NCBI GenBank assembly: GCA_015064205.1
Contig: SVSR01000001.1
Coordinates: forward strand, 119,840-183,839
Length of the DNA stretch: 64,000 bases
Direction: 5' to 3'
DNA from: Oscillospiraceae bacterium
Lineage (GTDB): Bacteria; Bacillota; Clostridia; Oscillospirales; CAG-272
Position numbers and translations under genes: made by a program
Notes under the pieces: generated by a model
The model's input: the letters and a program-made list of their open reading frames with translations, nothing else
Told to the model about the DNA's origin: nothing
The model's database searches: none
Shown here: piece by piece, positions 1 to 64,000 of the stretch
Position numbering within the stretch: position 1 is the first letter of the stretch
Layout: every line of letters starts with the position of its first letter

Positions 1-1619
1 GATGCCAGGCTTTGCTTGAGTATAGTACCTTTTGGGCTTGTTGATTCTATATAGGTAACCTCTCCAAGCTTTAGCTTTCCTTCAGATAGCAAGAGCTTTG
101 CCGCTGCCTCGCTCTTTCCGAGAAAATCAGGAACGGTTACCGAGTATTCTTCTGCATTTTGCCCTTTGCTTATGGTAAGCTTGACCGTGTCGCCGTATTT
201 AACCGTTGTACCCTCTTCAGGATTTGTTGCGACAACGTAGCTTTCGGGAATATAGTCGTGGTATACGTATTCGCGTTCGGGATACAGCCCGAGTTCTTTA
301 AGGGCTATTTCGGCTTCATAATAGTATAAATACTTGTAATTATCAAGCTCCATCGTCTGCGCGCCTTTGCTGACGGTTATTGTTATCTTGCAGTCCTGTC
401 TGCCGGGAATAACCTTGCGTTTTTCGCCAACCTTGGGATCCTGATCAAGTATCGTATTTGCCGATGCTGAGTCAAAGACCTGCTCAAGCGTTACGTCATA
501 GTAATTGCCCTCAAGCTGATCAGCCAATTCCTGCGTATATATACCGCCGACAAGGTCGGGAATTTCAACTACTATTGCATCGTTGCCCGACGTGGCTTCA
601 AGAAAGGCTGAGATTATCGTTACTGCGCTTATAGCTGCAACTATAAGAAAAGCCGACGTTATACCTGCAATGATAGGTAACATTGAACGGTTTTGAGAAA
701 GACCTCTTTTTTTGCCTGAAGCGCTGTTATTAAAAAGATTTTCGTTATCTGCGCTGTGCTGTGTTACCTTAAATACTGCTTTGGGATTATTTTTTATCTG
801 AAGAAGATGCCTTAACATCTGAGAAGCGCTCTGAAAGCGGTGAGCGGGATTTTTTTCCATAGCGATGAGTATTATCTGCTCAAGACCGCGTACTATACTC
901 GGATTATGCTCACGGGGGGACGGAGGAGTAGATTTGACTTGCATAAGTGCAACCGAAACGGGACTTTCTGCCGTAAAGGGAAGCTTGCCCGTTGCCATTT
1001 CATACATAGTTGCGCCAAGTGAATACAGATCGCTTCTGTGATCTATTGTTCTTCCGCTTGCCTGCTCGGGGCTGATATAGAATACTGTGCCGATAGCCTT
1101 GTCGGTCATAGTTACCGTTTCCGCATTGGGAAGCTTTGCTATTCCGAAGTCTGCAACCTTTATAGAACCGTCGCGCAAAAGCATGATATTCTGCGGCTTG
1201 ATATCTCTGTGAACGATACCCTTTGAATGAGCGTGTTCAAGAGCTCTTAATATCTGTTCTGTAATGCTTACTACTTCTTTGAAGGAGAGGGCACCCTTTT
1301 TCTGCATATAATTTTTAAGAGTTATGCCTTCGATAAGCTCCATAACGATATATTTGAGGTTGTCCTTTACCGAAACGTCGAATATACTTACGATATTCGG
1401 ATGCGAGAGCATAGCGACGGCCTTGCTTTCGTTGATAAAGCGCTTTACAGCCTGCGTATCAGTGGAAATATCGTCCTTGAGCATTTTAACCGCTACGGGA
1501 CGGTTTTTGAGCATATCGTATGCTTCAAATACAACGGCCATACCGCCGATACCGATTATTTTTTTGATTTTATATCTACGGTCAAAAACCTGACCTACGT
1601 ATTTTTCGAAAAGATCCAT
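1..1619 (-). CDS. prkC: Serine/threonine protein kinase with C-terminal PASTA repeats, partial (C-terminus beyond window start)
   Basis: Minus-strand frame open from ATG at 1619 to the window edge; begins MDLFEKYVGQVFDRRYKIKKIIGIGGMAVVFEA (Gly-rich loop), followed by kinase motifs; distal part PASTA-like; directly downstream of a PP2C phosphatase gene. Confidence 0.9.
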   Translation of the reverse strand, partial: MDLFEKYVGQVFDRRYKIKKIIGIGGMAVVFEAYDMLKNRPVAVKMLKDDISTDTQAVKRFINESKAVAMLSHPNIVSIFDVSVKDNLKYIVMELIEGITLKNYMQKKGALSFKEVVSITEQILRALEHAHSKGIVHRDIKPQNIMLLRDGSIKVADFGIAKLPNAETVTMTDKAIGTVFYISPEQASGRTIDHRSDLYSLGATMYEMATGKLPFTAESPVSVALMQVKSTPPSPREHNPSIVRGLEQIILIAMEKNPAHRFQSASQMLRHLLQIKNNPKAVFKVTQHSADNENLFNNSASGKKRGLSQNRSMLPIIAGITSAFLIVAAISAVTIISAFLEATSGNDAIVVEIPDLVGGIYTQELADQLEGNYYDVTLEQVFDSASANTILDQDPKVGEKRKVIPGRQDCKITITVSKGAQTMELDNYKYLYYYEAEIALKELGLYPEREYVYHDYIPESYVVATNPEEGTTVKYGDTVKLTISKGQNAEEYSVTVPDFLGKSEAAAKLLLSEGKLKLGEVTYIESTSPKGTILKQSLA

Positions 1620-1670
1620 TATTTTAACCTTTCTCACAGTGTATTTATACGTTATGTAATGCTTCTTACA

Positions 1671-2462
1671 CTATTGTACATTTTCTGCAGAGATCAGAAT
1701 AGCTGTAATGTTATCAGGCCCTCCTGCCTTCAGTGCCTGATCTATAAGCTTATCCACTGTTTTTTCAATGTGAGCCTGTGCAGTATCATTGCGAGAAATT
1801 GCTTTGTTTATTATTTTATGCATCACAAGGTTATCTACCTGACCGCACAGCCCGTCTGAGCATAAAAGTATCTTTGCGCCCGGATACTTGTCAAGGTCAA
1901 CTGTAAAGTAATCGCAGTCTATCTCGGGTTGTATTCCGACGGCACGTGTTATGCGGTTTCTGTACGGATGCGTTTTCGCCTCCTCTGGAGTGATATCGCC
2001 AACGTCAATAAGAAACTGAACGTATGAGTGGTCCTCGGATATCTGTGTGAGCTTTTTATTAGAATCAATATATAAACGGCTGTCGCCTATATTTGCAACG
2101 TAGAGTCTGTTTTTCACTATAAGTGCTGCAACAAGCGTTGTACCCATGCCGGCAAGCTCGCTCTGACTAAGCGACTTTGCATAAACTGCCTCGTTTGCAT
2201 CATAAACTGCGTGAGCAAGTGCGGCAGTTGCCTGCGTCTGATTAACAGAAGTGCATTTACTTAAATCAACAACGCTGTTGTTTTCAAAACTCTTCATAAA
2301 AAGCTCGATAGCCGTTTCGCTGGCAATATTACCGCCGCGAACGCCGCCCATGCCGTCGCATACAACTGCAAGCAGTACGTCGTCCGCGTAGCGCTTAACT
2401 GAAAAGCTGTCCTGATTTGTGGCTCTCACCTTTCCTATATTAGTCTTTCCGCAATAAATCAT
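1671..2462 (-). CDS. PP2C-family protein serine/threonine phosphatase (Stp/PrpC)
   Basis: ORF 263 aa; motifs VRATNQDSF, VCDGMGG, NIGDSRLY, LLCSDGL, GGPDNITAI. Confidence 0.93.
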   Translation of the reverse strand: MIYCGKTNIGKVRATNQDSFSVKRYADDVLLAVVCDGMGGVRGGNIASETAIELFMKSFENNSVVDLSKCTSVNQTQATAALAHAVYDANEAVYAKSLSQSELAGMGTTLVAALIVKNRLYVANIGDSRLYIDSNKKLTQISEDHSYVQFLIDVGDITPEEAKTHPYRNRITRAVGIQPEIDCDYFTVDLDKYPGAKILLCSDGLCGQVDNLVMHKIINKAISRNDTAQAHIEKTVDKLIDQALKAGGPDNITAILISAENVQ

Positions 2463-2506
2463 CTGAAGTTTTCCTTTCGATAGATAGTGATGCTTTAATC
2501 TATGCT

Positions 2507-3583
2507 TTATTTGTTAGTTATCAAACTTTTTTCTTTTTCGGCGCTTCTTCTCAGCTGACCGCAGGAAGCGTTGATGTCAGGTCCGAGCTTGCGTCTTACG
2601 GTTGCGTTTATCCGTCTTTTTTCAAGAGCTTCGGCAAATTTTTTAACTGCTTCAACAGAGCTTGTTTCAAAATCTCTTTCAGCAACCTCGTTAACGGGAA
2701 TGAGGTTAACGTGTATCGGCAGAAGTCTGCCGTTTTCGCTGAAATATTTATAAAAGAGATCGGCAAGCTTGTTTGCCTGCAACGGTGAATCGTTTTTGCC
2801 GGCGATAAGTGTGTATTCAAAGGAAATACGCCTGCCCGTTGTTATAAAGTATTCACGGCATGCACTTAGCAGAGCCCCTATGTTCCACTTGTTGTTGATC
2901 GGCATAATAGCCGAGCGTGTTTCATCATCACAAGCATGAAGCGATATCGAGAGGGTTATACCAAACTCCTCTTTTGCAAGCTCAAGTATTTTATCGGCAA
3001 GTCCGCAGGTTGAAAGCGATATATGCCTTGCTCCTATATTGAGACCTTCGTCTGAGGTGACAAGCTTTAAGAACTGTATAACGTTATCATAGTTATCAAG
3101 GGGCTCGCCGATTCCCATCATAACTATGTTCGAAATATCAGCGCCGTCAAAGTTTGCAACCGCTACCTGACCGAGCATCTCACCCGGCAGAAGCTTTCTT
3201 GTCATACCGCCTATTGTGGACGCGCAGAATCTGCAACCCATATTGCAACCAACCTCGCTTGAAATACAAATCGTATTTCCGTGAGAGTAGTGCATAACAA
3301 CGCTTTCTATATAATTTCCGTCATATAGTTTGAACAGATATTTAACAGTACCGTCTATTTTCGATACGAGCTTCTTTTCAATTTTGGGAAGCGAGCAGAA
3401 CAATTCTTCAGAGAGCTTTTTCCTAAGCTCTTTTGAAAGATTTGTCATATTATCAAAGCCCGCACCCTTGCACAGCCACTTAAATATCTGATCTGCTCTG
3501 AAACGGGGAAGGCCATAATTTTCTGTAAGATAGGCTGTGAGCTCGCTTTTACTCATCGAAATTATATCGGGCTTGTCTGTCAA
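2507..3583 (-). CDS. rlmN: 23S rRNA (adenine2503-C2)-methyltransferase RlmN
   Basis: Radical SAM motif GCRFCAST, MGIGEPLDNYDNV, SLHACDDETRS, NLIPVNE. Confidence 0.95.
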   Translation of the reverse strand: MTDKPDIISMSKSELTAYLTENYGLPRFRADQIFKWLCKGAGFDNMTNLSKELRKKLSEELFCSLPKIEKKLVSKIDGTVKYLFKLYDGNYIESVVMHYSHGNTICISSEVGCNMGCRFCASTIGGMTRKLLPGEMLGQVAVANFDGADISNIVMMGIGEPLDNYDNVIQFLKLVTSDEGLNIGARHISLSTCGLADKILELAKEEFGITLSISLHACDDETRSAIMPINNKWNIGALLSACREYFITTGRRISFEYTLIAGKNDSPLQANKLADLFYKYFSENGRLLPIHVNLIPVNEVAERDFETSSVEAVKKFAEALEKRRINATVRRKLGPDINASCGQLRRSAEKEKSLITNK

Positions 3584-3604
3584 AGCTATGACCTCCTTTG
3601 CGTT

Positions 3605-4996
3605 TTATTTTCTTTTCATCTTTGCGATGAAGAAACCATCTGTATTATGAATATGTGTAAATAAGGTTAAAAATCCCTGCTTACTTTCAATTGTTTGTCC
3701 GTTTTCTGAAACAAGTGAGAATTCGCACGGCTCAAAATCGGGATTGTCGGATAAAAATTTTTTTACGTTATTCTCGTTTTCATCAGGATTTAATGTGCAG
3801 GTCGAATATACGAGCACACCGCCGGGCTTTACGTATTTTGAACAGTTGTAAAGTATTTTTCTCTGTATTTCGGGAAGCCTTTCTATATCTGACGGGTCTT
3901 TGTATCTGACCTCAGGCTTTTTAGATATTACACCAAGCCCTGAGCAGGGAACGTCACAAAGCACCCTGTCGGCACCGCATCCGTTTATACCTGCAAGCTC
4001 TTCATCAAATTTTGAAGAGTCGGCTTCTTTTGTTTTTATAATGCCGATCCCAAGCCTTGCGGCGCCTCTTTCTATAAGTGAAAGCTTACTTTGGTGAAGA
4101 TCGCACGATATTATTTCACCGCGGTTTTCCATCAGAATTGCGCTCGAAAAGCTTTTGCCGCCGGGGCAAGCGCAACAGTCTATAATTTTTTCATCAGGCA
4201 GAGCGCCGAGAATAATGGAAGCAAGCTGCGACGCTTCGTCCTGAACGAATATTTTGCCCGATTCAAAAAGGTCTGAAAGCTCCGATACCGCCCCGCCGTC
4301 GCAGATTATGCCAAACGGTGAAAAGCTTGTCTTTTTTGCATTTATACCGCGCTCATTAATAATTGTGAGAACTGAATCACGGTCAGCCTTAATGGTGTTG
4401 ACCCTGAAACTGGTGCTTCTGTTTTCGTTTTGCGCAGACATTATTTTTTCTGCTTCTGTATCTGAGTATGATACGGCAAAATGCTCGCACAGCCATTTCG
4501 GATATGAGTATAATACCGACATCCGTTCATATTTGCCAAGCAAATCGAGCTTGCTTTTAAACGGCTCGCAGTCTAAAATCTCAGAAAGATTTTTAATGTT
4601 TTTACCGCTTGTAGCTCTTAGAAAACTTCTCAGTATCGCATTTACAAATCCGCCGAGTCCTTTGTTTGCATGAGAAACAGAAAGCTTCACGCTCTCGTCA
4701 ACCGCCGCGCTATCGGGTATCTTATCCATAAACATAAGCTGATAAAACCCGAGCCGCAGAGGTATTATAACGGCACGGTCAAGCTTGTCGACAGGGCGGA
4801 TTGAAAGAGAGGAGATTATAAAATCAAGCGTGAGCCGTCTTTCGATAACACCGTAAACGAGTGATACGTAAAGTCCCTTTTCAGCGCCTTTGAGAGAATA
4901 TTTTTTTGTTGTAGCGTCTATTTCAAGATTTGAATATTTCTTCTGCTTTTCGCATCTTTCAAGCGAAAGATAAGCAATTTCACGGGCGCTGTGCAA
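3605..4996 (-). CDS. rsmB: 16S rRNA (cytosine967-C5)-methyltransferase RsmB
   Basis: NusB-like N-terminus plus RsmB/NOL1 motifs: DEASQLAS, DCCACPGGKSF, DVPCSGLGVI, YSTCTLNPDENE. Confidence 0.94.
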   Translation of the reverse strand: MHSAREIAYLSLERCEKQKKYSNLEIDATTKKYSLKGAEKGLYVSLVYGVIERRLTLDFIISSLSIRPVDKLDRAVIIPLRLGFYQLMFMDKIPDSAAVDESVKLSVSHANKGLGGFVNAILRSFLRATSGKNIKNLSEILDCEPFKSKLDLLGKYERMSVLYSYPKWLCEHFAVSYSDTEAEKIMSAQNENRSTSFRVNTIKADRDSVLTIINERGINAKKTSFSPFGIICDGGAVSELSDLFESGKIFVQDEASQLASIILGALPDEKIIDCCACPGGKSFSSAILMENRGEIISCDLHQSKLSLIERGAARLGIGIIKTKEADSSKFDEELAGINGCGADRVLCDVPCSGLGVISKKPEVRYKDPSDIERLPEIQRKILYNCSKYVKPGGVLVYSTCTLNPDENENNVKKFLSDNPDFEPCEFSLVSENGQTIESKQGFLTLFTHIHNTDGFFIAKMKRK

Positions 4997-5014
4997 GGCA
5001 TTGACCTCCGTCTT

Positions 5015-5707
5015 TTATCTTCTTGACGATCTGTTAACAAGCGAAATAAGTCTCAAAAGGTTTGCAAGTGATACCGCAAGCGCAGCAACGTATGTCAGCG
5101 CCGCTGCTCTCAGTACTTTGCCTGAGGCCGATATTTCCTCGCCTGTCATGCGGCCGCCCGATTTCAATGCGTCGATAGCACGGTTACTTGCATTGAATTC
5201 CACGGGAAGCGTTACAAGCTGAAAAACCGTTGAGAGGCCGAACGCCGCAATTCCGATATATGCAAGTCCCGGCTGAGATAAAAGTATACCGAGAAGCACA
5301 AGCGGAAGTGCAAGATTAGATCCGATATTGGTTATCGGTATGATAGCGCTTCTGATCTTGATGGGCGTGTAGCCGACTGCGTGCTGAACCGCATGGCCTG
5401 CTTCGTGCGCGGCAACGCCAACAGCCGCGGCGGTGTTAGCCCCGTAAACCGAGTCTGAAAGCCTTATAACGTTGGCTTTAGGGTCATAGTGGTCTGTAAG
5501 ATTACCTGAAATCCTTTCAATCTTGACGTTACCAAGACCGTTTGCATCAAGAATTATTCTTGCGCTGTCGTATCCCGTCATACCGGGTACGTTTATTTTA
5601 CTGTATTTTTTAAAAGTTGACTGTACGTTAGACTGCGCCCAGAAGGCAAAAATTACAGCCGGCAGTACAAGCAAAAGATAGGTTGAATCTATACCGTAAA
5701 AGAACAT
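5015..5707 (-). CDS. Membrane zinc metallopeptidase (YugP-like)
   Basis: 230 aa with TM segments and HEAGHAVQHA zinc motif; conserved position next to rsmB/fmt. Confidence 0.88.
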   Translation of the reverse strand: MFFYGIDSTYLLLVLPAVIFAFWAQSNVQSTFKKYSKINVPGMTGYDSARIILDANGLGNVKIERISGNLTDHYDPKANVIRLSDSVYGANTAAAVGVAAHEAGHAVQHAVGYTPIKIRSAIIPITNIGSNLALPLVLLGILLSQPGLAYIGIAAFGLSTVFQLVTLPVEFNASNRAIDALKSGGRMTGEEISASGKVLRAAALTYVAALAVSLANLLRLISLVNRSSRR

Positions 5708-5722
5708 ATTAAAAGCTCCCTT

Positions 5723-6667
5723 TTATTTTTCGGCGAAAAACATTCCTTCAAGCCCTTGCTTGCCGCGAATAAAATCATCGGCAGACATTCTTTTTTTGCC
5801 CTCGGGCAAAACGCCGGTTATACCGATAGAACCGCGCTTGCATGCAACAGTTATCATGCCGCCGTGCGTATCGGTTATTTTACCAACGGTATCGTCAGGA
5901 TTTTCGCCGTCACTACTTACTATAACCGAAGAAGTGAATTTTATCATTTTTGAGTCAAGATAAGCAAAAGACAAAGGAATCGGTGAAAGACCTCTTATTC
6001 TGTTGTGTATCTCATTTGCGCTTTCGGCAAAGCTTATAAGGCAGTCGTCTTTTGTTATTTTTTCTGCATACGTGGCAAGAGAGTCGTCCTGCTTTTCATA
6101 AACGTCCAGACCTTGGCGTATCAATTCAACAGCCTCGGCGATAGCATCTTTTGCACATTCTGCAAGCTTGTCGTGAACGCTTTCGAAATTATCGTTTTCG
6201 AGGATGTCGACAGTTTTCTTTAAAAGCATGTTGCCTGTGTCGAGTCCCTGTTCCATTTTCATAATCGTGATGCCCGTTTGGGTCTTGCCGTCGATTATAG
6301 CTCTCTGAATAGGTGCGGCGCCTCTGTATTCGGGAAGAAGCGAGCCGTGTACGTTTATACAGCCGAATTTCGGAAAATCGAGCACGTACAACGGAAGTAT
6401 CTTTCCGTAAGCCGCAACGATGATGAGCTCGGGAGTCAGCGCTTCAAGCTCGGGCAAAAATGCATTGTCCCTGAGCGTTTCGGGCTGATACACGGGTATA
6501 CCTCTTTCGAGCGCAGCCTTTTTAACTGCTGACTGAGCAAGCTCGTAACCGCGGCCACGCGGCTTGTCGGGCTGGGTTACCACGCCGACTATCTCGTCAT
6601 TCAAATCGCATATTTTTTCAAGAACGCTTGCCGCAAAATCGGGCGTTCCCATAAAAAGTATTTTCAT
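5723..6667 (-). CDS. fmt: Methionyl-tRNA formyltransferase
   Basis: MKILFMGTPDFAASVL, NVHGSLLPEYRGAAPIQRAI, GITIMKMEQGLDTG. Confidence 0.97.
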   Translation of the reverse strand: MKILFMGTPDFAASVLEKICDLNDEIVGVVTQPDKPRGRGYELAQSAVKKAALERGIPVYQPETLRDNAFLPELEALTPELIIVAAYGKILPLYVLDFPKFGCINVHGSLLPEYRGAAPIQRAIIDGKTQTGITIMKMEQGLDTGNMLLKKTVDILENDNFESVHDKLAECAKDAIAEAVELIRQGLDVYEKQDDSLATYAEKITKDDCLISFAESANEIHNRIRGLSPIPLSFAYLDSKMIKFTSSVIVSSDGENPDDTVGKITDTHGGMITVACKRGSIGITGVLPEGKKRMSADDFIRGKQGLEGMFFAEK

Positions 6668-7182
6668 TATCCGTTTCCTCGTGAAGAGCGTCTTCTTCTG
6701 CTTCTTTTAGAACCTGACTGTAATTCTTCCTCGTCTATCATCCTAATGGTGCAGTCAATAAAAAGCTTGCCGTCAAGATGATCAATCTCATGGCAGAGTG
6801 CGCGGGCAAGAAGCCCCTCGCCCGTTACAGTGAAGCTTTCGCCGTGTCTGTTCATTGCGCGAACGGTCACCTTCATCGGCCTTTCTGTTACGCCCCACTG
6901 GTGTGGAAGAGAAAGACAACCCTCAACCTCGTTCTGAGAGCCAAAGCGTTCAATTATCTCGGGATTGATAAGCTCTATTGTATTGCCTTCTTCTACCTCA
7001 ACGAGAGCGATCCTGCGAAGAACGCCAACCTGTACTGCGGCAAGTCCGGCGCCCTCTGCCTTATGAAGCGTATCTCTCATATCGTCAAGCAGAGTGATTA
7101 TTCTGGGTGTTATCTGGTCGACCGGACGGCTTATACGTCTGAGTATGGGATCTTCGTCGGTGACTATATTAAGAAGTGCCAT
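6667..7182 (-). CDS. def: Peptide deformylase
   Basis: GAGLAAVQVG, EGCLSLP, CHEIDHLDG. Confidence 0.97.
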   Translation of the reverse strand: MALLNIVTDEDPILRRISRPVDQITPRIITLLDDMRDTLHKAEGAGLAAVQVGVLRRIALVEVEEGNTIELINPEIIERFGSQNEVEGCLSLPHQWGVTERPMKVTVRAMNRHGESFTVTGEGLLARALCHEIDHLDGKLFIDCTIRMIDEEELQSGSKRSRRRRSSRGNG

Positions 7183-7196
7183 TTAAAGGGCTCCTT

Positions 7197-9476
7197 TCAT
7201 ATGTTTGTAGGATTTATGTCTGCGCTGACAGACACAGACGGATATTTTTGTGTGAACTCATTAAGTAATAGAGAGATAAGCTCTCTGCATTTTTTATTAA
7301 ATGCGCATTTTACAACTATACGCATACGGTATACGTTGTTAACCTTGTAAACAGGCGCTTCTATCGGTCTGAAAGCCGTTGCCGCAATATCCGAGTATTT
7401 TCCGCCGTTACCGATAAGCTCTTTTAGCCTTGCATCAAGCTCATTTGTTGCGATAAAGAGATCTTTTTCTTTTTGACTTGAAATGCTTATCAGCGCAAAA
7501 TCGCAAAACGGTGGAAATACGAGCGTTCGGCGAAGCTTTATTGCGCTTTTATAAAAGCTGTCGTAGTCCTGCGATGCGGCGTATGTAAGCGTTTCATTTT
7601 CGGGATTGTAGGTTTGTATGACTGCGCGTCCCGGCTTGCTTCCGCGCCCGGCTCTGCCTATAACCTGAGTTACAAGGGAAAACGCGCGCTCTGTTGCTCT
7701 GTAATCGTCAAGATAGAGAGCAGAGTCCGCATTGACTATTCCAACGAGCGTAACGTTCGGGAAATCGTGCCCCTTTGTTACCATTTGTGTGCCAAGTAAA
7801 ATGTCTGCTTTGTGTTCTCTGAAATCCTTGAGTATCTGCTCGTGGCGGAAGGTCGTATCTTCTGAATCTGATTTCCCCGATACGGTATCCGCGTCCATTC
7901 GGATGATTTTTGCATCAGGGAATTTTTCGATAAGCTCGTTTTCTGCAAGCTGTGTGCCAAAGCCCTTAAAATTAAGGTGTTTGCTTTGGCAGTTCGGGCA
8001 TACTGTGGGAAGCGGCTCTCTGTGCGCGCAATAATGGCACATAAGCGTGCCGCCATTTGAATTTTTCTTTTTATGAAGTGTCAGCGATACACTGCAGTTG
8101 GGGCAGCTTATAACCTCGCCGCACATAACGCAGGATACAAAATTATTATATCCGCGGCGGTTTACAAAAAGAATACTTTGCTCGCCGCGCTCAAGATTTT
8201 TTTGTATTTCATCCCTCAGAACACTTCCGATAACCGAGGTGTTACCTGAGAGAGAATCAAGCCTTGAGTCGGCAATTATAACCTCCGGAAGCTTTGCATC
8301 TCCATAGCGCTCTGTCAGTCTGACAAGCTTGTACTTTCCGCTTTCGGCTTTGTAAAAGCTTTCAAACGAGGGCGTTGCCGACGATAAGAGCATCAGCGCT
8401 CTGTGGTGCGCCGCCCTGTATCTTGCTATATCCTTGGTATGATATTTTGGCGACATATCCGATTTGAAGGTGTGCTCCTGTTCCTCGTCGAGCACTATCA
8501 TGCCGAGATTTTTGAGAGGCGCAAAAACGGCGCTTCTCGTTCCGATAACAACGTCGATGCCGCCTTGCTCTATCTTACGTCTTACGTCGAAGCGCTCGGC
8601 TTGGGTGAGAGAGGAGTGAAGCACTGCAACACGCTCTCCGTAATAAGAGCAGAACAAGTCTACCGTTTGCGGTGTCAGCGATATTTCGGGAACAAGCACG
8701 ATGACCGATCTGCCGCTTTGCACGGTTTTGTCTATAAGTGCTTTTATAACGCGTGTTTTTCCGCTTCCTGTTATGCCATAGAGGAGAGCCGCACGCGCTT
8801 CGTTTGCATCAAGCTCGCGTGATAATTCATCAAACGCTTTCTGCTGCGCTTTACTCAGCTCTGCTTCTTTTGCACCCGGCGCAGTCTTGCTGTATGAATT
8901 TCTGAAGAGTTCGGTCTTCTTACAATCCAAAAGTCCCTGTTCTACCATGCCGTTAAGCTGAGATGATGTGGCAGAGCATTTCTCAACAAGCTCCTTTTTT
9001 GTCAGCGCCCCGTTTTCACTCAAAAGGGTGACGATGCGCTGACGTACACTTCCGCGCACACTTGCAAGCCGTCCTGCTTCTGTAAGAGCATAGCTATACT
9101 CGTTTATAGCCTTAAGCTTTCCTTCTGCAATCTGCTCTACCGGGCCTGCCACAGTGTGAAGCGCGTCCGTGAACGTGCAGAAGGTGCGTTCCATTAAAAA
9201 TGCGCATAGCCCGAGCATTTCCTCATCAAGAGAAATACGGTCGGTTGCGACCGCGAGCACGGGCTTGACTTTATCATATTGACAGCTCGAGCCGACACGC
9301 ACAACAACGGCAAGCCGGCTGCGGTTTCCTCTTGAAAAAGGGACCTTTACTATTGTGCCGGGCACGACCTTACCCATGAGGTCAACGGGGATAAGATAAT
9401 CGTAGATCCTCTCTGCCGAAGAAGGCAGGTCGAGCACGTAAACTCCGGCGTATACGGCAGAGTTTTCTTCCCTCAT
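7197..9476 (-). CDS. priA: Primosomal protein N' (PriA helicase)
   Basis: 759 aa; LLYGITGSGKTRV, LDEEQEHTFKSD, Cys zinc clusters CVMCGEVISCPNCS, QVIGRAGRG. Confidence 0.96.
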   Translation of the reverse strand: MREENSAVYAGVYVLDLPSSAERIYDYLIPVDLMGKVVPGTIVKVPFSRGNRSRLAVVVRVGSSCQYDKVKPVLAVATDRISLDEEMLGLCAFLMERTFCTFTDALHTVAGPVEQIAEGKLKAINEYSYALTEAGRLASVRGSVRQRIVTLLSENGALTKKELVEKCSATSSQLNGMVEQGLLDCKKTELFRNSYSKTAPGAKEAELSKAQQKAFDELSRELDANEARAALLYGITGSGKTRVIKALIDKTVQSGRSVIVLVPEISLTPQTVDLFCSYYGERVAVLHSSLTQAERFDVRRKIEQGGIDVVIGTRSAVFAPLKNLGMIVLDEEQEHTFKSDMSPKYHTKDIARYRAAHHRALMLLSSATPSFESFYKAESGKYKLVRLTERYGDAKLPEVIIADSRLDSLSGNTSVIGSVLRDEIQKNLERGEQSILFVNRRGYNNFVSCVMCGEVISCPNCSVSLTLHKKKNSNGGTLMCHYCAHREPLPTVCPNCQSKHLNFKGFGTQLAENELIEKFPDAKIIRMDADTVSGKSDSEDTTFRHEQILKDFREHKADILLGTQMVTKGHDFPNVTLVGIVNADSALYLDDYRATERAFSLVTQVIGRAGRGSKPGRAVIQTYNPENETLTYAASQDYDSFYKSAIKLRRTLVFPPFCDFALISISSQKEKDLFIATNELDARLKELIGNGGKYSDIAATAFRPIEAPVYKVNNVYRMRIVVKCAFNKKCRELISLLLNEFTQKYPSVSVSADINPTNI

Positions 9477-9489
9477 AAATCTTTTGCGC

Positions 9490-9780
9490 TTATTCTTCGT
9501 CGAATATAAGCGACTCTTCCTTTATTCTGAATTCTCCCGAATCGAGACGGTTGATCGCCGTTTTAACAGCCTTGTCGTCGCGGAATTCGCGCTTTATCAT
9601 TGCGACTAAGCTCTTTTCAGTTTCCTTGTTGGAAATGAGCTTTTCAGCAGCTTCGCGCTGACGTACGTATTCGTCTGTTACAATACGTGCGCATTTTGCC
9701 GTTGCAACAACGAGTGTGTATCTGTTGAATTTGCCTTTTGTAAGGTTGTCGATCGACGGGTAAATCATAATGGTCTCCAA
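9490..9780 (-). CDS. rpoZ: DNA-directed RNA polymerase omega subunit
   Basis: YPSIDNLTKGKFNRYTLVVATAKCAR motif; position upstream of priA. Confidence 0.85.
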   Translation of the reverse strand: METIMIYPSIDNLTKGKFNRYTLVVATAKCARIVTDEYVRQREAAEKLISNKETEKSLVAMIKREFRDDKAVKTAINRLDSGEFRIKEESLIFDEE

Positions 9781-9841
9781 TCTGCCGCACTGCGGCTCTG
9801 TTTAAATGCTGTGTTTTTATTTTTGACTTGTATTATTTTCC

Positions 9842-10108
9842 TTATTCGTTTGCGTCTGTTTCATCAGTGTCTGCTTTTCCGTTAAGCCTTGACGAGAGCG
9901 TTTCGGGCTGGATTGCCGAAAGTATAACGTGGTCGCTGTCGGTTATGATAACCGAGCGTGTACGTCTGCCGCAACTTATATCTATTGCGCGGCCGTCGTC
10001 CTTTGCGTCCTGCACGATCCTTTTTATCGGTGCTGAATCGGGAGCGGCAAGCGCAACAATTCTGTCTAAGGCTATCATGTTATTAAAGCCTGCGTTTATA
10101 AATTTCAT
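9842..10108 (-). CDS. remA: RemA family (DUF370) extracellular matrix regulator
   Basis: [71 protein letters not shown]. Confidence 0.9.
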
Positions 10109-10135
10109 AAATCATACCGCCTTTTGTAGAGCTTA

Positions 10136-11032
10136 TTATTCGATATTCTGTATCTGCTCACGTATCTTTTCTAGCTCGCTTTTAACTTCAACAACAACAG
10201 ACGCAATGTCTGCATTGTTGCACTTTGATCCCGTTGTGTTTATCTCGCGGTTTATCTCCTGAAGCAGAAAATCTATCTTTCGGCCAACGGGAGTATTTTC
10301 TTCAAGAATCTTTTTAAAAGAGTCAAAATGGCAGTCGAGCCTTACCATTTCTTCGTCTATGGCAACTCTGTCGGCATATATTGCGCACTCTGTCAGTATG
10401 AGCGATTCGTTAAGCTCAACTCCCGAGTCTGCAATAGCCTGTCTGATCTTTGCTTCAAATCTTTCGCGGTAGTTTTCAATGTCCGTTTGTGAATACGCGG
10501 CTATCTTTTCTTTAAGCTTTTCGATCTTTGCAAGTTTTTGCAGAATATCAGCCTTTAGCTTTTCGCCCTCTTCTTCACGGGCGCGGATAAAGTCGGCAAT
10601 AGCAGCGTCAAGTGCGGGCTTTATTTCAAGCCATGCAAATTCTGCGTCTTCTTCTTTTTTTACAACCGTGAATAACTCTCTGTTTTGAGCAACTCTCATA
10701 GTGGAGATGTCGTCAACAAGGGAAAATTTATCTCTCAGTTTTTTCAGCGCGTTTATATAGCTCTCGGCATATCCTGCATCTATATCGATAGCGGTTTCGC
10801 CGTCTTCTGTAACCTCGACGCCGATATACACGTCAAGTTTGCCGCGGCTGATACCGCATTCGGATACGTATTTGCGCACGCGGTCTTCAAGAAAAGAGAA
10901 TATCCTCGATATTTTCACCGAGCAGTCGAGATATCGGTTGTTTACCGATTTAAGCTCCACGGTGATGTTTTTTGCGGGCGTGCATTGCACTTGTCTGGCA
11001 AACGCGGTCATGCTTCTTATCATGTCAACCAC
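10136..11032 (-). CDS. YicC/YloC family endoribonuclease
   Basis: MIRSMTAFAR N-terminus, ELKSVNNRYLD, C-terminal EINREINTTGSKCNNADIASVVVEVKSELEKIREQIQNIE; start may be the internal Met at about 11023. Confidence 0.93.
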   Translation of the reverse strand: MVDMIRSMTAFARQVQCTPAKNITVELKSVNNRYLDCSVKISRIFSFLEDRVRKYVSECGISRGKLDVYIGVEVTEDGETAIDIDAGYAESYINALKKLRDKFSLVDDISTMRVAQNRELFTVVKKEEDAEFAWLEIKPALDAAIADFIRAREEEGEKLKADILQKLAKIEKLKEKIAAYSQTDIENYRERFEAKIRQAIADSGVELNESLILTECAIYADRVAIDEEMVRLDCHFDSFKKILEENTPVGRKIDFLLQEINREINTTGSKCNNADIASVVVEVKSELEKIREQIQNIE

Positions 11033-11271
11033 CCCTTTAACTGTTTAATAAAGACTTATCTGCCAATACATCAGAAAGGCATATCTGTTCAAATATACAT
11101 TTTATCACAAATATGCTTATTTGTCAATGAAACTTAAACGATTTTGTACTAAAATAATTATATTAAATATATAGTTTATAATTAGAAATATGAAGACGGA
11201 AAGAAACATCAAGAGGCATGCTTCTTTTTGCTTTCTCATAAAATGGTATCATAACAACGCAGGAGCAGGGT

Positions 11272-11829
11272 ATGAAAATTGAAAAGTTAGCGCTTAGCGA
11301 CACCTGGCGTGTCGGTTCGAATTTGAACGTGACTGTAAAAATCACGTATATATATAGCGGCGAATACGAAAAGCTTGATGCAGTGAATCGGCGCATAGCA
11401 GAGAATCTGTCTGTTTACTTAAAAAACAAGCTTGATGATAATGTAAGCGGCAATATTGTCGCGCTTCTTACGCCAACGATTATGTATGTGGACGAAGAGA
11501 TTATAAGCATCAAGTATGATTTTACACAAACGTCAGACAGACGTATTCTTAACCATAAGCGCTTTTGTATAAACATGTTTTATAAGCAGGGGCTTCTTCT
11601 TTTGCCGCGCTTTATTGATGGGCGCAGACATATAAAAAGCGCATCTGAACTTTATCTCAAACGGGGAGAGGACGGAGAACTTCTTTGTGTTCCCGTAGTG
11701 CAAAGCCTGCAGGTAGGAACCGTTGTCGGCCGCAGAAGCGAGATCGACGCGTATTGCGACGGTCAGGTCCAAAAGGTGAAAATAAAAATTCCGCACTTTC
11801 TTAATGATAAGAAAGTGCGGAAAAAGTAA
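11272..11829 (+). CDS. Conserved hypothetical protein
   Basis: 185 aa ORF; ends between yicC (divergent) and nadA (convergent); no family recognised. Confidence 0.65.
   Translation: MKIEKLALSDTWRVGSNLNVTVKITYIYSGEYEKLDAVNRRIAENLSVYLKNKLDDNVSGNIVALLTPTIMYVDEEIISIKYDFTQTSDRRILNHKRFCINMFYKQGLLLLPRFIDGRRHIKSASELYLKRGEDGELLCVPVVQSLQVGTVVGRRSEIDAYCDGQVQKVKIKIPHFLNDKKVRKK
11791..11820 (-). terminator. Intrinsic terminator of nadA, located inside the convergent hypothetical CDS
   Basis: Perfect 12-bp stem CCGCACTTTCTT / AAGAAAGTGCGG with 6-nt loop; on the minus strand followed by AATTTTTATTTT. Confidence 0.85.
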
Positions 11830-11831
11830 TT

Positions 11832-12752
11832 TTACATACTTCCTAGCCTGTGCATCTCGTCAAGCGATTTCTTTGCAAGTCTTATAGTTTCATCGTCAAG
11901 GACGACCTCACACCGTTTCTTGCCGCTGACAGCATTGTAAACGTCAACAAGAGTTGTAAGTTTCATGTTTTCGCATACGCAGTTCTTGGAAAGAGCGTAG
12001 AAAAATTTATCCGGGCACATGTACTGAAGATGCTCTATGATACTGTTTTCCGTGCCGATTATAAATTCACTGCAGTCGCTCTTTTTGGCAAAATCCATTA
12101 TTTCCGTCGTGCTTCCTGCAAAATCCGCAAGCTTTGTAACCTCGCTTTTGCACTCGGGATGAACGAGCACAAGCGCGCCGGGATGAGCCGCTTTCGCTTT
12201 CTCAACGTCAGCAGGTGTGATGCGCATGTGTGTAGGGCATCCCCCGTTTATAAGCTTGATGTTTTTATCAGGCGCGCACTCTGCCACCCATGAGCCGAGA
12301 TTACAGTCGGGGATAAACAGAATGTTTTTATTTTCAATATTTTTGATTATCTTAACGGCGCTTGATGAGGTCACGCATACGTCGCATTCGCATTTGAGCG
12401 CCGCCGTTGTGTTTACGTATGCGGCAACTGCATAGTCGGGATATTTGGCTTTGAGTTCTCTTAGCTCTTGAACGCTGAGCTGTTCTGCCATGGGGCATCC
12501 TGCATCCTCGTGAGAGAGAAGAACCGTCTTTTCGGGTGAGAGAATCTTAACGGTTTCCGCCATAAAGCGAACTCCGCACATAAGCACGGTCTTCTGCTTT
12601 GCTGCTGCCGCTTTTTCGCTGAGTCCGTATGAGTCTCCTATGTAATCTGCAACTTCAAATATGTCGTGATTCTGATACGCATGAACAAGTATACATATGT
12701 CGTTTTCAGCCTTGAGCCTCAGTATCTCGTCCTTCATTTGTTGTACGGTCAT
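11832..12752 (-). CDS. nadA: Quinolinate synthase
   Basis: VHAYQNHDIFEVADYIGDSYGLSEKA, VMCGVRFMAETVKILSPEKTVLLSHEDAGCPMA, INGGCPTHMRI. Confidence 0.96.
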   Translation of the reverse strand: MTVQQMKDEILRLKAENDICILVHAYQNHDIFEVADYIGDSYGLSEKAAAAKQKTVLMCGVRFMAETVKILSPEKTVLLSHEDAGCPMAEQLSVQELRELKAKYPDYAVAAYVNTTAALKCECDVCVTSSSAVKIIKNIENKNILFIPDCNLGSWVAECAPDKNIKLINGGCPTHMRITPADVEKAKAAHPGALVLVHPECKSEVTKLADFAGSTTEIMDFAKKSDCSEFIIGTENSIIEHLQYMCPDKFFYALSKNCVCENMKLTTLVDVYNAVSGKKRCEVVLDDETIRLAKKSLDEMHRLGSM

Positions 12753-12793
12753 ATTATTGTCCTTTCATAATAAAGAAAAATAATGTTTTAAAA

Positions 12794-12830
12794 ATGCTGT
12801 CGCAAATAACAAAGTTAATTGCGACAGCAT
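12794..12830 (-). terminator. Intrinsic terminator downstream of pnp
   Basis: ATGCTGTCGCAA / TTGCGACAGCAT, 12-bp stem; minus strand followed by TTTTTAAAAC. Confidence 0.85.
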
Positions 12831-12850
12831 CGGGTTTTTACTTTTCTCTA

Positions 12851-14932
12851 TTAAAGAGCGTCTTTTCTTGAAAGATTGTATCTGCCCTTTTCGTCTGTGC
12901 CGAGGAATTTAACTCTCATTGTGTCGCCCTCTTCACAAATGTCTTCAACTCTTTCTGTACGCTTGTTGTCAAGCTTAGAGATGTGAACAAGGCCTTCCTT
13001 GCCGGGAGCTATCTCAACAAAAGCACCGATCGGGATTATTCTTGTTACAACACCCTCGTATATCTCTCCAACAACGGGTTCAAATACGATAGCGTCGATG
13101 ATCTGCTTTGCTGCAAGAGCGCTGTCGCGGTTGATAGCTGCGATGAATACGCTGCCGTCGTCGTTGATGTCGATCTTAGCGCCTGTATCGGCAACTATCT
13201 TCTGGATAACCTTTCCGCCGCTTCCGATAACCTCACGGATCTTTTCGGGATCTATTGTCATAGAGATCATCTTGGGAGCATATTCGGAAACCTCTTCGCG
13301 CGGCTTTTCAATAGCCTTGAGGATAATTTCGTCTATGATATAGTCACGGCCCTTGTGTGTTGTTTCAAGAGCGTTTTTGATGATTTCGGGTGTAAGACCG
13401 TCGATCTTGAGGTCCATCTGAATGGATGTGATACCCTTGTGAGTACCTGCAACCTTGAAGTCCATGTCACCGAAGAAGTCTTCAACGCCCTGAATGTCGA
13501 TCATTGTCATCCAGCGTTCACCCTCGGTGATAAGACCGCAGGAGATACCTGCAACGGGAGCTTTTATCGGTACACCTGCATCCATAAGTGCGAGTGTTGA
13601 GCCGCAAACGGATGCCTGTGATGTTGAACCGTTAGAGGATACAACTTCTGATACGCATCTGATAGCGTAGGGGAATTCTTCAACAGAGGGAAGTACGGGG
13701 ATGAGCGAGCGCTCTGCAAGCGCACCGTGACCAATCTCACGTCTTCCGGGGCTGCGTACTGCCTTTGCTTCACCAACTGAGTAGCCGGGCATGTTGTAGT
13801 GGTGCATATATCTCTTTGAGGTTTCTTCGTCTATACCGTCGAGCATCTGAGCGTCGCTCATTGTGCCGAGAGTTGCAACTGTGAGAACCTGAGTCTGCCC
13901 GCGTGTGAAAAGTCCGCTTCCGTGCGTTCTGGGAAGAAGGCCTGTTTCGGCCGCCAGAGGACGGATCTCGTCAAGACGTCTGCCGTCAACGCGCTTGCCG
14001 TCGTCAAGAAGCCAACGGCGAACAACGAATTTCTGAATCTTATAGATGATCTCAGCGATCTCAACCTGATTTTCGCCTTCGGGATCGAACTTTTCGTTAA
14101 CCTTATCGGATACAACGAGCATACGTTCATCACGTACAGTCTTATCATCTGTATCCATAGCGTACTTAACGTCGTCTATGATATATTCCTTGATCTGTTC
14201 AAAGAGATCGTGGTCAACGTCGCAAGAGGGATAGTCAAATTTCGGCTTGCCTACTTCTGCAACGATTTCGTTTATAAACCTGATAAGGCCCTTTATTTCA
14301 GCGTGAGCTATCATGATAGCTTCATACATAGCCTCGTCGGACACCTCGTTAGCGCCTGCTTCGATCATAACGACCTTCTTTTCGCTTGCCGCAACGGTGA
14401 GCTGGAGGTCGCTCTGTGCACGTTCTTCAAGTGTGGGGTTGATAACAAACTGACCGTCTATCATACCCATAAATGCACCGCCGATAGGTCCGTTCCACGG
14501 AATGTCAGAGATAGAAAGGGCGATGGACGCGCCGATCATAGCTGTGATTTCAGGAGAACAGTCGGGATCAACAGACATAACCGTAAGGTTAAGGTTAACG
14601 TCATTTCTCAGGTCCTTAGGAAAGAGAGGACGAACAGGTCTGTCGATAACACGGGACGTAAGGATAGCCTTTTCGCTGGGCTTGCCTTCTCTCTTGAGAT
14701 AACCGCCGGGAATTCTGCCAACCGAGTACATTCTTTCTTCAAAGTCAACAGACAAGGGAAGAAAGTCGATGCCGTCACGCGGCTTTGCGGACGCTGTTGC
14801 CGTTGCTAAAATAGCAGTGTCGCCATAGCGAACGAGCGCGCTTCCGTTTGCAAGGCCTGCGATCTTACCTGTTTCTACAACGAGGGGACGGCCTGCATAG
14901 GTGTAGTTAAAAACTTTGTAATTTGGAAACAT
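12851..14932 (-). CDS. pnp: Polyribonucleotide nucleotidyltransferase (PNPase)
   Basis: 693 aa; DFLPLSVDFEERMYSVGRIPGGYLKREGKPSEKAILTSRVIDRPVRPLFP, KH motif IGSGGKVIQKI and S1 domain. Confidence 0.98.
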   Translation of the reverse strand: MFPNYKVFNYTYAGRPLVVETGKIAGLANGSALVRYGDTAILATATASAKPRDGIDFLPLSVDFEERMYSVGRIPGGYLKREGKPSEKAILTSRVIDRPVRPLFPKDLRNDVNLNLTVMSVDPDCSPEITAMIGASIALSISDIPWNGPIGGAFMGMIDGQFVINPTLEERAQSDLQLTVAASEKKVVMIEAGANEVSDEAMYEAIMIAHAEIKGLIRFINEIVAEVGKPKFDYPSCDVDHDLFEQIKEYIIDDVKYAMDTDDKTVRDERMLVVSDKVNEKFDPEGENQVEIAEIIYKIQKFVVRRWLLDDGKRVDGRRLDEIRPLAAETGLLPRTHGSGLFTRGQTQVLTVATLGTMSDAQMLDGIDEETSKRYMHHYNMPGYSVGEAKAVRSPGRREIGHGALAERSLIPVLPSVEEFPYAIRCVSEVVSSNGSTSQASVCGSTLALMDAGVPIKAPVAGISCGLITEGERWMTMIDIQGVEDFFGDMDFKVAGTHKGITSIQMDLKIDGLTPEIIKNALETTHKGRDYIIDEIILKAIEKPREEVSEYAPKMISMTIDPEKIREVIGSGGKVIQKIVADTGAKIDINDDGSVFIAAINRDSALAAKQIIDAIVFEPVVGEIYEGVVTRIIPIGAFVEIAPGKEGLVHISKLDNKRTERVEDICEEGDTMRVKFLGTDEKGRYNLSRKDAL

Positions 14933-15065
14933 TTTTTGCTCCTTAAATTTATATATTTACGGCGTATTTCCTGCTCTTTAGCACTTAAATACGCAACAAA
15001 AGCCTTTTGATGCATATTTAACTGCTAAAGCCTTGGAACATGTCCGCATTTAACGATAATAATTC

Positions 15066-15103
15066 AAGCCGTAACCCGAAAGAAAGCATTAGGGTTACGG
15101 CTT
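15066..15103 (-). terminator. Stable hairpin in the rpsO-pnp intergenic region (terminator or processing hairpin)
   Basis: AAGCCGTAACCC / GGGTTACGGCTT 12-bp perfect stem just after the rpsO stop; U-tract is weak (GAATTATTATC). Confidence 0.6.
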
Positions 15104-15111
15104 GGGGCATT

Positions 15112-15378
15112 TTACTTTCTTATACCGAGCTTTTCGATAATTGCGCGGTAACGCATGATATCTTTCTTTGCAAGGTAGCCAAGAAGACTTCTTCTGTGTC
15201 CGACCATTTTAAGAAGACCGCGACGGCTGTGATGGTCCTTCGGGTTGTTCTTAAGATGAGCGTTAAGAGAGTTGATGCGGTTTGTGAGAATAGCTATCTG
15301 AACTTCAGGGGAACCTGTGTCTGTGTCGTGAAGCTTGTTCTCTGTGATGATTTGCTGTTTTTCGTCTTTGAGTAACAT
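15112..15378 (-). CDS. rpsO: 30S ribosomal protein S15
   Basis: 88 aa; [50 protein letters not shown]. Confidence 0.98.
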
Positions 15379-15620
15379 GATTTCACCTCATATTAAAATT
15401 TATTTGTTACCGTATACACAGCAAGCGGCGGGTGAAACAGCATCTGCTCTTTATTCCGCAAACCGAGTAAACGGTACATTCGGAGTGTATTATACCACAG
15501 TTTTCTTCTTTTGTAAAGAGATTTTTGAAAAATATTGTAAATTTTTTAAAGCCGAAGAAAAATCAAAAAAAGGCTTGACAAGTAATAAAAGGCATGGTAT
15601 AATGTTTGAGCACGAAAAAA

Positions 15621-15696
15621 GCGCCACTAGCTCAGTGGATAGAGTGCCCGGCTACGAACCGGTAGGTCGCAGGTTCGAATCCTGCGTGGCGCGCCA
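15621..15696 (+). tRNA. tRNA-Arg (anticodon ACG)
   Basis: Cloverleaf GCGCCAC...GTGGCGC; anticodon loop CTACGAA; T-loop GGTTCGAATCC; encoded CCA. Confidence 0.95.
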
Positions 15697-15697
15697 A

Positions 15698-15742
15698 AAA
15701 GAAAATCCTGTTGACGTATGTCTGCAGGATTTTCTTTTTGTA
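15698..15742 (+). terminator. Terminator of tRNA-Arg
   Basis: AAAGAAAATCCTG ... CAGGATTTTCTTTTTG. Confidence 0.75.
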
Positions 15743-15858
15743 TTATTCATTCTTCAGTATTCATCATTCATTCGACAGAATGATGAAGCCGCTTAACTGA
15801 TAAATAATATAAGGTCTGGTGCATAGGCTTTAATACCATTATTACTATTAATAAATAA

Positions 15859-15880
15859 CCCCCACTCATATGAATGGGGG
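15859..15880 (-). terminator. Terminator of the 15897-18008 gene
   Basis: CCCCCACTCATATGAATGGGGG hairpin; minus strand followed by TTATTTATTA. Confidence 0.6.
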
Positions 15881-15896
15881 ATTTGTTTTGCTTTAT

Positions 15897-18008
15897 TTAT
15901 TCTGCCGATCCGTCCCAGCCTCTTGCTTCTTCTTCGGTTTCAAAGAAGCCTATCGATGAGATGTACATACGCGCATTTGGGTCATCGTTTCCCATAAAGG
16001 GATATATACGCCACTGCCTTATCGTATTATTCTGCCATTTCGTGCCGTCTGAGAACGGCAGATCCTTCAGATCAAATATTGCCTGATTCCACTCTCCGCT
16101 CTTATAATCGAGTTTTTCGTTTATCGTTGCAGTTTTAAGATCGCTTACAGAAAGAGGAAACATATCCTTTGATGCATAGAACTGTATATACTTTGGTGCA
16201 TATTCGCTCTTGCGGTAAGTGTAGTTGACAACAAGATATCTGTACTTGCTTCCGTCAAGTGATGGGTTATAATGATCTGCGTTCCACTGATAATAGTTGA
16301 AATCGAGATAACCCTGTGTGTAACCGTCAAGAAGCGAGATCTTTACGCAGTCACGGTCCAGATACGTTGTTCTTTCCATGTCTATACCAAAGTACTTTTC
16401 ATATTTGCCTGTGAGCGGGTTTACAATGTCAGATTTTGCAAACGCATTGTGAAACTGAGTGCCGGGGTCGCCTTCGTACATCATATCGTCAACAGAGAAT
16501 AGAGCTTTTCCGCCGGGGGTTGGAGCGCTGAACGTTGCCGGAGTGTCGGGTATTACAGTGTCTGACGCCTTTGTGCCGGGATCGAATGCAACGGCTTCGC
16601 TTCTTGTGCTGAAAAATCCGAATCCTGCTATATAGCATTCAGCGTTAGCAGCCTTGTTGCCCTCAAATAAGTGTATTCTGAACTGACGCATAGTATTTTC
16701 ATGCCACTTTGTTCCGTCAGAAAATACCGTGTCGCCAAGGTATATAATTGCTTCATTCCATTTGCCGTAATTGTTTTCGATCGTGTTTATGTTAGTTGCA
16801 TTCTGAAGCGCTTCGCCTTGAGGGTAAACGTCCTTTGAGCCAAATACCTTCATCGTTTTTATAGAGCTTGCAGGAGCATTGTACGAATATTTTATTTTAA
16901 GCCATCTTGCCTTTGAACCGTCAAGTGATGGCTGATAGTAACCGCAGTCATACTGATAGTAGTTAAAATCAAAGTATCCCTGAGTATATCCGTCGAGAAG
17001 CGATACCTTTACGCAGTCAAGGCCCAGGTACTCTGCGCGCTCGGTCTTAACTCCGAAGAATGATTCGTATCCGCCGATTGTGGGGCTCCATACGTCGGGC
17101 TTGGCTATCGCATTATGAAATGCTGTGCCGGGGTCTCCGGGGTACATTATTTCATCGGCTGTGAACACTCTGTTTCCGCCGCCAAGGGGAGCATCATATC
17201 TTATGGGAGCAGTTTTGCTCCATATTGCATATAGAGATATATTTTCGTTCAGCTTCAAAGATGCGCCGGGCAGATATTTTATTTCGCCGCCGGGCGCCGT
17301 CGCCCATCCGAGGAAATAATGACCGTCTTTCTTTGGAACAGTATCAGGTATTTTCGGAGCCTCTCCGTATTTTTTTGTTATCTTCTTGGGAACGTTTGCG
17401 GCGCCGTCTGCTTTGAACGTAATAGTGAACTTCTGATTCATAAGCTTGTAGTTAGGCCTTAAAATCAGCACAACACTTTCTCTGTTTGCAAACGTCATAT
17501 GAAGATTTACCGCTTCCTTTTGATAAACACCGCCCATTCCGCTTCCGATTTCAGGGTCATAGATATTTCCCATGATCATTTCGGTTTTATTTATCATTAT
17601 ACCAACGGAATATATAGTCTTGTTGTAATCACGGTAGAATATAAGGTCGCCCGGCTGAATTTCACGGGACGTTACTTTTTTTGCACCCAAATCATTTACT
17701 AAAGTTTTATAAAGAATATCAGGGCTTGCTTCATCGGGTATTATTTCTTTGGGTATTCCTGCAAGTCTTGCAGCGTCGCCCACAAAATAAGTGGTCCAGT
17801 TAACGTTATAGTAAAGATCCTTGGTTGTTTTTCCAATCTGTGCTTTTGCGGCAGCAACTATATTGCGTGAGGCAACGCTTGCTTGCTTGAAATCGGTATT
17901 ATAGTATTGCAAGTGTGGCTTTATTGCATGTGCATGGCATAACATTAGTGTGAACATTATGCATATGATTGCGGCGGCAGTCAAAATTTTTGTTATGATT
18001 TTCTTCAT
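15897..18008 (-). CDS. Secreted multidomain protein: signal peptide, degenerate NlpC/P60-CHAP-like domain, InlB B-repeat-like (Flg_new) domain, two tandem copies of a C-terminal beta-sandwich-like module
   Basis: 703 aa; N-terminal hydrophobic signal; NWTTYFVGDAARLAGIPKEI...PGDLIFYRDYNKTIYSVGIM; TFKADGAANVPKKITKKYGEAPKIPDTVPKKDGHYFLGWATAPGGE...LYAIW; internal repeats both containing PGDPGT/EGDPGT, DCVK(V/I)SLLDGYTQGY(F/L)DFNYYQ and FSDGTKW. Confidence 0.8.
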   Translation of the reverse strand: MKKIITKILTAAAIICIMFTLMLCHAHAIKPHLQYYNTDFKQASVASRNIVAAAKAQIGKTTKDLYYNVNWTTYFVGDAARLAGIPKEIIPDEASPDILYKTLVNDLGAKKVTSREIQPGDLIFYRDYNKTIYSVGIMINKTEMIMGNIYDPEIGSGMGGVYQKEAVNLHMTFANRESVVLILRPNYKLMNQKFTITFKADGAANVPKKITKKYGEAPKIPDTVPKKDGHYFLGWATAPGGEIKYLPGASLKLNENISLYAIWSKTAPIRYDAPLGGGNRVFTADEIMYPGDPGTAFHNAIAKPDVWSPTIGGYESFFGVKTERAEYLGLDCVKVSLLDGYTQGYFDFNYYQYDCGYYQPSLDGSKARWLKIKYSYNAPASSIKTMKVFGSKDVYPQGEALQNATNINTIENNYGKWNEAIIYLGDTVFSDGTKWHENTMRQFRIHLFEGNKAANAECYIAGFGFFSTRSEAVAFDPGTKASDTVIPDTPATFSAPTPGGKALFSVDDMMYEGDPGTQFHNAFAKSDIVNPLTGKYEKYFGIDMERTTYLDRDCVKISLLDGYTQGYLDFNYYQWNADHYNPSLDGSKYRYLVVNYTYRKSEYAPKYIQFYASKDMFPLSVSDLKTATINEKLDYKSGEWNQAIFDLKDLPFSDGTKWQNNTIRQWRIYPFMGNDDPNARMYISSIGFFETEEEARGWDGSAE

Positions 18009-18295
18009 AGTTATTGCCCTCCTCGGGAATAGATTAGTTGTTGTTTACTGTAATATATTATAGCACTCAAACTATTTTATGTCAATGTAATTGCACGCAG
18101 CAAAAGGATTTTTGTACGTTTCAACAATCATGAAACGCTAAAATTGGAAAACCGTCCAAAATATTAGGGGGAATATGTTGTTTTTATAATGTGTAATGTG
18201 CTGTTAGCTCTTGCAAAATTTATGTAAATGTAGTATCATATTAAATAGCGGCGGTCATCTGACTGCTTTTATACCTTGTTTTTGAGGAGCATATA

Positions 18296-19291
18296 ATGAA
18301 AATTGCAATACTTGGAACGGGAAGCTGGGGCAGTGCTATTGCTCAGGTACTTGCCGACAACTCTAATGAAGTTATAATGTACGGCATTGAAAAAAGCGAG
18401 ATCGACGATATAAATGCCGGATACAATAAGAAATATTTCGGCGACCTTGTTCTTGCAAAGGGAATAAGCGCAACAAGTGATCTGAGCTTTGCGCTTGATG
18501 GGGCCAAGCTTCTGGTGATAGCCGTGCCCACAAAATTTGTGTCAAGCGTACTTGAATCGGCGCGCCCTTATATAGGCAAAGACATGCTTGTTGTAAACGT
18601 GAGCAAGGGATTTGACCCGAATACCAACAACCGTATGTCAGATACGGTGCGCAGAGTTATAGGCGATATTGTAACAACCCCCGTCGTATCGGTTATAGGA
18701 CCGAGCCATGCGGAGGAGGTAATACTTCGCAGGCTCACATCTCTTTGCGCGGTGTCGGTTGATGCATCTGCCGCGCGCAGAGTACAGGAGATATTCTCAA
18801 ATAATTATATAAGACTGTATGTGAACACCGATGAGATCGGCGCCGAGTACGGCTCTGCCATGAAAAACGTTATTGCGCTTGCTTCGGGCATGCTCGTCGG
18901 TCAGGGCTTTGGTGATAATGCAAAAGCGGCGCTTGTAACACGCGGACTTGCCGAGATGACAAGATATACGCTTGCAAAGGGCGGAGACGCTAAAACTCTG
19001 ATGGGACTTACGGGAGTGGGCGACCTTGTTGTAACCTGCTTCAGCGAGCACTCAAGGAACTATCAGGCGGGGCTTTATATAGGCAAGGAAAACGGCACTA
19101 AGGAGTTTTTCGAAAAAAATCAGAAAACGGTAGAGGGAATATATTCCTGCAAGGTAGTATATGAAGACCTTGCAAATTATGATTTTGAAATGCCCATAAC
19201 GAGTGAACTCTATAAAATCCTTTATAAAAACAAACGTCCGTCAGATGCGCTTGGCGACATAATGTCGAGGCCTCTTAAGGACGAAAACTAA
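18296..19291 (+). CDS. gpsA: NAD(P)H-dependent glycerol-3-phosphate dehydrogenase
   Basis: MKIAILGTGSWGSAIAQVLADN, VIGPSHAEEV, KNVIALASGMLVGQGFGDNAKAALVTRGLAEM, GLTGVGDLVVTCFSEHSRN. Confidence 0.96.
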   Translation: MKIAILGTGSWGSAIAQVLADNSNEVIMYGIEKSEIDDINAGYNKKYFGDLVLAKGISATSDLSFALDGAKLLVIAVPTKFVSSVLESARPYIGKDMLVVNVSKGFDPNTNNRMSDTVRRVIGDIVTTPVVSVIGPSHAEEVILRRLTSLCAVSVDASAARRVQEIFSNNYIRLYVNTDEIGAEYGSAMKNVIALASGMLVGQGFGDNAKAALVTRGLAEMTRYTLAKGGDAKTLMGLTGVGDLVVTCFSEHSRNYQAGLYIGKENGTKEFFEKNQKTVEGIYSCKVVYEDLANYDFEMPITSELYKILYKNKRPSDALGDIMSRPLKDEN

Positions 19292-19395
19292 AAATAAAAA
19301 AGAGTGAGTGTTTTTAAATATTCATACGAATAAGGATTGGCTCGAAAAAACAAAGCCTGTCCCGATATTGTGAAAAACAGCTCTTGACATAGGAG

Positions 19396-20475
19396 ATGAG
19401 GGTATTGGCAAGCGATAATAAAAGCAAAAAGCTTTATGAGCTTTCGTATTTAAACGTGCTTTTTTGCATTATGGTTATATGCGTGCATATACTTTCAGAG
19501 CCGATAACGGCTCTTGAGCGCACGTCGCTTCAATACTTTTCTGTATACGCGCCCTGGAAGCTTTTTCAGTTTGTAACCCAGGGGTTTGTGTTCCTAAGCG
19601 GGCTCAAGCTTTTCTTGAAAGACCGCTCTGATATAAAGATCGGATGTTTTTATATTGACAGGGCAAAGCGCGTTGTGATACCATATCTTTTATGGGTTGT
19701 CATATACTACCTTTATTTTATAGCAATAGGGTGGTATGAGTTTTCAGCCGCACACCTTTTAAGATACGTTTTAATAGGCGACCTTGTGGCGCACTTCTAT
19801 TTTGTGATAATTATATGTCAGATGTATATTCTGACGCCGTTTATCGCTAAGCTTTTTAAGAAATGTTCGCCATATCTTGCGCTTATCTATTCGCTCTTTA
19901 TATCCCTTTTGCTCGGGCAGTATCTGCCGCACGTGATCTCAATAATATCACCGGACTTCACTTTTGCGTATAACGACAGGCTGTTTACAACCTATATATT
20001 CTACTTTATAGGCGGAGCGGCCGTGGGTATGAATTATAAAGTTGTTATCGGGAAGCTGAGAAAAGCTAAGGCGACGGTATATACGATGTTTGCCCTCTTT
20101 GCGATATCGAATCTGGTACTGTCGTATATAAGCATATCGGGAAGAGCGTACATGCATTGGTGCGATACGCTTCACTTTGCATACTGCGTGTCTGCAATAG
20201 CAGCGTTGTTGACTTTTATGGCAGGCTTTTGTGAAAAGCATGCCGCTTTGCCGAGAGCGGTATCAAAAATAATAATATCGGCAGACAATTCGAGCTATAT
20301 GCTTTATTTATCCCATATACTCGTGATCCTTCTGACAAGGAGGCAGCTTGACTATATGGTTCTTGACATTGGTCAAAGACTCATAGTAACCGCGGCTGTG
20401 CTTGCAATGTACACGGTACTGTCAAGTCTTGCATGGGACACAGCAAAGGGGAAAATCAAGCATAGACGGGCATGA
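19396..20475 (+). CDS. Acyltransferase_3 family membrane protein
   Basis: 359 aa polytopic protein; LNVLFCIMVICVHILSEP, IGGAAVGMNYK pattern typical of acyltransferase_3. Confidence 0.75.
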   Translation: MRVLASDNKSKKLYELSYLNVLFCIMVICVHILSEPITALERTSLQYFSVYAPWKLFQFVTQGFVFLSGLKLFLKDRSDIKIGCFYIDRAKRVVIPYLLWVVIYYLYFIAIGWYEFSAAHLLRYVLIGDLVAHFYFVIIICQMYILTPFIAKLFKKCSPYLALIYSLFISLLLGQYLPHVISIISPDFTFAYNDRLFTTYIFYFIGGAAVGMNYKVVIGKLRKAKATVYTMFALFAISNLVLSYISISGRAYMHWCDTLHFAYCVSAIAALLTFMAGFCEKHAALPRAVSKIIISADNSSYMLYLSHILVILLTRRQLDYMVLDIGQRLIVTAAVLAMYTVLSSLAWDTAKGKIKHRRA

Positions 20476-20558
20476 ATATATTATCTTAAGCCCGGAAAAA
20501 ATATAAAAAAGTATCGCAAAAGCGATAATCTGCCGAAACGGCACGGAGGTAAAACAAA

Positions 20559-21218
20559 ATGAAAAAATTACTTGCACTTGTACTTGCTCTTATTATAGTT
20601 ACGGCAAGCTTCACCGGATGCTTCGGTGCAAAGGACGATCAGACAAGCGACGATACCGTTCTTGATACTACTGTTGAGAGCGAATCTGCCGATGATTCTG
20701 CGCAGAATGACGGCGCCGGCTTTACAACCGACATCGAGCTTATTGAAAGCAAGCCCACAGCTGAAACAAACGACGTTGCAATAGAGGATATTCACACAGC
20801 TATCAAGGAGCTCTTTGGGGAAAACTATCTTCCTTCAATGCCTCTTGATACTGAATACCTTGAAATGACCTACGGCGTAAAGCCCGAATGGATCGAAAGC
20901 TACGTTGCAGAGATCCCCATGATCAGCTTCCACGTTGATACACTTATTGCAATAAAGGCTGCTGACGGTCAGGCTGATAACGTCGAGAGTGCTCTTAACG
21001 ATTACAGAACCTACGTTGTTGAAAACTCTCTCCAGTACCCTGCAAACGTTCCCAAGGTTAATGCTTCCAGAGTATACAGAGCAGGCGACTACGTATTCTT
21101 CCTCATGCTCGGCGTTGTAGGTGACGAATATATGGACGACGAAAACGGTGCGTACAACGTTGCTGTTGAAAACAATGAAAAGGTAGTTTCCAAGATAGAA
21201 GAGCTCCTTATCAAGTAA
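20559..21218 (+). CDS. DUF4358 family lipoprotein
   Basis: Lipobox ASFTGC; EYLEMTYGVKPEWIESYVAEIPMISFHVDTLIAIKAADGQADNVESALNDYRTYVVENSLQYPANVPKV. Confidence 0.8.
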   Translation: MKKLLALVLALIIVTASFTGCFGAKDDQTSDDTVLDTTVESESADDSAQNDGAGFTTDIELIESKPTAETNDVAIEDIHTAIKELFGENYLPSMPLDTEYLEMTYGVKPEWIESYVAEIPMISFHVDTLIAIKAADGQADNVESALNDYRTYVVENSLQYPANVPKVNASRVYRAGDYVFFLMLGVVGDEYMDDENGAYNVAVENNEKVVSKIEELLIK

Positions 21219-21250
21219 TAAAAGTTCAAATCAAATATCCGGTTTAAAGC

Positions 21251-21287
21251 TTTTGCCGGTCCCGAAAGCCGGGACCGGCAAAAATTT
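21251..21287 (+). terminator. Intrinsic terminator-like hairpin between the DUF4358 gene and the MBOAT gene
   Basis: TTTTGCCGGTCCC GAAAGCC GGGACCGGCAAAA, 13-bp perfect stem, followed by ATTTTAG. Confidence 0.75.
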
Positions 21288-21309
21288 TAGAGAAAGACGA
21301 GGCTTAATT

Positions 21310-22722
21310 GTGGTTTTCAGCAGCGTAGTATTTTTGTTCAGGTATCTGCCGCTTGTGCTTTTGTTGTATTTTATATCGCCAAAGCCGGCTAAAAATTTAA
21401 TACTTTTTATATTCAGCCTGCTTTTTTATGCATGGGGTGAGCCTGTGTACGTGGTGCTTATGATCTTTTCAACCCTTGTTGACTATACGCACGGTCTTCT
21501 TGTGGACAAGTATAAACGAGAGGGAAAGATAAGGCTTGCAAAGGCGGCTCTTATATCGTCGGTTATCGTAAATCTTGCGCTTCTTGGATTTTTTAAGTAC
21601 GCAGGATTCGGTGTAAACAATATAAACGCAATTTTCGATCTCGCGATTCCTTTTAAAGGAGTAGCTCTTCCGATCGGTATATCCTTCTATACCTTCCAGA
21701 CGATGTCATATACCATAGATGTATACAGGGGAGATGCCGAGCCGCAGAAGAATATAATCTCATTTGGCGCATACGTGGCGCTTTTCCCTCAGCTTATAGC
21801 AGGACCGATAGTTCAGTATAAGACGATAGCAGAGCAGCTTATAAAGCCTATAATAAACGCGGATATGTTTTCAAGCGGCGTTATGCGCTTCACTGTGGGA
21901 CTTGGCAAGAAGATACTTCTTGCAAACACCGCAGGAGAGATATTTAACAGCCTTACGGCAGGCTCGTTTGACAATCTTTCCGCACTTGGCGCATGGACTG
22001 CAATTATAGCATACACGTTCCAGATATACTTCGATTTCTCGGGATATTCTGATATGGCAATAGGCCTTGGACGTATTTTCGGCTTCAAATTTCTTGAAAA
22101 TTTCAATTATCCCTATATGTCAAAGAGCATAACCGAATTCTGGCGAAGATGGCATATTTCTCTCGGAAGCTGGTTTAGGGACTACGTTTATATACCTCTT
22201 GGCGGCAACAGAACAACGAAATTCGGTCACATCAGAAACATTCTTGTCGTGTGGCTTCTGACGGGCGTCTGGCACGGCGCCAACTGGAACTTTATGTTCT
22301 GGGGACTTTACTACGGACTGCTTCTTCTGATAGAAAAATTTTTCCTCGGGAGGCTTTTGTCACGCTTGCCCTCAATAGTCGGACATATATATACGCTTGT
22401 TATCGTTGTATTTGGCTGGGTGTTCTTCGTTTTTGAATCAAACGCGGATATATTCGGCTTTTTCGGTGCACTGTTTGGCGCAAACGGTGCGTGGGATCAG
22501 ACGGCGCTTTATACACTTACAAACAATATTCTTCTGTTTGTAATATTCGCGCTTGCCGCAACCGATCTGCCCTCAAGGCTTGTTAAAAAGGTATTTGACG
22601 ATGAAAACAGACCTGTTCTGTGGGCAGGCGGCAGAATTGCATATATGACGGTGTTTATCATTATATCAACGGCGTTTCTTGTAAACTCAACGTATAATCC
22701 ATTTTTGTATTTTAGATTCTGA
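21310..22722 (+). CDS. MBOAT family O-acyltransferase (AlgI-like)
   Basis: VVFSSVVFLFRYLPLVLLLYF start at GTG 21310 (track start 21253 lies inside the hairpin); LPIGISFYTFQTMSYTIDVYRG, FPQLIAGPIVQY, DFSGYSDMAIGLGRIFGF, WLLTGVWHGANWNF. Confidence 0.92.
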   Translation: MVFSSVVFLFRYLPLVLLLYFISPKPAKNLILFIFSLLFYAWGEPVYVVLMIFSTLVDYTHGLLVDKYKREGKIRLAKAALISSVIVNLALLGFFKYAGFGVNNINAIFDLAIPFKGVALPIGISFYTFQTMSYTIDVYRGDAEPQKNIISFGAYVALFPQLIAGPIVQYKTIAEQLIKPIINADMFSSGVMRFTVGLGKKILLANTAGEIFNSLTAGSFDNLSALGAWTAIIAYTFQIYFDFSGYSDMAIGLGRIFGFKFLENFNYPYMSKSITEFWRRWHISLGSWFRDYVYIPLGGNRTTKFGHIRNILVVWLLTGVWHGANWNFMFWGLYYGLLLLIEKFFLGRLLSRLPSIVGHIYTLVIVVFGWVFFVFESNADIFGFFGALFGANGAWDQTALYTLTNNILLFVIFALAATDLPSRLVKKVFDDENRPVLWAGGRIAYMTVFIIISTAFLVNSTYNPFLYFRF

Positions 22723-22742
22723 GAGAAAGGCGGGTTAGTTAA

Positions 22743-23879
22743 ATGAAAAAATATAAAATAATCGTTTCGGCGTTTTTTATAGCCGCCCTTGCCTTTTTGA
22801 CTGTTGCAAGCATGGTAAATCCCGTACGCGAGAGATCTGAAAGTGAAAACCGTAATCTTGCGCAGATGCCCAAGCTTTCTGTAAAAAGTGTATTTGACGG
22901 CAGCTTTACTAAAGGCTATGAGGATTTTGTAACCGATCAGTTCGTATGGCGCGATATGTGGATACAGTTAAAATCAAGCGTTGAGCGCATGATGGGCAAA
23001 ACCCTTTCAAACGGCGTGTATTTTGCAGACGATAACTATTTTATCGAGCACAAATCAAATGCGGACGTTGACTCAGAGTTGCTTGAAAGGAATATAGGAT
23101 TTCTCAAAGCTTTCGTTGAGAATATGTCTGCGCAGACAGACGGTAAGGCGCTTGTTTCAATTGCGCCGACGGCTTCTGCTGTGCTTGCAGACAAGCTTCC
23201 GAAATTCAACGATGAGTATGACTGGAATGCCGCGCTTGATAATATTGCAGATATTCTGGGCGACTCTTTTGTTGATCTCAGAGAAGTCCTTAATGAGCAT
23301 AAAGACGAGTATGTTTTTTACCGCACAGACCATCACTGGACGACGGACGGCGCGTATTATGCATACAGCGAGATCATAAAGGAGTTTGGCTTTGAGCCTC
23401 TTGCCAAAGAGGATTTTGCGCGTATTGTGCTAAGCGAGGATTTCCTCGGCACGGTTATTGCCAAGCTCAATATAAAAACAGAACCCGACGTTATGGTGAA
23501 ATACGAGGCAATAAGCGAAAATCCCATAAGCGTAAGCTATAATCTCGGAGCAAAGGTCACGAATACGCTATATGATGGCTCAAAGCTTGATACGCGCGAT
23601 AAATACGCATATTATCTTGGCGGAAACGACGCGCTTATCGAGATAAACACAACCGTTGACAATGACCGTGTACTAATGATCGCCAAGGATTCATATGCAA
23701 ACTGCCTGATACCTTTTCTGACTTCTCATTTTGAAAAGATATACGTTGTTGATCTAAGATATTTCAATCTCGGTGTATCCGAATATACAAAGCAGACAGG
23801 CGACGTTACCGACGCGCTGGTGCTCTACAATGCTTCAGGGTTTGCCGCGGACAGATATGTATTCAAGCTTTCACGCTGA
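22743..23879 (+). CDS. DHHW family (AlgJ/AlgX-like SGNH) protein
   Basis: N-terminal TM anchor, SENRNLAQMPKLS, FYRTDHHWTTDGAYYAY, LMIAKDSYANCLIPFL; downstream of MBOAT. Confidence 0.88.
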   Translation: MKKYKIIVSAFFIAALAFLTVASMVNPVRERSESENRNLAQMPKLSVKSVFDGSFTKGYEDFVTDQFVWRDMWIQLKSSVERMMGKTLSNGVYFADDNYFIEHKSNADVDSELLERNIGFLKAFVENMSAQTDGKALVSIAPTASAVLADKLPKFNDEYDWNAALDNIADILGDSFVDLREVLNEHKDEYVFYRTDHHWTTDGAYYAYSEIIKEFGFEPLAKEDFARIVLSEDFLGTVIAKLNIKTEPDVMVKYEAISENPISVSYNLGAKVTNTLYDGSKLDTRDKYAYYLGGNDALIEINTTVDNDRVLMIAKDSYANCLIPFLTSHFEKIYVVDLRYFNLGVSEYTKQTGDVTDALVLYNASGFAADRYVFKLSR

Positions 23880-23920
23880 CATGCAACTGTTAATAAAATA
23901 TAAAAAATATACACGGGTAC

Positions 23921-23949
23921 TTGTAAAAGAAATATATCTGTTGTATAAT
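23921..23949 (+). promoter_or_regulatory. Sigma-A-type promoter of upp
   Basis: TTGTAA - 17 nt - TATAAT. Confidence 0.75.
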
Positions 23950-23986
23950 AACTGTTAGTTTATAATTGCAAACGGAGGGCATAAGA

Positions 23987-24616
23987 TTGGGCGGACTTCA
24001 TATAATCGATCATCCTATGATCCAGCATAAGCTGACTATAATGAGAAGCAAGAAAACTGGAAGTAAGGATTTCAGAGAACTTCTTGAGGAAATTGCAATG
24101 TTTATGGGCTATGAGCTCACACGTGATCTGCCGCTTAAAGATGTGGAAATAGAAACTCCGATGTCGAAAATGACTGCAAAGACCATAGCAGGTAAGAAGC
24201 TTGCGATAGTTCCGATACTAAGAGCGGGACTTGGTATGGTGGACGGGCTCTTAAGCCTTGTACCTGTTGCAAAGGTAGGTCACATAGGCTTATACAGAGA
24301 TCCTGCAACCCATGCGCCGGTAGAGTATTACTGCAAGCTTCCTATGGACATAGAGGAGAGGATAGTTATCGTTGTTGACCCAATGCTTGCAACGGGCGGC
24401 AGTGCGTCTGATGCCATAAGGCTCTTAAAGGAAAAGGGTTGCACGAACTTAAGGCTTATGTCGCTTGTTGCGGCACCCGACGGAGTTGAAAAGGTGTTGT
24501 CCGATCACCCTGATGTTGATATATTTGTTGCGGCGCTTGATGAAAAGCTCGACGATCACGCGTATATTCTCCCGGGTCTTGGCGATGCAGGCGACAGACT
24601 TTTCGGAACAAAATAA
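23987..24616 (+). CDS. upp: Uracil phosphoribosyltransferase
   Basis: [55 protein letters not shown] start at 23987 preceded by GGAGG (track start is 21 nt upstream). Confidence 0.95.
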
Positions 24617-24671
24617 AACAGTGAAGCCAAGGGTGTGTTGCATAGCAATATACCCTTGATTGGTTAAATAT

Positions 24672-25655
24672 ATGAGAATTCTTTACATAGGTAAAAACGA
24701 TGCGGGGCAAAGGCTGGATAAGTTTATTACAAAAACTCTGAAGGCTTTTCCGATGCCGCTTTTATATAAATCGATACGAACAAAGAAAATAAAGGTAAAC
24801 CGCAAGCGTACAGAACCGGGATACGTGCTTCTGGAGGGCGATACGGTACAGCTGTTTATCGCTGAAGAATTTTTTGAGCCTGATGCCGCAGAGAGAGCTT
24901 TTATGAAATTAAAGCCGTCTATAGACGTGGTATATGAGGACGAGAATATAATACTTGTCAACAAACAGCCCGGGCTTATAGTACATTCGGATGAAAACGA
25001 AGAGGTTAATACGCTTATAGGTCATATCAAGGCTTATCTTTATAAAAAAGGTGAATATGACCCCGATAACGAGCAGTCGTTTGCTCCCGCACTCTGCAAC
25101 CGTATAGACAGAAACACGGGCGGGATCGTGCTTGCGGCAAAAACTGCGGCGGCACTCCGCTTTTTCAATGAAAAAATCAAAATGCACGAACTTGATAAAT
25201 ACTATCTGTGCGCTGTGCACGGCAAAATGCCAAAGCGTGAGGATACGCTTGTCGGATATCTGAAAAAGGATACGGACAAGAATATGGTAGATATTAAAGA
25301 AAAAGGCGCGGCAGGGTATAAGGAGATAATAACCAAATATAAGCTGCTTGAACAAAAAGGCGAGCTCTCGCTTCTTGAAATAGAACTTATAACGGGGAAA
25401 ACCCATCAGATAAGAGCGCATATGTCATCTATCGGCCATCCGCTTCTGGGCGACGGCAAATACGGTATAAACAAAGACGACCGCAAGGCAGGATATGCAT
25501 ATCAGGCTCTTTATGCATATAAGCTCTGTTTCTCATATAAGAAAAGCAACTCAGAGTTTGATTATTTGTCAAATCAGAGCTTTACGTGCGATCCTTCAAA
25601 AATATATTTTCTGAAGGAGTTTGACTTATATAAAAAGGAAATGAAGGGAAAATAA
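24672..25655 (+). CDS. RluA family pseudouridine synthase
   Basis: DAGQRLDKFITKTL, NRIDRNTGGIVLAAKTAAALRFFNEKI, GKTHQIRAHMSSIGHPLLGDGKYG. Confidence 0.93.
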   Translation: MRILYIGKNDAGQRLDKFITKTLKAFPMPLLYKSIRTKKIKVNRKRTEPGYVLLEGDTVQLFIAEEFFEPDAAERAFMKLKPSIDVVYEDENIILVNKQPGLIVHSDENEEVNTLIGHIKAYLYKKGEYDPDNEQSFAPALCNRIDRNTGGIVLAAKTAAALRFFNEKIKMHELDKYYLCAVHGKMPKREDTLVGYLKKDTDKNMVDIKEKGAAGYKEIITKYKLLEQKGELSLLEIELITGKTHQIRAHMSSIGHPLLGDGKYGINKDDRKAGYAYQALYAYKLCFSYKKSNSEFDYLSNQSFTCDPSKIYFLKEFDLYKKEMKGK

Positions 25656-27608
25656 ATGGCACTTGCCGAAAAAAATAAAAAAACGTATAAAATATCCCTG
25701 CTTGCAAATCTGCTTGCATGGATAATATCGTCGGTTTTTTTAAACCTTGTACTTGAGGTGCTTCAGCGCCGCTCTTTATATGAAGCGTTGGTACATATGG
25801 TCAAAAGTGCGCCTATATTTTTGCTCAATACGGCTATAATCATGCTTTGCTCGTCATTTATGCTTATAGTGCGCCGAAAAATATTTGCGTTTGCGCTTCC
25901 TGCGTTTCTGTGGCTCATAGTGGGAGTAACCAATACGGTACTTCTGTCTTTAAGACCCCTGCCGATCTCGTTTTCGGATTTCAGGCTCGTTGCTGAAGCG
26001 CTGAATATGATGAAGCTTTACTTTAACATTTATGAGATATTGCTTATAGCTTTCGGAATACTTGCAGCTATATTTGTTCTCGTGTGGATCTTTGTCAAAA
26101 CACCGCAGTTTGAGTGCGGGATGAAAAAGAGCCTTTCGCTTTTTATTCCTCTTTTTTCTTTGCTGTTGGCTATGACTGTAATACTCGGTATTTTTGATTT
26201 CTTCCCTAGAAAAAACGAAACTCCAAACGAGTTTTACGAACGCAACGGATTTGTATATAATTTCTTTAAAAGCGCAAGAGCTACGGGACTGTATACACCC
26301 GAGGGTTACTCGGACGATGCACTTGCCGCATTCATGGCACAACTTGACGGACAAAAAGCAGACGTTCAGGACGAAAGACCTAACGTTATTGTGCTGCAGC
26401 TTGAGTCATTCTTCGATATGACGTGGATGCACGGAGTCAGCCTTTCAGAAGACCCTGTACCAAACTTCAGAAAATTAAAGGACGAGGGCGCAAGCGGATA
26501 CCTATACGTACCCTCATACGGCGGCGGAACGTCAAACGTTGAGTTTGAAATACTTACGGGTATGAATCTTGACCATTTCACAATAGGTGAGTCACCCTAT
26601 TACACGCTTCTTGACAAAAACGTCCTCTGGGATACGATGCCCTTTAATATGAAGCGCCTCGGATATACCGCTCACGCGATACACAATTACAACGCTCTTT
26701 TTTACGAGCGTCCCGTTGCGTATAATAACCTTGGCTTTGATACGTTTACACCTGTTGAATATATGAACGGCGTGTCGTTTAACAGTCAGGGCTGGACGCG
26801 AGACGGTGTAATAACCGATGAGGTAATAACGGCTCTTGATTCTACTGAGAACACAGACTTTGTGTTTGCTGTTTCTGTTCAGGCTCATGGACCTTATCCG
26901 TCGAAAGTCAGAGCAGACGAGTTTTCCGACTATATTGACGTGAAAGCGGACAATCTTAACGCAGAAGCGCTTGCAGGGCTCACTTACTATGCTTGTACGA
27001 TAAAGGAAATGGATAATATGCTCGGCGAGCTTGTGAGTGCTCTTGAAAATTATAAGGAAAAGTGTGTGCTCGTAGTTTACGGGGATCATCTTCCTGCGAT
27101 CGACTTCAGCGTTAATTATATAAGCGCGCCGAATGCATATACAACAGAGTATGCGATATGGTCAAATTATGATATAACGGCGGAAGACAAGCATCTTGAA
27201 ACATATCAGCTTATGGCGCACGTTCAGGATGTGCTTGATCTTGAAGAGGGAATACTTACCAAGTGCCATCTTAATTATGCGGACGAAGAAGAGTATCAGG
27301 AAAAACTAAAACTTATCGAGTTTTCAATGACAAGCTCGGAAAATGATATACGTGAAGACAAAATCAGTTATTCAACTCGTCCTATAAAGATAACGTCTAT
27401 AAGCCAAAATGCGGGAGATATAGTTGTGTACGGCGAGAATTTCACTCAATGCAGTAAGATCATGGTGGGGGAAGAAATAGTTGATACTGTGTTTAAGAGC
27501 TCCAAATGTATAGTAGCGGATACAGATTCGCTTGATATTCTTAAGGGAATTGCCGTGTGTCAGATGTCGCGAGACGGCAGTACGGTTCTTGAAACGATAA
27601 CAGAATAA
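25656..27608 (+). CDS. LTA synthase family protein (sulfatase-type phosphoglycerol transferase)
   Basis: N-terminal TM helices, NVIVLQLESFFDMTWM, YGGGTSNVEFEILTGMN, VYGDHLPAI; C-terminal IPT/Ig-like tail ITSISQNAGDIVVYGENFTQCSKIMVGEEIV. Confidence 0.9.
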   Translation: MALAEKNKKTYKISLLANLLAWIISSVFLNLVLEVLQRRSLYEALVHMVKSAPIFLLNTAIIMLCSSFMLIVRRKIFAFALPAFLWLIVGVTNTVLLSLRPLPISFSDFRLVAEALNMMKLYFNIYEILLIAFGILAAIFVLVWIFVKTPQFECGMKKSLSLFIPLFSLLLAMTVILGIFDFFPRKNETPNEFYERNGFVYNFFKSARATGLYTPEGYSDDALAAFMAQLDGQKADVQDERPNVIVLQLESFFDMTWMHGVSLSEDPVPNFRKLKDEGASGYLYVPSYGGGTSNVEFEILTGMNLDHFTIGESPYYTLLDKNVLWDTMPFNMKRLGYTAHAIHNYNALFYERPVAYNNLGFDTFTPVEYMNGVSFNSQGWTRDGVITDEVITALDSTENTDFVFAVSVQAHGPYPSKVRADEFSDYIDVKADNLNAEALAGLTYYACTIKEMDNMLGELVSALENYKEKCVLVVYGDHLPAIDFSVNYISAPNAYTTEYAIWSNYDITAEDKHLETYQLMAHVQDVLDLEEGILTKCHLNYADEEEYQEKLKLIEFSMTSSENDIREDKISYSTRPIKITSISQNAGDIVVYGENFTQCSKIMVGEEIVDTVFKSSKCIVADTDSLDILKGIAVCQMSRDGSTVLETITE

Positions 27609-27611
27609 AAC

Positions 27612-27640
27612 GAAAGGCAGTTCGTCTGAACTGCCTTTTA
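27612..27640 (+). terminator. Intrinsic terminator downstream of the LTA synthase-like gene
   Basis: AAAGGCAGTTC GTCT GAACTGCCTTTT. Confidence 0.85.
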
Positions 27641-27674
27641 CATATGCGCTTGATTTTTGGAGAAAATAATACAT

Positions 27675-27881
27675 ATGCCGTATTTTAGTTATCATGCAAT
27701 TGCTAAAAAGCTCATATCAGAGGGAAAGCTCTCGGGATACTATTTTACACAAAGATATAAGAATATCTCTCCTGCTTTAGTTTTGATATTCGATGATTAC
27801 AAGCATCCCGTAATGCCTGTGAGAGAATACAGATGGGAAGAGTATTTACTGCTTTTGCCCAAGGATAAGAGAATAAAATGA
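27675..27881 (+). CDS. Small conserved hypothetical protein (68 aa)
   Basis: MPYFSYHAIAKKLISEGKLSGYYFTQRYKNISPALVLIFDDYKHPVMPVREYRWEEYLLLLPKDKRIK; ATG with upstream GGAGA. Confidence 0.6.
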   Translation: MPYFSYHAIAKKLISEGKLSGYYFTQRYKNISPALVLIFDDYKHPVMPVREYRWEEYLLLLPKDKRIK

Positions 27882-27882
27882 A

Positions 27883-27910
27883 ACCCTCCATCGCTGTTGC
27901 GATGGAGGGT
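27883..27910. terminator. Bidirectional terminator between the small ORF and tRNA-Gln
   Basis: ACCCTCCATCGC TGTT GCGATGGAGGGT, 12-bp stem. Confidence 0.85.
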
Positions 27911-27911
27911 T

Positions 27912-27987
27912 TGGCTGCGGCACTAGGATTCGAACCTAGGAAATGACGGAGTCAGAGTCCGTTGCCTTACCGCTTGGCGATGCCGCA
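27912..27987 (-). tRNA. tRNA-Gln (anticodon CTG)
   Basis: Reverse complement TGCGGCATCGCCAAGCGGTAAGGCAACGGACTCTGACTCCGTCATTTCCTAGGTTCGAATCCTAGTGCCGCAGCCA; anticodon loop CTCTGAC; CCA encoded. Confidence 0.94.
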
Positions 27988-28198
27988 TTGACGAAGATTA
28001 TAATAACATATTTGAAGAAAATTGTCAATAGTAATTTTTAAAAAAGTGAAATAATATTTAAAAATGTGAGTAATATCCTTTTTACTGTTTGATTTTCAGC
28101 ATCCACTTACCTTCTTATTATTGCCCAAAATCAATACTTTATACATTTTTTATAAAATAGGGCAATAAAATTCGGCAAAAATGACGGTTAAGTTTTTC

Positions 28199-28226
28199 TT
28201 GCAATATTATCTTATTATGTTATAAT
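28199..28226 (+). promoter_or_regulatory. Promoter of beta-helix paralog 1
   Basis: TTGCAA - 16 nt - TATAAT. Confidence 0.6.
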
Positions 28227-28293
28227 GTACATAACCTTGCGTACTTGTAATAATGTGCGTAATTATTTTAATATTATTCCCGGAGGAAGTATT

Positions 28294-29946
28294 ATGGGAA
28301 AGTTATTTTATGAAGAGGCAACAAACGAGCTTATCAAAAAGTATAATGATGAAGCAACGGCACTTGTTGAAGAAATTAAAAACTCTCCGACAAACGTTGA
28401 AGTAACCGGTACAAAGTACTATGTGTCTTCAAGCGAGGGCGATGACAGTAACGACGGTCTTTCTCCTGAAAGAGCATGGAAAAGTGTACAGAAGGTAAAC
28501 AGCTTTACCTTTAGGTACGGTGACGGCGTATTCTTCAAGCGCGGCGACGACTGGAGAATAAAGGATCCCCTCAGAGTATACTCGGGCATGACCGTTTCCG
28601 CATACGGAGAGGGTAAGAAACCGAGACTTATCGGCTCGGTTGATGCATCGGGTGCAGACAAGTGGGAAAAGACCGAATATGAGAATATATGGAGATACAA
28701 GGAAAAGATAGGCGGCTTTGAATATAACGTAGGTGCGATCATATTTGACGGCGGACGTGCGTGGGGTATTCACGTTTCTCCGATGGATGACGGTTGCCGT
28801 GTTGATAACGGTACAGTATTCAACGGCTTTGAAACCTATACAATAGAAAGAGGACCGTTTGCAGGTGCCAAGGATCTTCAGGGTAACCTTGAGTTCTATC
28901 ATGAGATAGCACGTGATCCGAGCGTTGATACTCTTTATCTCTATTGCAGAGAGGGTAACCCCGGCGAAGTCTTCAAGTCTATCGAACTTTTAGACCGCGG
29001 AGAGCTTATCAATATTCTCGACGGCGAACCTCAGGACTGGAATAAGACTACTTCATCTGATATTATGGTAGATAATATTGATATGTATGCGGCGTGCTTC
29101 GGCGTTGGCGCACATAACGTAAAGAACGTAACCGTACAGTACTGTACGTTCAGATGGATGGGCGGTTCCATCCAGGGTATAAATATGTTCGGCAGAAACT
29201 TTTCAACACGTTACGGTAATGCTATTGAGTCGTTCGGATATGCTGACGGCTTCATTATGAGATATAACTATGCAACACAGGTATATGACTGTTGCTGGAC
29301 TGCACAGCACACGGGTGCTGTAAGATTCAATAACGTTCAGATGTACAAGAATGTTGCGGACTTTGCAAATACAGGCCCTGAAGTATGGATCGGCTCGGGA
29401 GGAAGTGTAACAAATCTTCAGATACACGACAACTATAACCGTTATATGGGCTATGGCTTCTCTCATCAGAGACCTGCTATATCTTCTCCCCATGACAAAA
29501 AGGGCTCAGGCTGGATAGGTGCGGGCGGTATATTCTACGGCGAATATGTAACACACCTTGCACCAGGTTCCGAATTCTATGGAAATGACGTTTACAATAA
29601 CGTCAATATGTTTGCAGACTCAGGACTCAGCCAAGCGAGATTCGTACATCCCAAGACATATAATTTCCACGACAATATATGCATACTTGAAGAGGGTAAG
29701 CGTTTTGGCAAGTGGGCACCGTATGATGCAAAGGATAATGTGTGCATTCCCGAAGATGCCAACAAGCCCGAGATTATTGACGGAGAAGAATATCCGCCGT
29801 CAAGAATGTATATGTACAATAAAGAAGACCTTGAAGAGCTTGCCGGATACGGCATTGAACCGGGCACAAAGTTCTACTTTACAAAACCGGGAAGTCAGGG
29901 TAACCTTTTCGAATATTCGCTTCCTGACAGCGGTTATATTCTGTAA
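28294..29946 (+). CDS. Right-handed beta-helix-like protein, paralog 1 of 4
   Basis: ATG preceded by GGAGG (track start 28225 too far upstream); TKYYVSSSEGDDSNDGLSPERAWKSVQKVNSFTFRYGDGVFFKRGDDWR is the N-terminal pattern common in right-handed parallel beta-helix / polysaccharide lyase-like proteins; no signal peptide visible. Confidence 0.72.
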   Translation: MGKLFYEEATNELIKKYNDEATALVEEIKNSPTNVEVTGTKYYVSSSEGDDSNDGLSPERAWKSVQKVNSFTFRYGDGVFFKRGDDWRIKDPLRVYSGMTVSAYGEGKKPRLIGSVDASGADKWEKTEYENIWRYKEKIGGFEYNVGAIIFDGGRAWGIHVSPMDDGCRVDNGTVFNGFETYTIERGPFAGAKDLQGNLEFYHEIARDPSVDTLYLYCREGNPGEVFKSIELLDRGELINILDGEPQDWNKTTSSDIMVDNIDMYAACFGVGAHNVKNVTVQYCTFRWMGGSIQGINMFGRNFSTRYGNAIESFGYADGFIMRYNYATQVYDCCWTAQHTGAVRFNNVQMYKNVADFANTGPEVWIGSGGSVTNLQIHDNYNRYMGYGFSHQRPAISSPHDKKGSGWIGAGGIFYGEYVTHLAPGSEFYGNDVYNNVNMFADSGLSQARFVHPKTYNFHDNICILEEGKRFGKWAPYDAKDNVCIPEDANKPEIIDGEEYPPSRMYMYNKEDLEELAGYGIEPGTKFYFTKPGSQGNLFEYSLPDSGYIL

Positions 29947-29956
29947 TTTTTTACAT

Positions 29957-29988
29957 AAGCACGGAAACGTTTTGTCTCCGTGCTTTTC
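29957..29988 (+). terminator. Terminator of paralog 1
   Basis: AAGCACGGA ... TCCGTGCTTTT. Confidence 0.75.
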
Positions 29989-30112
29989 TTTGGAAAAATC
30001 CGCAATAATTGTCTACTTTTTAAAAATGTTTTGTCTTGAAGTGCAGATTTTTATTGTGTTAAAATATTGATATAGCAAAAACGTTGGTTAATAAATTCAA
30101 GGAGATAGCATT

Positions 30113-31693
30113 ATGGAAAAGAAGCCGGTAATTTACGAGCTTGCAAGTGATGAGCTTGTAAAAAAATATCTTGATGAATCTCAGGCGCTTGCCAAAGAGA
30201 TAATCAATTCTCCCACAAATGTTGAGATCAAGGGTACAAAGTACTACGTATCTTCCAGTGAGGGTGACGATAATAATGATGGTCTCAGCCCTGCTACTGC
30301 ATGGAAGAGTATTGATAAACTTAACAATACTACTTTTGTCCACGGTGATGGTGTACTCTTTAAAAGAGGTGACGAGTGGAGATATAAGGATGCGCTTCTC
30401 GGCAGAAGCGGTGTTACTTATACAGCATACGGTGAAGGTAAGAAGCCGAGACTCAACGGCTCTGTTGATGCTTCAAGTCCTGATGACTGGGAAAAGACAG
30501 AATACGAAAACGTATGGCATTACACAAAGAAAACGGGTGGTTTCCAGTATAACGTAGGTTGTATCGTATTTGACGGCGGCCGTGCGTGGGGTGTGCTTGT
30601 AACACCTACAAGAAATGGACTTACCATTGACCGTGGAGAAGTATTCAATGGTCTTGAATACTATGAAAATCCGGTTGAAGAATTTAAGGGACCTGCATCA
30701 CTTAAGTGCAATCTTGAATTCCATCACAGTATTGCGAACGAGGACCCGAGTGTTGACGATCTCTGGCTTTACTGCAAGGACGGAAACCCCGGTCATGTGT
30801 TTAAAACAATAGACTTTGTAGACCGTGGTTCAACTATGTGGCTTGCTCCGGACAAAGAAACAAACTGGGCAAGCGATATAGTTGTTGATAATATTGATTT
30901 CTACGGCGCTTGCTTTGGTGTTGCTTGCGGAAATATCAGAAACACGGTTGTACAGTACTGCACATTCAGATGGATAGGCGGACCTGTTCAGGGTGTATGG
31001 ATGTTCGGCGGCAATTCATGGGTGCGTTACGGAAATGCGATCGAGTCGTTTGGCCGCAGCGACGGATTTATTATGAGATATAACTATGGAACACACGTAT
31101 ATGACTGTTGTTGGACTGTTCAGCACACAGGCGCAGTATCGTTTAATGACGTTCAGATATACAAGAATGTTGCAGACTTCTCAAATACCGGCCCTGAAGT
31201 ATGGATCGGAAACGGCGGACACGTAACAAATCTTCAGATTCACGACAACTACAACCGTTTTATCGGGTATGGCTGGTCGCATCAGCGCCCTTCTGGCCCT
31301 AACCTTAACAATAAGAAGGAGAATGGTTGGATAGGCGCGGGCGGTATCTTCTATGGTGCGTATGTAACTCATGAATCTGAAGGCTCAAAGTTTGAAAACA
31401 ATGATGTTTACCACAATGTAAATCTTTTTGCAGGCTCAGGATTAAGTGAAGCAAGATTTATACATCCCAAGACATATAACTTCCATGACAATATATGTAT
31501 CCTTGAAGAAGGAAAACGCTTTGGAAGATGGTTGCCCGCCCCTGCCGGAAGACTTTATAATTATAATAAAGAAGATCTTACGGAGATTGTAAAGCAGGGA
31601 CTTGAAAAGGGAACAGATTTCTACTATACAAAGCCAAATCCCCTTGGTGATATGTATAAGCTTTGCTTGCCCGATAGTGAATATATGCTTTGA
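30113..31693 (+). CDS. Right-handed beta-helix-like protein, paralog 2 of 4
   Basis: 526 aa, strongly similar to paralogs 3 and 4 along its whole length; same YYVSSSEGDDNNDGLSPATAWKSIDKLN motif. Confidence 0.75.
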   Translation: MEKKPVIYELASDELVKKYLDESQALAKEIINSPTNVEIKGTKYYVSSSEGDDNNDGLSPATAWKSIDKLNNTTFVHGDGVLFKRGDEWRYKDALLGRSGVTYTAYGEGKKPRLNGSVDASSPDDWEKTEYENVWHYTKKTGGFQYNVGCIVFDGGRAWGVLVTPTRNGLTIDRGEVFNGLEYYENPVEEFKGPASLKCNLEFHHSIANEDPSVDDLWLYCKDGNPGHVFKTIDFVDRGSTMWLAPDKETNWASDIVVDNIDFYGACFGVACGNIRNTVVQYCTFRWIGGPVQGVWMFGGNSWVRYGNAIESFGRSDGFIMRYNYGTHVYDCCWTVQHTGAVSFNDVQIYKNVADFSNTGPEVWIGNGGHVTNLQIHDNYNRFIGYGWSHQRPSGPNLNNKKENGWIGAGGIFYGAYVTHESEGSKFENNDVYHNVNLFAGSGLSEARFIHPKTYNFHDNICILEEGKRFGRWLPAPAGRLYNYNKEDLTEIVKQGLEKGTDFYYTKPNPLGDMYKLCLPDSEYML

Positions 31694-31703
31694 TATGAAT
31701 ATA

Positions 31704-31738
31704 AGACTGCAGGTACATTAAAGTGCCTGCAGTTATTT
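31704..31738 (+). terminator. Terminator of paralog 2
   Basis: ACTGCAGGTAC ... GTGCCTGCAGT then TATTTATTTTG. Confidence 0.7.
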
Positions 31739-31804
31739 ATTTTGTTATGTATCCAAATCCGAAGAAAAAACATCTTTTTCATGTGAAAAGTGTCCGTTTT
31801 TCTA

Positions 31805-31833
31805 TTGTTATTTATTCTTTTGTATGATAATAT
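31805..31833 (+). promoter_or_regulatory. Promoter of beta-helix paralog 3
   Basis: TTGTTA - 17 nt - TAATAT; downstream leader GAAGGTACAATAACTGTAAAGGAG nearly identical to that of paralog 4. Confidence 0.65.
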
Positions 31834-31865
31834 GAAGGTACAATAACTGTAAAGGAGACGACTTT

Positions 31866-33446
31866 ATGGAAAAGAATCAGATAATTTATGAGCTTGCAAG
31901 CGATGAGCTTGTAAAAAAGTATCTTGATGAGTCTCAGGCACTTGCAAAAGAGATAATCAACTCCAAAACAAATGTCGAAATCAAGGGAACAAAGTACTAC
32001 GTATCTTCGAGCGAGGGTGACGATAATAATGATGGTCTTAGCCCTGCTACTGCATGGAAGAGTATAGATAAATTAAATAACACCAAATTCGCTTGCGGTG
32101 ACGGTGTGTTCTTTAAGAGAGGCGATGAGTGGAGGTATAAGGATGCGCTTAACGCACAGAGCGGTGTAACCTATTCAGCGTACGGTGAGGGTAAAAAGCC
32201 GACACTTAACGGCTCCGTTGACGCCTCAAGTCCGGATGACTGGGAAAAGACGGAGTATGAAAATGTATGGCATTATACGAAAAAAACAGGCGGTTTTACG
32301 TACAATGTAGGCTGTATCGTATTTGACGGCGGACGCGCGTGGGGTGTGCTTGTAACACCTACAAGAAACGGACTTACCATAGACCGCGGATGTGTATTCA
32401 ACGGACTTGAATATTACGAAAATCCTGTGGAAGAATTCAAAGGCCCTGCATCTTTAAAGTGTAACCTCGAATTCCATCACAGTATTGATAATGAAGACCC
32501 TACTGTTGACGACCTCTGGCTTTACTGCAAAGACGGCAACCCCGGTGAAGTATTCAAGACCATCGACCTTGTAGATCGCGGTATAGCGCTGTATCTTAAT
32601 CCCGACAAGGAAACAAACTGGGCAAGCGACATAGTTGTTGATAATATTGATTTCTATGGTGCGTGCTTTGGTGTCGGCGCGGCAAACGTCAGAAATTCGG
32701 TAGTACAGTACTGTACGTTCCGCTGGATAGGCGGTCCCGTTCAGGGCGTATATTTTTTTGGGGGAGATTCGTGGGTGCGTTACGGTAATGCTATCGAATC
32801 TTTCGGCTATAGTGACGGATTCATTATGAGATATAACTACGGAACTCACGTATACGACTGCTGTTGGACAGTTCAGCATTCGGGCGCAGTTTCGTTTAAT
32901 GATGTTCAGATATATAAAAATGTTGCGGATTTCTCAAATACCGGTCCTGAAGTGTGGATAGGGGATGGCGGACACATTACAAATCTTCAGATACACGATA
33001 ACTACAACCGTTTTATCGGTTACGGCTGGTCGCATCAGCGTCCGAGTGTGCCAAGCCTTAATGATAAAAAAGCAGATGGCTGGATAGGCGCGGGCGGTAC
33101 TTTCTACGGTGCGTATGTAACTCACGAATCTGAAGGCTCCAAGTTTGAAAACAATGACGTTTATAACAATATAAATCTTTTTGCGGGCTGGGGGCTCAGT
33201 GAAGCGAAATTCGTTCATCCCGATACGTATAATTTCCACGACAATATATGTGTTATGGAAGAGGGTAAGATGTTCGGATTATGGGATCTGCCTCCTGCCG
33301 GAAGACTTTATAAGTATGATAAGGCAGACCTTACCGAGCTTGTGGAAAACGGTATTGAAAAGGGAACAGACTTCTATTATACAAAGCCTGAGCCTTTTGG
33401 GGACATGTATAAGCTTTGTCTTCCCGATTCGGAATATATGCTTTAA
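31866..33446 (+). CDS. Right-handed beta-helix-like protein, paralog 3 of 4
   Basis: 526 aa, same family. Confidence 0.75.
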   Translation: MEKNQIIYELASDELVKKYLDESQALAKEIINSKTNVEIKGTKYYVSSSEGDDNNDGLSPATAWKSIDKLNNTKFACGDGVFFKRGDEWRYKDALNAQSGVTYSAYGEGKKPTLNGSVDASSPDDWEKTEYENVWHYTKKTGGFTYNVGCIVFDGGRAWGVLVTPTRNGLTIDRGCVFNGLEYYENPVEEFKGPASLKCNLEFHHSIDNEDPTVDDLWLYCKDGNPGEVFKTIDLVDRGIALYLNPDKETNWASDIVVDNIDFYGACFGVGAANVRNSVVQYCTFRWIGGPVQGVYFFGGDSWVRYGNAIESFGYSDGFIMRYNYGTHVYDCCWTVQHSGAVSFNDVQIYKNVADFSNTGPEVWIGDGGHITNLQIHDNYNRFIGYGWSHQRPSVPSLNDKKADGWIGAGGTFYGAYVTHESEGSKFENNDVYNNINLFAGWGLSEAKFVHPDTYNFHDNICVMEEGKMFGLWDLPPAGRLYKYDKADLTELVENGIEKGTDFYYTKPEPFGDMYKLCLPDSEYML

Positions 33447-33456
33447 TATTTTTCAT

Positions 33457-33490
33457 AAACACGCAGACGTAACGATCTGCGTGTTTTTAT
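33457..33490 (+). terminator. Terminator of paralog 3
   Basis: AAACACGCAGA ... TCTGCGTGTTTTT. Confidence 0.8.
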
Positions 33491-33550
33491 GTGCTTGTCC
33501 AAACTCGAAGAAAAAATAGCCGTATTTTAAGAAAAGTAGCCAAAAGCCTA

Positions 33551-33579
33551 TTGCTATTTGTTTTTTTATATGGTAATAT
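33551..33579 (+). promoter_or_regulatory. Promoter of beta-helix paralog 4
   Basis: TTGCTA - 17 nt - TAATAT, leader shared with paralog 3. Confidence 0.65.
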
Positions 33580-33612
33580 GAAGGTACAATAACTGTAAAG
33601 GAGGCGACTTTT

Positions 33613-35193
33613 ATGGGAAAGAAGCCGATAATTTATGAGCTTGCAAGCGATGAGCTTGTAAAAAAGTATCTTGATGAATCTCAGGCACTTGCTAAAGAGA
33701 TAATAAATTCTGAGTCAAATGTTGAGATAAAGGGTACAAAATACTACGTATCTTCAAGCGAGGGTGATGACAATAATGACGGTCTTACCCCTGCTACAGC
33801 GTGGAAGAGCATTGACAAATTAAATAAGACTAAATTTGCGTATGGAGACGGAGTTCTCTTCAAACGCGGAGATGAGTGGAGATATAAAGATGCGCTCAAC
33901 GGTCAGAGCGGTGTTACCTATACTGCGTACGGAGAAGGTAAAAAGCCGAGACTTAACGGCTCAGTTGACGCGTCAAGTCCCGATGACTGGGAAAAGACAG
34001 AGTTTGAGAATGTGTGGCATTATACCAAGAAGACGGGCGGTTTTACATACAACGTAGGCTGTATCGTGTTTGACGGCGGCCGTGCCTGGGGTGTTCTTGT
34101 AACTCCTGTAAAAAGCGGTGAAACTATCGACCGCGGTGTGGTATTCAACGGACTTGAATACTATGAAAATCCTGTTGAAATGTTCAAAGGTCCTGCATCG
34201 CTCAAGTGCAACCTTGAATTCCATCACAGTATCGCTAACGAAGACCCGACTGTTGACGACCTCTGGCTTTACTGCAAGGACGGTAATCCCGGTGAAGTCT
34301 TTGACACTATTGACCTTGTAGACCGTGGAACAACAATGTGGCTTGAGGCTGATCCCGAAACAAAATGGGCGCACGATATAGTTGTTGACAATATTGATTT
34401 TTACGGAGCATGCTTCGGCGTTGCCTGTGGAAATGTAAAGAATACGGTAGTTCAGAACTGCACGTTCAGATGGATAGGCGGTCCAGTTCAGGGTGTATGG
34501 ATGTTTGGCGGCGATACGTGGGTACGCTACGGTAACGCTATCGAATGCTTCGGCCGCTGCGACGGATTTATTATGAGATACAATTACGCAACTCACGTGT
34601 ACGACTGTTGCTGGACTGCACAGCATACGGGCAAGGTTTCCTTTAACGACGTACAGATTTACAAAAATGTTGCTGATTTCTCAAATACCGGTCCTGAAGT
34701 GTGGATAGGAGACGGCGGACATATAACGAATCTTCAGATACACGATAACTACAATCGCTTCATGGGCTACGGCTGGTCGCATCAACGCCCTGCATATCCG
34801 AATTATTTAAGCAAGAAGGAAAGCGGCTGGATAGGCGCCGGCGGTATCTTCTACGGTGCATATGTAACTCATGAATCTGAAGGCTCAAAGTTTGAAAACA
34901 ATGATGTTTACCACAATGTAAATCTTTTTGCAGGCTCAGGATTAAGTGAAGCAAGATTTATACATCCCAAGACATATAACTTCCATGACAATATATGTAT
35001 CCTTGAAGAAGGAAAACGCTTTGGAAGATGGTTGCCCGCCCCTGCCGGAAGACTTTATAATTATAATAAAGAAGATCTTACGGAGATTGTAAAGCAGGGA
35101 CTTGAAAAGGGAACAGATTTCTACTATACAAAGCCCAATCCCCTTGGCGATATGTATAAGCTTTGTTTGCCCGATAGTGAATATATGCTTTGA
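33613..35193 (+). CDS. Right-handed beta-helix-like protein, paralog 4 of 4
   Basis: 526 aa, same family; 3' end nearly identical in DNA to paralog 2. Confidence 0.75.
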   Translation: MGKKPIIYELASDELVKKYLDESQALAKEIINSESNVEIKGTKYYVSSSEGDDNNDGLTPATAWKSIDKLNKTKFAYGDGVLFKRGDEWRYKDALNGQSGVTYTAYGEGKKPRLNGSVDASSPDDWEKTEFENVWHYTKKTGGFTYNVGCIVFDGGRAWGVLVTPVKSGETIDRGVVFNGLEYYENPVEMFKGPASLKCNLEFHHSIANEDPTVDDLWLYCKDGNPGEVFDTIDLVDRGTTMWLEADPETKWAHDIVVDNIDFYGACFGVACGNVKNTVVQNCTFRWIGGPVQGVWMFGGDTWVRYGNAIECFGRCDGFIMRYNYATHVYDCCWTAQHTGKVSFNDVQIYKNVADFSNTGPEVWIGDGGHITNLQIHDNYNRFMGYGWSHQRPAYPNYLSKKESGWIGAGGIFYGAYVTHESEGSKFENNDVYHNVNLFAGSGLSEARFIHPKTYNFHDNICILEEGKRFGRWLPAPAGRLYNYNKEDLTEIVKQGLEKGTDFYYTKPNPLGDMYKLCLPDSEYML

Positions 35194-35205
35194 TTTGAGT
35201 GTTCT

Positions 35206-35241
35206 AAAAACACGCAGGAGTAACATTCTGCGTGTTTTTTT
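35206..35241 (+). terminator. Terminator of paralog 4
   Basis: AAAAACACGCAG ... CTGCGTGTTTTTTT. Confidence 0.85.
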
Positions 35242-35388
35242 GTCTATTAGAAACAAAATGCTAAAAATGTTTTTGTAGATACTGACAGATGCATTCCCCC
35301 TTGAAAACAAAGGATAAATATGGTATAATACTATTGTATAGATATGCATGGTATTTATATTATCCAAATTTGATCCGGGAGGAAAAAC

Positions 35389-37686
35389 ATGAAAAGAATT
35401 TTATCAACATTACTTGCTGTTTTGATGATAGCATCATCATTAACAGTATTTACATCCGTGGGTGCTCTGAGTACTGCACCTGAGTATAGCGAAGCTTTTA
35501 ATGCTATAGTTGTAGCGTCGGGCGCGACAATCGACAGTGCGGCAAAGATTACTGCACTTGCAGACCAGAATAAGGTTGACACTCTTTTAGTTATTGCAGA
35601 GGGAAAGACAAGCCTTTCTTTAAAATTATCGGGCAAGGCTGCGGCTGCACTTGGCGCAAAGGGGATGAACGTAAAGGCAACACTTGTTGGCGGAAGCCTT
35701 GTACTTAATTCAAATTGCTTGAAGGAAATAGGAAGCAAGGCAAGCGTTGATTTTGAGCTTCTTATTGATGCTGCAGACGGCTTTAAAGTATCTTACAAAT
35801 GCGACGGCGCTCCGATGGTATTTGAAAGCGTACCGATGGCTTACGGTATATCAAGCGATCCGGTATACAACATTGTCAGCTCTGACAAGGGCAATATAGG
35901 CTTTTCGTATATTGAAGCACTTACATGGGGATATGCGGTTAAGGAGGATCTCACAGCTAAGCTTGCAACTGCTCCTGTTCCTGAATTTACGGATGTAAGC
36001 GCTGATTTCTGGGGACGTGCGAATATTGAATATGCAACTTCAAAGGGTTACTTCAACGGAACGGGTAACGGAACATTTACACCTAACGGCGAAATGACCA
36101 GAGGCATGGTAGTTACCGTTCTTTCACGTATAGACAGCGCTCCTGACAAGGAGATTACATATACATACACAGACGTAAACAAGAGCGCATGGTTTGCAAA
36201 GGGTGTAAACTGGGCATATGAAAATGATATCGTAGACGGCGGAGATAAGTTCAGACCCGACGACTCGATAACAAGACTTGAACTTATGGATATGCTTTAC
36301 AGATATGCGCTTAAAATGGGTATTGCAGGCGATCTTGAAGGTAAGTATCTCAACTTCATGGATGCAGATATGATAACCGACGAGGGCGATAAAAAGGCGG
36401 CACTTTACTGCACGAGCACCGGTATCGTTACAGGCTACGGTTCGGGCGTAACAGTAAGACTCAGACCTGAGCGTGGTGCAACCAGAACTGAAGTTGCAAC
36501 TATGATACAGAGATTCATGAAAAACGCAGTGCTTGGAGGCACAGTTATGGGTACAAGCGGAAAGTATGCTGACTTTATTACAGTCAGAAGCGATCTTAAC
36601 AATCTTTACAACAAGATGAAGGAAAACTCGGCGGTAAGAGTAACGTATCTCGGCGGTTCTGTAACCGTTGGCGCAGGCTCTACAAATGCTGAGCTGAATT
36701 CGTGGAGAGGCATTACTTATCAGTGGCTTCTTGATGCTTCACCCAAAGCAGCGGTTATACAGAATAATGTGGCTATGGGAGGCACAGGCTCACACCTTGG
36801 CGCTTTCAGAACACAGGTGGACGTAGTTGACCAAAAGCCTGATCTGTTATTCATCGAATTTGCGGTTAACGATTCTTATTGCGGCACACATTCTGCAGGA
36901 AATGCCACACTTTACTATGAGCAGATAGTAAGACAGGTAAGAGAAGCGCTTCCCGAGTGCGAAATAATTGCAATCTACGTTACAGATACTTATGCATCGT
37001 CACTTGCAGACGCGGCACTTGGCAGTGTAGCTAAGGCACATGAGGTTGTATGTGAAAAGTACGGTATCACATCTATCAACGTTGGCGGAGCACTCTGGCG
37101 TGAAATAAGAGAGACGGGCAAACAGTGGGGAGACTATGTTTCAGATGTAGTACATCCCGAAGATGCAGGTTACAGAATTTATGCAGACTGTATCATTGAA
37201 TACTTAGAAGAATATCTTACAGGAGCGCCTACGTATACATACTCCAATACAGAGGCTTACGGACTTCCTGCAGATTATGCAGACAAGAGAAATGAGACTA
37301 TGAAGCTTGAGGTTATACAGTTAACAGATGAGTCTGTATTTGATAGCATTAAGGGCTTTGAGTTTAGCGATGGCATATCTACGTCAACAAAGCTTGAAGG
37401 TACGATATATCCGGTTGAAGCGGACAACGAGTTTACTATAACCTTTGAGGGAACAGGACTTGACTTCTTTGGCTCTGTAAGTGCGGAATACACTTTTGAG
37501 TATTCTATCGACGGCGGTGAATTCAAGGAAAAGAAGATGCTTAAGCATGATGCACCGTTTGCTTTTATAGACGGACTTGAGCCCGGAAAGCATACATTTA
37601 CTTTCAGAAATAAGGGTAAAACCGGTAATGGTGACGTAAATTCCGGCATGACACTCAAAGCAATATTTGTTCATGGCCTGAAGTAA
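35389..37686 (+). CDS. Secreted SLH-domain SGNH/GDSL esterase (signal peptide, novel N-terminal region, three SLH repeats, SGNH hydrolase, C-terminal jelly-roll-like domain)
   Basis: 765 aa; FTDVSADFWGRANIEYATSKGYFNGTGNGTFTPNGEMTRGMVVTVLSRI (SLH); VTYLGGSVTVGAGS, GGTGSHLG, EFAVNDSY, VVHPEDAGY (SGNH blocks). Confidence 0.88.
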   Translation: MKRILSTLLAVLMIASSLTVFTSVGALSTAPEYSEAFNAIVVASGATIDSAAKITALADQNKVDTLLVIAEGKTSLSLKLSGKAAAALGAKGMNVKATLVGGSLVLNSNCLKEIGSKASVDFELLIDAADGFKVSYKCDGAPMVFESVPMAYGISSDPVYNIVSSDKGNIGFSYIEALTWGYAVKEDLTAKLATAPVPEFTDVSADFWGRANIEYATSKGYFNGTGNGTFTPNGEMTRGMVVTVLSRIDSAPDKEITYTYTDVNKSAWFAKGVNWAYENDIVDGGDKFRPDDSITRLELMDMLYRYALKMGIAGDLEGKYLNFMDADMITDEGDKKAALYCTSTGIVTGYGSGVTVRLRPERGATRTEVATMIQRFMKNAVLGGTVMGTSGKYADFITVRSDLNNLYNKMKENSAVRVTYLGGSVTVGAGSTNAELNSWRGITYQWLLDASPKAAVIQNNVAMGGTGSHLGAFRTQVDVVDQKPDLLFIEFAVNDSYCGTHSAGNATLYYEQIVRQVREALPECEIIAIYVTDTYASSLADAALGSVAKAHEVVCEKYGITSINVGGALWREIRETGKQWGDYVSDVVHPEDAGYRIYADCIIEYLEEYLTGAPTYTYSNTEAYGLPADYADKRNETMKLEVIQLTDESVFDSIKGFEFSDGISTSTKLEGTIYPVEADNEFTITFEGTGLDFFGSVSAEYTFEYSIDGGEFKEKKMLKHDAPFAFIDGLEPGKHTFTFRNKGKTGNGDVNSGMTLKAIFVHGLK

Positions 37687-37700
37687 TGTTCAGACTATAT

Positions 37701-37730
37701 AACAGGCGCACATAAGTGCGCCTGTTTGTT
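37701..37730 (+). terminator. Terminator of the SLH-esterase gene
   Basis: AACAGGCGCAC ATAA GTGCGCCTGTT TG. Confidence 0.8.
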
Positions 37731-37866
37731 TATTTTTTACAATGTATATTGAATTTTTTCGTAAACTTTCACATGTAAAATATGGTTGAATAAATTCTAT
37801 GTTTATGATATAATATATCTACATTTCGCAATATCGAAAATATAAAATATATTAGGAGAAATAACT

Positions 37867-39300
37867 ATGAAAAAAGTATTGGCATTATTCCTTGCAGTGC
37901 TTTTTGTTATGGCGCCCTTGGCTGTATCCGCAGAAAGCGTATACGGCGACGTAGATGAAAACGGCGCTGTAAATTCTGTTGACGTTATAAAGCTTGCAAG
38001 ACATCTCGCAGGATGGGGAGGTTATGAAAGTGTTAATGAAACTTTCGCCGATGTAAACGGTGACAGTGCGCTCACACCTTTAGACAACATTGTTCTTTCG
38101 AGACACTGGGCAGGCTGGAGCGCTTATGGAATACTTCCTTTTACAGGAGAAATTGTACAGAAAGAAATCATTGATGAAAATATCACAGTAAGAAGTGATC
38201 TGAGCAACGTTTATAACAAGCTTACTTCAGACGAAGAAGTTGTTGTAACATATCTCGGCGGTTCTGTAACGTACGGTTTCGGAACAAACACACCCGAACA
38301 GACATCTTGGAGAGCACTTACATACAAGTGGCTTACAGATAACTTCCCGGATGCAAACCTCAAGCAGAACAACGTAGCTATCGGAGGTACAGGCTCGCAC
38401 CTCGGTGCTTTCAGAACACAGCTTGACGTTATTGATAAGAACACAGACCTTCTTTTCGTTGAATTCTGTGTAAACGACAGCTATTGCGGTACTGCCAAGG
38501 CAGGCCTTGCAACTCTCTTCTACGAGCAGATAATCCGTCAGGTAAGAGAAGAGCTTCCCGACTGCCAGGTAATCGCAGTATTTACAAGAGATATTTACAG
38601 TGTTGCTACTCACGGCAAGACCTCTATCGCCAGAATGCACGATGCAGTATGCGAAAGATACGGTATAACATCCATTGACGTTGGACATGAGCTTTCTCAG
38701 GCGTTGAATTACAGCAGCGCTGACTGGGATCTGTATTTTGATAACGATGACGTTGTGCATCCTGCTGACGGTGGATACAAGGTATATGCAGACCTTATCA
38801 TCAAGTATCTTGACAAGTACCTTGCAGATGATGATGTTGTTGCAGAATACACAAGCGAAATTGTAGAATACGCAATGCCTGAAGGTTACTCAGATGCCAG
38901 AAATGCAACTACAAAGCTTGAAACAGTACAGCTTGATTCAACAAGCGTACTTTACAGCTCAAAGGGAATTGGCGTAAATTCTACCGCTAAGTATCAGGCG
39001 TCTAATCTTACCGGTTATATTTATCCGACTGCGGCTGATAATGAAGTAGTATTCAAGTTTACGGGAACTGCAGTTGATATACTTGCAAGTTCACAGTATA
39101 TTGAGTATTCAATCGACGGCGGCAAGCCTGTTACAAAGAAGTTCAATGCAGACGTTGACCCGAACCCGCCGTTCTATCTTGTTGACGGTCTTGAACCTAC
39201 AGAACACACTCTTAAGATCAAGTTCTTAGGTTCAAACGGAACAGGCGACGTATCGAGCAGTAATATGATCAGAGCATTCTTTGTAAGAGGAATTAAGTAA
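37867..39300 (+). CDS. Secreted SGNH/GDSL esterase with N-terminal dockerin type I-like module
   Basis: 477 aa; signal peptide; two Ca-binding loops DVDENGAVNSVD and DVNGDSALTPLD each followed by a (A/S)RH(L/W)AGW helix; SGNH blocks VTYLGGSVTYGFG, GGTGSHLG, EFCVNDSY, VVHPADGGY; C-terminus homologous to the neighbour. Confidence 0.87.
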   Translation: MKKVLALFLAVLFVMAPLAVSAESVYGDVDENGAVNSVDVIKLARHLAGWGGYESVNETFADVNGDSALTPLDNIVLSRHWAGWSAYGILPFTGEIVQKEIIDENITVRSDLSNVYNKLTSDEEVVVTYLGGSVTYGFGTNTPEQTSWRALTYKWLTDNFPDANLKQNNVAIGGTGSHLGAFRTQLDVIDKNTDLLFVEFCVNDSYCGTAKAGLATLFYEQIIRQVREELPDCQVIAVFTRDIYSVATHGKTSIARMHDAVCERYGITSIDVGHELSQALNYSSADWDLYFDNDDVVHPADGGYKVYADLIIKYLDKYLADDDVVAEYTSEIVEYAMPEGYSDARNATTKLETVQLDSTSVLYSSKGIGVNSTAKYQASNLTGYIYPTAADNEVVFKFTGTAVDILASSQYIEYSIDGGKPVTKKFNADVDPNPPFYLVDGLEPTEHTLKIKFLGSNGTGDVSSSNMIRAFFVRGIK

Positions 39301-39312
39301 TAACTTATCACT

Positions 39313-39340
39313 AAAAGGCACTCCGAAAGGAGTGCCTTTT
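39313..39340 (+). terminator. Terminator of the dockerin-esterase gene
   Basis: AAAAGGCACTCC GAAA GGAGTGCCTTTT. Confidence 0.9.
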
Positions 39341-39398
39341 GTCATAGCCTTGATCATTTACTCATAAAGATTAAGTAAAGGATTAAGGGTGTGGTAAA

Positions 39399-40943
39399 AT
39401 GAAAACAAGTGCAAGAGAGATATTCACGGGCGGAATAATACTGAGTTTGACGGCGCTTATTATGAGAAGCGTATCGGTTGCGTTCAATGTTTACGTATCG
39501 GGTAAGATCGGTGCGGCGGGAATGGGACTTCTTACGCTGATAATGAGCGTGTATTCCTTAGCAGTGACTTTTGCCGTATCGGGTATTTCCCTTGCCAGTA
39601 CAAGATTGACCGCAGAAGCGATCGGCTCAGGAAGAAAAGAGGACGTGCGATCGGCTATGAGACGCTGCCTTATATATTCGTTTATTTTCGGCAGCGCTAC
39701 GTTTATCGCTTTGTTTTTTGCGTCAGACTTTATCGCTGCATGCTGGCTTGACGATATGCGATGCAGCCGACCTATAAAGCTTTTTGCAATAAGTATGCCG
39801 TTTATATCGATGTCGTCTGCTATGCAAGGGTATTTTACGGCATTAAGGAGAGTTAACAAAAGTGCGTCAGCGCAGTTCTTTGAGCAACTTATAAGGATTT
39901 TCGCAACAACGACTCTGCTTACTTTGATAGCGCCCAAAGGTATTGAATACGCGTGTATTGCCGTCATATGCGGCGGCACGGTTTCGGAAATAATGTCATT
40001 TATTTATACCTTTGTTATGTATAAATACGATTTGTCGAAAAACTTCAGAAAGGTAAGTGGGGTATCTGCAGGACTTACAAAAAAGATGTGCCGTATAGCA
40101 ATGCCGGTTGCCTTTTCAGCTTATATTCGTACCGGACTTGTGACTCTTGAGCATATGCTAATACCTTACGGACTGAAAAAATACGGGGCAACGTCTGATA
40201 GAAGCCTTGAAACATACGGTGTTCTGCAGGGAATGGTACTTCCGATAATACTGTTTCCGACAGCGTTTCTCTCTTCGTTCAATCTTTTGCTCGTCCCGGA
40301 GCTTGCCGCGGCGTCGGCAAAAGGTGAGAAGCGGCATATAAACTATATCGGCGAGCGATTTTTGCGCTTTACTATGATGTTTGCCGTTGGGGTTGCAGGT
40401 ATTATGATGTGTTTTTCGCATGAGATAGGATACGTCATATATAAAAACCATGAGGCCTGCGATTTTATTAAAACGGTAGCGCCTCTTATACCTATAATGT
40501 ATCTTGACAGCGCTGTGGATACCATGCTTAAAGGACTTGACGAGCAGCTGTTTAACATGAGGATCAACATTATCGACGCCGCAGTAAGCGCCGCGCTCGT
40601 TTACTTTCTATGTCCCAAAATCGGTATAATGGGATATATTATCACGATATTTGCAAGCGAGATATTTAATCTCTCATGCAGCATGGTCAGGCTTATGAAC
40701 GTGACGGGATTAAATATCAGGGTAATGTCGTTTGTTATAAAACCTCTTGCATGCGTTTTTGCATCGTGTACTTTTGTAAAGTTCATGCTTGACGCGGCGC
40801 GTGCCATTGCTTGTTCATATCTGTCTTTGTTTGTACACCTCTTTCTTGCTCTTTTGTTCTACGTTTTGTTCCTTTTGCTTACATATACTCTTGACAGCGA
40901 CGACAGAGCATTCATAAAACGGCTTTTTAAATCGGGAAAATAA
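39399..40943 (+). CDS. SpoVB/MurJ-type polysaccharide flippase
   Basis: 514 aa, about 12-14 TM; EIFTGGIILSLTALIMRSVSVAFNVYVSGKIGAAGMGLLTLIMSVYSLAVTFAVSGI. Confidence 0.85.
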   Translation: MKTSAREIFTGGIILSLTALIMRSVSVAFNVYVSGKIGAAGMGLLTLIMSVYSLAVTFAVSGISLASTRLTAEAIGSGRKEDVRSAMRRCLIYSFIFGSATFIALFFASDFIAACWLDDMRCSRPIKLFAISMPFISMSSAMQGYFTALRRVNKSASAQFFEQLIRIFATTTLLTLIAPKGIEYACIAVICGGTVSEIMSFIYTFVMYKYDLSKNFRKVSGVSAGLTKKMCRIAMPVAFSAYIRTGLVTLEHMLIPYGLKKYGATSDRSLETYGVLQGMVLPIILFPTAFLSSFNLLLVPELAAASAKGEKRHINYIGERFLRFTMMFAVGVAGIMMCFSHEIGYVIYKNHEACDFIKTVAPLIPIMYLDSAVDTMLKGLDEQLFNMRINIIDAAVSAALVYFLCPKIGIMGYIITIFASEIFNLSCSMVRLMNVTGLNIRVMSFVIKPLACVFASCTFVKFMLDAARAIACSYLSLFVHLFLALLFYVLFLLLTYTLDSDDRAFIKRLFKSGK

Positions 40944-41011
40944 AGAAAACTGTTTACAAAGATTATCTTTGGATATATAATATTAAAAGATAGTATCGGA
41001 GGTTTAATTAT

Positions 41012-42235
41012 ATGAAGAAAACAAAACTCAGAGAATACGCAAAGCTTATAGCAAGAGTCGGCGGCGGTATTGTACGCGGTGACGATGTTATAATCCGTGC
41101 TGAGCTTGACCAGCCTGAATTTGTCGTAATGCTTTGTGAAGAGTGCTATAAGGCGGGAGCAAAAAAGGTTGAAATAGATTGGATGCATCAGCCGCTTACA
41201 AAACTTCACGTGCGACACAGAAGTGTGAAGGTGTTGTCAACCGTTGAAAAATGGGAGACCGAAAAGCTTGAATACCGTGTTCAGACTCTGCCCGTTATGA
41301 TTTATCTTTTGAGTGAAGATCCCGACGGACTTCGCGGTATAAACAGAGAAAAGCAGGCTAAGGGCGAGCAGGCTAGATACAAAGTCATAAAGCCGTACCG
41401 TGACCGTATGGAAAACAGATATAAGTGGTGTATTGCGGCAGTCCCCGGTAAAAAGTGGGCAAAAAAGGTGTTTCCTGAGCTTACTGTCAGCCGTGCTGTT
41501 GAAAAGCTTTGGGAAGCTATACTTTACACATCCCGTGCAGATACAGATCCAACAGAAGCTTGGCGCGAACATAATGCTGACCTTGCAAAGAGATGCGAAT
41601 ATCTTAACTCGAAAAAACTCCGCACACTCGTTTATAAATCGTCAAACGGTACGGACTTAAGAGTCGGACTTATACCCGAGGCCAAGTTTATGGGCGGTGG
41701 TGAATATACGCTGTCGGGCGAATTTTTTAATGCGAATATCCCCAGCGAGGAAGTGTTTGTAACGCCGAAGCGCGGCGAGGCAGAAGGAATAGTGTATTCA
41801 ACAAAGCCGCTTTCCTATAAGGGTGAGCTTATAGAGGACTTTTACGTAAAGTTTGAGGGCGGCAAGGCCGTTGAAGTAAAGGCTGAAAAAAACGAGGAAC
41901 TTTTAAAGAAGCTTATAGGCATGGACGAGGGAGCGGCGTATCTCGGCGAGTGCGCACTCGTGCCGTACGATTCACCTATAAGAAACTCGGGCATACTTTT
42001 CTATAACACGCTCTTTGATGAAAATGCTGCGTGCCACCTTGCTTTGGGCGAAGGCTTTTCAAACTGCATTGTTGACTATGACAAGTACACACTTGAAGAA
42101 TGCAGAAAGCTCGGTGTAAACGACTCCATGATACACGAGGACTTCATGATAGGAAGCGAAGATCTCGATATTGTCGGCATTTGCGAAGACGGCAGCGAAA
42201 TACAAGTATTTAAAAACGGAAACTGGGCGTTTTAA
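41012..42235 (+). CDS. Aminopeptidase, M29 family
   Basis: YAKLIARVGGGIVRGDDVIIRA, FNANIPSEEVFVTPKRGEAEGIVYSTKPLSYKG, HLALGEGFSNCI, NDSMIHEDFMIGSEDLDI. Confidence 0.93.
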   Translation: MKKTKLREYAKLIARVGGGIVRGDDVIIRAELDQPEFVVMLCEECYKAGAKKVEIDWMHQPLTKLHVRHRSVKVLSTVEKWETEKLEYRVQTLPVMIYLLSEDPDGLRGINREKQAKGEQARYKVIKPYRDRMENRYKWCIAAVPGKKWAKKVFPELTVSRAVEKLWEAILYTSRADTDPTEAWREHNADLAKRCEYLNSKKLRTLVYKSSNGTDLRVGLIPEAKFMGGGEYTLSGEFFNANIPSEEVFVTPKRGEAEGIVYSTKPLSYKGELIEDFYVKFEGGKAVEVKAEKNEELLKKLIGMDEGAAYLGECALVPYDSPIRNSGILFYNTLFDENAACHLALGEGFSNCIVDYDKYTLEECRKLGVNDSMIHEDFMIGSEDLDIVGICEDGSEIQVFKNGNWAF

Positions 42236-42244
42236 TGAAATAAA

Positions 42245-42277
42245 CCCGGGTCACTGTATGTGACCCGGGATTTTTTT
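42245..42277. terminator. Bidirectional terminator
   Basis: CCCGGGTCAC TGTAT GTGACCCGGG ATTTTTTTATT between convergent genes. Confidence 0.9.
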
Positions 42278-42279
42278 AT

Positions 42280-43317
42280 TTATACAAGTTTTCTTATATC
42301 TTCAAGCAGAGCGTCAACACTGTCTTCTTTTGTTGCCCAGCTTGTACAGATTCGCACTGCGCTGTGAGTGTCATCTACACGACACCAGTAGCAGAATGAA
42401 TATTTCTCTGAAAGCTTTTGCAAAACTTCATCCTTGAATATCGGGAACTGCTGATTTGTGGGGGAGTCGAAAAGGACGTTTACACCCATGTCTTTGAGCG
42501 CATACTTGATTTTCAGCGCAAGGCGCATTGCGTGCTCTGATATTTCAAAATAAAGTCCGTCTTCAAAAAGAGTTTCAAACTGTATTCCGAGAAGTCTGCC
42601 CTTGGCAAGCATGCCGCCGTGGCGCTTTATCATGTATCTGAAGTTTTCGCAAAGCTTCTTGTTTGAAAACACCACCGCTTCACCGAAAAGCGCGCCGACC
42701 TTAGTACCGCCGATATAAAATACGTCAGATAGTCTTGCAAGGTCAGGAAGAAAAACGTCATTGTTTTCCGCTTTCAGACCGTAGCCGCAACGTGCGCCGT
42801 CGATAAACAGACGAAGCTTGCAATTGTCGCAAGCCTCTCTTATCGCTTCAAGCTCACTTTTTGAATATAGTGTTCCGTTTTCGGTAGGCTGTGATATGTA
42901 TACCAGAGCCGGTTTTACCATATGCTCAAAAGAGGAGTCGTTTATGTGCGCGCTATATGCATTTTCTATCTGGCTTGCCGTAATCTTGCCGTCTTCGCTT
43001 GCAAGCGGCAGTACCTTATGTCCTGTGGCCTCAATTGCACCTGTTTCGTGCACGTTTATGTGCCCGCTGACGGCAGAAAGCACGCCCTCGTAAGGCCTGA
43101 GCAGAGATGCGATAACCGTTGCATTTGTCTGTGTTCCTCCAACGAGAAACTGAACGTAAGCGTCAGGCGCTCCGCAAGCTTTTTTTATAAGCTCACGTGC
43201 TCTTTCGCAGTGATCGTCCACGCCATACCCTGCAGTCTGTTCAAAATTAGTTTCAATAAGCTTTTCGAGAATTTTCGGGTGGGCACCCTCGAGATAATCC
43301 GATTCAAAACGCAGCAT
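42280..43317 (-). CDS. Low-specificity L-threonine aldolase / beta-eliminating lyase
   Basis: MLRFESDYLEGAHPKILEKLIETN, VSGHINVHETGAIEATGHKVL, RLFIDGARCGYGL, FYIGGTKVGALFGEAVV. Confidence 0.9.
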   Translation of the reverse strand: MLRFESDYLEGAHPKILEKLIETNFEQTAGYGVDDHCERARELIKKACGAPDAYVQFLVGGTQTNATVIASLLRPYEGVLSAVSGHINVHETGAIEATGHKVLPLASEDGKITASQIENAYSAHINDSSFEHMVKPALVYISQPTENGTLYSKSELEAIREACDNCKLRLFIDGARCGYGLKAENNDVFLPDLARLSDVFYIGGTKVGALFGEAVVFSNKKLCENFRYMIKRHGGMLAKGRLLGIQFETLFEDGLYFEISEHAMRLALKIKYALKDMGVNVLFDSPTNQQFPIFKDEVLQKLSEKYSFCYWCRVDDTHSAVRICTSWATKEDSVDALLEDIRKLV

Positions 43318-43323
43318 ATCCGT

Positions 43324-44958
43324 TTATCCTTTTATCTGTGTTGCAACAAGACTTTCGCCGCAATAGATCTTTCTGAGCTTCGGCTTTTCTATCTTACCTG
43401 TTGGATTACGTGGTATGTCGGCAAAGATTATCTTGTGCGGTCTCTTGTATCTGGGAAGGGCCTTGCAGAATTCGGCAATCTCTTCTTCTGTTGCGCTCAT
43501 ACCCGGCTTTATCTCTATAATAGCTGCCGCTATTTCGCCGAGTCTCGGATCGGGAAGACCTATAACCGCAACGTCCTTTATCTTGTCATTTGCTCTAAGG
43601 AAGTCTTCGATCTGTACGGGGTAAAGGTTTTCACCGCCGCTTATGATAACGTCTTTCTTACGGTCAACAAGATAAATAAATCCGTCTTCGTCACGCATAG
43701 CCATGTCACCGGTATAAAGCCAGCCGTTATCAAGTACTTCCTTTGTTGCCTTTTCATCTTTGTAGTAGCAGGTCATAACGCCTGGGCCGAATACTGCAAG
43801 CTCACCAACGTCGCCGTCAGCAACCTCGTTTTTTTTCTCGTCAACTATCTTGACCTGCCAGCCGTAGCCGGGAACGCCGATAGCGCCGACCTTGTGTGTG
43901 TTTTCTATACCGAGATGTACGCAACCCGGTCCGATAGATTCGCTGAGACCGTAGTTGGTATCATAGTCGTGGTGAGGGAAAATAGCCTTCCAGCGCTTTA
44001 TAAGGCTCGGGGGAACGGGTTGCGCACCGATATGCATAAGTCTCCACTGTGAAAGCTGGTACTCGGATACGTTAATCTCACCGCGGTCGATAGCGTCAAG
44101 AATATCCTGCGCCCACGGCACTAACAGCCATACGATAGAGCACTTTTCCTGCGATACTGTTTCAATTATCGAGTGAGGCTTAACGCCCTTTAAAAGTATT
44201 GCCTTACTGCCTGATACGAGACTGCCGAACCAGTGCATTTTTGCACCTGTATGATAGAGAGGGGGAATACACAAAAATACGTCGTCGTGTGTCTGACCAT
44301 GATGCTTCTGCTCGGTTATTGCGGCATGCATAAGGCTTTCATGATTATGTAAAATAGCCTTGGGGAAACCTGTTGTACCTGATGAGAAGTATATAGCTGC
44401 ATCGTCTTTGTCTGAAATCTCAACGTTAGGCTTTGCGCTTGAGAAGTTAGCCGAAAGGTGGAGATAATTTTCAGCAAAGGACGGGCAGGAGTCGCCGACG
44501 AAGAAGAGAAGCTTTACGTTCTCGATTCTGTCGCATATCTCCTCAACACGGCCGATGAATTCGTTGCCGAAAATAAGAGCGTCTGCATCTGCAAGTTCTA
44601 CGCAGTACTTGATCTCATCAGAAGTGTATCTGTAATTAAGCGGTACTGCAAGCGCGCCTGATTTGAGTATACCGAAGTATATGGGAAGCCATTCAAGGCT
44701 GTTCATTAAAAGTATAGCCACCTTGTCGCCTTTTTTGATACCGCGGCTCATGAGAAGGTTGGCGCATCTGTTAGCCTTTTCTTCAAAAACGCTCCAGGTT
44801 ATCTCTCTGCGGTATGACTCTGCGTGGCCTGATTCGATAAGCTCGTATTCCTTCCAGGTAACGCGTCTTTTTTCCTTAATCTCGGGATTGATTTCAATAA
44901 GCGCAGTTTCATTTGGATAGTTGTGCGCATTCTGTTCAAGATAATTTGTAATAGGCAT
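43324..44958 (-). CDS. Acyl-CoA synthetase, AMP-binding family
   Basis: YFSSGTTGFPKAILHNHESL, NYGLSESIGPG, YTGDMAMRDEDGFIYLVDRKKDVIISGGENLYP, PRNPTGKIEKPKLR. Confidence 0.94.
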   Translation of the reverse strand: MPITNYLEQNAHNYPNETALIEINPEIKEKRRVTWKEYELIESGHAESYRREITWSVFEEKANRCANLLMSRGIKKGDKVAILLMNSLEWLPIYFGILKSGALAVPLNYRYTSDEIKYCVELADADALIFGNEFIGRVEEICDRIENVKLLFFVGDSCPSFAENYLHLSANFSSAKPNVEISDKDDAAIYFSSGTTGFPKAILHNHESLMHAAITEQKHHGQTHDDVFLCIPPLYHTGAKMHWFGSLVSGSKAILLKGVKPHSIIETVSQEKCSIVWLLVPWAQDILDAIDRGEINVSEYQLSQWRLMHIGAQPVPPSLIKRWKAIFPHHDYDTNYGLSESIGPGCVHLGIENTHKVGAIGVPGYGWQVKIVDEKKNEVADGDVGELAVFGPGVMTCYYKDEKATKEVLDNGWLYTGDMAMRDEDGFIYLVDRKKDVIISGGENLYPVQIEDFLRANDKIKDVAVIGLPDPRLGEIAAAIIEIKPGMSATEEEIAEFCKALPRYKRPHKIIFADIPRNPTGKIEKPKLRKIYCGESLVATQIKG

Positions 44959-45049
44959 TTTTATAATCCTTACTTAATAAATAATACTTAATAATTATAC
45001 AACAGTATATAAATGATGTCAACACCAAAAAGCAAAAGGTGACAAAAAC

Positions 45050-45535
45050 TTACAAAATATCAAGTTTTTTGCCGTCAAGCACCGCGCTTATAAGACTGTC
45101 ACCCTCATAGCATAGCTTTAGCGAGAAAAACTTATTTTGTGAGCCAAGAAGATCTAAAAACACGCGGTCGCCTTCCCACATAGGAAGATTATCAAGCTTG
45201 TTTTTGTCTATCCACTCGAGTCTGCCCTCGCTGCACGTGCTGATCTCACCGTCAAACTTGTCGGCTGTGAAAAGATGCATATACTCGGTGCCGTATTTGT
45301 CGCTTACAAACGTGACAATACCACGGTAATCGTATGATACAAGAGTTAGACCGGTTTCTTCAAGTACCTCGCGGCAAACGCAGTCCTCGGGACTTTCGCC
45401 ATCTTCAAATTTTCCGCCGATACCTATCCACTTGCCGGCATTTTCATCGTTCTTTTTTGCATTTCTGTAAAGCATAAGATATTTGCCGGCATTTTCAATA
45501 TAGCATAGCGATGAGATTTTCATATGTAAGATCAA
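45050..45535 (-). CDS. NUDIX hydrolase
   Basis: GGKFEDGESPEDCVCREVLEETGL Nudix box. Confidence 0.93.
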   Translation of the reverse strand: MILHMKISSLCYIENAGKYLMLYRNAKKNDENAGKWIGIGGKFEDGESPEDCVCREVLEETGLTLVSYDYRGIVTFVSDKYGTEYMHLFTADKFDGEISTCSEGRLEWIDKNKLDNLPMWEGDRVFLDLLGSQNKFFSLKLCYEGDSLISAVLDGKKLDIL

Positions 45536-45701
45536 GCCTTTCTGAGATTTATACGTGTTTTATACTCATATTTTAGCATAATCGGGCTAAATTATCAATA
45601 TCGGGCCAAAAAAGCACTTGATATTTTTGCATTTTTCATGTTACAATATAAGTGTTGAATGAGATCTGATTTCATCAAATAGAATAAAAGGAGATGATAC
45701 T

Positions 45702-46124
45702 TTGTCAAATATAGTATGGCTCATAATTGCCGTAATCTTTGCTGTTCTGGAAGGCGCGACTGTAGGTCTTGTGTGCATATGGTTTTCAGGCGGCGCGCTT
45801 GCGGCATGGATCTGTGCGGCCCTTGGTCTTGGCATATGGTGGCAGATCGGCGTATTTATAGCTATAACGTCGCTGCTTCTCATCTTTACAAGACCTGTGG
45901 TTAAAAAGCTTCTTTCAAAAAATGGAAGCAAAACAAATCTTGACCGTATTATCGGCAAAAGCGTTGTTATCAGCGAAAAGGTTGATAATCTTAAACAAAC
46001 GGGAAGATGCGTTATTAACGGAGTTTCCTGGAGTGTTCGCTCTGATGACGGAGGAGTCCTTGAAGCAGGAGAAACTGTAACTGTAAAGGATATTGAAGGA
46101 GTTCATCTTGTAGTTAAAAAATAA
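45702..46124 (+). CDS. NfeD family membrane protein
   Basis: Two TM segments then OB-like domain GKSVVISEKVDNLKQTGRCVINGVSWSVRSDDGGVLEAGETVTVKDIEGVHLVVKK; adjacent to SPFH gene. Confidence 0.9.
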   Translation: MSNIVWLIIAVIFAVLEGATVGLVCIWFSGGALAAWICAALGLGIWWQIGVFIAITSLLLIFTRPVVKKLLSKNGSKTNLDRIIGKSVVISEKVDNLKQTGRCVINGVSWSVRSDDGGVLEAGETVTVKDIEGVHLVVKK

Positions 46125-46160
46125 ATACATACAGTGCTGACAAGGCAGAAAGGAAATTTT

Positions 46161-47051
46161 ATGGAAATAATCGCATTATTCGTACTGATTCTTATCGTTG
46201 TTGCGGCTAACATCAAGGTTGTTCCGCAGGCACATGCTTTTATCGTTGAACGTTTCGGCGCATATAACGCGACCTGGAACGTTGGTATCCATGTAAAGAT
46301 ACCCTTTATAGACAAAATTGCAAGCAAGGTAAATTTAAAGGAACACGTTGTTGACTTTGCTCCCCAGCCCGTTATCACAAAGGATAACGTAACTATGCAT
46401 ATCGACACCGTCGTATACTATCAGATAACAGACCCCAAGCTCTTCTGCTACGGTGTTGAAAGACCTATGATGGCGATCGAAAATCTTACGGCAACAACGC
46501 TTCGTAATATCATCGGTGACCTTGAGCTTGACGAAACGCTCACTTCCCGTGATACTGTAAACACCAAAATGAGAGCGATACTTGACGAGGCAACAGACCC
46601 GTGGGGTATCAAGATAAACCGCGTTGAGCTTAAGAATATCATTCCTCCGTCCGAAATACAGGACGCGATGGAAAAGCAGATGAAGGCAGAGCGTGAAAGG
46701 CGTGAAGCGATCCTTAAGGCCGAGGGTGAAAAGAAATCTGCTATCCTTATTGCCGAGGGTGAAAAGGAAGCGGCAATACTCAGAGCAGACGCTAAAAAAG
46801 AAGCGGCTATCAGAGAGGCTGAAGGCCAGGCGCAGGGTATTCTTGCAGTGCAGACGGCTATCGCCGAAGGTATCAAGCGCATCAACGATTCCGCACCCGG
46901 AGAGGGATATCTCACGATAAAAGCTCTTGAAAGCTTTGAAAAGGCGGCTGACGGCAAGGCAACAAAAATAATAATACCCTCGGAAATTCAGGGTATAGCA
47001 GGTCTTGTTTCAAGCTTAAAGGAAGTTTGTGAGGACAAAAACACAAAATAA
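46161..47051 (+). CDS. SPFH/band 7 domain protein (QmcA/stomatin-like)
   Basis: VPQAHAFIVERFGAYNATWNVGIHVKIPFIDKIASKVNLKEHVVDFAPQPVITKDNVTMHIDTVVYYQITDP; start at internal ATG 46161. Confidence 0.95.
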   Translation: MEIIALFVLILIVVAANIKVVPQAHAFIVERFGAYNATWNVGIHVKIPFIDKIASKVNLKEHVVDFAPQPVITKDNVTMHIDTVVYYQITDPKLFCYGVERPMMAIENLTATTLRNIIGDLELDETLTSRDTVNTKMRAILDEATDPWGIKINRVELKNIIPPSEIQDAMEKQMKAERERREAILKAEGEKKSAILIAEGEKEAAILRADAKKEAAIREAEGQAQGILAVQTAIAEGIKRINDSAPGEGYLTIKALESFEKAADGKATKIIIPSEIQGIAGLVSSLKEVCEDKNTK

Positions 47052-47064
47052 GCTAAGACTTATG

Positions 47065-47093
47065 GCGCAGGGTAAAAGCCCTGCGCTGTTTTG
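47065..47093 (+). terminator. Terminator of the NfeD-SPFH operon
   Basis: GCGCAGGG TAAAAG CCCTGCGC TGTTTTGTT. Confidence 0.8.
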
Positions 47094-47239
47094 TTCATAA
47101 ATTATATTATTTTCGTTCACAAATTTTCTCTATGAATTATTGTTCGTATTTGGTAAAATCTATATGTTAGAGTGCCATAATACGTGGTGACGTTTTAAAT
47201 ACCTTCGCAAAGAGCAGAGAAGCTTTTTGCAAAGTAAGG

Positions 47240-48643
47240 ATGGAATTTATGAAAAGAGATCTTGTAAAAAGTATTTATTCCGGCAGCGCGGCATTTGCCG
47301 GCAAAGAGGTAGTGCTAGGCGGTTGGGCAAGAAGCGTGCGCGACAGTAAGGCGTTTGGCTTTATCGACCTTTATGACGGAAGCTGCTTCAAGTGCGTTCA
47401 GGTAGTTTTTGAAAGAGAAAAAATTGATAATTATGACGAGATCGCAAAGCTCAACGTTGGCTCTGCGGTTGTTGTAACGGGTATAGTTGAGCTTACGCCC
47501 GAAATGAAGCAGCCCTTTGAAATAAAGGCAACGAAGGTTGAGATCGAGGGCGCATCTACGCCCGATTATCCGCTTCAGAAGAAGCGCCATACTGTTGAAT
47601 ATCTTCGTGAGCAGGCATATCTCAGACCAAGAACAAATCTGTTTTCCGCAGTGTTCAGAGTACGCAGCGAGGTAGCGTACGCTATCCACAGCTTCTTTAA
47701 TGAACGTGGATTTGTTTACGTTCACACTCCGCTTATCACGGGCTCAGACTGTGAGGGCGCAGGAGAAATGTTCAGAGTAACAACGCTTGATCTTGAAAAT
47801 CCTCCGAGAACTGAAGACGGCAAGATAGATTTTTCCAAGGATTTCTTCGGTAAGAGCGCAAACCTTACGGTATCAGGTCAGCTTGAGGGCGAAACCTACG
47901 CTATGGCGTTTGGTAATATCTACACGTTTGGTCCGACATTCAGAGCTGAAAACTCGAATACCGCAAGACACGCGGCAGAGTTCTGGATGATAGAGCCCGA
48001 GATCGCATTTGCAGACTTAAATGACAATATGCAGCTTGCGTGGGATATGATAAAGTATATCATAAACCACGTGCTTGAAAAGTGCGCGCAGGAGCTTGAA
48101 TTCTTCAACAGCTTCGTTGATAAAACACTTCTTGAAAGACTCAACGCGCTTGCACAGAGCGATTATGAAAAGGTAACGTATACCGATGCAATCGAGCTTC
48201 TCAAAAAGAGCGGCGCAGACTTCAAGTATCCTGTTGAATGGGGATGCGATCTTCAGACAGAGCACGAAAGATACCTCACAGAGCAGATATTCAAAAAGCC
48301 TGTGTTTGTTATTGACTATCCGAAGGAGATAAAGTCCTTCTATATGCGACTTAACGACGACAACAAGACAGTTGCCGCTATGGACCTGCTCGTACCGGGA
48401 GTTGGTGAGATAATCGGCGGAAGCCAGAGAGAAGAGCGCCTTGAAATACTTCAGGCAAGAATGGCAGAGCTTGGCCTAAGCGAAGAGGACTATTGGTGGT
48501 ATCTCAATTTACGCAAGTACGGAGGAACAAAGCACGCAGGATACGGCCTCGGCTTTGAGCGTATCATTATGTACCTCACGGGTGTATCCAACATCCGCGA
48601 CGTAATTCCTTACCCCAGAACAGTAGGGAATGCTGAATATTAA
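47240..48643 (+). CDS. asnS: Asparaginyl-tRNA synthetase
   Basis: [89 protein letters not shown]. Confidence 0.97.
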
Positions 48644-48647
48644 TAAT

Positions 48648-48679
48648 AAAAAAGAAACACCCTCGGGTGTTTCTTTTTT
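48648..48679. terminator. Bidirectional terminator between asnS and the M20 peptidase gene
   Basis: AAAAAAGAAACACCC TC GGGTGTTTCTTTTTT. Confidence 0.9.
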
Positions 48680-48680
48680 A

Positions 48681-49832
48681 TTATATAGAACAAGCAATTG
48701 CGACTATTCTTTTTGCAGACTCGGCAAGAGATGAGAGCAGGGAATGTTCATTTATTGAATGAGAACCACTGCCGTCAGTACCCAATGAGTCCATACACGG
48801 AATACCGGCGGCAGTTACCTCAGCCGCGTCAGAGCCGCCTCTTAATGCTTTTCCCTCAAGCGTCTGGATCCCGTTTTCGGCAAAAATCTCGTTAACACGC
48901 TTTAAAAGCTGTAAGTTTCTTTCATTTTTCTCCATCGAAAGACGGGAGCTTATCATTGTAACCGTGCAGCTTGTTCCTATAACATCTTCACGGTCAGCGA
49001 GCTCTTGCACGTAGTTTATTATCCACTGTCTTTGTTCCTGTGTAGCAAATCTGAAATTAACAGAGAAGGAGCAATCGCACGGAATAGTATTAACGGCGCT
49101 TCCGCCTTTGATTATACCGCAACTGCACGTTATTCCATCGTCGTCCTTTAATTTTTCAAGTTCGATTATCTTGTGTGCCGCTGCTGCAATGGCACTTGCG
49201 CCTTCGTTTGCACATCTTGATGCGTGTCCTGCCTTGCCCGTGACGTCAAATCTGAAAGACAAGATACCCTTGCGAACAAGCACCGCTCTGCCAGGCTTAT
49301 ATCCCTCAAGGTTGAGGAACGCAACTGCATTTTTTGCTTTTTCGCATATGTAATTGATGGTGGCTTTGTTACTTTGCATACTGCCGCATTCCTCGTCGGT
49401 CTGGAGCAAAAGCATAACCGGACGCTTTGTGAAGCCGCATTCTTTGAGTGCATGCATTGCAAAAAATCCTGCAACAACTCCGCCCTTGCAATCGTTAACT
49501 CCGGGGCCGTATATCTTTTCAGAGTCAAGGTGCACGGCAGGTGTACCAAACATTCCAACGGGATGAACTGTATCAATGTGGCCTGAAATGCAAAGAGGTG
49601 CAAGGCTTGAATCAGGATTCATTGTTATACAAACAACGTCGCCTGATACCTCTTGCCTGAAAACTTCGACTTTAAAGCCAAGCTTTTCTGCCTTAGCTAT
49701 AAAATATGCGCCTACTGCGTCAACTCCTTCTTTGAAGTTTGTAGGGCTTTCAATGTTTCCAACATCTTCCCAAACTTTAATATATGTATCGTTGAGCTTG
49801 TCAACAGTTTCAAATACTTCGTTGCAAACCAT
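48681..49832 (-). CDS. M20 family metallopeptidase
   Basis: LCISGHIDTVHPVGMFG, GPGVNDCKGGVVAGFFAM, LLQTDEECGS, RGGSDAAEVTAAGIPCMDSLGTDGSGSH. Confidence 0.93.
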   Translation of the reverse strand: MVCNEVFETVDKLNDTYIKVWEDVGNIESPTNFKEGVDAVGAYFIAKAEKLGFKVEVFRQEVSGDVVCITMNPDSSLAPLCISGHIDTVHPVGMFGTPAVHLDSEKIYGPGVNDCKGGVVAGFFAMHALKECGFTKRPVMLLLQTDEECGSMQSNKATINYICEKAKNAVAFLNLEGYKPGRAVLVRKGILSFRFDVTGKAGHASRCANEGASAIAAAAHKIIELEKLKDDDGITCSCGIIKGGSAVNTIPCDCSFSVNFRFATQEQRQWIINYVQELADREDVIGTSCTVTMISSRLSMEKNERNLQLLKRVNEIFAENGIQTLEGKALRGGSDAAEVTAAGIPCMDSLGTDGSGSHSINEHSLLSSLAESAKRIVAIACSI

Positions 49833-49843
49833 AATAAATCTCC

Positions 49844-50965
49844 TTATCTGAAGCTTTCAATAACGTAATTTACAAGTTCTTTGTCGGCAAGCTTCCATAA
49901 ACGGAAAAACGCAAGTATTCTGCCTGCCATAGTGTGCCTTCCGGCAACCTTTTTCATTTTATCAAGATCGTATTTGAAAAACCAGTCCCATTTTGTGTAG
50001 GAGCCGAATTTTTCTTTTTTCAGAAAGACACGCTTCTTTCTTTCGTTTAAGCATAAACCCTTTGCAGCAAGCGGCCACAAAAGCGCATACTGAAGTGGCG
50101 ACAAATTTCTGAATATTGCAGGAGATTCGCCCTCTTGTACAGTGTTATTTTCACGGTTTATATGAACAGGCAGATTTTCCCACGACATAGTGGTTTCGGT
50201 AAACTCAAGCTTTATGAGCATACCTGTATCAGTAAACTTCTGTATCCTCTGAAAATCGGTATCGAAAATGAAATTGCCGAGAGAGTAGAAAATTATCTTG
50301 TCACAGACCTTTTCATAGCCCTGCACAACGTGCGGATGATGCGAAATAACAGCATCGGCGCCGTATTTTATGTAGTTTCTGTATCTTTTTCTTACAAAAG
50401 GCAGAGGCACGTGGGAAAACTCAGCGCCTGCATGGCATATAACGATGCACCAGCGGTATTTGGATTTCAGCTCTTCTATCTCTGCCTTGATTCTGTCATC
50501 ATAATTCCACATAAGGCATCCGGGAGTTTTCTCGTCAGACACAGCGTGAGTTGAGTTTGTAACTGAGATTATTGCTATGCCGCCGTCTTTATCTATTATC
50601 ACAGGCTTTGCCGCCTCGTTTATGTTTTCACCAACACCGATGGTTTGAACATTGTTTTCACGTGCGATATCAAGAGTGCTTCGCATACCCTCATCGCCGC
50701 AGTCCATTATGTGATTGTTGGCAAGATTCCATATGTTGCCGTTCATTTTTTTTATCGGGTGAACACAGTCCGCAGGATTTGCGTGTATTATCGACTTATC
50801 GCTTCTGCCCTCTGCCGTGCTGATTGCGCCTTCTACGTTAACGACGGTATAGTCGGCATCAGATAGAAAGTTTTCAACTTTTTTATCAAGCAGATCTTCT
50901 TTGAAACAGGAGTCTGAAAAGTGTCTTGTGAAAGCAATGTCTCCTGTAAAAGCTATTTTTGTCAT
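49844..50965 (-). CDS. CapA family protein (PGA synthase CapA-like metallophosphatase)
   Basis: MTKIAFTGDIAFTRHF, NVEGAIS, NLANNHIMDCGDEGMRSTLD, VICHAGAEF, GADAVISHHPHVVQGYE, FYSLGNFIFD; start at 50965 preceded by AAGGAG (track start 51103 too far upstream). Confidence 0.88.
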   Translation of the reverse strand: MTKIAFTGDIAFTRHFSDSCFKEDLLDKKVENFLSDADYTVVNVEGAISTAEGRSDKSIIHANPADCVHPIKKMNGNIWNLANNHIMDCGDEGMRSTLDIARENNVQTIGVGENINEAAKPVIIDKDGGIAIISVTNSTHAVSDEKTPGCLMWNYDDRIKAEIEELKSKYRWCIVICHAGAEFSHVPLPFVRKRYRNYIKYGADAVISHHPHVVQGYEKVCDKIIFYSLGNFIFDTDFQRIQKFTDTGMLIKLEFTETTMSWENLPVHINRENNTVQEGESPAIFRNLSPLQYALLWPLAAKGLCLNERKKRVFLKKEKFGSYTKWDWFFKYDLDKMKKVAGRHTMAGRILAFFRLWKLADKELVNYVIESFR

Positions 50966-51065
50966 TGAAACAATAACTCCTTGTTGTGAAAGATGTAACT
51001 TATTAACTGTATTATAAAATGAAAATATACGTTTGTAAATAACATTTCGATCTAATAAAGCAAAA

Positions 51066-51095
51066 AAAGCACCATCCGCAAGGATGATGCCATTT
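51066..51095 (-). terminator. Terminator of the PFL-family gene
   Basis: GCACCATCC GCAA GGATGATGC with T-rich tail on the minus strand. Confidence 0.75.
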
Positions 51096-51106
51096 TTGTA
51101 CATAAA

Positions 51107-52465
51107 TTAGTTTTTGAGGCTGTGTATGGGTGCGGGAATACGTCCGCCTCGTGCGATGAATTTCGCAGGCGAGTAGTTGTTGACCTTGATAACGGGCGCG
51201 TGACCTAAAAGTCCACCGTAATCAACAACATCACCAACATTCATACCGTATGCCGGTATTACTCTTACCGCAGTTGTTTTGGTATTTGCTACGCCGATAG
51301 ATATTTCATCAGCGATAATACCGCTTATAACATCCTCGCTTGTGTCGCCGGGTATTACGATCATGTCAAGACCGACCGAGCATACGGCCGTCATAGCTTC
51401 AAGCTTTTCGATTGAAAGCGAGCCGCATGTTACTGCGTCTATCATGCCCTGGTCCTCGGATACGGGAATAAATGCGCCCGAAAGTCCGCCAACGCTTGAT
51501 GAAGCCATAACGCCGCCTTTTTTTACTGCGTCATTTAAAAGTGCAAGCGCCGCTGTCGTTCCGCAAGCACCGCAGGACTCAAGCCCCATTTCCTCAAGAA
51601 TATGCGCAACAGAGTCACCGATTGCGGGAGTAGGAGCAAGAGAGAGGTCGACTATACCAAAGGGCACTCCGAGTCTCTTGGAAGCTTCAAGAGCAACGAG
51701 CTGACCCACACGTGTTATCTTGAATGCGGTCTTCTTTATAGTTTCTGCAAGTGTCTGGAAATCGCAGTTGCCTGCACGCTTGATAGCGCTTGATACAACG
51801 CCCGGGCCGGATACTCCAACGCTGAGCACGACATCTCCTTCGCCAACACCGTGGAAAGCTCCCGCCATAAAGGGGTTGTCCTCAGGTGCATTAGCGAATA
51901 CCACGAATTTTGCGCAACCGATAGAGCCGTTATCACGCGTGAGATAAGCGGCACGTTTTACTATCTTTCCCATTCTTGCAACGGCGTCCATGTTAATGCC
52001 GGCTTTTGTTGTTGCAACGTTTACAGACGAGCAAACGAGCTTTGTTTCTGCAAGCGCTTCGGGTATGACAGAGAGAAGAGTGTCGTCAGCCTTGGTCATA
52101 CCTTTGTGTACAAGTGCACCGAAACCGCCGATGAAGTTTATGCCGAGAGTATCAGCCGCGCGGTCGAGCGTTTTTGCAACGTTTATAAATCCGTCGGGTG
52201 AAAGGTGTCCGCCTATAAGAGAAATAGGCGTTACGGCAACTCTTTTGTTGATTATCGGAATACCGTATTCCTTTTCAATATTCTCGCCTGTTTTAACGAG
52301 GTTGCGTGCGCATGTTGTTATTTTATTATAAATATTCTCGCAAAGGCGCTTTTCATCGGAATCAGCGCAGTCGAGAAGGGAGATGCCCATCGTTGTCGTT
52401 CTGATATCGAGGTTTTCCTCGTGTATCATATTTATAGTTTCAAGAATATCTGCTGTATTTAACAT
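51107..52465 (-). CDS. PFL family protein (DUF711/UPF0210)
   Basis: [67 protein letters not shown]. Confidence 0.94.
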
Positions 52466-52487
52466 ATATGTATCTCCACTAATATAA

Positions 52488-52757
52488 TCAGATGCGGTGC
52501 ATCGAGTTGAAAATATCTTCGTGCATAGTCTGAATTACAAGTCCCTTGGCCGTACCGTGTTCTTTCATTTTATCAACAAATTCCGTAAAGGGCATGTTAA
52601 GAGATGTAATATCAACGAGCATGATCATTGCAAAATAATCACGCATAACGCTTTGAGATATATCAACTATGTTTGCTCCGAACTTAGAGCAGATCGCCGA
52701 TACGTCTGCGATGATACCGAGCGTGTCTTTACCTGTTACCGTTATAACTGCTTTCAT
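52488..52757 (-). CDS. ACT domain-containing protein (UPF0237)
   Basis: [50 protein letters not shown]; upstream of DUF711 as usual. Confidence 0.93.
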
Positions 52758-52932
52758 GATTCTATCCTTCCTTTTCGCCAAAATACACAGTAATTATACT
52801 ATATATGTTCAGATATTTCAAGGCTATTGTGAAAATAATAACGGCTTTTTGAGAAAAAGTATTAAAAAACTTGTAATAATGATTATTGTATGATACAATG
52901 TATAATATATGAAATAAAAAACGGTGGTTGGT

Positions 52933-53475
52933 ATGAACGAGTATTCAAACTATTTTGAGTATTGTGTAGAAGTAAAAAACGAAGGTGCGCTCAGACTTAA
53001 AAGATTTCTGCTTGTTTTGGCGTATATTCTTTTTCCCGTTGTGCTTTTTTCGCTTCTTTGTATGCTGAGGCTGTACGTGCTCGGATGCTTCACGGTGCTA
53101 TTGACTGCTATACTCTGCTTTTTCACCTGGCGATACGTTCAGATAGAATACGAGTATATCGTAGTGAAAGGCGAGATGAGCTTTTCTAAAATATTCGGCA
53201 GGCGTTCAAGACGCGAATTCTTGAAGGTGAGAATACATGATATGTCGATGCTGGCACCTTATAAAGATGCATATAAATCACGTGCGGACTCGATCGACAA
53301 GAAGTATTATGCAGTTTCTTCAATTAAATCACCCGATATCTACGCGGCAATATTCAAAGAGGGAAAGAAGAATGAGCAGGCAGTGGTGCTTTTTGAAGCA
53401 ACCTCAAAATTTGTGCGCCTCGCTAAATTTTATAATTCCGCGATAGTGGTTGAGAATCCCGAGCTAAGATACTGA
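52933..53475 (+). CDS. Hypothetical membrane protein (DUF6106-like)
   Basis: Two TM helices followed by a soluble domain SFSKIFGRRSRREFLKVRIHDMSMLAPY; family assignment tentative. Confidence 0.6.
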   Translation: MNEYSNYFEYCVEVKNEGALRLKRFLLVLAYILFPVVLFSLLCMLRLYVLGCFTVLLTAILCFFTWRYVQIEYEYIVVKGEMSFSKIFGRRSRREFLKVRIHDMSMLAPYKDAYKSRADSIDKKYYAVSSIKSPDIYAAIFKEGKKNEQAVVLFEATSKFVRLAKFYNSAIVVENPELRY

Positions 53476-53539
53476 TTTGTCATAATGAGAGAGTACTTCA
53501 AATAAAATTATATAAGTGTAATTTTATCTGGAGGAAGGC

Positions 53540-54085
53540 ATGAAAAAATCTGTATTTTGCTTTTTTATAATAAACTTTCTTATAGTCATGATGCTTGTTT
53601 CCTGCCGTGCGCCCTTGCAGGCTGATAAGATGCTTGTTTACCAAAACGAAAGCGAGCATGACATTGTCCTCACGCTTGGCGAATATAAATACCCTATGCA
53701 TTTAAGCTTTAGTGCAGGCCGTGAGAATGTACCGAGAGACGGCAGAGCCACTATGGCGGGCGGAGTTTTAGAGGGTGTTGAATTTGAAATGCAGTCGGGT
53801 GCACTTAAAATGCAGGTTGGCGAGCTTGAATACATGCTTGATAAAAGCGACTGCGATTCGCTTTATGCTCTCTTTTCATCTTTTGCGATAAAAGAGGATG
53901 AGTTCAAAGGGGTTACCTCAGAAGAGGGAAGCGGTATTCTTGAAGCAAGATTTGACGGCTTGTATGAGTATACGTTGTTTTTGAACGAAAGCGATTATAC
54001 TCCTGTAAAAATAATGGCAGAAACAGACGCAGGCTTATGTACTGTGGAGTTTGAAAATAAAGAATCAAGTCAGAAGGCTGAGTAA
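53540..54085 (+). CDS. Hypothetical lipoprotein
   Basis: Lipobox MLVSC after hydrophobic signal; located directly upstream of alr. Confidence 0.65.
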   Translation: MKKSVFCFFIINFLIVMMLVSCRAPLQADKMLVYQNESEHDIVLTLGEYKYPMHLSFSAGRENVPRDGRATMAGGVLEGVEFEMQSGALKMQVGELEYMLDKSDCDSLYALFSSFAIKEDEFKGVTSEEGSGILEARFDGLYEYTLFLNESDYTPVKIMAETDAGLCTVEFENKESSQKAE

Positions 54086-54086
54086 A

Positions 54087-55244
54087 ATGGAAAATATAAT
54101 TGACGTATTAAACGGCGAGCTTGCCGGCAGAAGCCATAAGGTTTGGACAGAGATAAACCTTGCGGCTCTTGCGCGCAATTACAAAAGAATAGAAAAGCAA
54201 GTCTGCGCAAAAAACGCAGGCTGTGCCGTTATTCCCGTTATCAAGGCTGATGCATACGGGCACGGAGCGGCAAAAGCAATAGAAACTCTTACGCTTTGCG
54301 GTGCAAAGCTTTTTGCAGTATCTGCAGTTTCTGAAGCGTTAGAGCTAGCCAAAGTATGCCCTGAAGCCGATATATTGATACTCGGATATACCGACGCGCG
54401 CGATGTTGATCTTCTTCTTAAGTATGATCTGATACAGACGGTATATTCTCCCGATTATGCAAGAGCATTAAACGAGGCTTGTAGCAGACTTGGCGGCGAT
54501 CTTCGTGTACATATCAAGCTTGACTCGGGTATGAACAGACTCGGATTTGATACAAGGGATGCGGAAAAAACTGTGTCTGAGATAACACTCGTATCAAAGT
54601 ATGAACACTTAAAATGCGAGGGTATATTTACTCACTTTGCGTGTGCTGACGAAAAAGAAAACGACATGACGTCACGCCAGATTTCTCTTTTTGAAAAAGT
54701 TGTCGGCATGCTTGAAGAAAGAGGCGTTTACTTCAATATAAAGCACGTATGCAACAGCGCTGGTATTCTCAGGGACGATGTACCCGTATACGATGCGGTC
54801 AGAGCAGGTATAATTCTATATGGGCTCGCACCTTCGTACGATTTTGAAGATCCGTGTCTTGAAACGGTAATGACTTTAAAAGCGAGAGTAGCGCACGTTC
54901 ATGAAGTGGAACCCGGAGAGAGCATCAGCTATGGGGCAAAATTTGTTGCTGATAAGAAGATGAAGATAGCAACGCTTCCGATAGGATATGCCGACGGATT
55001 TATAAGAGCGTATGCGGCGGCCAGAGTGATGATAGGCGGCAAAAGCTGCCCTGTGGTCGGGCGCATATGCATGGATCAGTGCATGGTGGACGTAAGCGGT
55101 GTTGACGTGGGCCTTGGCGATGAAGCGGTGATCTTTGAAGATAGCAGGCAGATAGAAGAGCTTGCAAGGCTTGCTGATACGATAGGCTATGAGGTATTGT
55201 GCCTTATAGGCAAGCGCGTACCGCGAGTTTATATTAATAAATGA
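54087..55244 (+). CDS. alr: Alanine racemase
   Basis: AVIPVIKADAYGHGA, HIKLDSGMNRLGF, SYGAKFVADKKMKIATLPIGYADGF, VVGRICMDQCMVDVSG; start at 54087 (track start overlaps upstream gene). Confidence 0.95.
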   Translation: MENIIDVLNGELAGRSHKVWTEINLAALARNYKRIEKQVCAKNAGCAVIPVIKADAYGHGAAKAIETLTLCGAKLFAVSAVSEALELAKVCPEADILILGYTDARDVDLLLKYDLIQTVYSPDYARALNEACSRLGGDLRVHIKLDSGMNRLGFDTRDAEKTVSEITLVSKYEHLKCEGIFTHFACADEKENDMTSRQISLFEKVVGMLEERGVYFNIKHVCNSAGILRDDVPVYDAVRAGIILYGLAPSYDFEDPCLETVMTLKARVAHVHEVEPGESISYGAKFVADKKMKIATLPIGYADGFIRAYAAARVMIGGKSCPVVGRICMDQCMVDVSGVDVGLGDEAVIFEDSRQIEELARLADTIGYEVLCLIGKRVPRVYINK

Positions 55245-55277
55245 GCAAGGGCAGGAAATACTTCTGCCTTTGCAAAT

Positions 55278-55307
55278 AAAGGCAGGAGTATTCTCTTGCC
55301 TTTATTT
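55278..55307 (+). terminator. Intrinsic terminator downstream of alr (3:4 hairpin of a four-segment structure)
   Basis: AAAGGCAGGAG TATT CTCTTGCCTTT ATTTG. Confidence 0.75.
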
Positions 55308-55318
55308 GTAAAATGCGC

Positions 55319-55347
55319 TTGATTTTAGTGCTTGTATATGGTATACT
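55319..55347 (+). promoter_or_regulatory. Promoter of ackA
   Basis: TTGATT - 17 nt - TATACT. Confidence 0.7.
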
Positions 55348-55386
55348 CTAACATGGATATAAAAAGTGAAAACGAAAGGGAAAATA

Positions 55387-56598
55387 ATGAAAGTTCTTGT
55401 TGTTAACGCAGGCAGCTCGTCGCTCAAATATCAGCTTTTTGATACTTCAAACGGCGACGTTCTTGCAAAGGGTATATGCGAAAGAATAGGTATCGGCGGC
55501 GCTATTACGCATAAGGTACCGGGACGTGAAAATTACAGCGCTGAGATAGAAATGAAAAATCATACTGTTGCAACACGTATTCTCGTTGAAACGCTCTGCT
55601 CGCCCACTCTCGGTGTTATAAAATCTATGGACGAAATTGAAGCGGTAGGTCACAGAATCGTCCACGGCGGCGCTTACCTCAAGGAAAGCGTGCTTGTTGA
55701 CGATGATGTTCTTGAAAAGCTCAAGGGTTGCCTTGATATAGCGCCTCTTCATACGGCGGCGCATCTTATGGGTATTCACGGCTGTATTGAAGCTATGCCC
55801 GGCAAGCCTCAGGTGCTTGTTATCGACACGGCGTTCCATTCAACTATGCCGCCTGAAGCGTATACGTATCCGCTTCCTAAGGATATGTGCGAAAAGTATC
55901 ATATCCGCCGCTACGGCTTCCACGGTACGTCTCACAGATATGTGTCAGGTGAGATGATAAAAATCCTCGGAAAGCCCGCGGAGGCAACAAAGATAATTAC
56001 CTGCCATCTTGGTAACGGCTCGTCTATATCGGCTGTAAAGGGCGGTGAGGTTATCGACACAAGCATGGGATTTACACCCCTTGACGGCTTTATTATGGGT
56101 TCACGCTGCGGTTCGATCGACCCTGCCATTGTTCCGTTTATAATGGAAAAAGAGGGGATGACACCCGATGAGATGAATAACTTTATGAATAAAAACTGCG
56201 GATTTTTGGGCGTATCGGGCGGACTTTCGAGCGACTGCCGCAATCTCGGCGAGGCCATAGCGGAAGGAAACAGTGACGCAAAGCTTGCAATAGATATTCT
56301 CACCTATCAGATAAGAAAGTATATCGGTGCGTACTCTGCGGCTATGAACGGACTGGACGCGCTCGTGTTTACTGCAGGAATCGGTGAAAACCGTACAGAG
56401 ATCAGACGTGACGCTTGTCAGAATATGGACTTCTTCGGAATCGTACTTGACGAAGAAAAGAACGAGGCAACCAAGCTTCAGGGCGATAACGTATGTATTT
56501 CTAAGCCTGAGTCAAAGGTTAAGGTATACGTTATACCCACAAACGAGGAGCTTATGATCGCTCAGGATACAGAAAGAATAGTACAGGGACTTAAATAA
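55387..56598 (+). CDS. ackA: Acetate kinase
   Basis: MKVLVVNAGSSSLKYQLF, GHRIVHGG, RRYGFHGTSHRYV, CHLGNGSSISAVK, DTSMGFTPLDGFIMGSRCG, FTAGIGEN. Confidence 0.97.
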   Translation: MKVLVVNAGSSSLKYQLFDTSNGDVLAKGICERIGIGGAITHKVPGRENYSAEIEMKNHTVATRILVETLCSPTLGVIKSMDEIEAVGHRIVHGGAYLKESVLVDDDVLEKLKGCLDIAPLHTAAHLMGIHGCIEAMPGKPQVLVIDTAFHSTMPPEAYTYPLPKDMCEKYHIRRYGFHGTSHRYVSGEMIKILGKPAEATKIITCHLGNGSSISAVKGGEVIDTSMGFTPLDGFIMGSRCGSIDPAIVPFIMEKEGMTPDEMNNFMNKNCGFLGVSGGLSSDCRNLGEAIAEGNSDAKLAIDILTYQIRKYIGAYSAAMNGLDALVFTAGIGENRTEIRRDACQNMDFFGIVLDEEKNEATKLQGDNVCISKPESKVKVYVIPTNEELMIAQDTERIVQGLK

Positions 56599-56604
56599 CA
56601 TTAA

Positions 56605-56635
56605 AAGCGAAGCGGTTACGCTTCGCTTTTTTGTA
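56605..56635 (+). terminator. Terminator of ackA
   Basis: AAGCGAAGCG GTTA CGCTTCGCTTTTTT. Confidence 0.88.
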
Positions 56636-56703
56636 CGGTGCTTGAAATATTAACAAATAACGCGGTATAATATAGTCAAGTAAATATATTTAAGGATATA
56701 CAA

Positions 56704-57522
56704 ATGAAAAAAATCGGAAGAATAAATATAATAATGCTCGTCCTGTCGGCGTTTGTGCTGATATGCTATCTGCCGTATTTTTGTCTTGTTGTTTTTAACG
56801 GCGAAGCGTTTACCTCTTGTTTGATTCCGTTTACGGTAGTGGTGGCGGCAAGTCTGCCCGCTCTGCTTTTTATAAAATACAGAGACAGGCTTAACCGCTT
56901 TTTCAAATCACTGCGCATCGTTTATATTTCGGGCATGTGCTTCTATTTTGTAACCTTCCTCATCTTTGGTACGTATATCGGTATATGCGCAAGCGTTGAT
57001 GCCGATACTGCCGCAGAACAGTTTATTAAAACTGACGGAAGCGGTGAAGGGGATATAGTTCTCGTGTTCGGTTGCCGAACTTACGGCTATACGCCGAGCT
57101 GGCAGCTTAAGAGCAGACTCGATACGGCATATGAGCTTCTTGAGGCTTTACCCGACTCGGTATGCATTGTGTCGGGCGGAGAGGGTGTAAACGAGGGCGT
57201 TGCCGAGGCTTATTCTATGTGTGAGTATCTTGTCGCCCGCGGTATTGACCGAGAGCGCATATACACAGAGCCTGATTCAACAAATACCTATGAAAATATA
57301 GAGTTTTCAATGGCGCTTGCCGAAAAGAAGAACCTCAGGTATGAGAGGGTAATAGGTGTGTCGTCAGATTTCCATTTACCAAGAGTCAAGTATTTGTTTG
57401 ATTATTATGATGTATGGGCTGACGTTGTATCAGCGCCCTCACGTGATTTCTGGCAGTTCTTTATGAGTATTGTCAGAGAGTATATGGCTTACGTTAAACT
57501 TTTTCTTGTCACAAGCTTTTAA
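56704..57522 (+). CDS. YdcF/SanA/ElyC family (DUF218) membrane protein
   Basis: TM helices then DIVLVFGCRTYGYTPSWQLKSRLDTAYELL, CIVSGGEGVNEGVAEAYSMCEYLVARGI, DSTNTYENIEFS. Confidence 0.87.
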   Translation: MKKIGRINIIMLVLSAFVLICYLPYFCLVVFNGEAFTSCLIPFTVVVAASLPALLFIKYRDRLNRFFKSLRIVYISGMCFYFVTFLIFGTYIGICASVDADTAAEQFIKTDGSGEGDIVLVFGCRTYGYTPSWQLKSRLDTAYELLEALPDSVCIVSGGEGVNEGVAEAYSMCEYLVARGIDRERIYTEPDSTNTYENIEFSMALAEKKNLRYERVIGVSSDFHLPRVKYLFDYYDVWADVVSAPSRDFWQFFMSIVREYMAYVKLFLVTSF

Positions 57523-57564
57523 GAAAACTAATATACTGTAAGAAAATATATCGGGGGGATATTT

Positions 57565-58281
57565 ATAAAAAAGCCGCTGATAATTCTTACACCGTCGCAT
57601 GATGATGGCGAAGAGAAAACCTATTTGCGCTTTGCATACACCGATGCGATAATATCCGCAGGGGGGGTGCCGCTTGCAATCGGACTTTGCGAAAACGATG
57701 CGTACATATATGACACGTTAAGTGTTGCAGACGGACTGTTTCTGACGGGCGGTGACGATATTGCAACAGAGCTGTATGGTGAGAAGCGCACAGAAAAATG
57801 CGGTCCTGTTTCGCTTCTGCGCGACCGTTTTGAGATAAGAGCACTTCATATTGCTATAAAGCTTGGTTTGCCCGTGCTTGGAGTATGCCGTGGCGCACAG
57901 GTTATGAATGTTGCGCTTGGCGGAACGCTTTATGAGGACATGAGCGGGCACAGACAGACCTTGCCGCGTCATCTGCCAAGCCACACGGTAACGGTATCGG
58001 GCGCGCTTGGCGGTATTTATCCGCAAACGGCAAAGGTCAACAGCTTTCATCATCAGGCAATAAATAACGTATCACCGAAGCTTGAAATATGCGCTGTAAG
58101 TGACGATGGATACACCGAGGCAGTATATATGCCGCACCATCCGTTTTTTGTGGGGGTACAATGGCATCCCGAGCATATGATAAAAAGTGATATAAGCGCG
58201 AAAAGACTGTTTCGCGAATTTATAAATGAATGTGTAAAGTATAAAGGAGAAAAACAAAATGATCAAGGAGCTAGTACTTAA
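57565..58281 (+). CDS. Gamma-glutamyl-gamma-aminobutyrate hydrolase family (peptidase C26)
   Basis: Frame continues upstream of the TTG at 57625 as KKPLIILTPSHDDGEEKTYLRFAYTDAIISAGGVPLAI; LPVLGVCRGAQVMNVALGGTLYED, FHHQAI, GVQWHPE; initiation codon uncertain. Confidence 0.88.
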   Translation: MKKPLIILTPSHDDGEEKTYLRFAYTDAIISAGGVPLAIGLCENDAYIYDTLSVADGLFLTGGDDIATELYGEKRTEKCGPVSLLRDRFEIRALHIAIKLGLPVLGVCRGAQVMNVALGGTLYEDMSGHRQTLPRHLPSHTVTVSGALGGIYPQTAKVNSFHHQAINNVSPKLEICAVSDDGYTEAVYMPHHPFFVGVQWHPEHMIKSDISAKRLFREFINECVKYKGEKQNDQGAST

Positions 58282-58840
58282 AAACAGAAGCTATCGAAGC
58301 TATGAAAGAAGCGTTAAAATTAAAAAAGACACGCTTGTTGAACTTATCGATATTGCAAGAGTAACGCCTTCGGCGATGAATCTTCAGCCGCTTTTGTACG
58401 TGCCGCTGACAGAATCTTATGCAGACAAAATACTTCCTTATACAAACTGGGCAAAGGCGCTCAAGAATATGACTCTTCCGCCTGATGGTAAGGGGCCCGG
58501 TGCATTTATACTTTTGTGTATTGATAAAGAGCGTACGCCTAATCCTGCGCCCGTTATGCGCGATGTTGGAATAGTTGCTCAGACGATGCTTTTAGCGGCA
58601 ACGGAAAAAGAACTTGGCGGTCTGATGATAGGAAGCTTTGACGGGGAAAAGATAAAAGAAACGCTTGCACTTGATGATAATATTCAGGTACTTTTATGTG
58701 TTGCACTCGGAAAGCCTGATGAAAAGGTAGTGCTTGAAGAAATGGATAAGGACGGCAACATTAATTATTACAGAGATGAAAACAACACCCACCACGTACC
58801 CAAGCGCAGACTTGAAGATATTATAATTGAAGTGAAATGA
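58259..58840 (+). CDS. Nitroreductase family protein
   Basis: NRSYRSYERSVKIKKDTLVELIDIARVTPSAMNLQPLLYV, DVGIVAQTMLLAATEKELGGLMIGSF, VALGKPDE. Confidence 0.9.
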   Translation: MIKELVLKNRSYRSYERSVKIKKDTLVELIDIARVTPSAMNLQPLLYVPLTESYADKILPYTNWAKALKNMTLPPDGKGPGAFILLCIDKERTPNPAPVMRDVGIVAQTMLLAATEKELGGLMIGSFDGEKIKETLALDDNIQVLLCVALGKPDEKVVLEEMDKDGNINYYRDENNTHHVPKRRLEDIIIEVK

Positions 58841-58844
58841 AAAA

Positions 58845-58875
58845 AAGTGCAGTTCAAACGAACTGCGCTTTTTAC
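58845..58875 (+). terminator. Terminator of the nitroreductase gene
   Basis: AAGTGCAGTTC AAAC GAACTGCGCTTTTT. Confidence 0.75.
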
Positions 58876-58919
58876 TATCAATTTGCAAATGTGTTTATTT
58901 AATAAAATTCAACGTGCCC

Positions 58920-58995
58920 GTAGGGCGGGGGTTTACTCCCACCGATTGTTACGGATTTTGTTTATAAATGCGGCAGGAGCAAGCCCCTGCCCTAC
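58920..58995. repeat. Short element with imperfect terminal inverted repeats (MITE/REP-like)
   Basis: Left end GTAGGGCGGGGGTTTACTCCCA; right end reverse complement GTAGGGCAGGGGCTTGCTCCTGCC; 76 bp, GC-rich ends, in an AT-rich intergenic gap. Confidence 0.6.
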
Positions 58996-59001
58996 AAAAA
59001 T

Positions 59002-59613
59002 TTAATAATATCTTAAGCACGCAATGACTTTTCCAAGTACTATAACCTCGTTTACAATGATAGGTTCCATCGTGCTGTTTTCGGGCTGAAGTCGAAAGTG
59101 ACCGTTTTCTTTGTAGAATGTCTTAACTGTTGCTTCGTTATTGACGAGCGCCGCGATTATCTGTCCGTTTTCGGCATACTCGCACTTTTGAATAACGATT
59201 ATATCACCGTCAAGTATACCTGCCTCAATCATACTTTCTCCTTTAACACGGAGAGCAAACAGGGAAGTGGGATCTGCGTGAATATTTGGTGAAACAAAAT
59301 CAATGTACCCCTCTAAATTTTCTTCTGCAAGAATAGGCGAGCCTGCCGCTATCTGACCGAGAAGAGGAACCTTACCCTTGGGCATAGAAGCTTTATCGGA
59401 AGTATCGTTTTCAACCTTCAGCGCACGGCTTTTGTTTGATTCACGGCGAATAAGCCCCTTTTCTTCAAGGCGCTCGAGATATGCGTGAACGGTGGACGTG
59501 CTTTTCCAGCCTAGAGCCGCAGAAATATCGCGTACGCTTGGGGCAAATCCTTCTGATTTGATTTTTTTGCTTATGAATTCATACAGCGCGCGTTCCTTAT
59601 CAGTAAGCTTCAT
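59002..59613 (-). CDS. lexA: LexA repressor
   Basis: FISKKIKSEGFAPSVRDISAALGWKSTSTVHAYLERLEEKGLI, VPLLGQIAAGSPILAEENLEGY, LRVKGESMIEAGILDGDIIVIQK. Confidence 0.97.
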   Translation of the reverse strand: MKLTDKERALYEFISKKIKSEGFAPSVRDISAALGWKSTSTVHAYLERLEEKGLIRRESNKSRALKVENDTSDKASMPKGKVPLLGQIAAGSPILAEENLEGYIDFVSPNIHADPTSLFALRVKGESMIEAGILDGDIIVIQKCEYAENGQIIAALVNNEATVKTFYKENGHFRLQPENSTMEPIIVNEVIVLGKVIACLRYY

Positions 59614-59640
59614 ATAAAACCTCCGCTAAAACAAACGTGG

Positions 59641-59654
59641 CGAACAAATGTTCG
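59641..59654. promoter_or_regulatory. LexA (SOS) operator upstream of lexA
   Basis: CGAACAAATGTTCG, matching the Gram-positive SOS box CGAACN4GTTCG, 28 bp upstream of the lexA start. Confidence 0.88.
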
Positions 59655-59743
59655 TATCCGTTTATAGTATAACACCCGAGATGCCGTTTGTAAAGAGGCA
59701 ACACACGTTTTTACATTTTGTTAACATTTACAAAGAGAAAAAC

Positions 59744-59770
59744 AAAGCCGCACTTATGCGGCTTTGTGCT
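59744..59770 (-). terminator. Terminator of the GNAT gene
   Basis: ACAAAGCCGCA CTTA TGCGGCTTTGT. Confidence 0.8.
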
Positions 59771-59771
59771 A

Positions 59772-60371
59772 TCAGTCAGAAAAGAGCGAGAGTGTATATT
59801 CTCCCTTTAGTATCGCACATTTTCCGATGTCACGGTATTCTCCCTTTATCTTCATTGAACCTTTAGCTATGCCTTCAAATTTCATGTTGCATTTTTCCAT
59901 AACTCGGCGGCTTGCTTCGTTTCCAACGATATATTTAGCCTCGATTCGGTGAAGCTCAATCTCGTTAAATCCAAAATCAAGTATGCGGCCAACCGCCTCG
60001 CAAGCGTAACCGTTGCCGGCGTATGCGGGATTTATAACGTATCCTATCTCGGCAGAGTTATTTTCTGTATCAATAGTAGTAAAACCGCAGGTGCCTATCA
60101 TTTTGTTTTCAGCTTTTAAGATAATTGCCCAGTCGTAAAAGTCACCGTCACGGTAACGCGTTTGTACGTAGTTTAAATACTGCTCTGTATAAGCAAGGCT
60201 TTCGTGAGGCGACCAAAGCAGGTATCTTGTAACTTCTTCAAGGCAGGAGTATTCATACATGTCACGCGCATCACTTTTGAGCATGCGCCTGAGTATGAGT
60301 CTGTCGCACTCCAAAGTGGGCATAGAAGAAAATATATTAAAAAGCTTATCGCGCTTTGTAAAAAATCTCAT
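59772..60371 (-). CDS. GNAT family N-acetyltransferase (RimJ/RimL type)
   Basis: LECDRLILRRMLKSDARDMYEYSCLEEVTRYLLW, IGTCGFTTIDTENNSAEIGYVINPAYAGNGYACEAVGRILDFGF. Confidence 0.92.
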   Translation of the reverse strand: MRFFTKRDKLFNIFSSMPTLECDRLILRRMLKSDARDMYEYSCLEEVTRYLLWSPHESLAYTEQYLNYVQTRYRDGDFYDWAIILKAENKMIGTCGFTTIDTENNSAEIGYVINPAYAGNGYACEAVGRILDFGFNEIELHRIEAKYIVGNEASRRVMEKCNMKFEGIAKGSMKIKGEYRDIGKCAILKGEYTLSLFSD

Positions 60372-60550
60372 ATTATGCCTCCTTTGTAAAGTTTTCAAAC
60401 AATTATATTATACATATATTAAATAAAAATATCAATAGCAAAGTGAAAATAATTAAAAACGTTAAAAAAACACAATTTCTCATGAATTTTTCAAAAAAAC
60501 TATTGCATTTTCCATAGAATTATGTTACAATAAAATCCGCACGAATAAAA

Positions 60551-60625
60551 GGCCCGTTGGTCAAGCGGCTAAGACACCGCCCTCTCAAGGCGGAAACGGG
60601 GGTTCGATTCCCCCACGGGTCACCA
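60551..60625 (+). tRNA. tRNA-Glu (anticodon CTC)
   Basis: GGCCCGTTGGTCAAGCGGCTAAGACACCGCCCTCTCAAGGCGGAAACGGGGGTTCGATTCCCCCACGGGTCACCA; anticodon loop CTCTCAA. Confidence 0.93.
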
Positions 60626-60662
60626 AAACAAAAATCCTGTCGAAAGACGGGATTTTTGTTTT
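60624..60662 (+). terminator. Terminator of tRNA-Glu
   Basis: AAAACAAAAATCCTGTC GAAA GACGGGATTTTTGTTTT. Confidence 0.85.
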
Positions 60663-60915
60663 GTATTATTCAATATTCATTTTTTCGGCAGGATTTTTAA
60701 TGAATAATGAATCATGAAGTCGCTTCGCTGATGAATAATTAATAATTGATATATCTGTATGGCTCTGCCTTTATTATTGTTGTGAAATCCTATGAATTCT
60801 CCCTTATTTTGCAAGTGAAAAAAAGATTCCTTCATTATTGAAAAATGTATTTACAACCCCTTTTGGTTATGCTATAATTACCACGGTTTTAAATATAGCC
60901 GAAAGAGGTAGGAAG

Positions 60916-61755
60916 ATGAAAGACTTCAAAAACTTTCTTATTATGAATTTAGGCTGTGTGGCACTTGCCATGGGCGTATACTTTTTTAAAATTCCAAACG
61001 GCTTTGCAACGGGCGGTGTTACCGGTATCGGTACTCTGCTTGCAAAGATAACTCCTCTTAGCGCCGGTATATGGATCTGGGGGCTCAATATTCTATTTTT
61101 GTTACTCGGATTTATATTCCTTGGCAAAAAGACGGGGATCAAGACTGTTTACTGCAGTATGTTTTATTCTGCGCTGACCTATCTTTTTGAAATTATCGTT
61201 CCTCTATCAAAGCCTTTGTCCGATCAGCCTTTTTTAGAGCTTGTTTACGCTATGCTTTTAACATCGATCGGTGCGGCGATGATATTTAACACGAATGGAT
61301 CGTCGGGCGGCACTGATATCATTGCGCTGATCCTTAAAAAATTTACCAACATAAACATTGGCAGAGCGTTGCTTGGCGTAGATTTTGTTGTTGCGGCAAC
61401 TTCATTTATAATTTTTGACGTAAAGACCGGCCTGTTTTCGCTCCTCGGACTTTTCATGAAAGCTTTCCTGGTAGACGGCGTTATTGAAAGCCTTAATTCC
61501 TGCAAATATTTTGTTGTCATAACCACAGAAAGAGAGAAAATTTCAGATTTTATAATACAGACACTGCATCACGGAGTAACGGTAAGCAATGTTATCGGCG
61601 AATACACAAAAGAAGAAAAAACGATGATACATACCGTATGCAAAAGAATAGAGGCTGTAAAGCTTCGTAATAAAATAAGGCAGATAGACCCTCATGCGTT
61701 CATTATCATCACAACGAGCAGTGAGATAATCGGGCGCGGTTTCAGAAGCGTATGA
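60916..61755 (+). CDS. YitT family membrane protein (DUF161 + DUF2179)
   Basis: GVYFFKIPNGFATGGVTGIGTLL, FNTNGSSGGTDIIALILKKFTNINIG, HHGVTVSNVIGEYTKEEKTMIHTVCKRIEAVKLRNKIRQIDPHAFIIITTSSEIIGRGF; start at 60916. Confidence 0.94.
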   Translation: MKDFKNFLIMNLGCVALAMGVYFFKIPNGFATGGVTGIGTLLAKITPLSAGIWIWGLNILFLLLGFIFLGKKTGIKTVYCSMFYSALTYLFEIIVPLSKPLSDQPFLELVYAMLLTSIGAAMIFNTNGSSGGTDIIALILKKFTNINIGRALLGVDFVVAATSFIIFDVKTGLFSLLGLFMKAFLVDGVIESLNSCKYFVVITTEREKISDFIIQTLHHGVTVSNVIGEYTKEEKTMIHTVCKRIEAVKLRNKIRQIDPHAFIIITTSSEIIGRGFRSV

Positions 61756-61757
61756 TA

Positions 61758-61795
61758 AAAGCCTTAAGCACTAATGTTGTGCTTAAGGCTTTTCT
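61758..61795. terminator. Bidirectional terminator between the yitT-like and HAD genes
   Basis: AAAAGCCTTAAGCAC TAATGTT GTGCTTAAGGCTTTT. Confidence 0.9.
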
Positions 61796-62472
61796 TACAA
61801 TATATTTTTTATCTCATCAAGCGAGTTTACAATATAGTCGGCGCATACGTCTTTTGGTATGCCGATCTTATCGTGATTGTACCAGCATGTTTTGATGCCG
61901 CATGCATGAGCACCGTTGATATCGGCTGTAAGCGAGTCGCCTATCATTATGATCTCGCTCTTATCAATCGGAGCAAGGTAATCAAAGCAAGCTTCAAAAA
62001 ACTTTTTTGAGGGCTTTGGTTCGCCTATCTCCTCGGATATAAACAGATGCTTGAAATACCCTATAAAACCGGCTTTTGTGAGTCGGTTTTTCTGTTGATA
62101 CGCCGATGCGTTGCTTGCCGTGCAGAGAATGTATTTATCTTTGAGATGATCAAGTAGATCCTTTGCTCCGTTTACGTGAACCGCGCTATGCTTGACGTGC
62201 TCTACAAACTTTTTTTCAAACTCCACGCCGTCAGCGTTAACGTTTGCTTTTTCAAATACTTTTATAAAGCGTATTCTGTGTAATTCTTCACGCGTGAGTA
62301 CTCCTTTTTCAATGTCGTGCCAGAGCTCGGTATTAACTTCAAAAAACGCGCTTATTATATTGTCGGGAAGCGGTATTTTCATGTCCTGTGCCGATTTGTA
62401 TATTGATTCTGTGGCGCACAGATTGAAATCAAGTAAGGTGTTGTCAACGTCAAGAAGAACAGCTTTTATCAT
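61795..62472 (-). CDS. HAD family hydrolase (YjjG-type nucleotidase)
   Basis: LLDVDNTLLDFN, TASNASAYQQKNRL, GEPKPSKKFFEACFDYL, MIGDSLTADINGAHACGIKTCWYN. Confidence 0.92.
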   Translation of the reverse strand: MIKAVLLDVDNTLLDFNLCATESIYKSAQDMKIPLPDNIISAFFEVNTELWHDIEKGVLTREELHRIRFIKVFEKANVNADGVEFEKKFVEHVKHSAVHVNGAKDLLDHLKDKYILCTASNASAYQQKNRLTKAGFIGYFKHLFISEEIGEPKPSKKFFEACFDYLAPIDKSEIIMIGDSLTADINGAHACGIKTCWYNHDKIGIPKDVCADYIVNSLDEIKNIL

Positions 62473-62478
62473 AGTAAA

Positions 62479-62898
62479 TTATACCATTTGAGGGGTGATC
62501 TTATCAACCCACTCAAAAGCCGCAGCTTTTTCTTCGGGCTTTACACTCTTTAAGAAGGGAAGTCCGCCCTTTATGAATAAAACGTCGTCAATTACGTTAG
62601 CTCCTGCTTTGGCAACTGTCTTTTTAAGTACTTCTGCTCCTTCTGCAGGTCCGTCTACGATGAAAGCAACGTTATTTGCACGTTCTTTTGTAAGCTCCTT
62701 TAAGAAGCGTTCAAGAGTAGTATCGATGCTCTTTGATACGCTTGCAACGATTATAACGAGTCTTTCCTTGTTGCATGAATATGCAGGGGGGATCTTGTCG
62801 TAGCTGTTTGCAACGTCGCTTGCATATTTTGCAACGATGTCGCCTGCAAGAGTGTGAAGCTTACCCTTTGATGAATAAACGAGTGCACGAAGTTTCAT
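62479..62898 (-). CDS. Hypothetical protein, flavodoxin-like fold possible
   Basis: 139 aa; MKLRALVYSSKGKLHTLAGDIVAKYA resembles a flavodoxin beta1-P-loop; tentative. Confidence 0.55.
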   Translation of the reverse strand: MKLRALVYSSKGKLHTLAGDIVAKYASDVANSYDKIPPAYSCNKERLVIIVASVSKSIDTTLERFLKELTKERANNVAFIVDGPAEGAEVLKKTVAKAGANVIDDVLFIKGGLPFLKSVKPEEKAAAFEWVDKITPQMV

Positions 62899-62903
62899 AA
62901 TAA

Positions 62904-64000
62904 TTACCTCTCTGTATTAAAATTATTTTTTGTTGAAATAAGATTGTTTACACCTTCAAGAAGTGTATTCAAAAATATATCTGCTTCTTCTTTTGTGTTC
63001 TCACGGCCCAGGCTTACGCGTATAGTTGAGTCTGCCTCACGCTCTGTAAGACCGAAGGATAAAAGCGTGTTTGAAATATGCCCTGAATTTGACGAGCATG
63101 CTGAGCCGCTTGATACGTATATACCGCGCGCTGAAAGGAAATGAAGCATGGTTTCGCTCTTTATGCCGCCAAGGTTTATGCTTACGATATGAGGTGCGAA
63201 TACGCCTTCGGGAATATTTAATTTAACGCTTTTATAGTCGGAATTTGTTTCTATTGTATTTCGGATGTGACTCTGTATGTCCGAAATGTTCTTTATGTCA
63301 GCAATGAGGCTTTTTGAGCACTCTGCTGCCGCCGCGCCAAAGCCTGCAATACCTACCGTGTTTTCAGTTCCCGACCGAAGGCCCTTTTCCTGACCGCCGC
63401 CGTATATTATCGGAACTAGCTTTCTGGCCTTTAAAACTGCAGGGTCAACGTAAAGCGCGCCCACACCTTTAGGACCGTGTATCTTGTGCGAGGACAGCGT
63501 GATCAAGTCCGCACCGAGCGACATCGGTGTAAACTTTATTTTCATAAAACCCTGAACGGCATCGGTATGAACGAGTGCTTCGGGGTTCTTGCTTTTGACT
63601 ATACGCGATATTCTTTTTATATCGTTTACAGCTCCCGTTTCGTTATTTACTAGCATGACGCTGACAATGACCGTGTTTTTATCAAGTGCCGCTTCAAGAG
63701 AATCATAGTCAAAAACGCCGTTTTTAGTGGATATTTTTGTAACCTTAATCCCGTCCTCTTCAAGCTTTTTTGCACATTCAAGAACTGCAGGATGCTCGCT
63801 GTCGGAGATAACGATATTTTTACCCGGTGTGAACTTCTTTGCATGGCACGTGCCGAAAAGCGCAAGATTATCCGCCTCTGTTCCGGATGAGGTGAAGATC
63901 AGTCTGTTATCGCCAAGCGTTGAAATGTTCTTAACTCCGAGTGAATCAAGTATTTCGCCTCTTGCGCGTGTTATTACCTTTTCTGCGTCGACACCCTTGG
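62904..64000 (-). CDS. Cysteine desulfurase (NifS/IscS family), partial (N-terminus beyond window end)
   Basis: Frame open to the window edge (DAEKVITRARGEILDSLGVKNISTLGDNRLIFTSSGTEADNLALFG...VIVSVMLVNNETGAVNDI); HTDAVQGFMKI, SSHKIHGPKGVGALYV, GGGQEKGLRSGTENT, SSGSACSSNSGHISNTLL. Confidence 0.95.
   Translation of the reverse strand, partial: KGVDAEKVITRARGEILDSLGVKNISTLGDNRLIFTSSGTEADNLALFGTCHAKKFTPGKNIVISDSEHPAVLECAKKLEEDGIKVTKISTKNGVFDYDSLEAALDKNTVIVSVMLVNNETGAVNDIKRISRIVKSKNPEALVHTDAVQGFMKIKFTPMSLGADLITLSSHKIHGPKGVGALYVDPAVLKARKLVPIIYGGGQEKGLRSGTENTVGIAGFGAAAAECSKSLIADIKNISDIQSHIRNTIETNSDYKSVKLNIPEGVFAPHIVSINLGGIKSETMLHFLSARGIYVSSGSACSSNSGHISNTLLSFGLTEREADSTIRVSLGRENTKEEADIFLNTLLEGVNNLISTKNNFNTER

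Follow-up and report, generated by a model that had tools for sequence, protein, structure and literature searches.

A leaderless array of beta-helix proteins next to surface SGNH esterases: a candidate glycan-active family predicted on both sides of the membrane

The six plus-strand genes at 28199–39340 of the window (the whole 64,000-nucleotide stretch analysed, from a 1.65 Mb MAG that is 88% complete) are four paralogs followed by two SGNH hydrolases, and the paralogs are best read as members of an uncharacterised, CAZyme-like beta-helix family that would act on a complex glycan, probably an acetylated one, both within the cell and outside it. We favour, with a probability of a little under 60%, a scheme in which these four leaderless proteins form a glycosidase- or lyase-type array that would finish imported oligosaccharides in the cytosol, with the surface SGNH enzymes and exported members of the family acting outside; catalysis, substrate, import and the cooperation of the esterases with the array are the parts of this proposal that we infer. 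The original prediction, made from the sequence alone, had beta-helix proteins and esterases acting together on a glycan at the cell surface; its glycan role and its fold hold up, and it did not take in the exported copies elsewhere in the genome or the expansion of the family across the genus.

The predicted arrangement of four tandem paralogs on one strand, directly followed by two homologous esterases, is borne out. The paralog reading frames align over their full length with 65–91% protein identity; paralog 1 (P0001) is 65–66% identical to the other three, and identity to P0002 is 88% for P0003 and 91% for P0004. The two esterases are 50% identical over 382 residues. Paralogs 2–4 are 81–85% identical at the DNA level and are under purifying selection, as their dN/dS values are 0.07–0.09, and genes 2 and 4 are nearly identical (95–100%) over their final ~300 bp, which suggests recent gene conversion at their 3' ends. 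A hairpin lies downstream of all six genes (-14.9 to -21.6 kcal/mol, z -4.4 to -7.5), in agreement with the individual terminators that had been proposed, and a simple terminator scanner picks up just three of them. The further claim that each paralog has its own promoter stands only in part: the region contains 37 promoter-like sites against 35.6 in shuffled sequence, a total not above chance, and convincing sites precede genes 1, 5 and 6 only, so that among the four paralogs just the first has one. Gene calls also confirm that no transporter, regulator or classical glycoside hydrolase is present among the genes inside the block, which does not contain the importer and regulator linked to enzymes that characterise a polysaccharide utilisation locus.

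Table 1. Features of the array, the esterase genes and the right flank (window coordinates)
Feature	Position	Strand	Details
Promoter-like site 5' of paralog 1	28199..28226	+	TTGCAA-16-TATAAT, TG before -10, 10/12
Leaderless beta-helix paralog 1, 550 aa	28294..29946	+	GGAGG before ATG 28294
Terminator-like hairpin	29957..29985	+	-14.9 kcal/mol, z -5.1
Leaderless beta-helix paralog 2, 526 aa (copy modelled)	30113..31693	+	frame closes 6 codons before ATG
Terminator-like hairpin	31705..31734	+	-20.9 kcal/mol, z -6.5; also in simple scan
Leaderless beta-helix paralog 3, 526 aa	31866..33446	+	ORF, full-length alignment
Terminator-like hairpin	33454..33491	+	-16.6 kcal/mol, z -4.4
Leaderless beta-helix paralog 4, 526 aa	33613..35193	+	91% identical to paralog 2
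Terminator-like hairpin	35206..35239	+	-18.7 kcal/mol, z -5.5; also in simple scan
Promoter-like site 5' of SLH-SGNH gene	35301..35329	+	TTGAAA-17-TATAAT, 11/12, TG before -10
Secreted SGNH esterase with three SLH domains, 765 aa	35389..37686	+	Pfam SLH 4.6e-22, Lipase_GDSL_2 1.8e-21
Terminator-like hairpin	37701..37726	+	-20.0 kcal/mol, z -6.5; also in simple scan
Secreted SGNH esterase with type I dockerin, 477 aa	37867..39300	+	Pfam Dockerin_1 1.3e-10, Lipase_GDSL_2 4.4e-18
Terminator-like hairpin	39312..39341	+	-21.6 kcal/mol, z -7.5
SpoVB-like flippase, right flank, outside system	39399..40943	+	Polysacc_synt 1.6e-15; TIGR02900 1.9e-80, below cut-off

Profile searches find 11 copies of the beta-helix family in this genome, and, in three sister genomes, 21 (G101), 36 (G118) and 48 (G044); by contig matches these three correspond to UBA4717, RGIG9949 (yak rectum) and RGIG4639 (roe deer rectum), respectively. 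The family makes up about 1.4% of the assembled DNA here, 2.4% in G101, 8.6% in G118 (1.2 Mb, 51% complete) and 5.9% in G044 (2.2 Mb, also incomplete); copies in the latter two include those on L153–L159. Matches are present in 28 of 118 sampled genomes of the bacterial family, mostly as one to three copies outside the genus, and relatives beyond it include proteins of ruminant Alistipes, whose leaders are of the Sec or lipoprotein type, and others from Verrucomicrobia MAGs and Acetatifactor muris. A profile scan of genome contigs recovered 306 relatives, and a single-protein scan of the same contigs recovered none.

Each of the four window paralogs has an ATG start preceded by a good ribosome-binding site, and the frame upstream of it ends within 6–34 codons and encodes no hydrophobic leader (that of paralog 1 is open for at most 34 aa and has none); no signal peptide or anchoring module was found in any of the four, leader status being assigned by a hydrophobicity rule rather than by SignalP. 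Both esterases have a signal peptide plus an SLH or dockerin module. As judged from these sequence features, the four paralogs are most likely cytosolic, and array and esterases most likely lie on opposite sides of the membrane. Among the 11 copies in this genome, the window four and one distant copy (C5) are leaderless, four have a signal peptide and SLH domains (three on C32, one on C4), and two, both on C11, have a signal peptide and a dockerin. The window four form one clade in a tree of 138 cores (support 100), which nests with the signal-peptide copies of its own genome on C32 (SLH) and C11 (dockerin; support 99). At least 15 changes of leaderless status fall on branches of this tree that are well supported; exported forms in the family are of SLH, dockerin and lipoprotein types, with repeated switching between these and leaderless forms. 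Leaderless cores are richer than exported ones in Cys (2.5 versus 1.6%), Glu and Lys and poorer in Asn, Ser and Thr, which is the usual contrast of cytosolic with secreted proteins; their make-up is of the cytosolic type. With kinship controlled, the Cys contrast goes the same way in about 5–8 and the opposite way in 0.3–1.4 of 15 independent pairs and is marginal (median p 0.016–0.07, depending on threshold).

The original placement of surface beta-helix proteins beside surface esterases is contradicted by the missing signal peptides of the paralogs, set against those of the esterases, and by the composition of the leaderless group. The beta-helix proteins could still act outside if they left the cell by a non-classical route or by lysis and then stuck to the surface, and their adjacency to surface SGNH esterases in three species, as well as the existence of secreted homologs, would agree with this. 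We note that in two sister species the leaderless arrays include a leaderless SGNH protein with a Big_2 domain (L048:4695–6134 and L148:5519–6982). This domain type is usually extracellular and is odd where an export signal is missing. The protein also favours an extracellular site of action, and because of it non-classical export of leaderless members is possible. Such action is nonetheless fairly unlikely, since leader and anchoring module are missing from every paralog in the array, the composition of the leaderless cores as a group is cytosolic, and SLH or dockerin export is available in the same genome yet unused here. Secreted copies (L041:6952–10131 and others) have one or two N-terminal domains of ~180 aa with the pattern YPYIKxxYRTDS...GESW...DIxYIACF; these domains match nothing in Pfam and may be a carbohydrate-binding module that has yet to be described. 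In G101 one leaderless copy (L048:12507–13979) has an in-frame TAG flagged in its start region and is perhaps decaying.

The predicted SGNH esterase identity is supported by Lipase_GDSL_2 matches of 77.9 and 66.8 bits (cut-off 32.9), and SGNH blocks I, II, III and V can be read in both proteins, P0005 and P0006 (GGSVT, GGTGS, NDSY and DVVHP). The first consists of a signal peptide, three SLH domains, a GDSL domain and, at the C-terminus, a domain with weak likeness to CE2_N, and the second of a signal peptide, a dockerin and a GDSL domain. Their nearest solved relative is RiCE17 (6hfz, 4.9e-17; the match spans query residues 11–219, the SGNH domain only), a 2-O-acetylmannan esterase with a C-terminal beta-domain (PMC9487903). 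The likeness to CE17/CE2 extends to the order of SGNH and then C-terminal beta-domain, which in the RiCE17 type is CBM35-like; on the other hand, the Faecalibacterium prausnitzii CE17 is described as intracellular, whereas the window esterases are exported with SLH or dockerin modules. A role of the pair as deacetylases is plausible on this homology. Contig C32 of the same genome has SLH-type beta-helix copies beside an exported SGNH esterase that is 50% identical to the window pair, and since this genome has seven cohesin matches, the dockerin copy possibly has docking partners.

Conservation of the neighbourhood, on which the original prediction had been staked, is found within the genus, as the locus occupies the same chromosomal place in the two sister species G101 and G044, where the flippase homologs are 60% and 74% identical, respectively. 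The order in G101 is an SLH-type family member, five leaderless members, the leaderless SGNH gene with Big_2, an SLH-SGNH gene and the SpoVB-like flippase gene. G044 contig C148 has a leaderless member, the leaderless Big_2 SGNH gene, a second leaderless member, an SLH-SGNH gene, the flippase gene and an M29 peptidase gene, and on contig C54 the left flank is present as far as the LTAS-like gene, followed by a cluster of family members. G118 yielded no match to the flippase and, at 51% completeness, is uninformative on synteny. Leaderless arrays of the sister genomes adjoin AraC-type regulators, and elsewhere leaderless members neighbour xylose-isomerase-like TIM barrels, GH3, GH5 and GH30; in A. 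muris a leaderless member comes after genes for a sugar-binding protein and a pair of ABC permeases, next to GH29, GH3, GH4 and a glucosamine-isomerase-family gene.

Within the window, 19405–27608 encodes an Acyl_transf_3 protein, an MBOAT O-acyltransferase, an AlgX-like DHHW protein and an LTA-synthase-like sulfatase, is conserved in G044, and is likely an envelope-polymer O-acylation cluster. With these genes just upstream, their left-side flank shared with G044 and the SpoVB-like flippase gene just downstream, the locus might remodel the cell's own O-acylated envelope polymer. We regard this as unlikely: most copies of the family, both within this genome and among other taxa, are away from such genes, several sit with importers and glycoside hydrolases, the flippase gene is probably a general flanking gene, and up to 48 copies better fits the use of dietary or host glycans.

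The beta-helix with a carbohydrate-active type of fold that had been proposed is supported by an AlphaFold model of paralog 2, run with an alignment of 50 relatives, which is a right-handed beta-helix (pLDDT 92.1, pTM 0.94) preceded by a sole N-terminal helix at residues 13–31. Its top PDB folds are the glycosidases GH136 6kqs (1.1e-8), GH120 XylC 3vst (3.1e-8) and GH141 BT_1002 5mqp (4.9e-8), all of them remote matches (TM about 0.25–0.40, 8–13% identity). No Pfam family matches the window paralogs above cut-off, no PHROGs family includes them, Pfam Beta_helix is the sole match and is found in 10 of 50 family members, and the literature searched yielded no published description of the family. 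Searched against BFVD, the fold matched nothing closer than remote beta-helix proteins of phages and viruses, and a special phage link was dropped for that reason. Residues R305, N308, E311, D331, Q337, E362 and N379 are 94–99% conserved over the 138 cores and are kept in all four window paralogs; E311 is at 94%, replaced mostly by Q. We think it likely that E311, D331 and E362 are the acid residues, and because R305, E311, D331, Q337 and E362 are conserved and intact throughout the array, its four proteins are probably active enzymes. No member of the family has a known activity, and expansions of decoy or sensing paralogs do occur in bacteria, so the leaderless copies could be non-catalytic glycan-binding or regulatory proteins kept after the loss of export; the retention of all the conserved acids and the low dN/dS make this distinctly improbable.

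The window family resembles GH136 (LnbX; Eubacterium ramulus 6kqs; Roseburia hominis RhLnb136) in its right-handed beta-helix, the fold of the GH136 catalytic domain, and in an N-terminal YYVSS.GDD.NDG motif, and a leaderless form is possible for GH136 in Clostridia (PMC7335108). Sequence similarity covers the N-terminal 80–110 residues only (PDB phmmer 3.6e-10 to 1.3e-11, NCBIfam 1.5e-9, profile 1.9e-17): NCBIfam NF047897 (GH136) gives 36 bits there against a cut-off of 2500, and a GH136 profile alignment, built from the only two GH136-like proteins that searches with NF047897 gave in Clostridia, matches well at the N-terminal motif only. Overall identity is about 12%. The GH136 protein ErLnb136 has the catalytic Asp pair D568/D575, 7 residues apart (PMC7335108); the motif DGxA[WFY]DxD, which we assign to this pair from its spacing, is absent from all 138 cores, and no gene for a LnbY-type partner (GH136 I-type) was called beside the array; no partner domain is seen in the model either, which has a single N-terminal helix. 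With a global TM of only about 0.25–0.38 in addition, it is very improbable that the paralogs are divergent GH136 lacto-N-biosidases, despite the N-terminal match and the top fold match. The GH120 beta-xylosidase XylC and BT_1002 of GH141, a family of xylanase or fucosidase activity, are matched remotely over the whole beta-helix (E 3e-8 and 5e-8), but identity is 8–12% and TM 0.31–0.40, and no Pfam match above cut-off places the window copies in either family.

In the cytosolic-finishing scheme that we prefer, the surface SGNH esterases would strip acyl, probably acetyl, groups outside the cell before or during polymer cutting, and exported members would cut the complex glycan while wall-bound through SLH domains or held on cohesin-type scaffolds through dockerins. 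Fragments would then enter through ABC importers encoded elsewhere, candidates being the six SBP_bac_1-type binding proteins of this genome, and the leaderless array, one of several in the genus, would finish them in the cytosol, its four proteins having shed the leader by which their secreted relatives are exported. R. hominis provides a precedent in its leaderless, intracellular GH136 (PMC7335108), and acetylated mannan oligosaccharides are known to be imported and then deacetylated inside by CE2/CE17 (PMC8262883). The scheme is like that of Gram-positive glycan utilisation loci (mannan/HMO, Roseburia, Faecalibacterium), in which surface cutting and ABC import are followed by cytosolic finishing with esterases (PMC8262883, PMC7335108). 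It differs from them in that the block has no importer, regulator or known glycoside hydrolase and that one enzyme family would be used on both sides of the membrane; the lack of an importer adjoining the array counts against it.

If active, these proteins would make up a large family of enzymes in bacteria of the herbivore gut, one for which Pfam has no entry matching the window copies and our searches gave no characterised member. At 1.4–8.6% of the assembled DNA in one genus, the family implies a glycan important enough to drive 11–48 copies, and the repeated gain or loss of leaders on one catalytic module offers a natural series for enzyme adaptation inside and outside the cell. A broader reading, to which we give somewhat less than even odds, is that one gut genus has made this single beta-helix family (diverged copies numbering up to about 48 in one genome) its main glycan toolkit by repeated crossing of the membrane, with SLH and scaffold copies outside, leaderless arrays inside and SGNH pairs on both sides; if true, this would amount to a new CAZyme family and to a strategy in which one fold serves two compartments. 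We note that just left of the window (L147:11156–16127) a further exported SGNH protein, 33% identical, is encoded beside two lipoprotein genes, and the same stretch also holds SBP_bac_1 matches.
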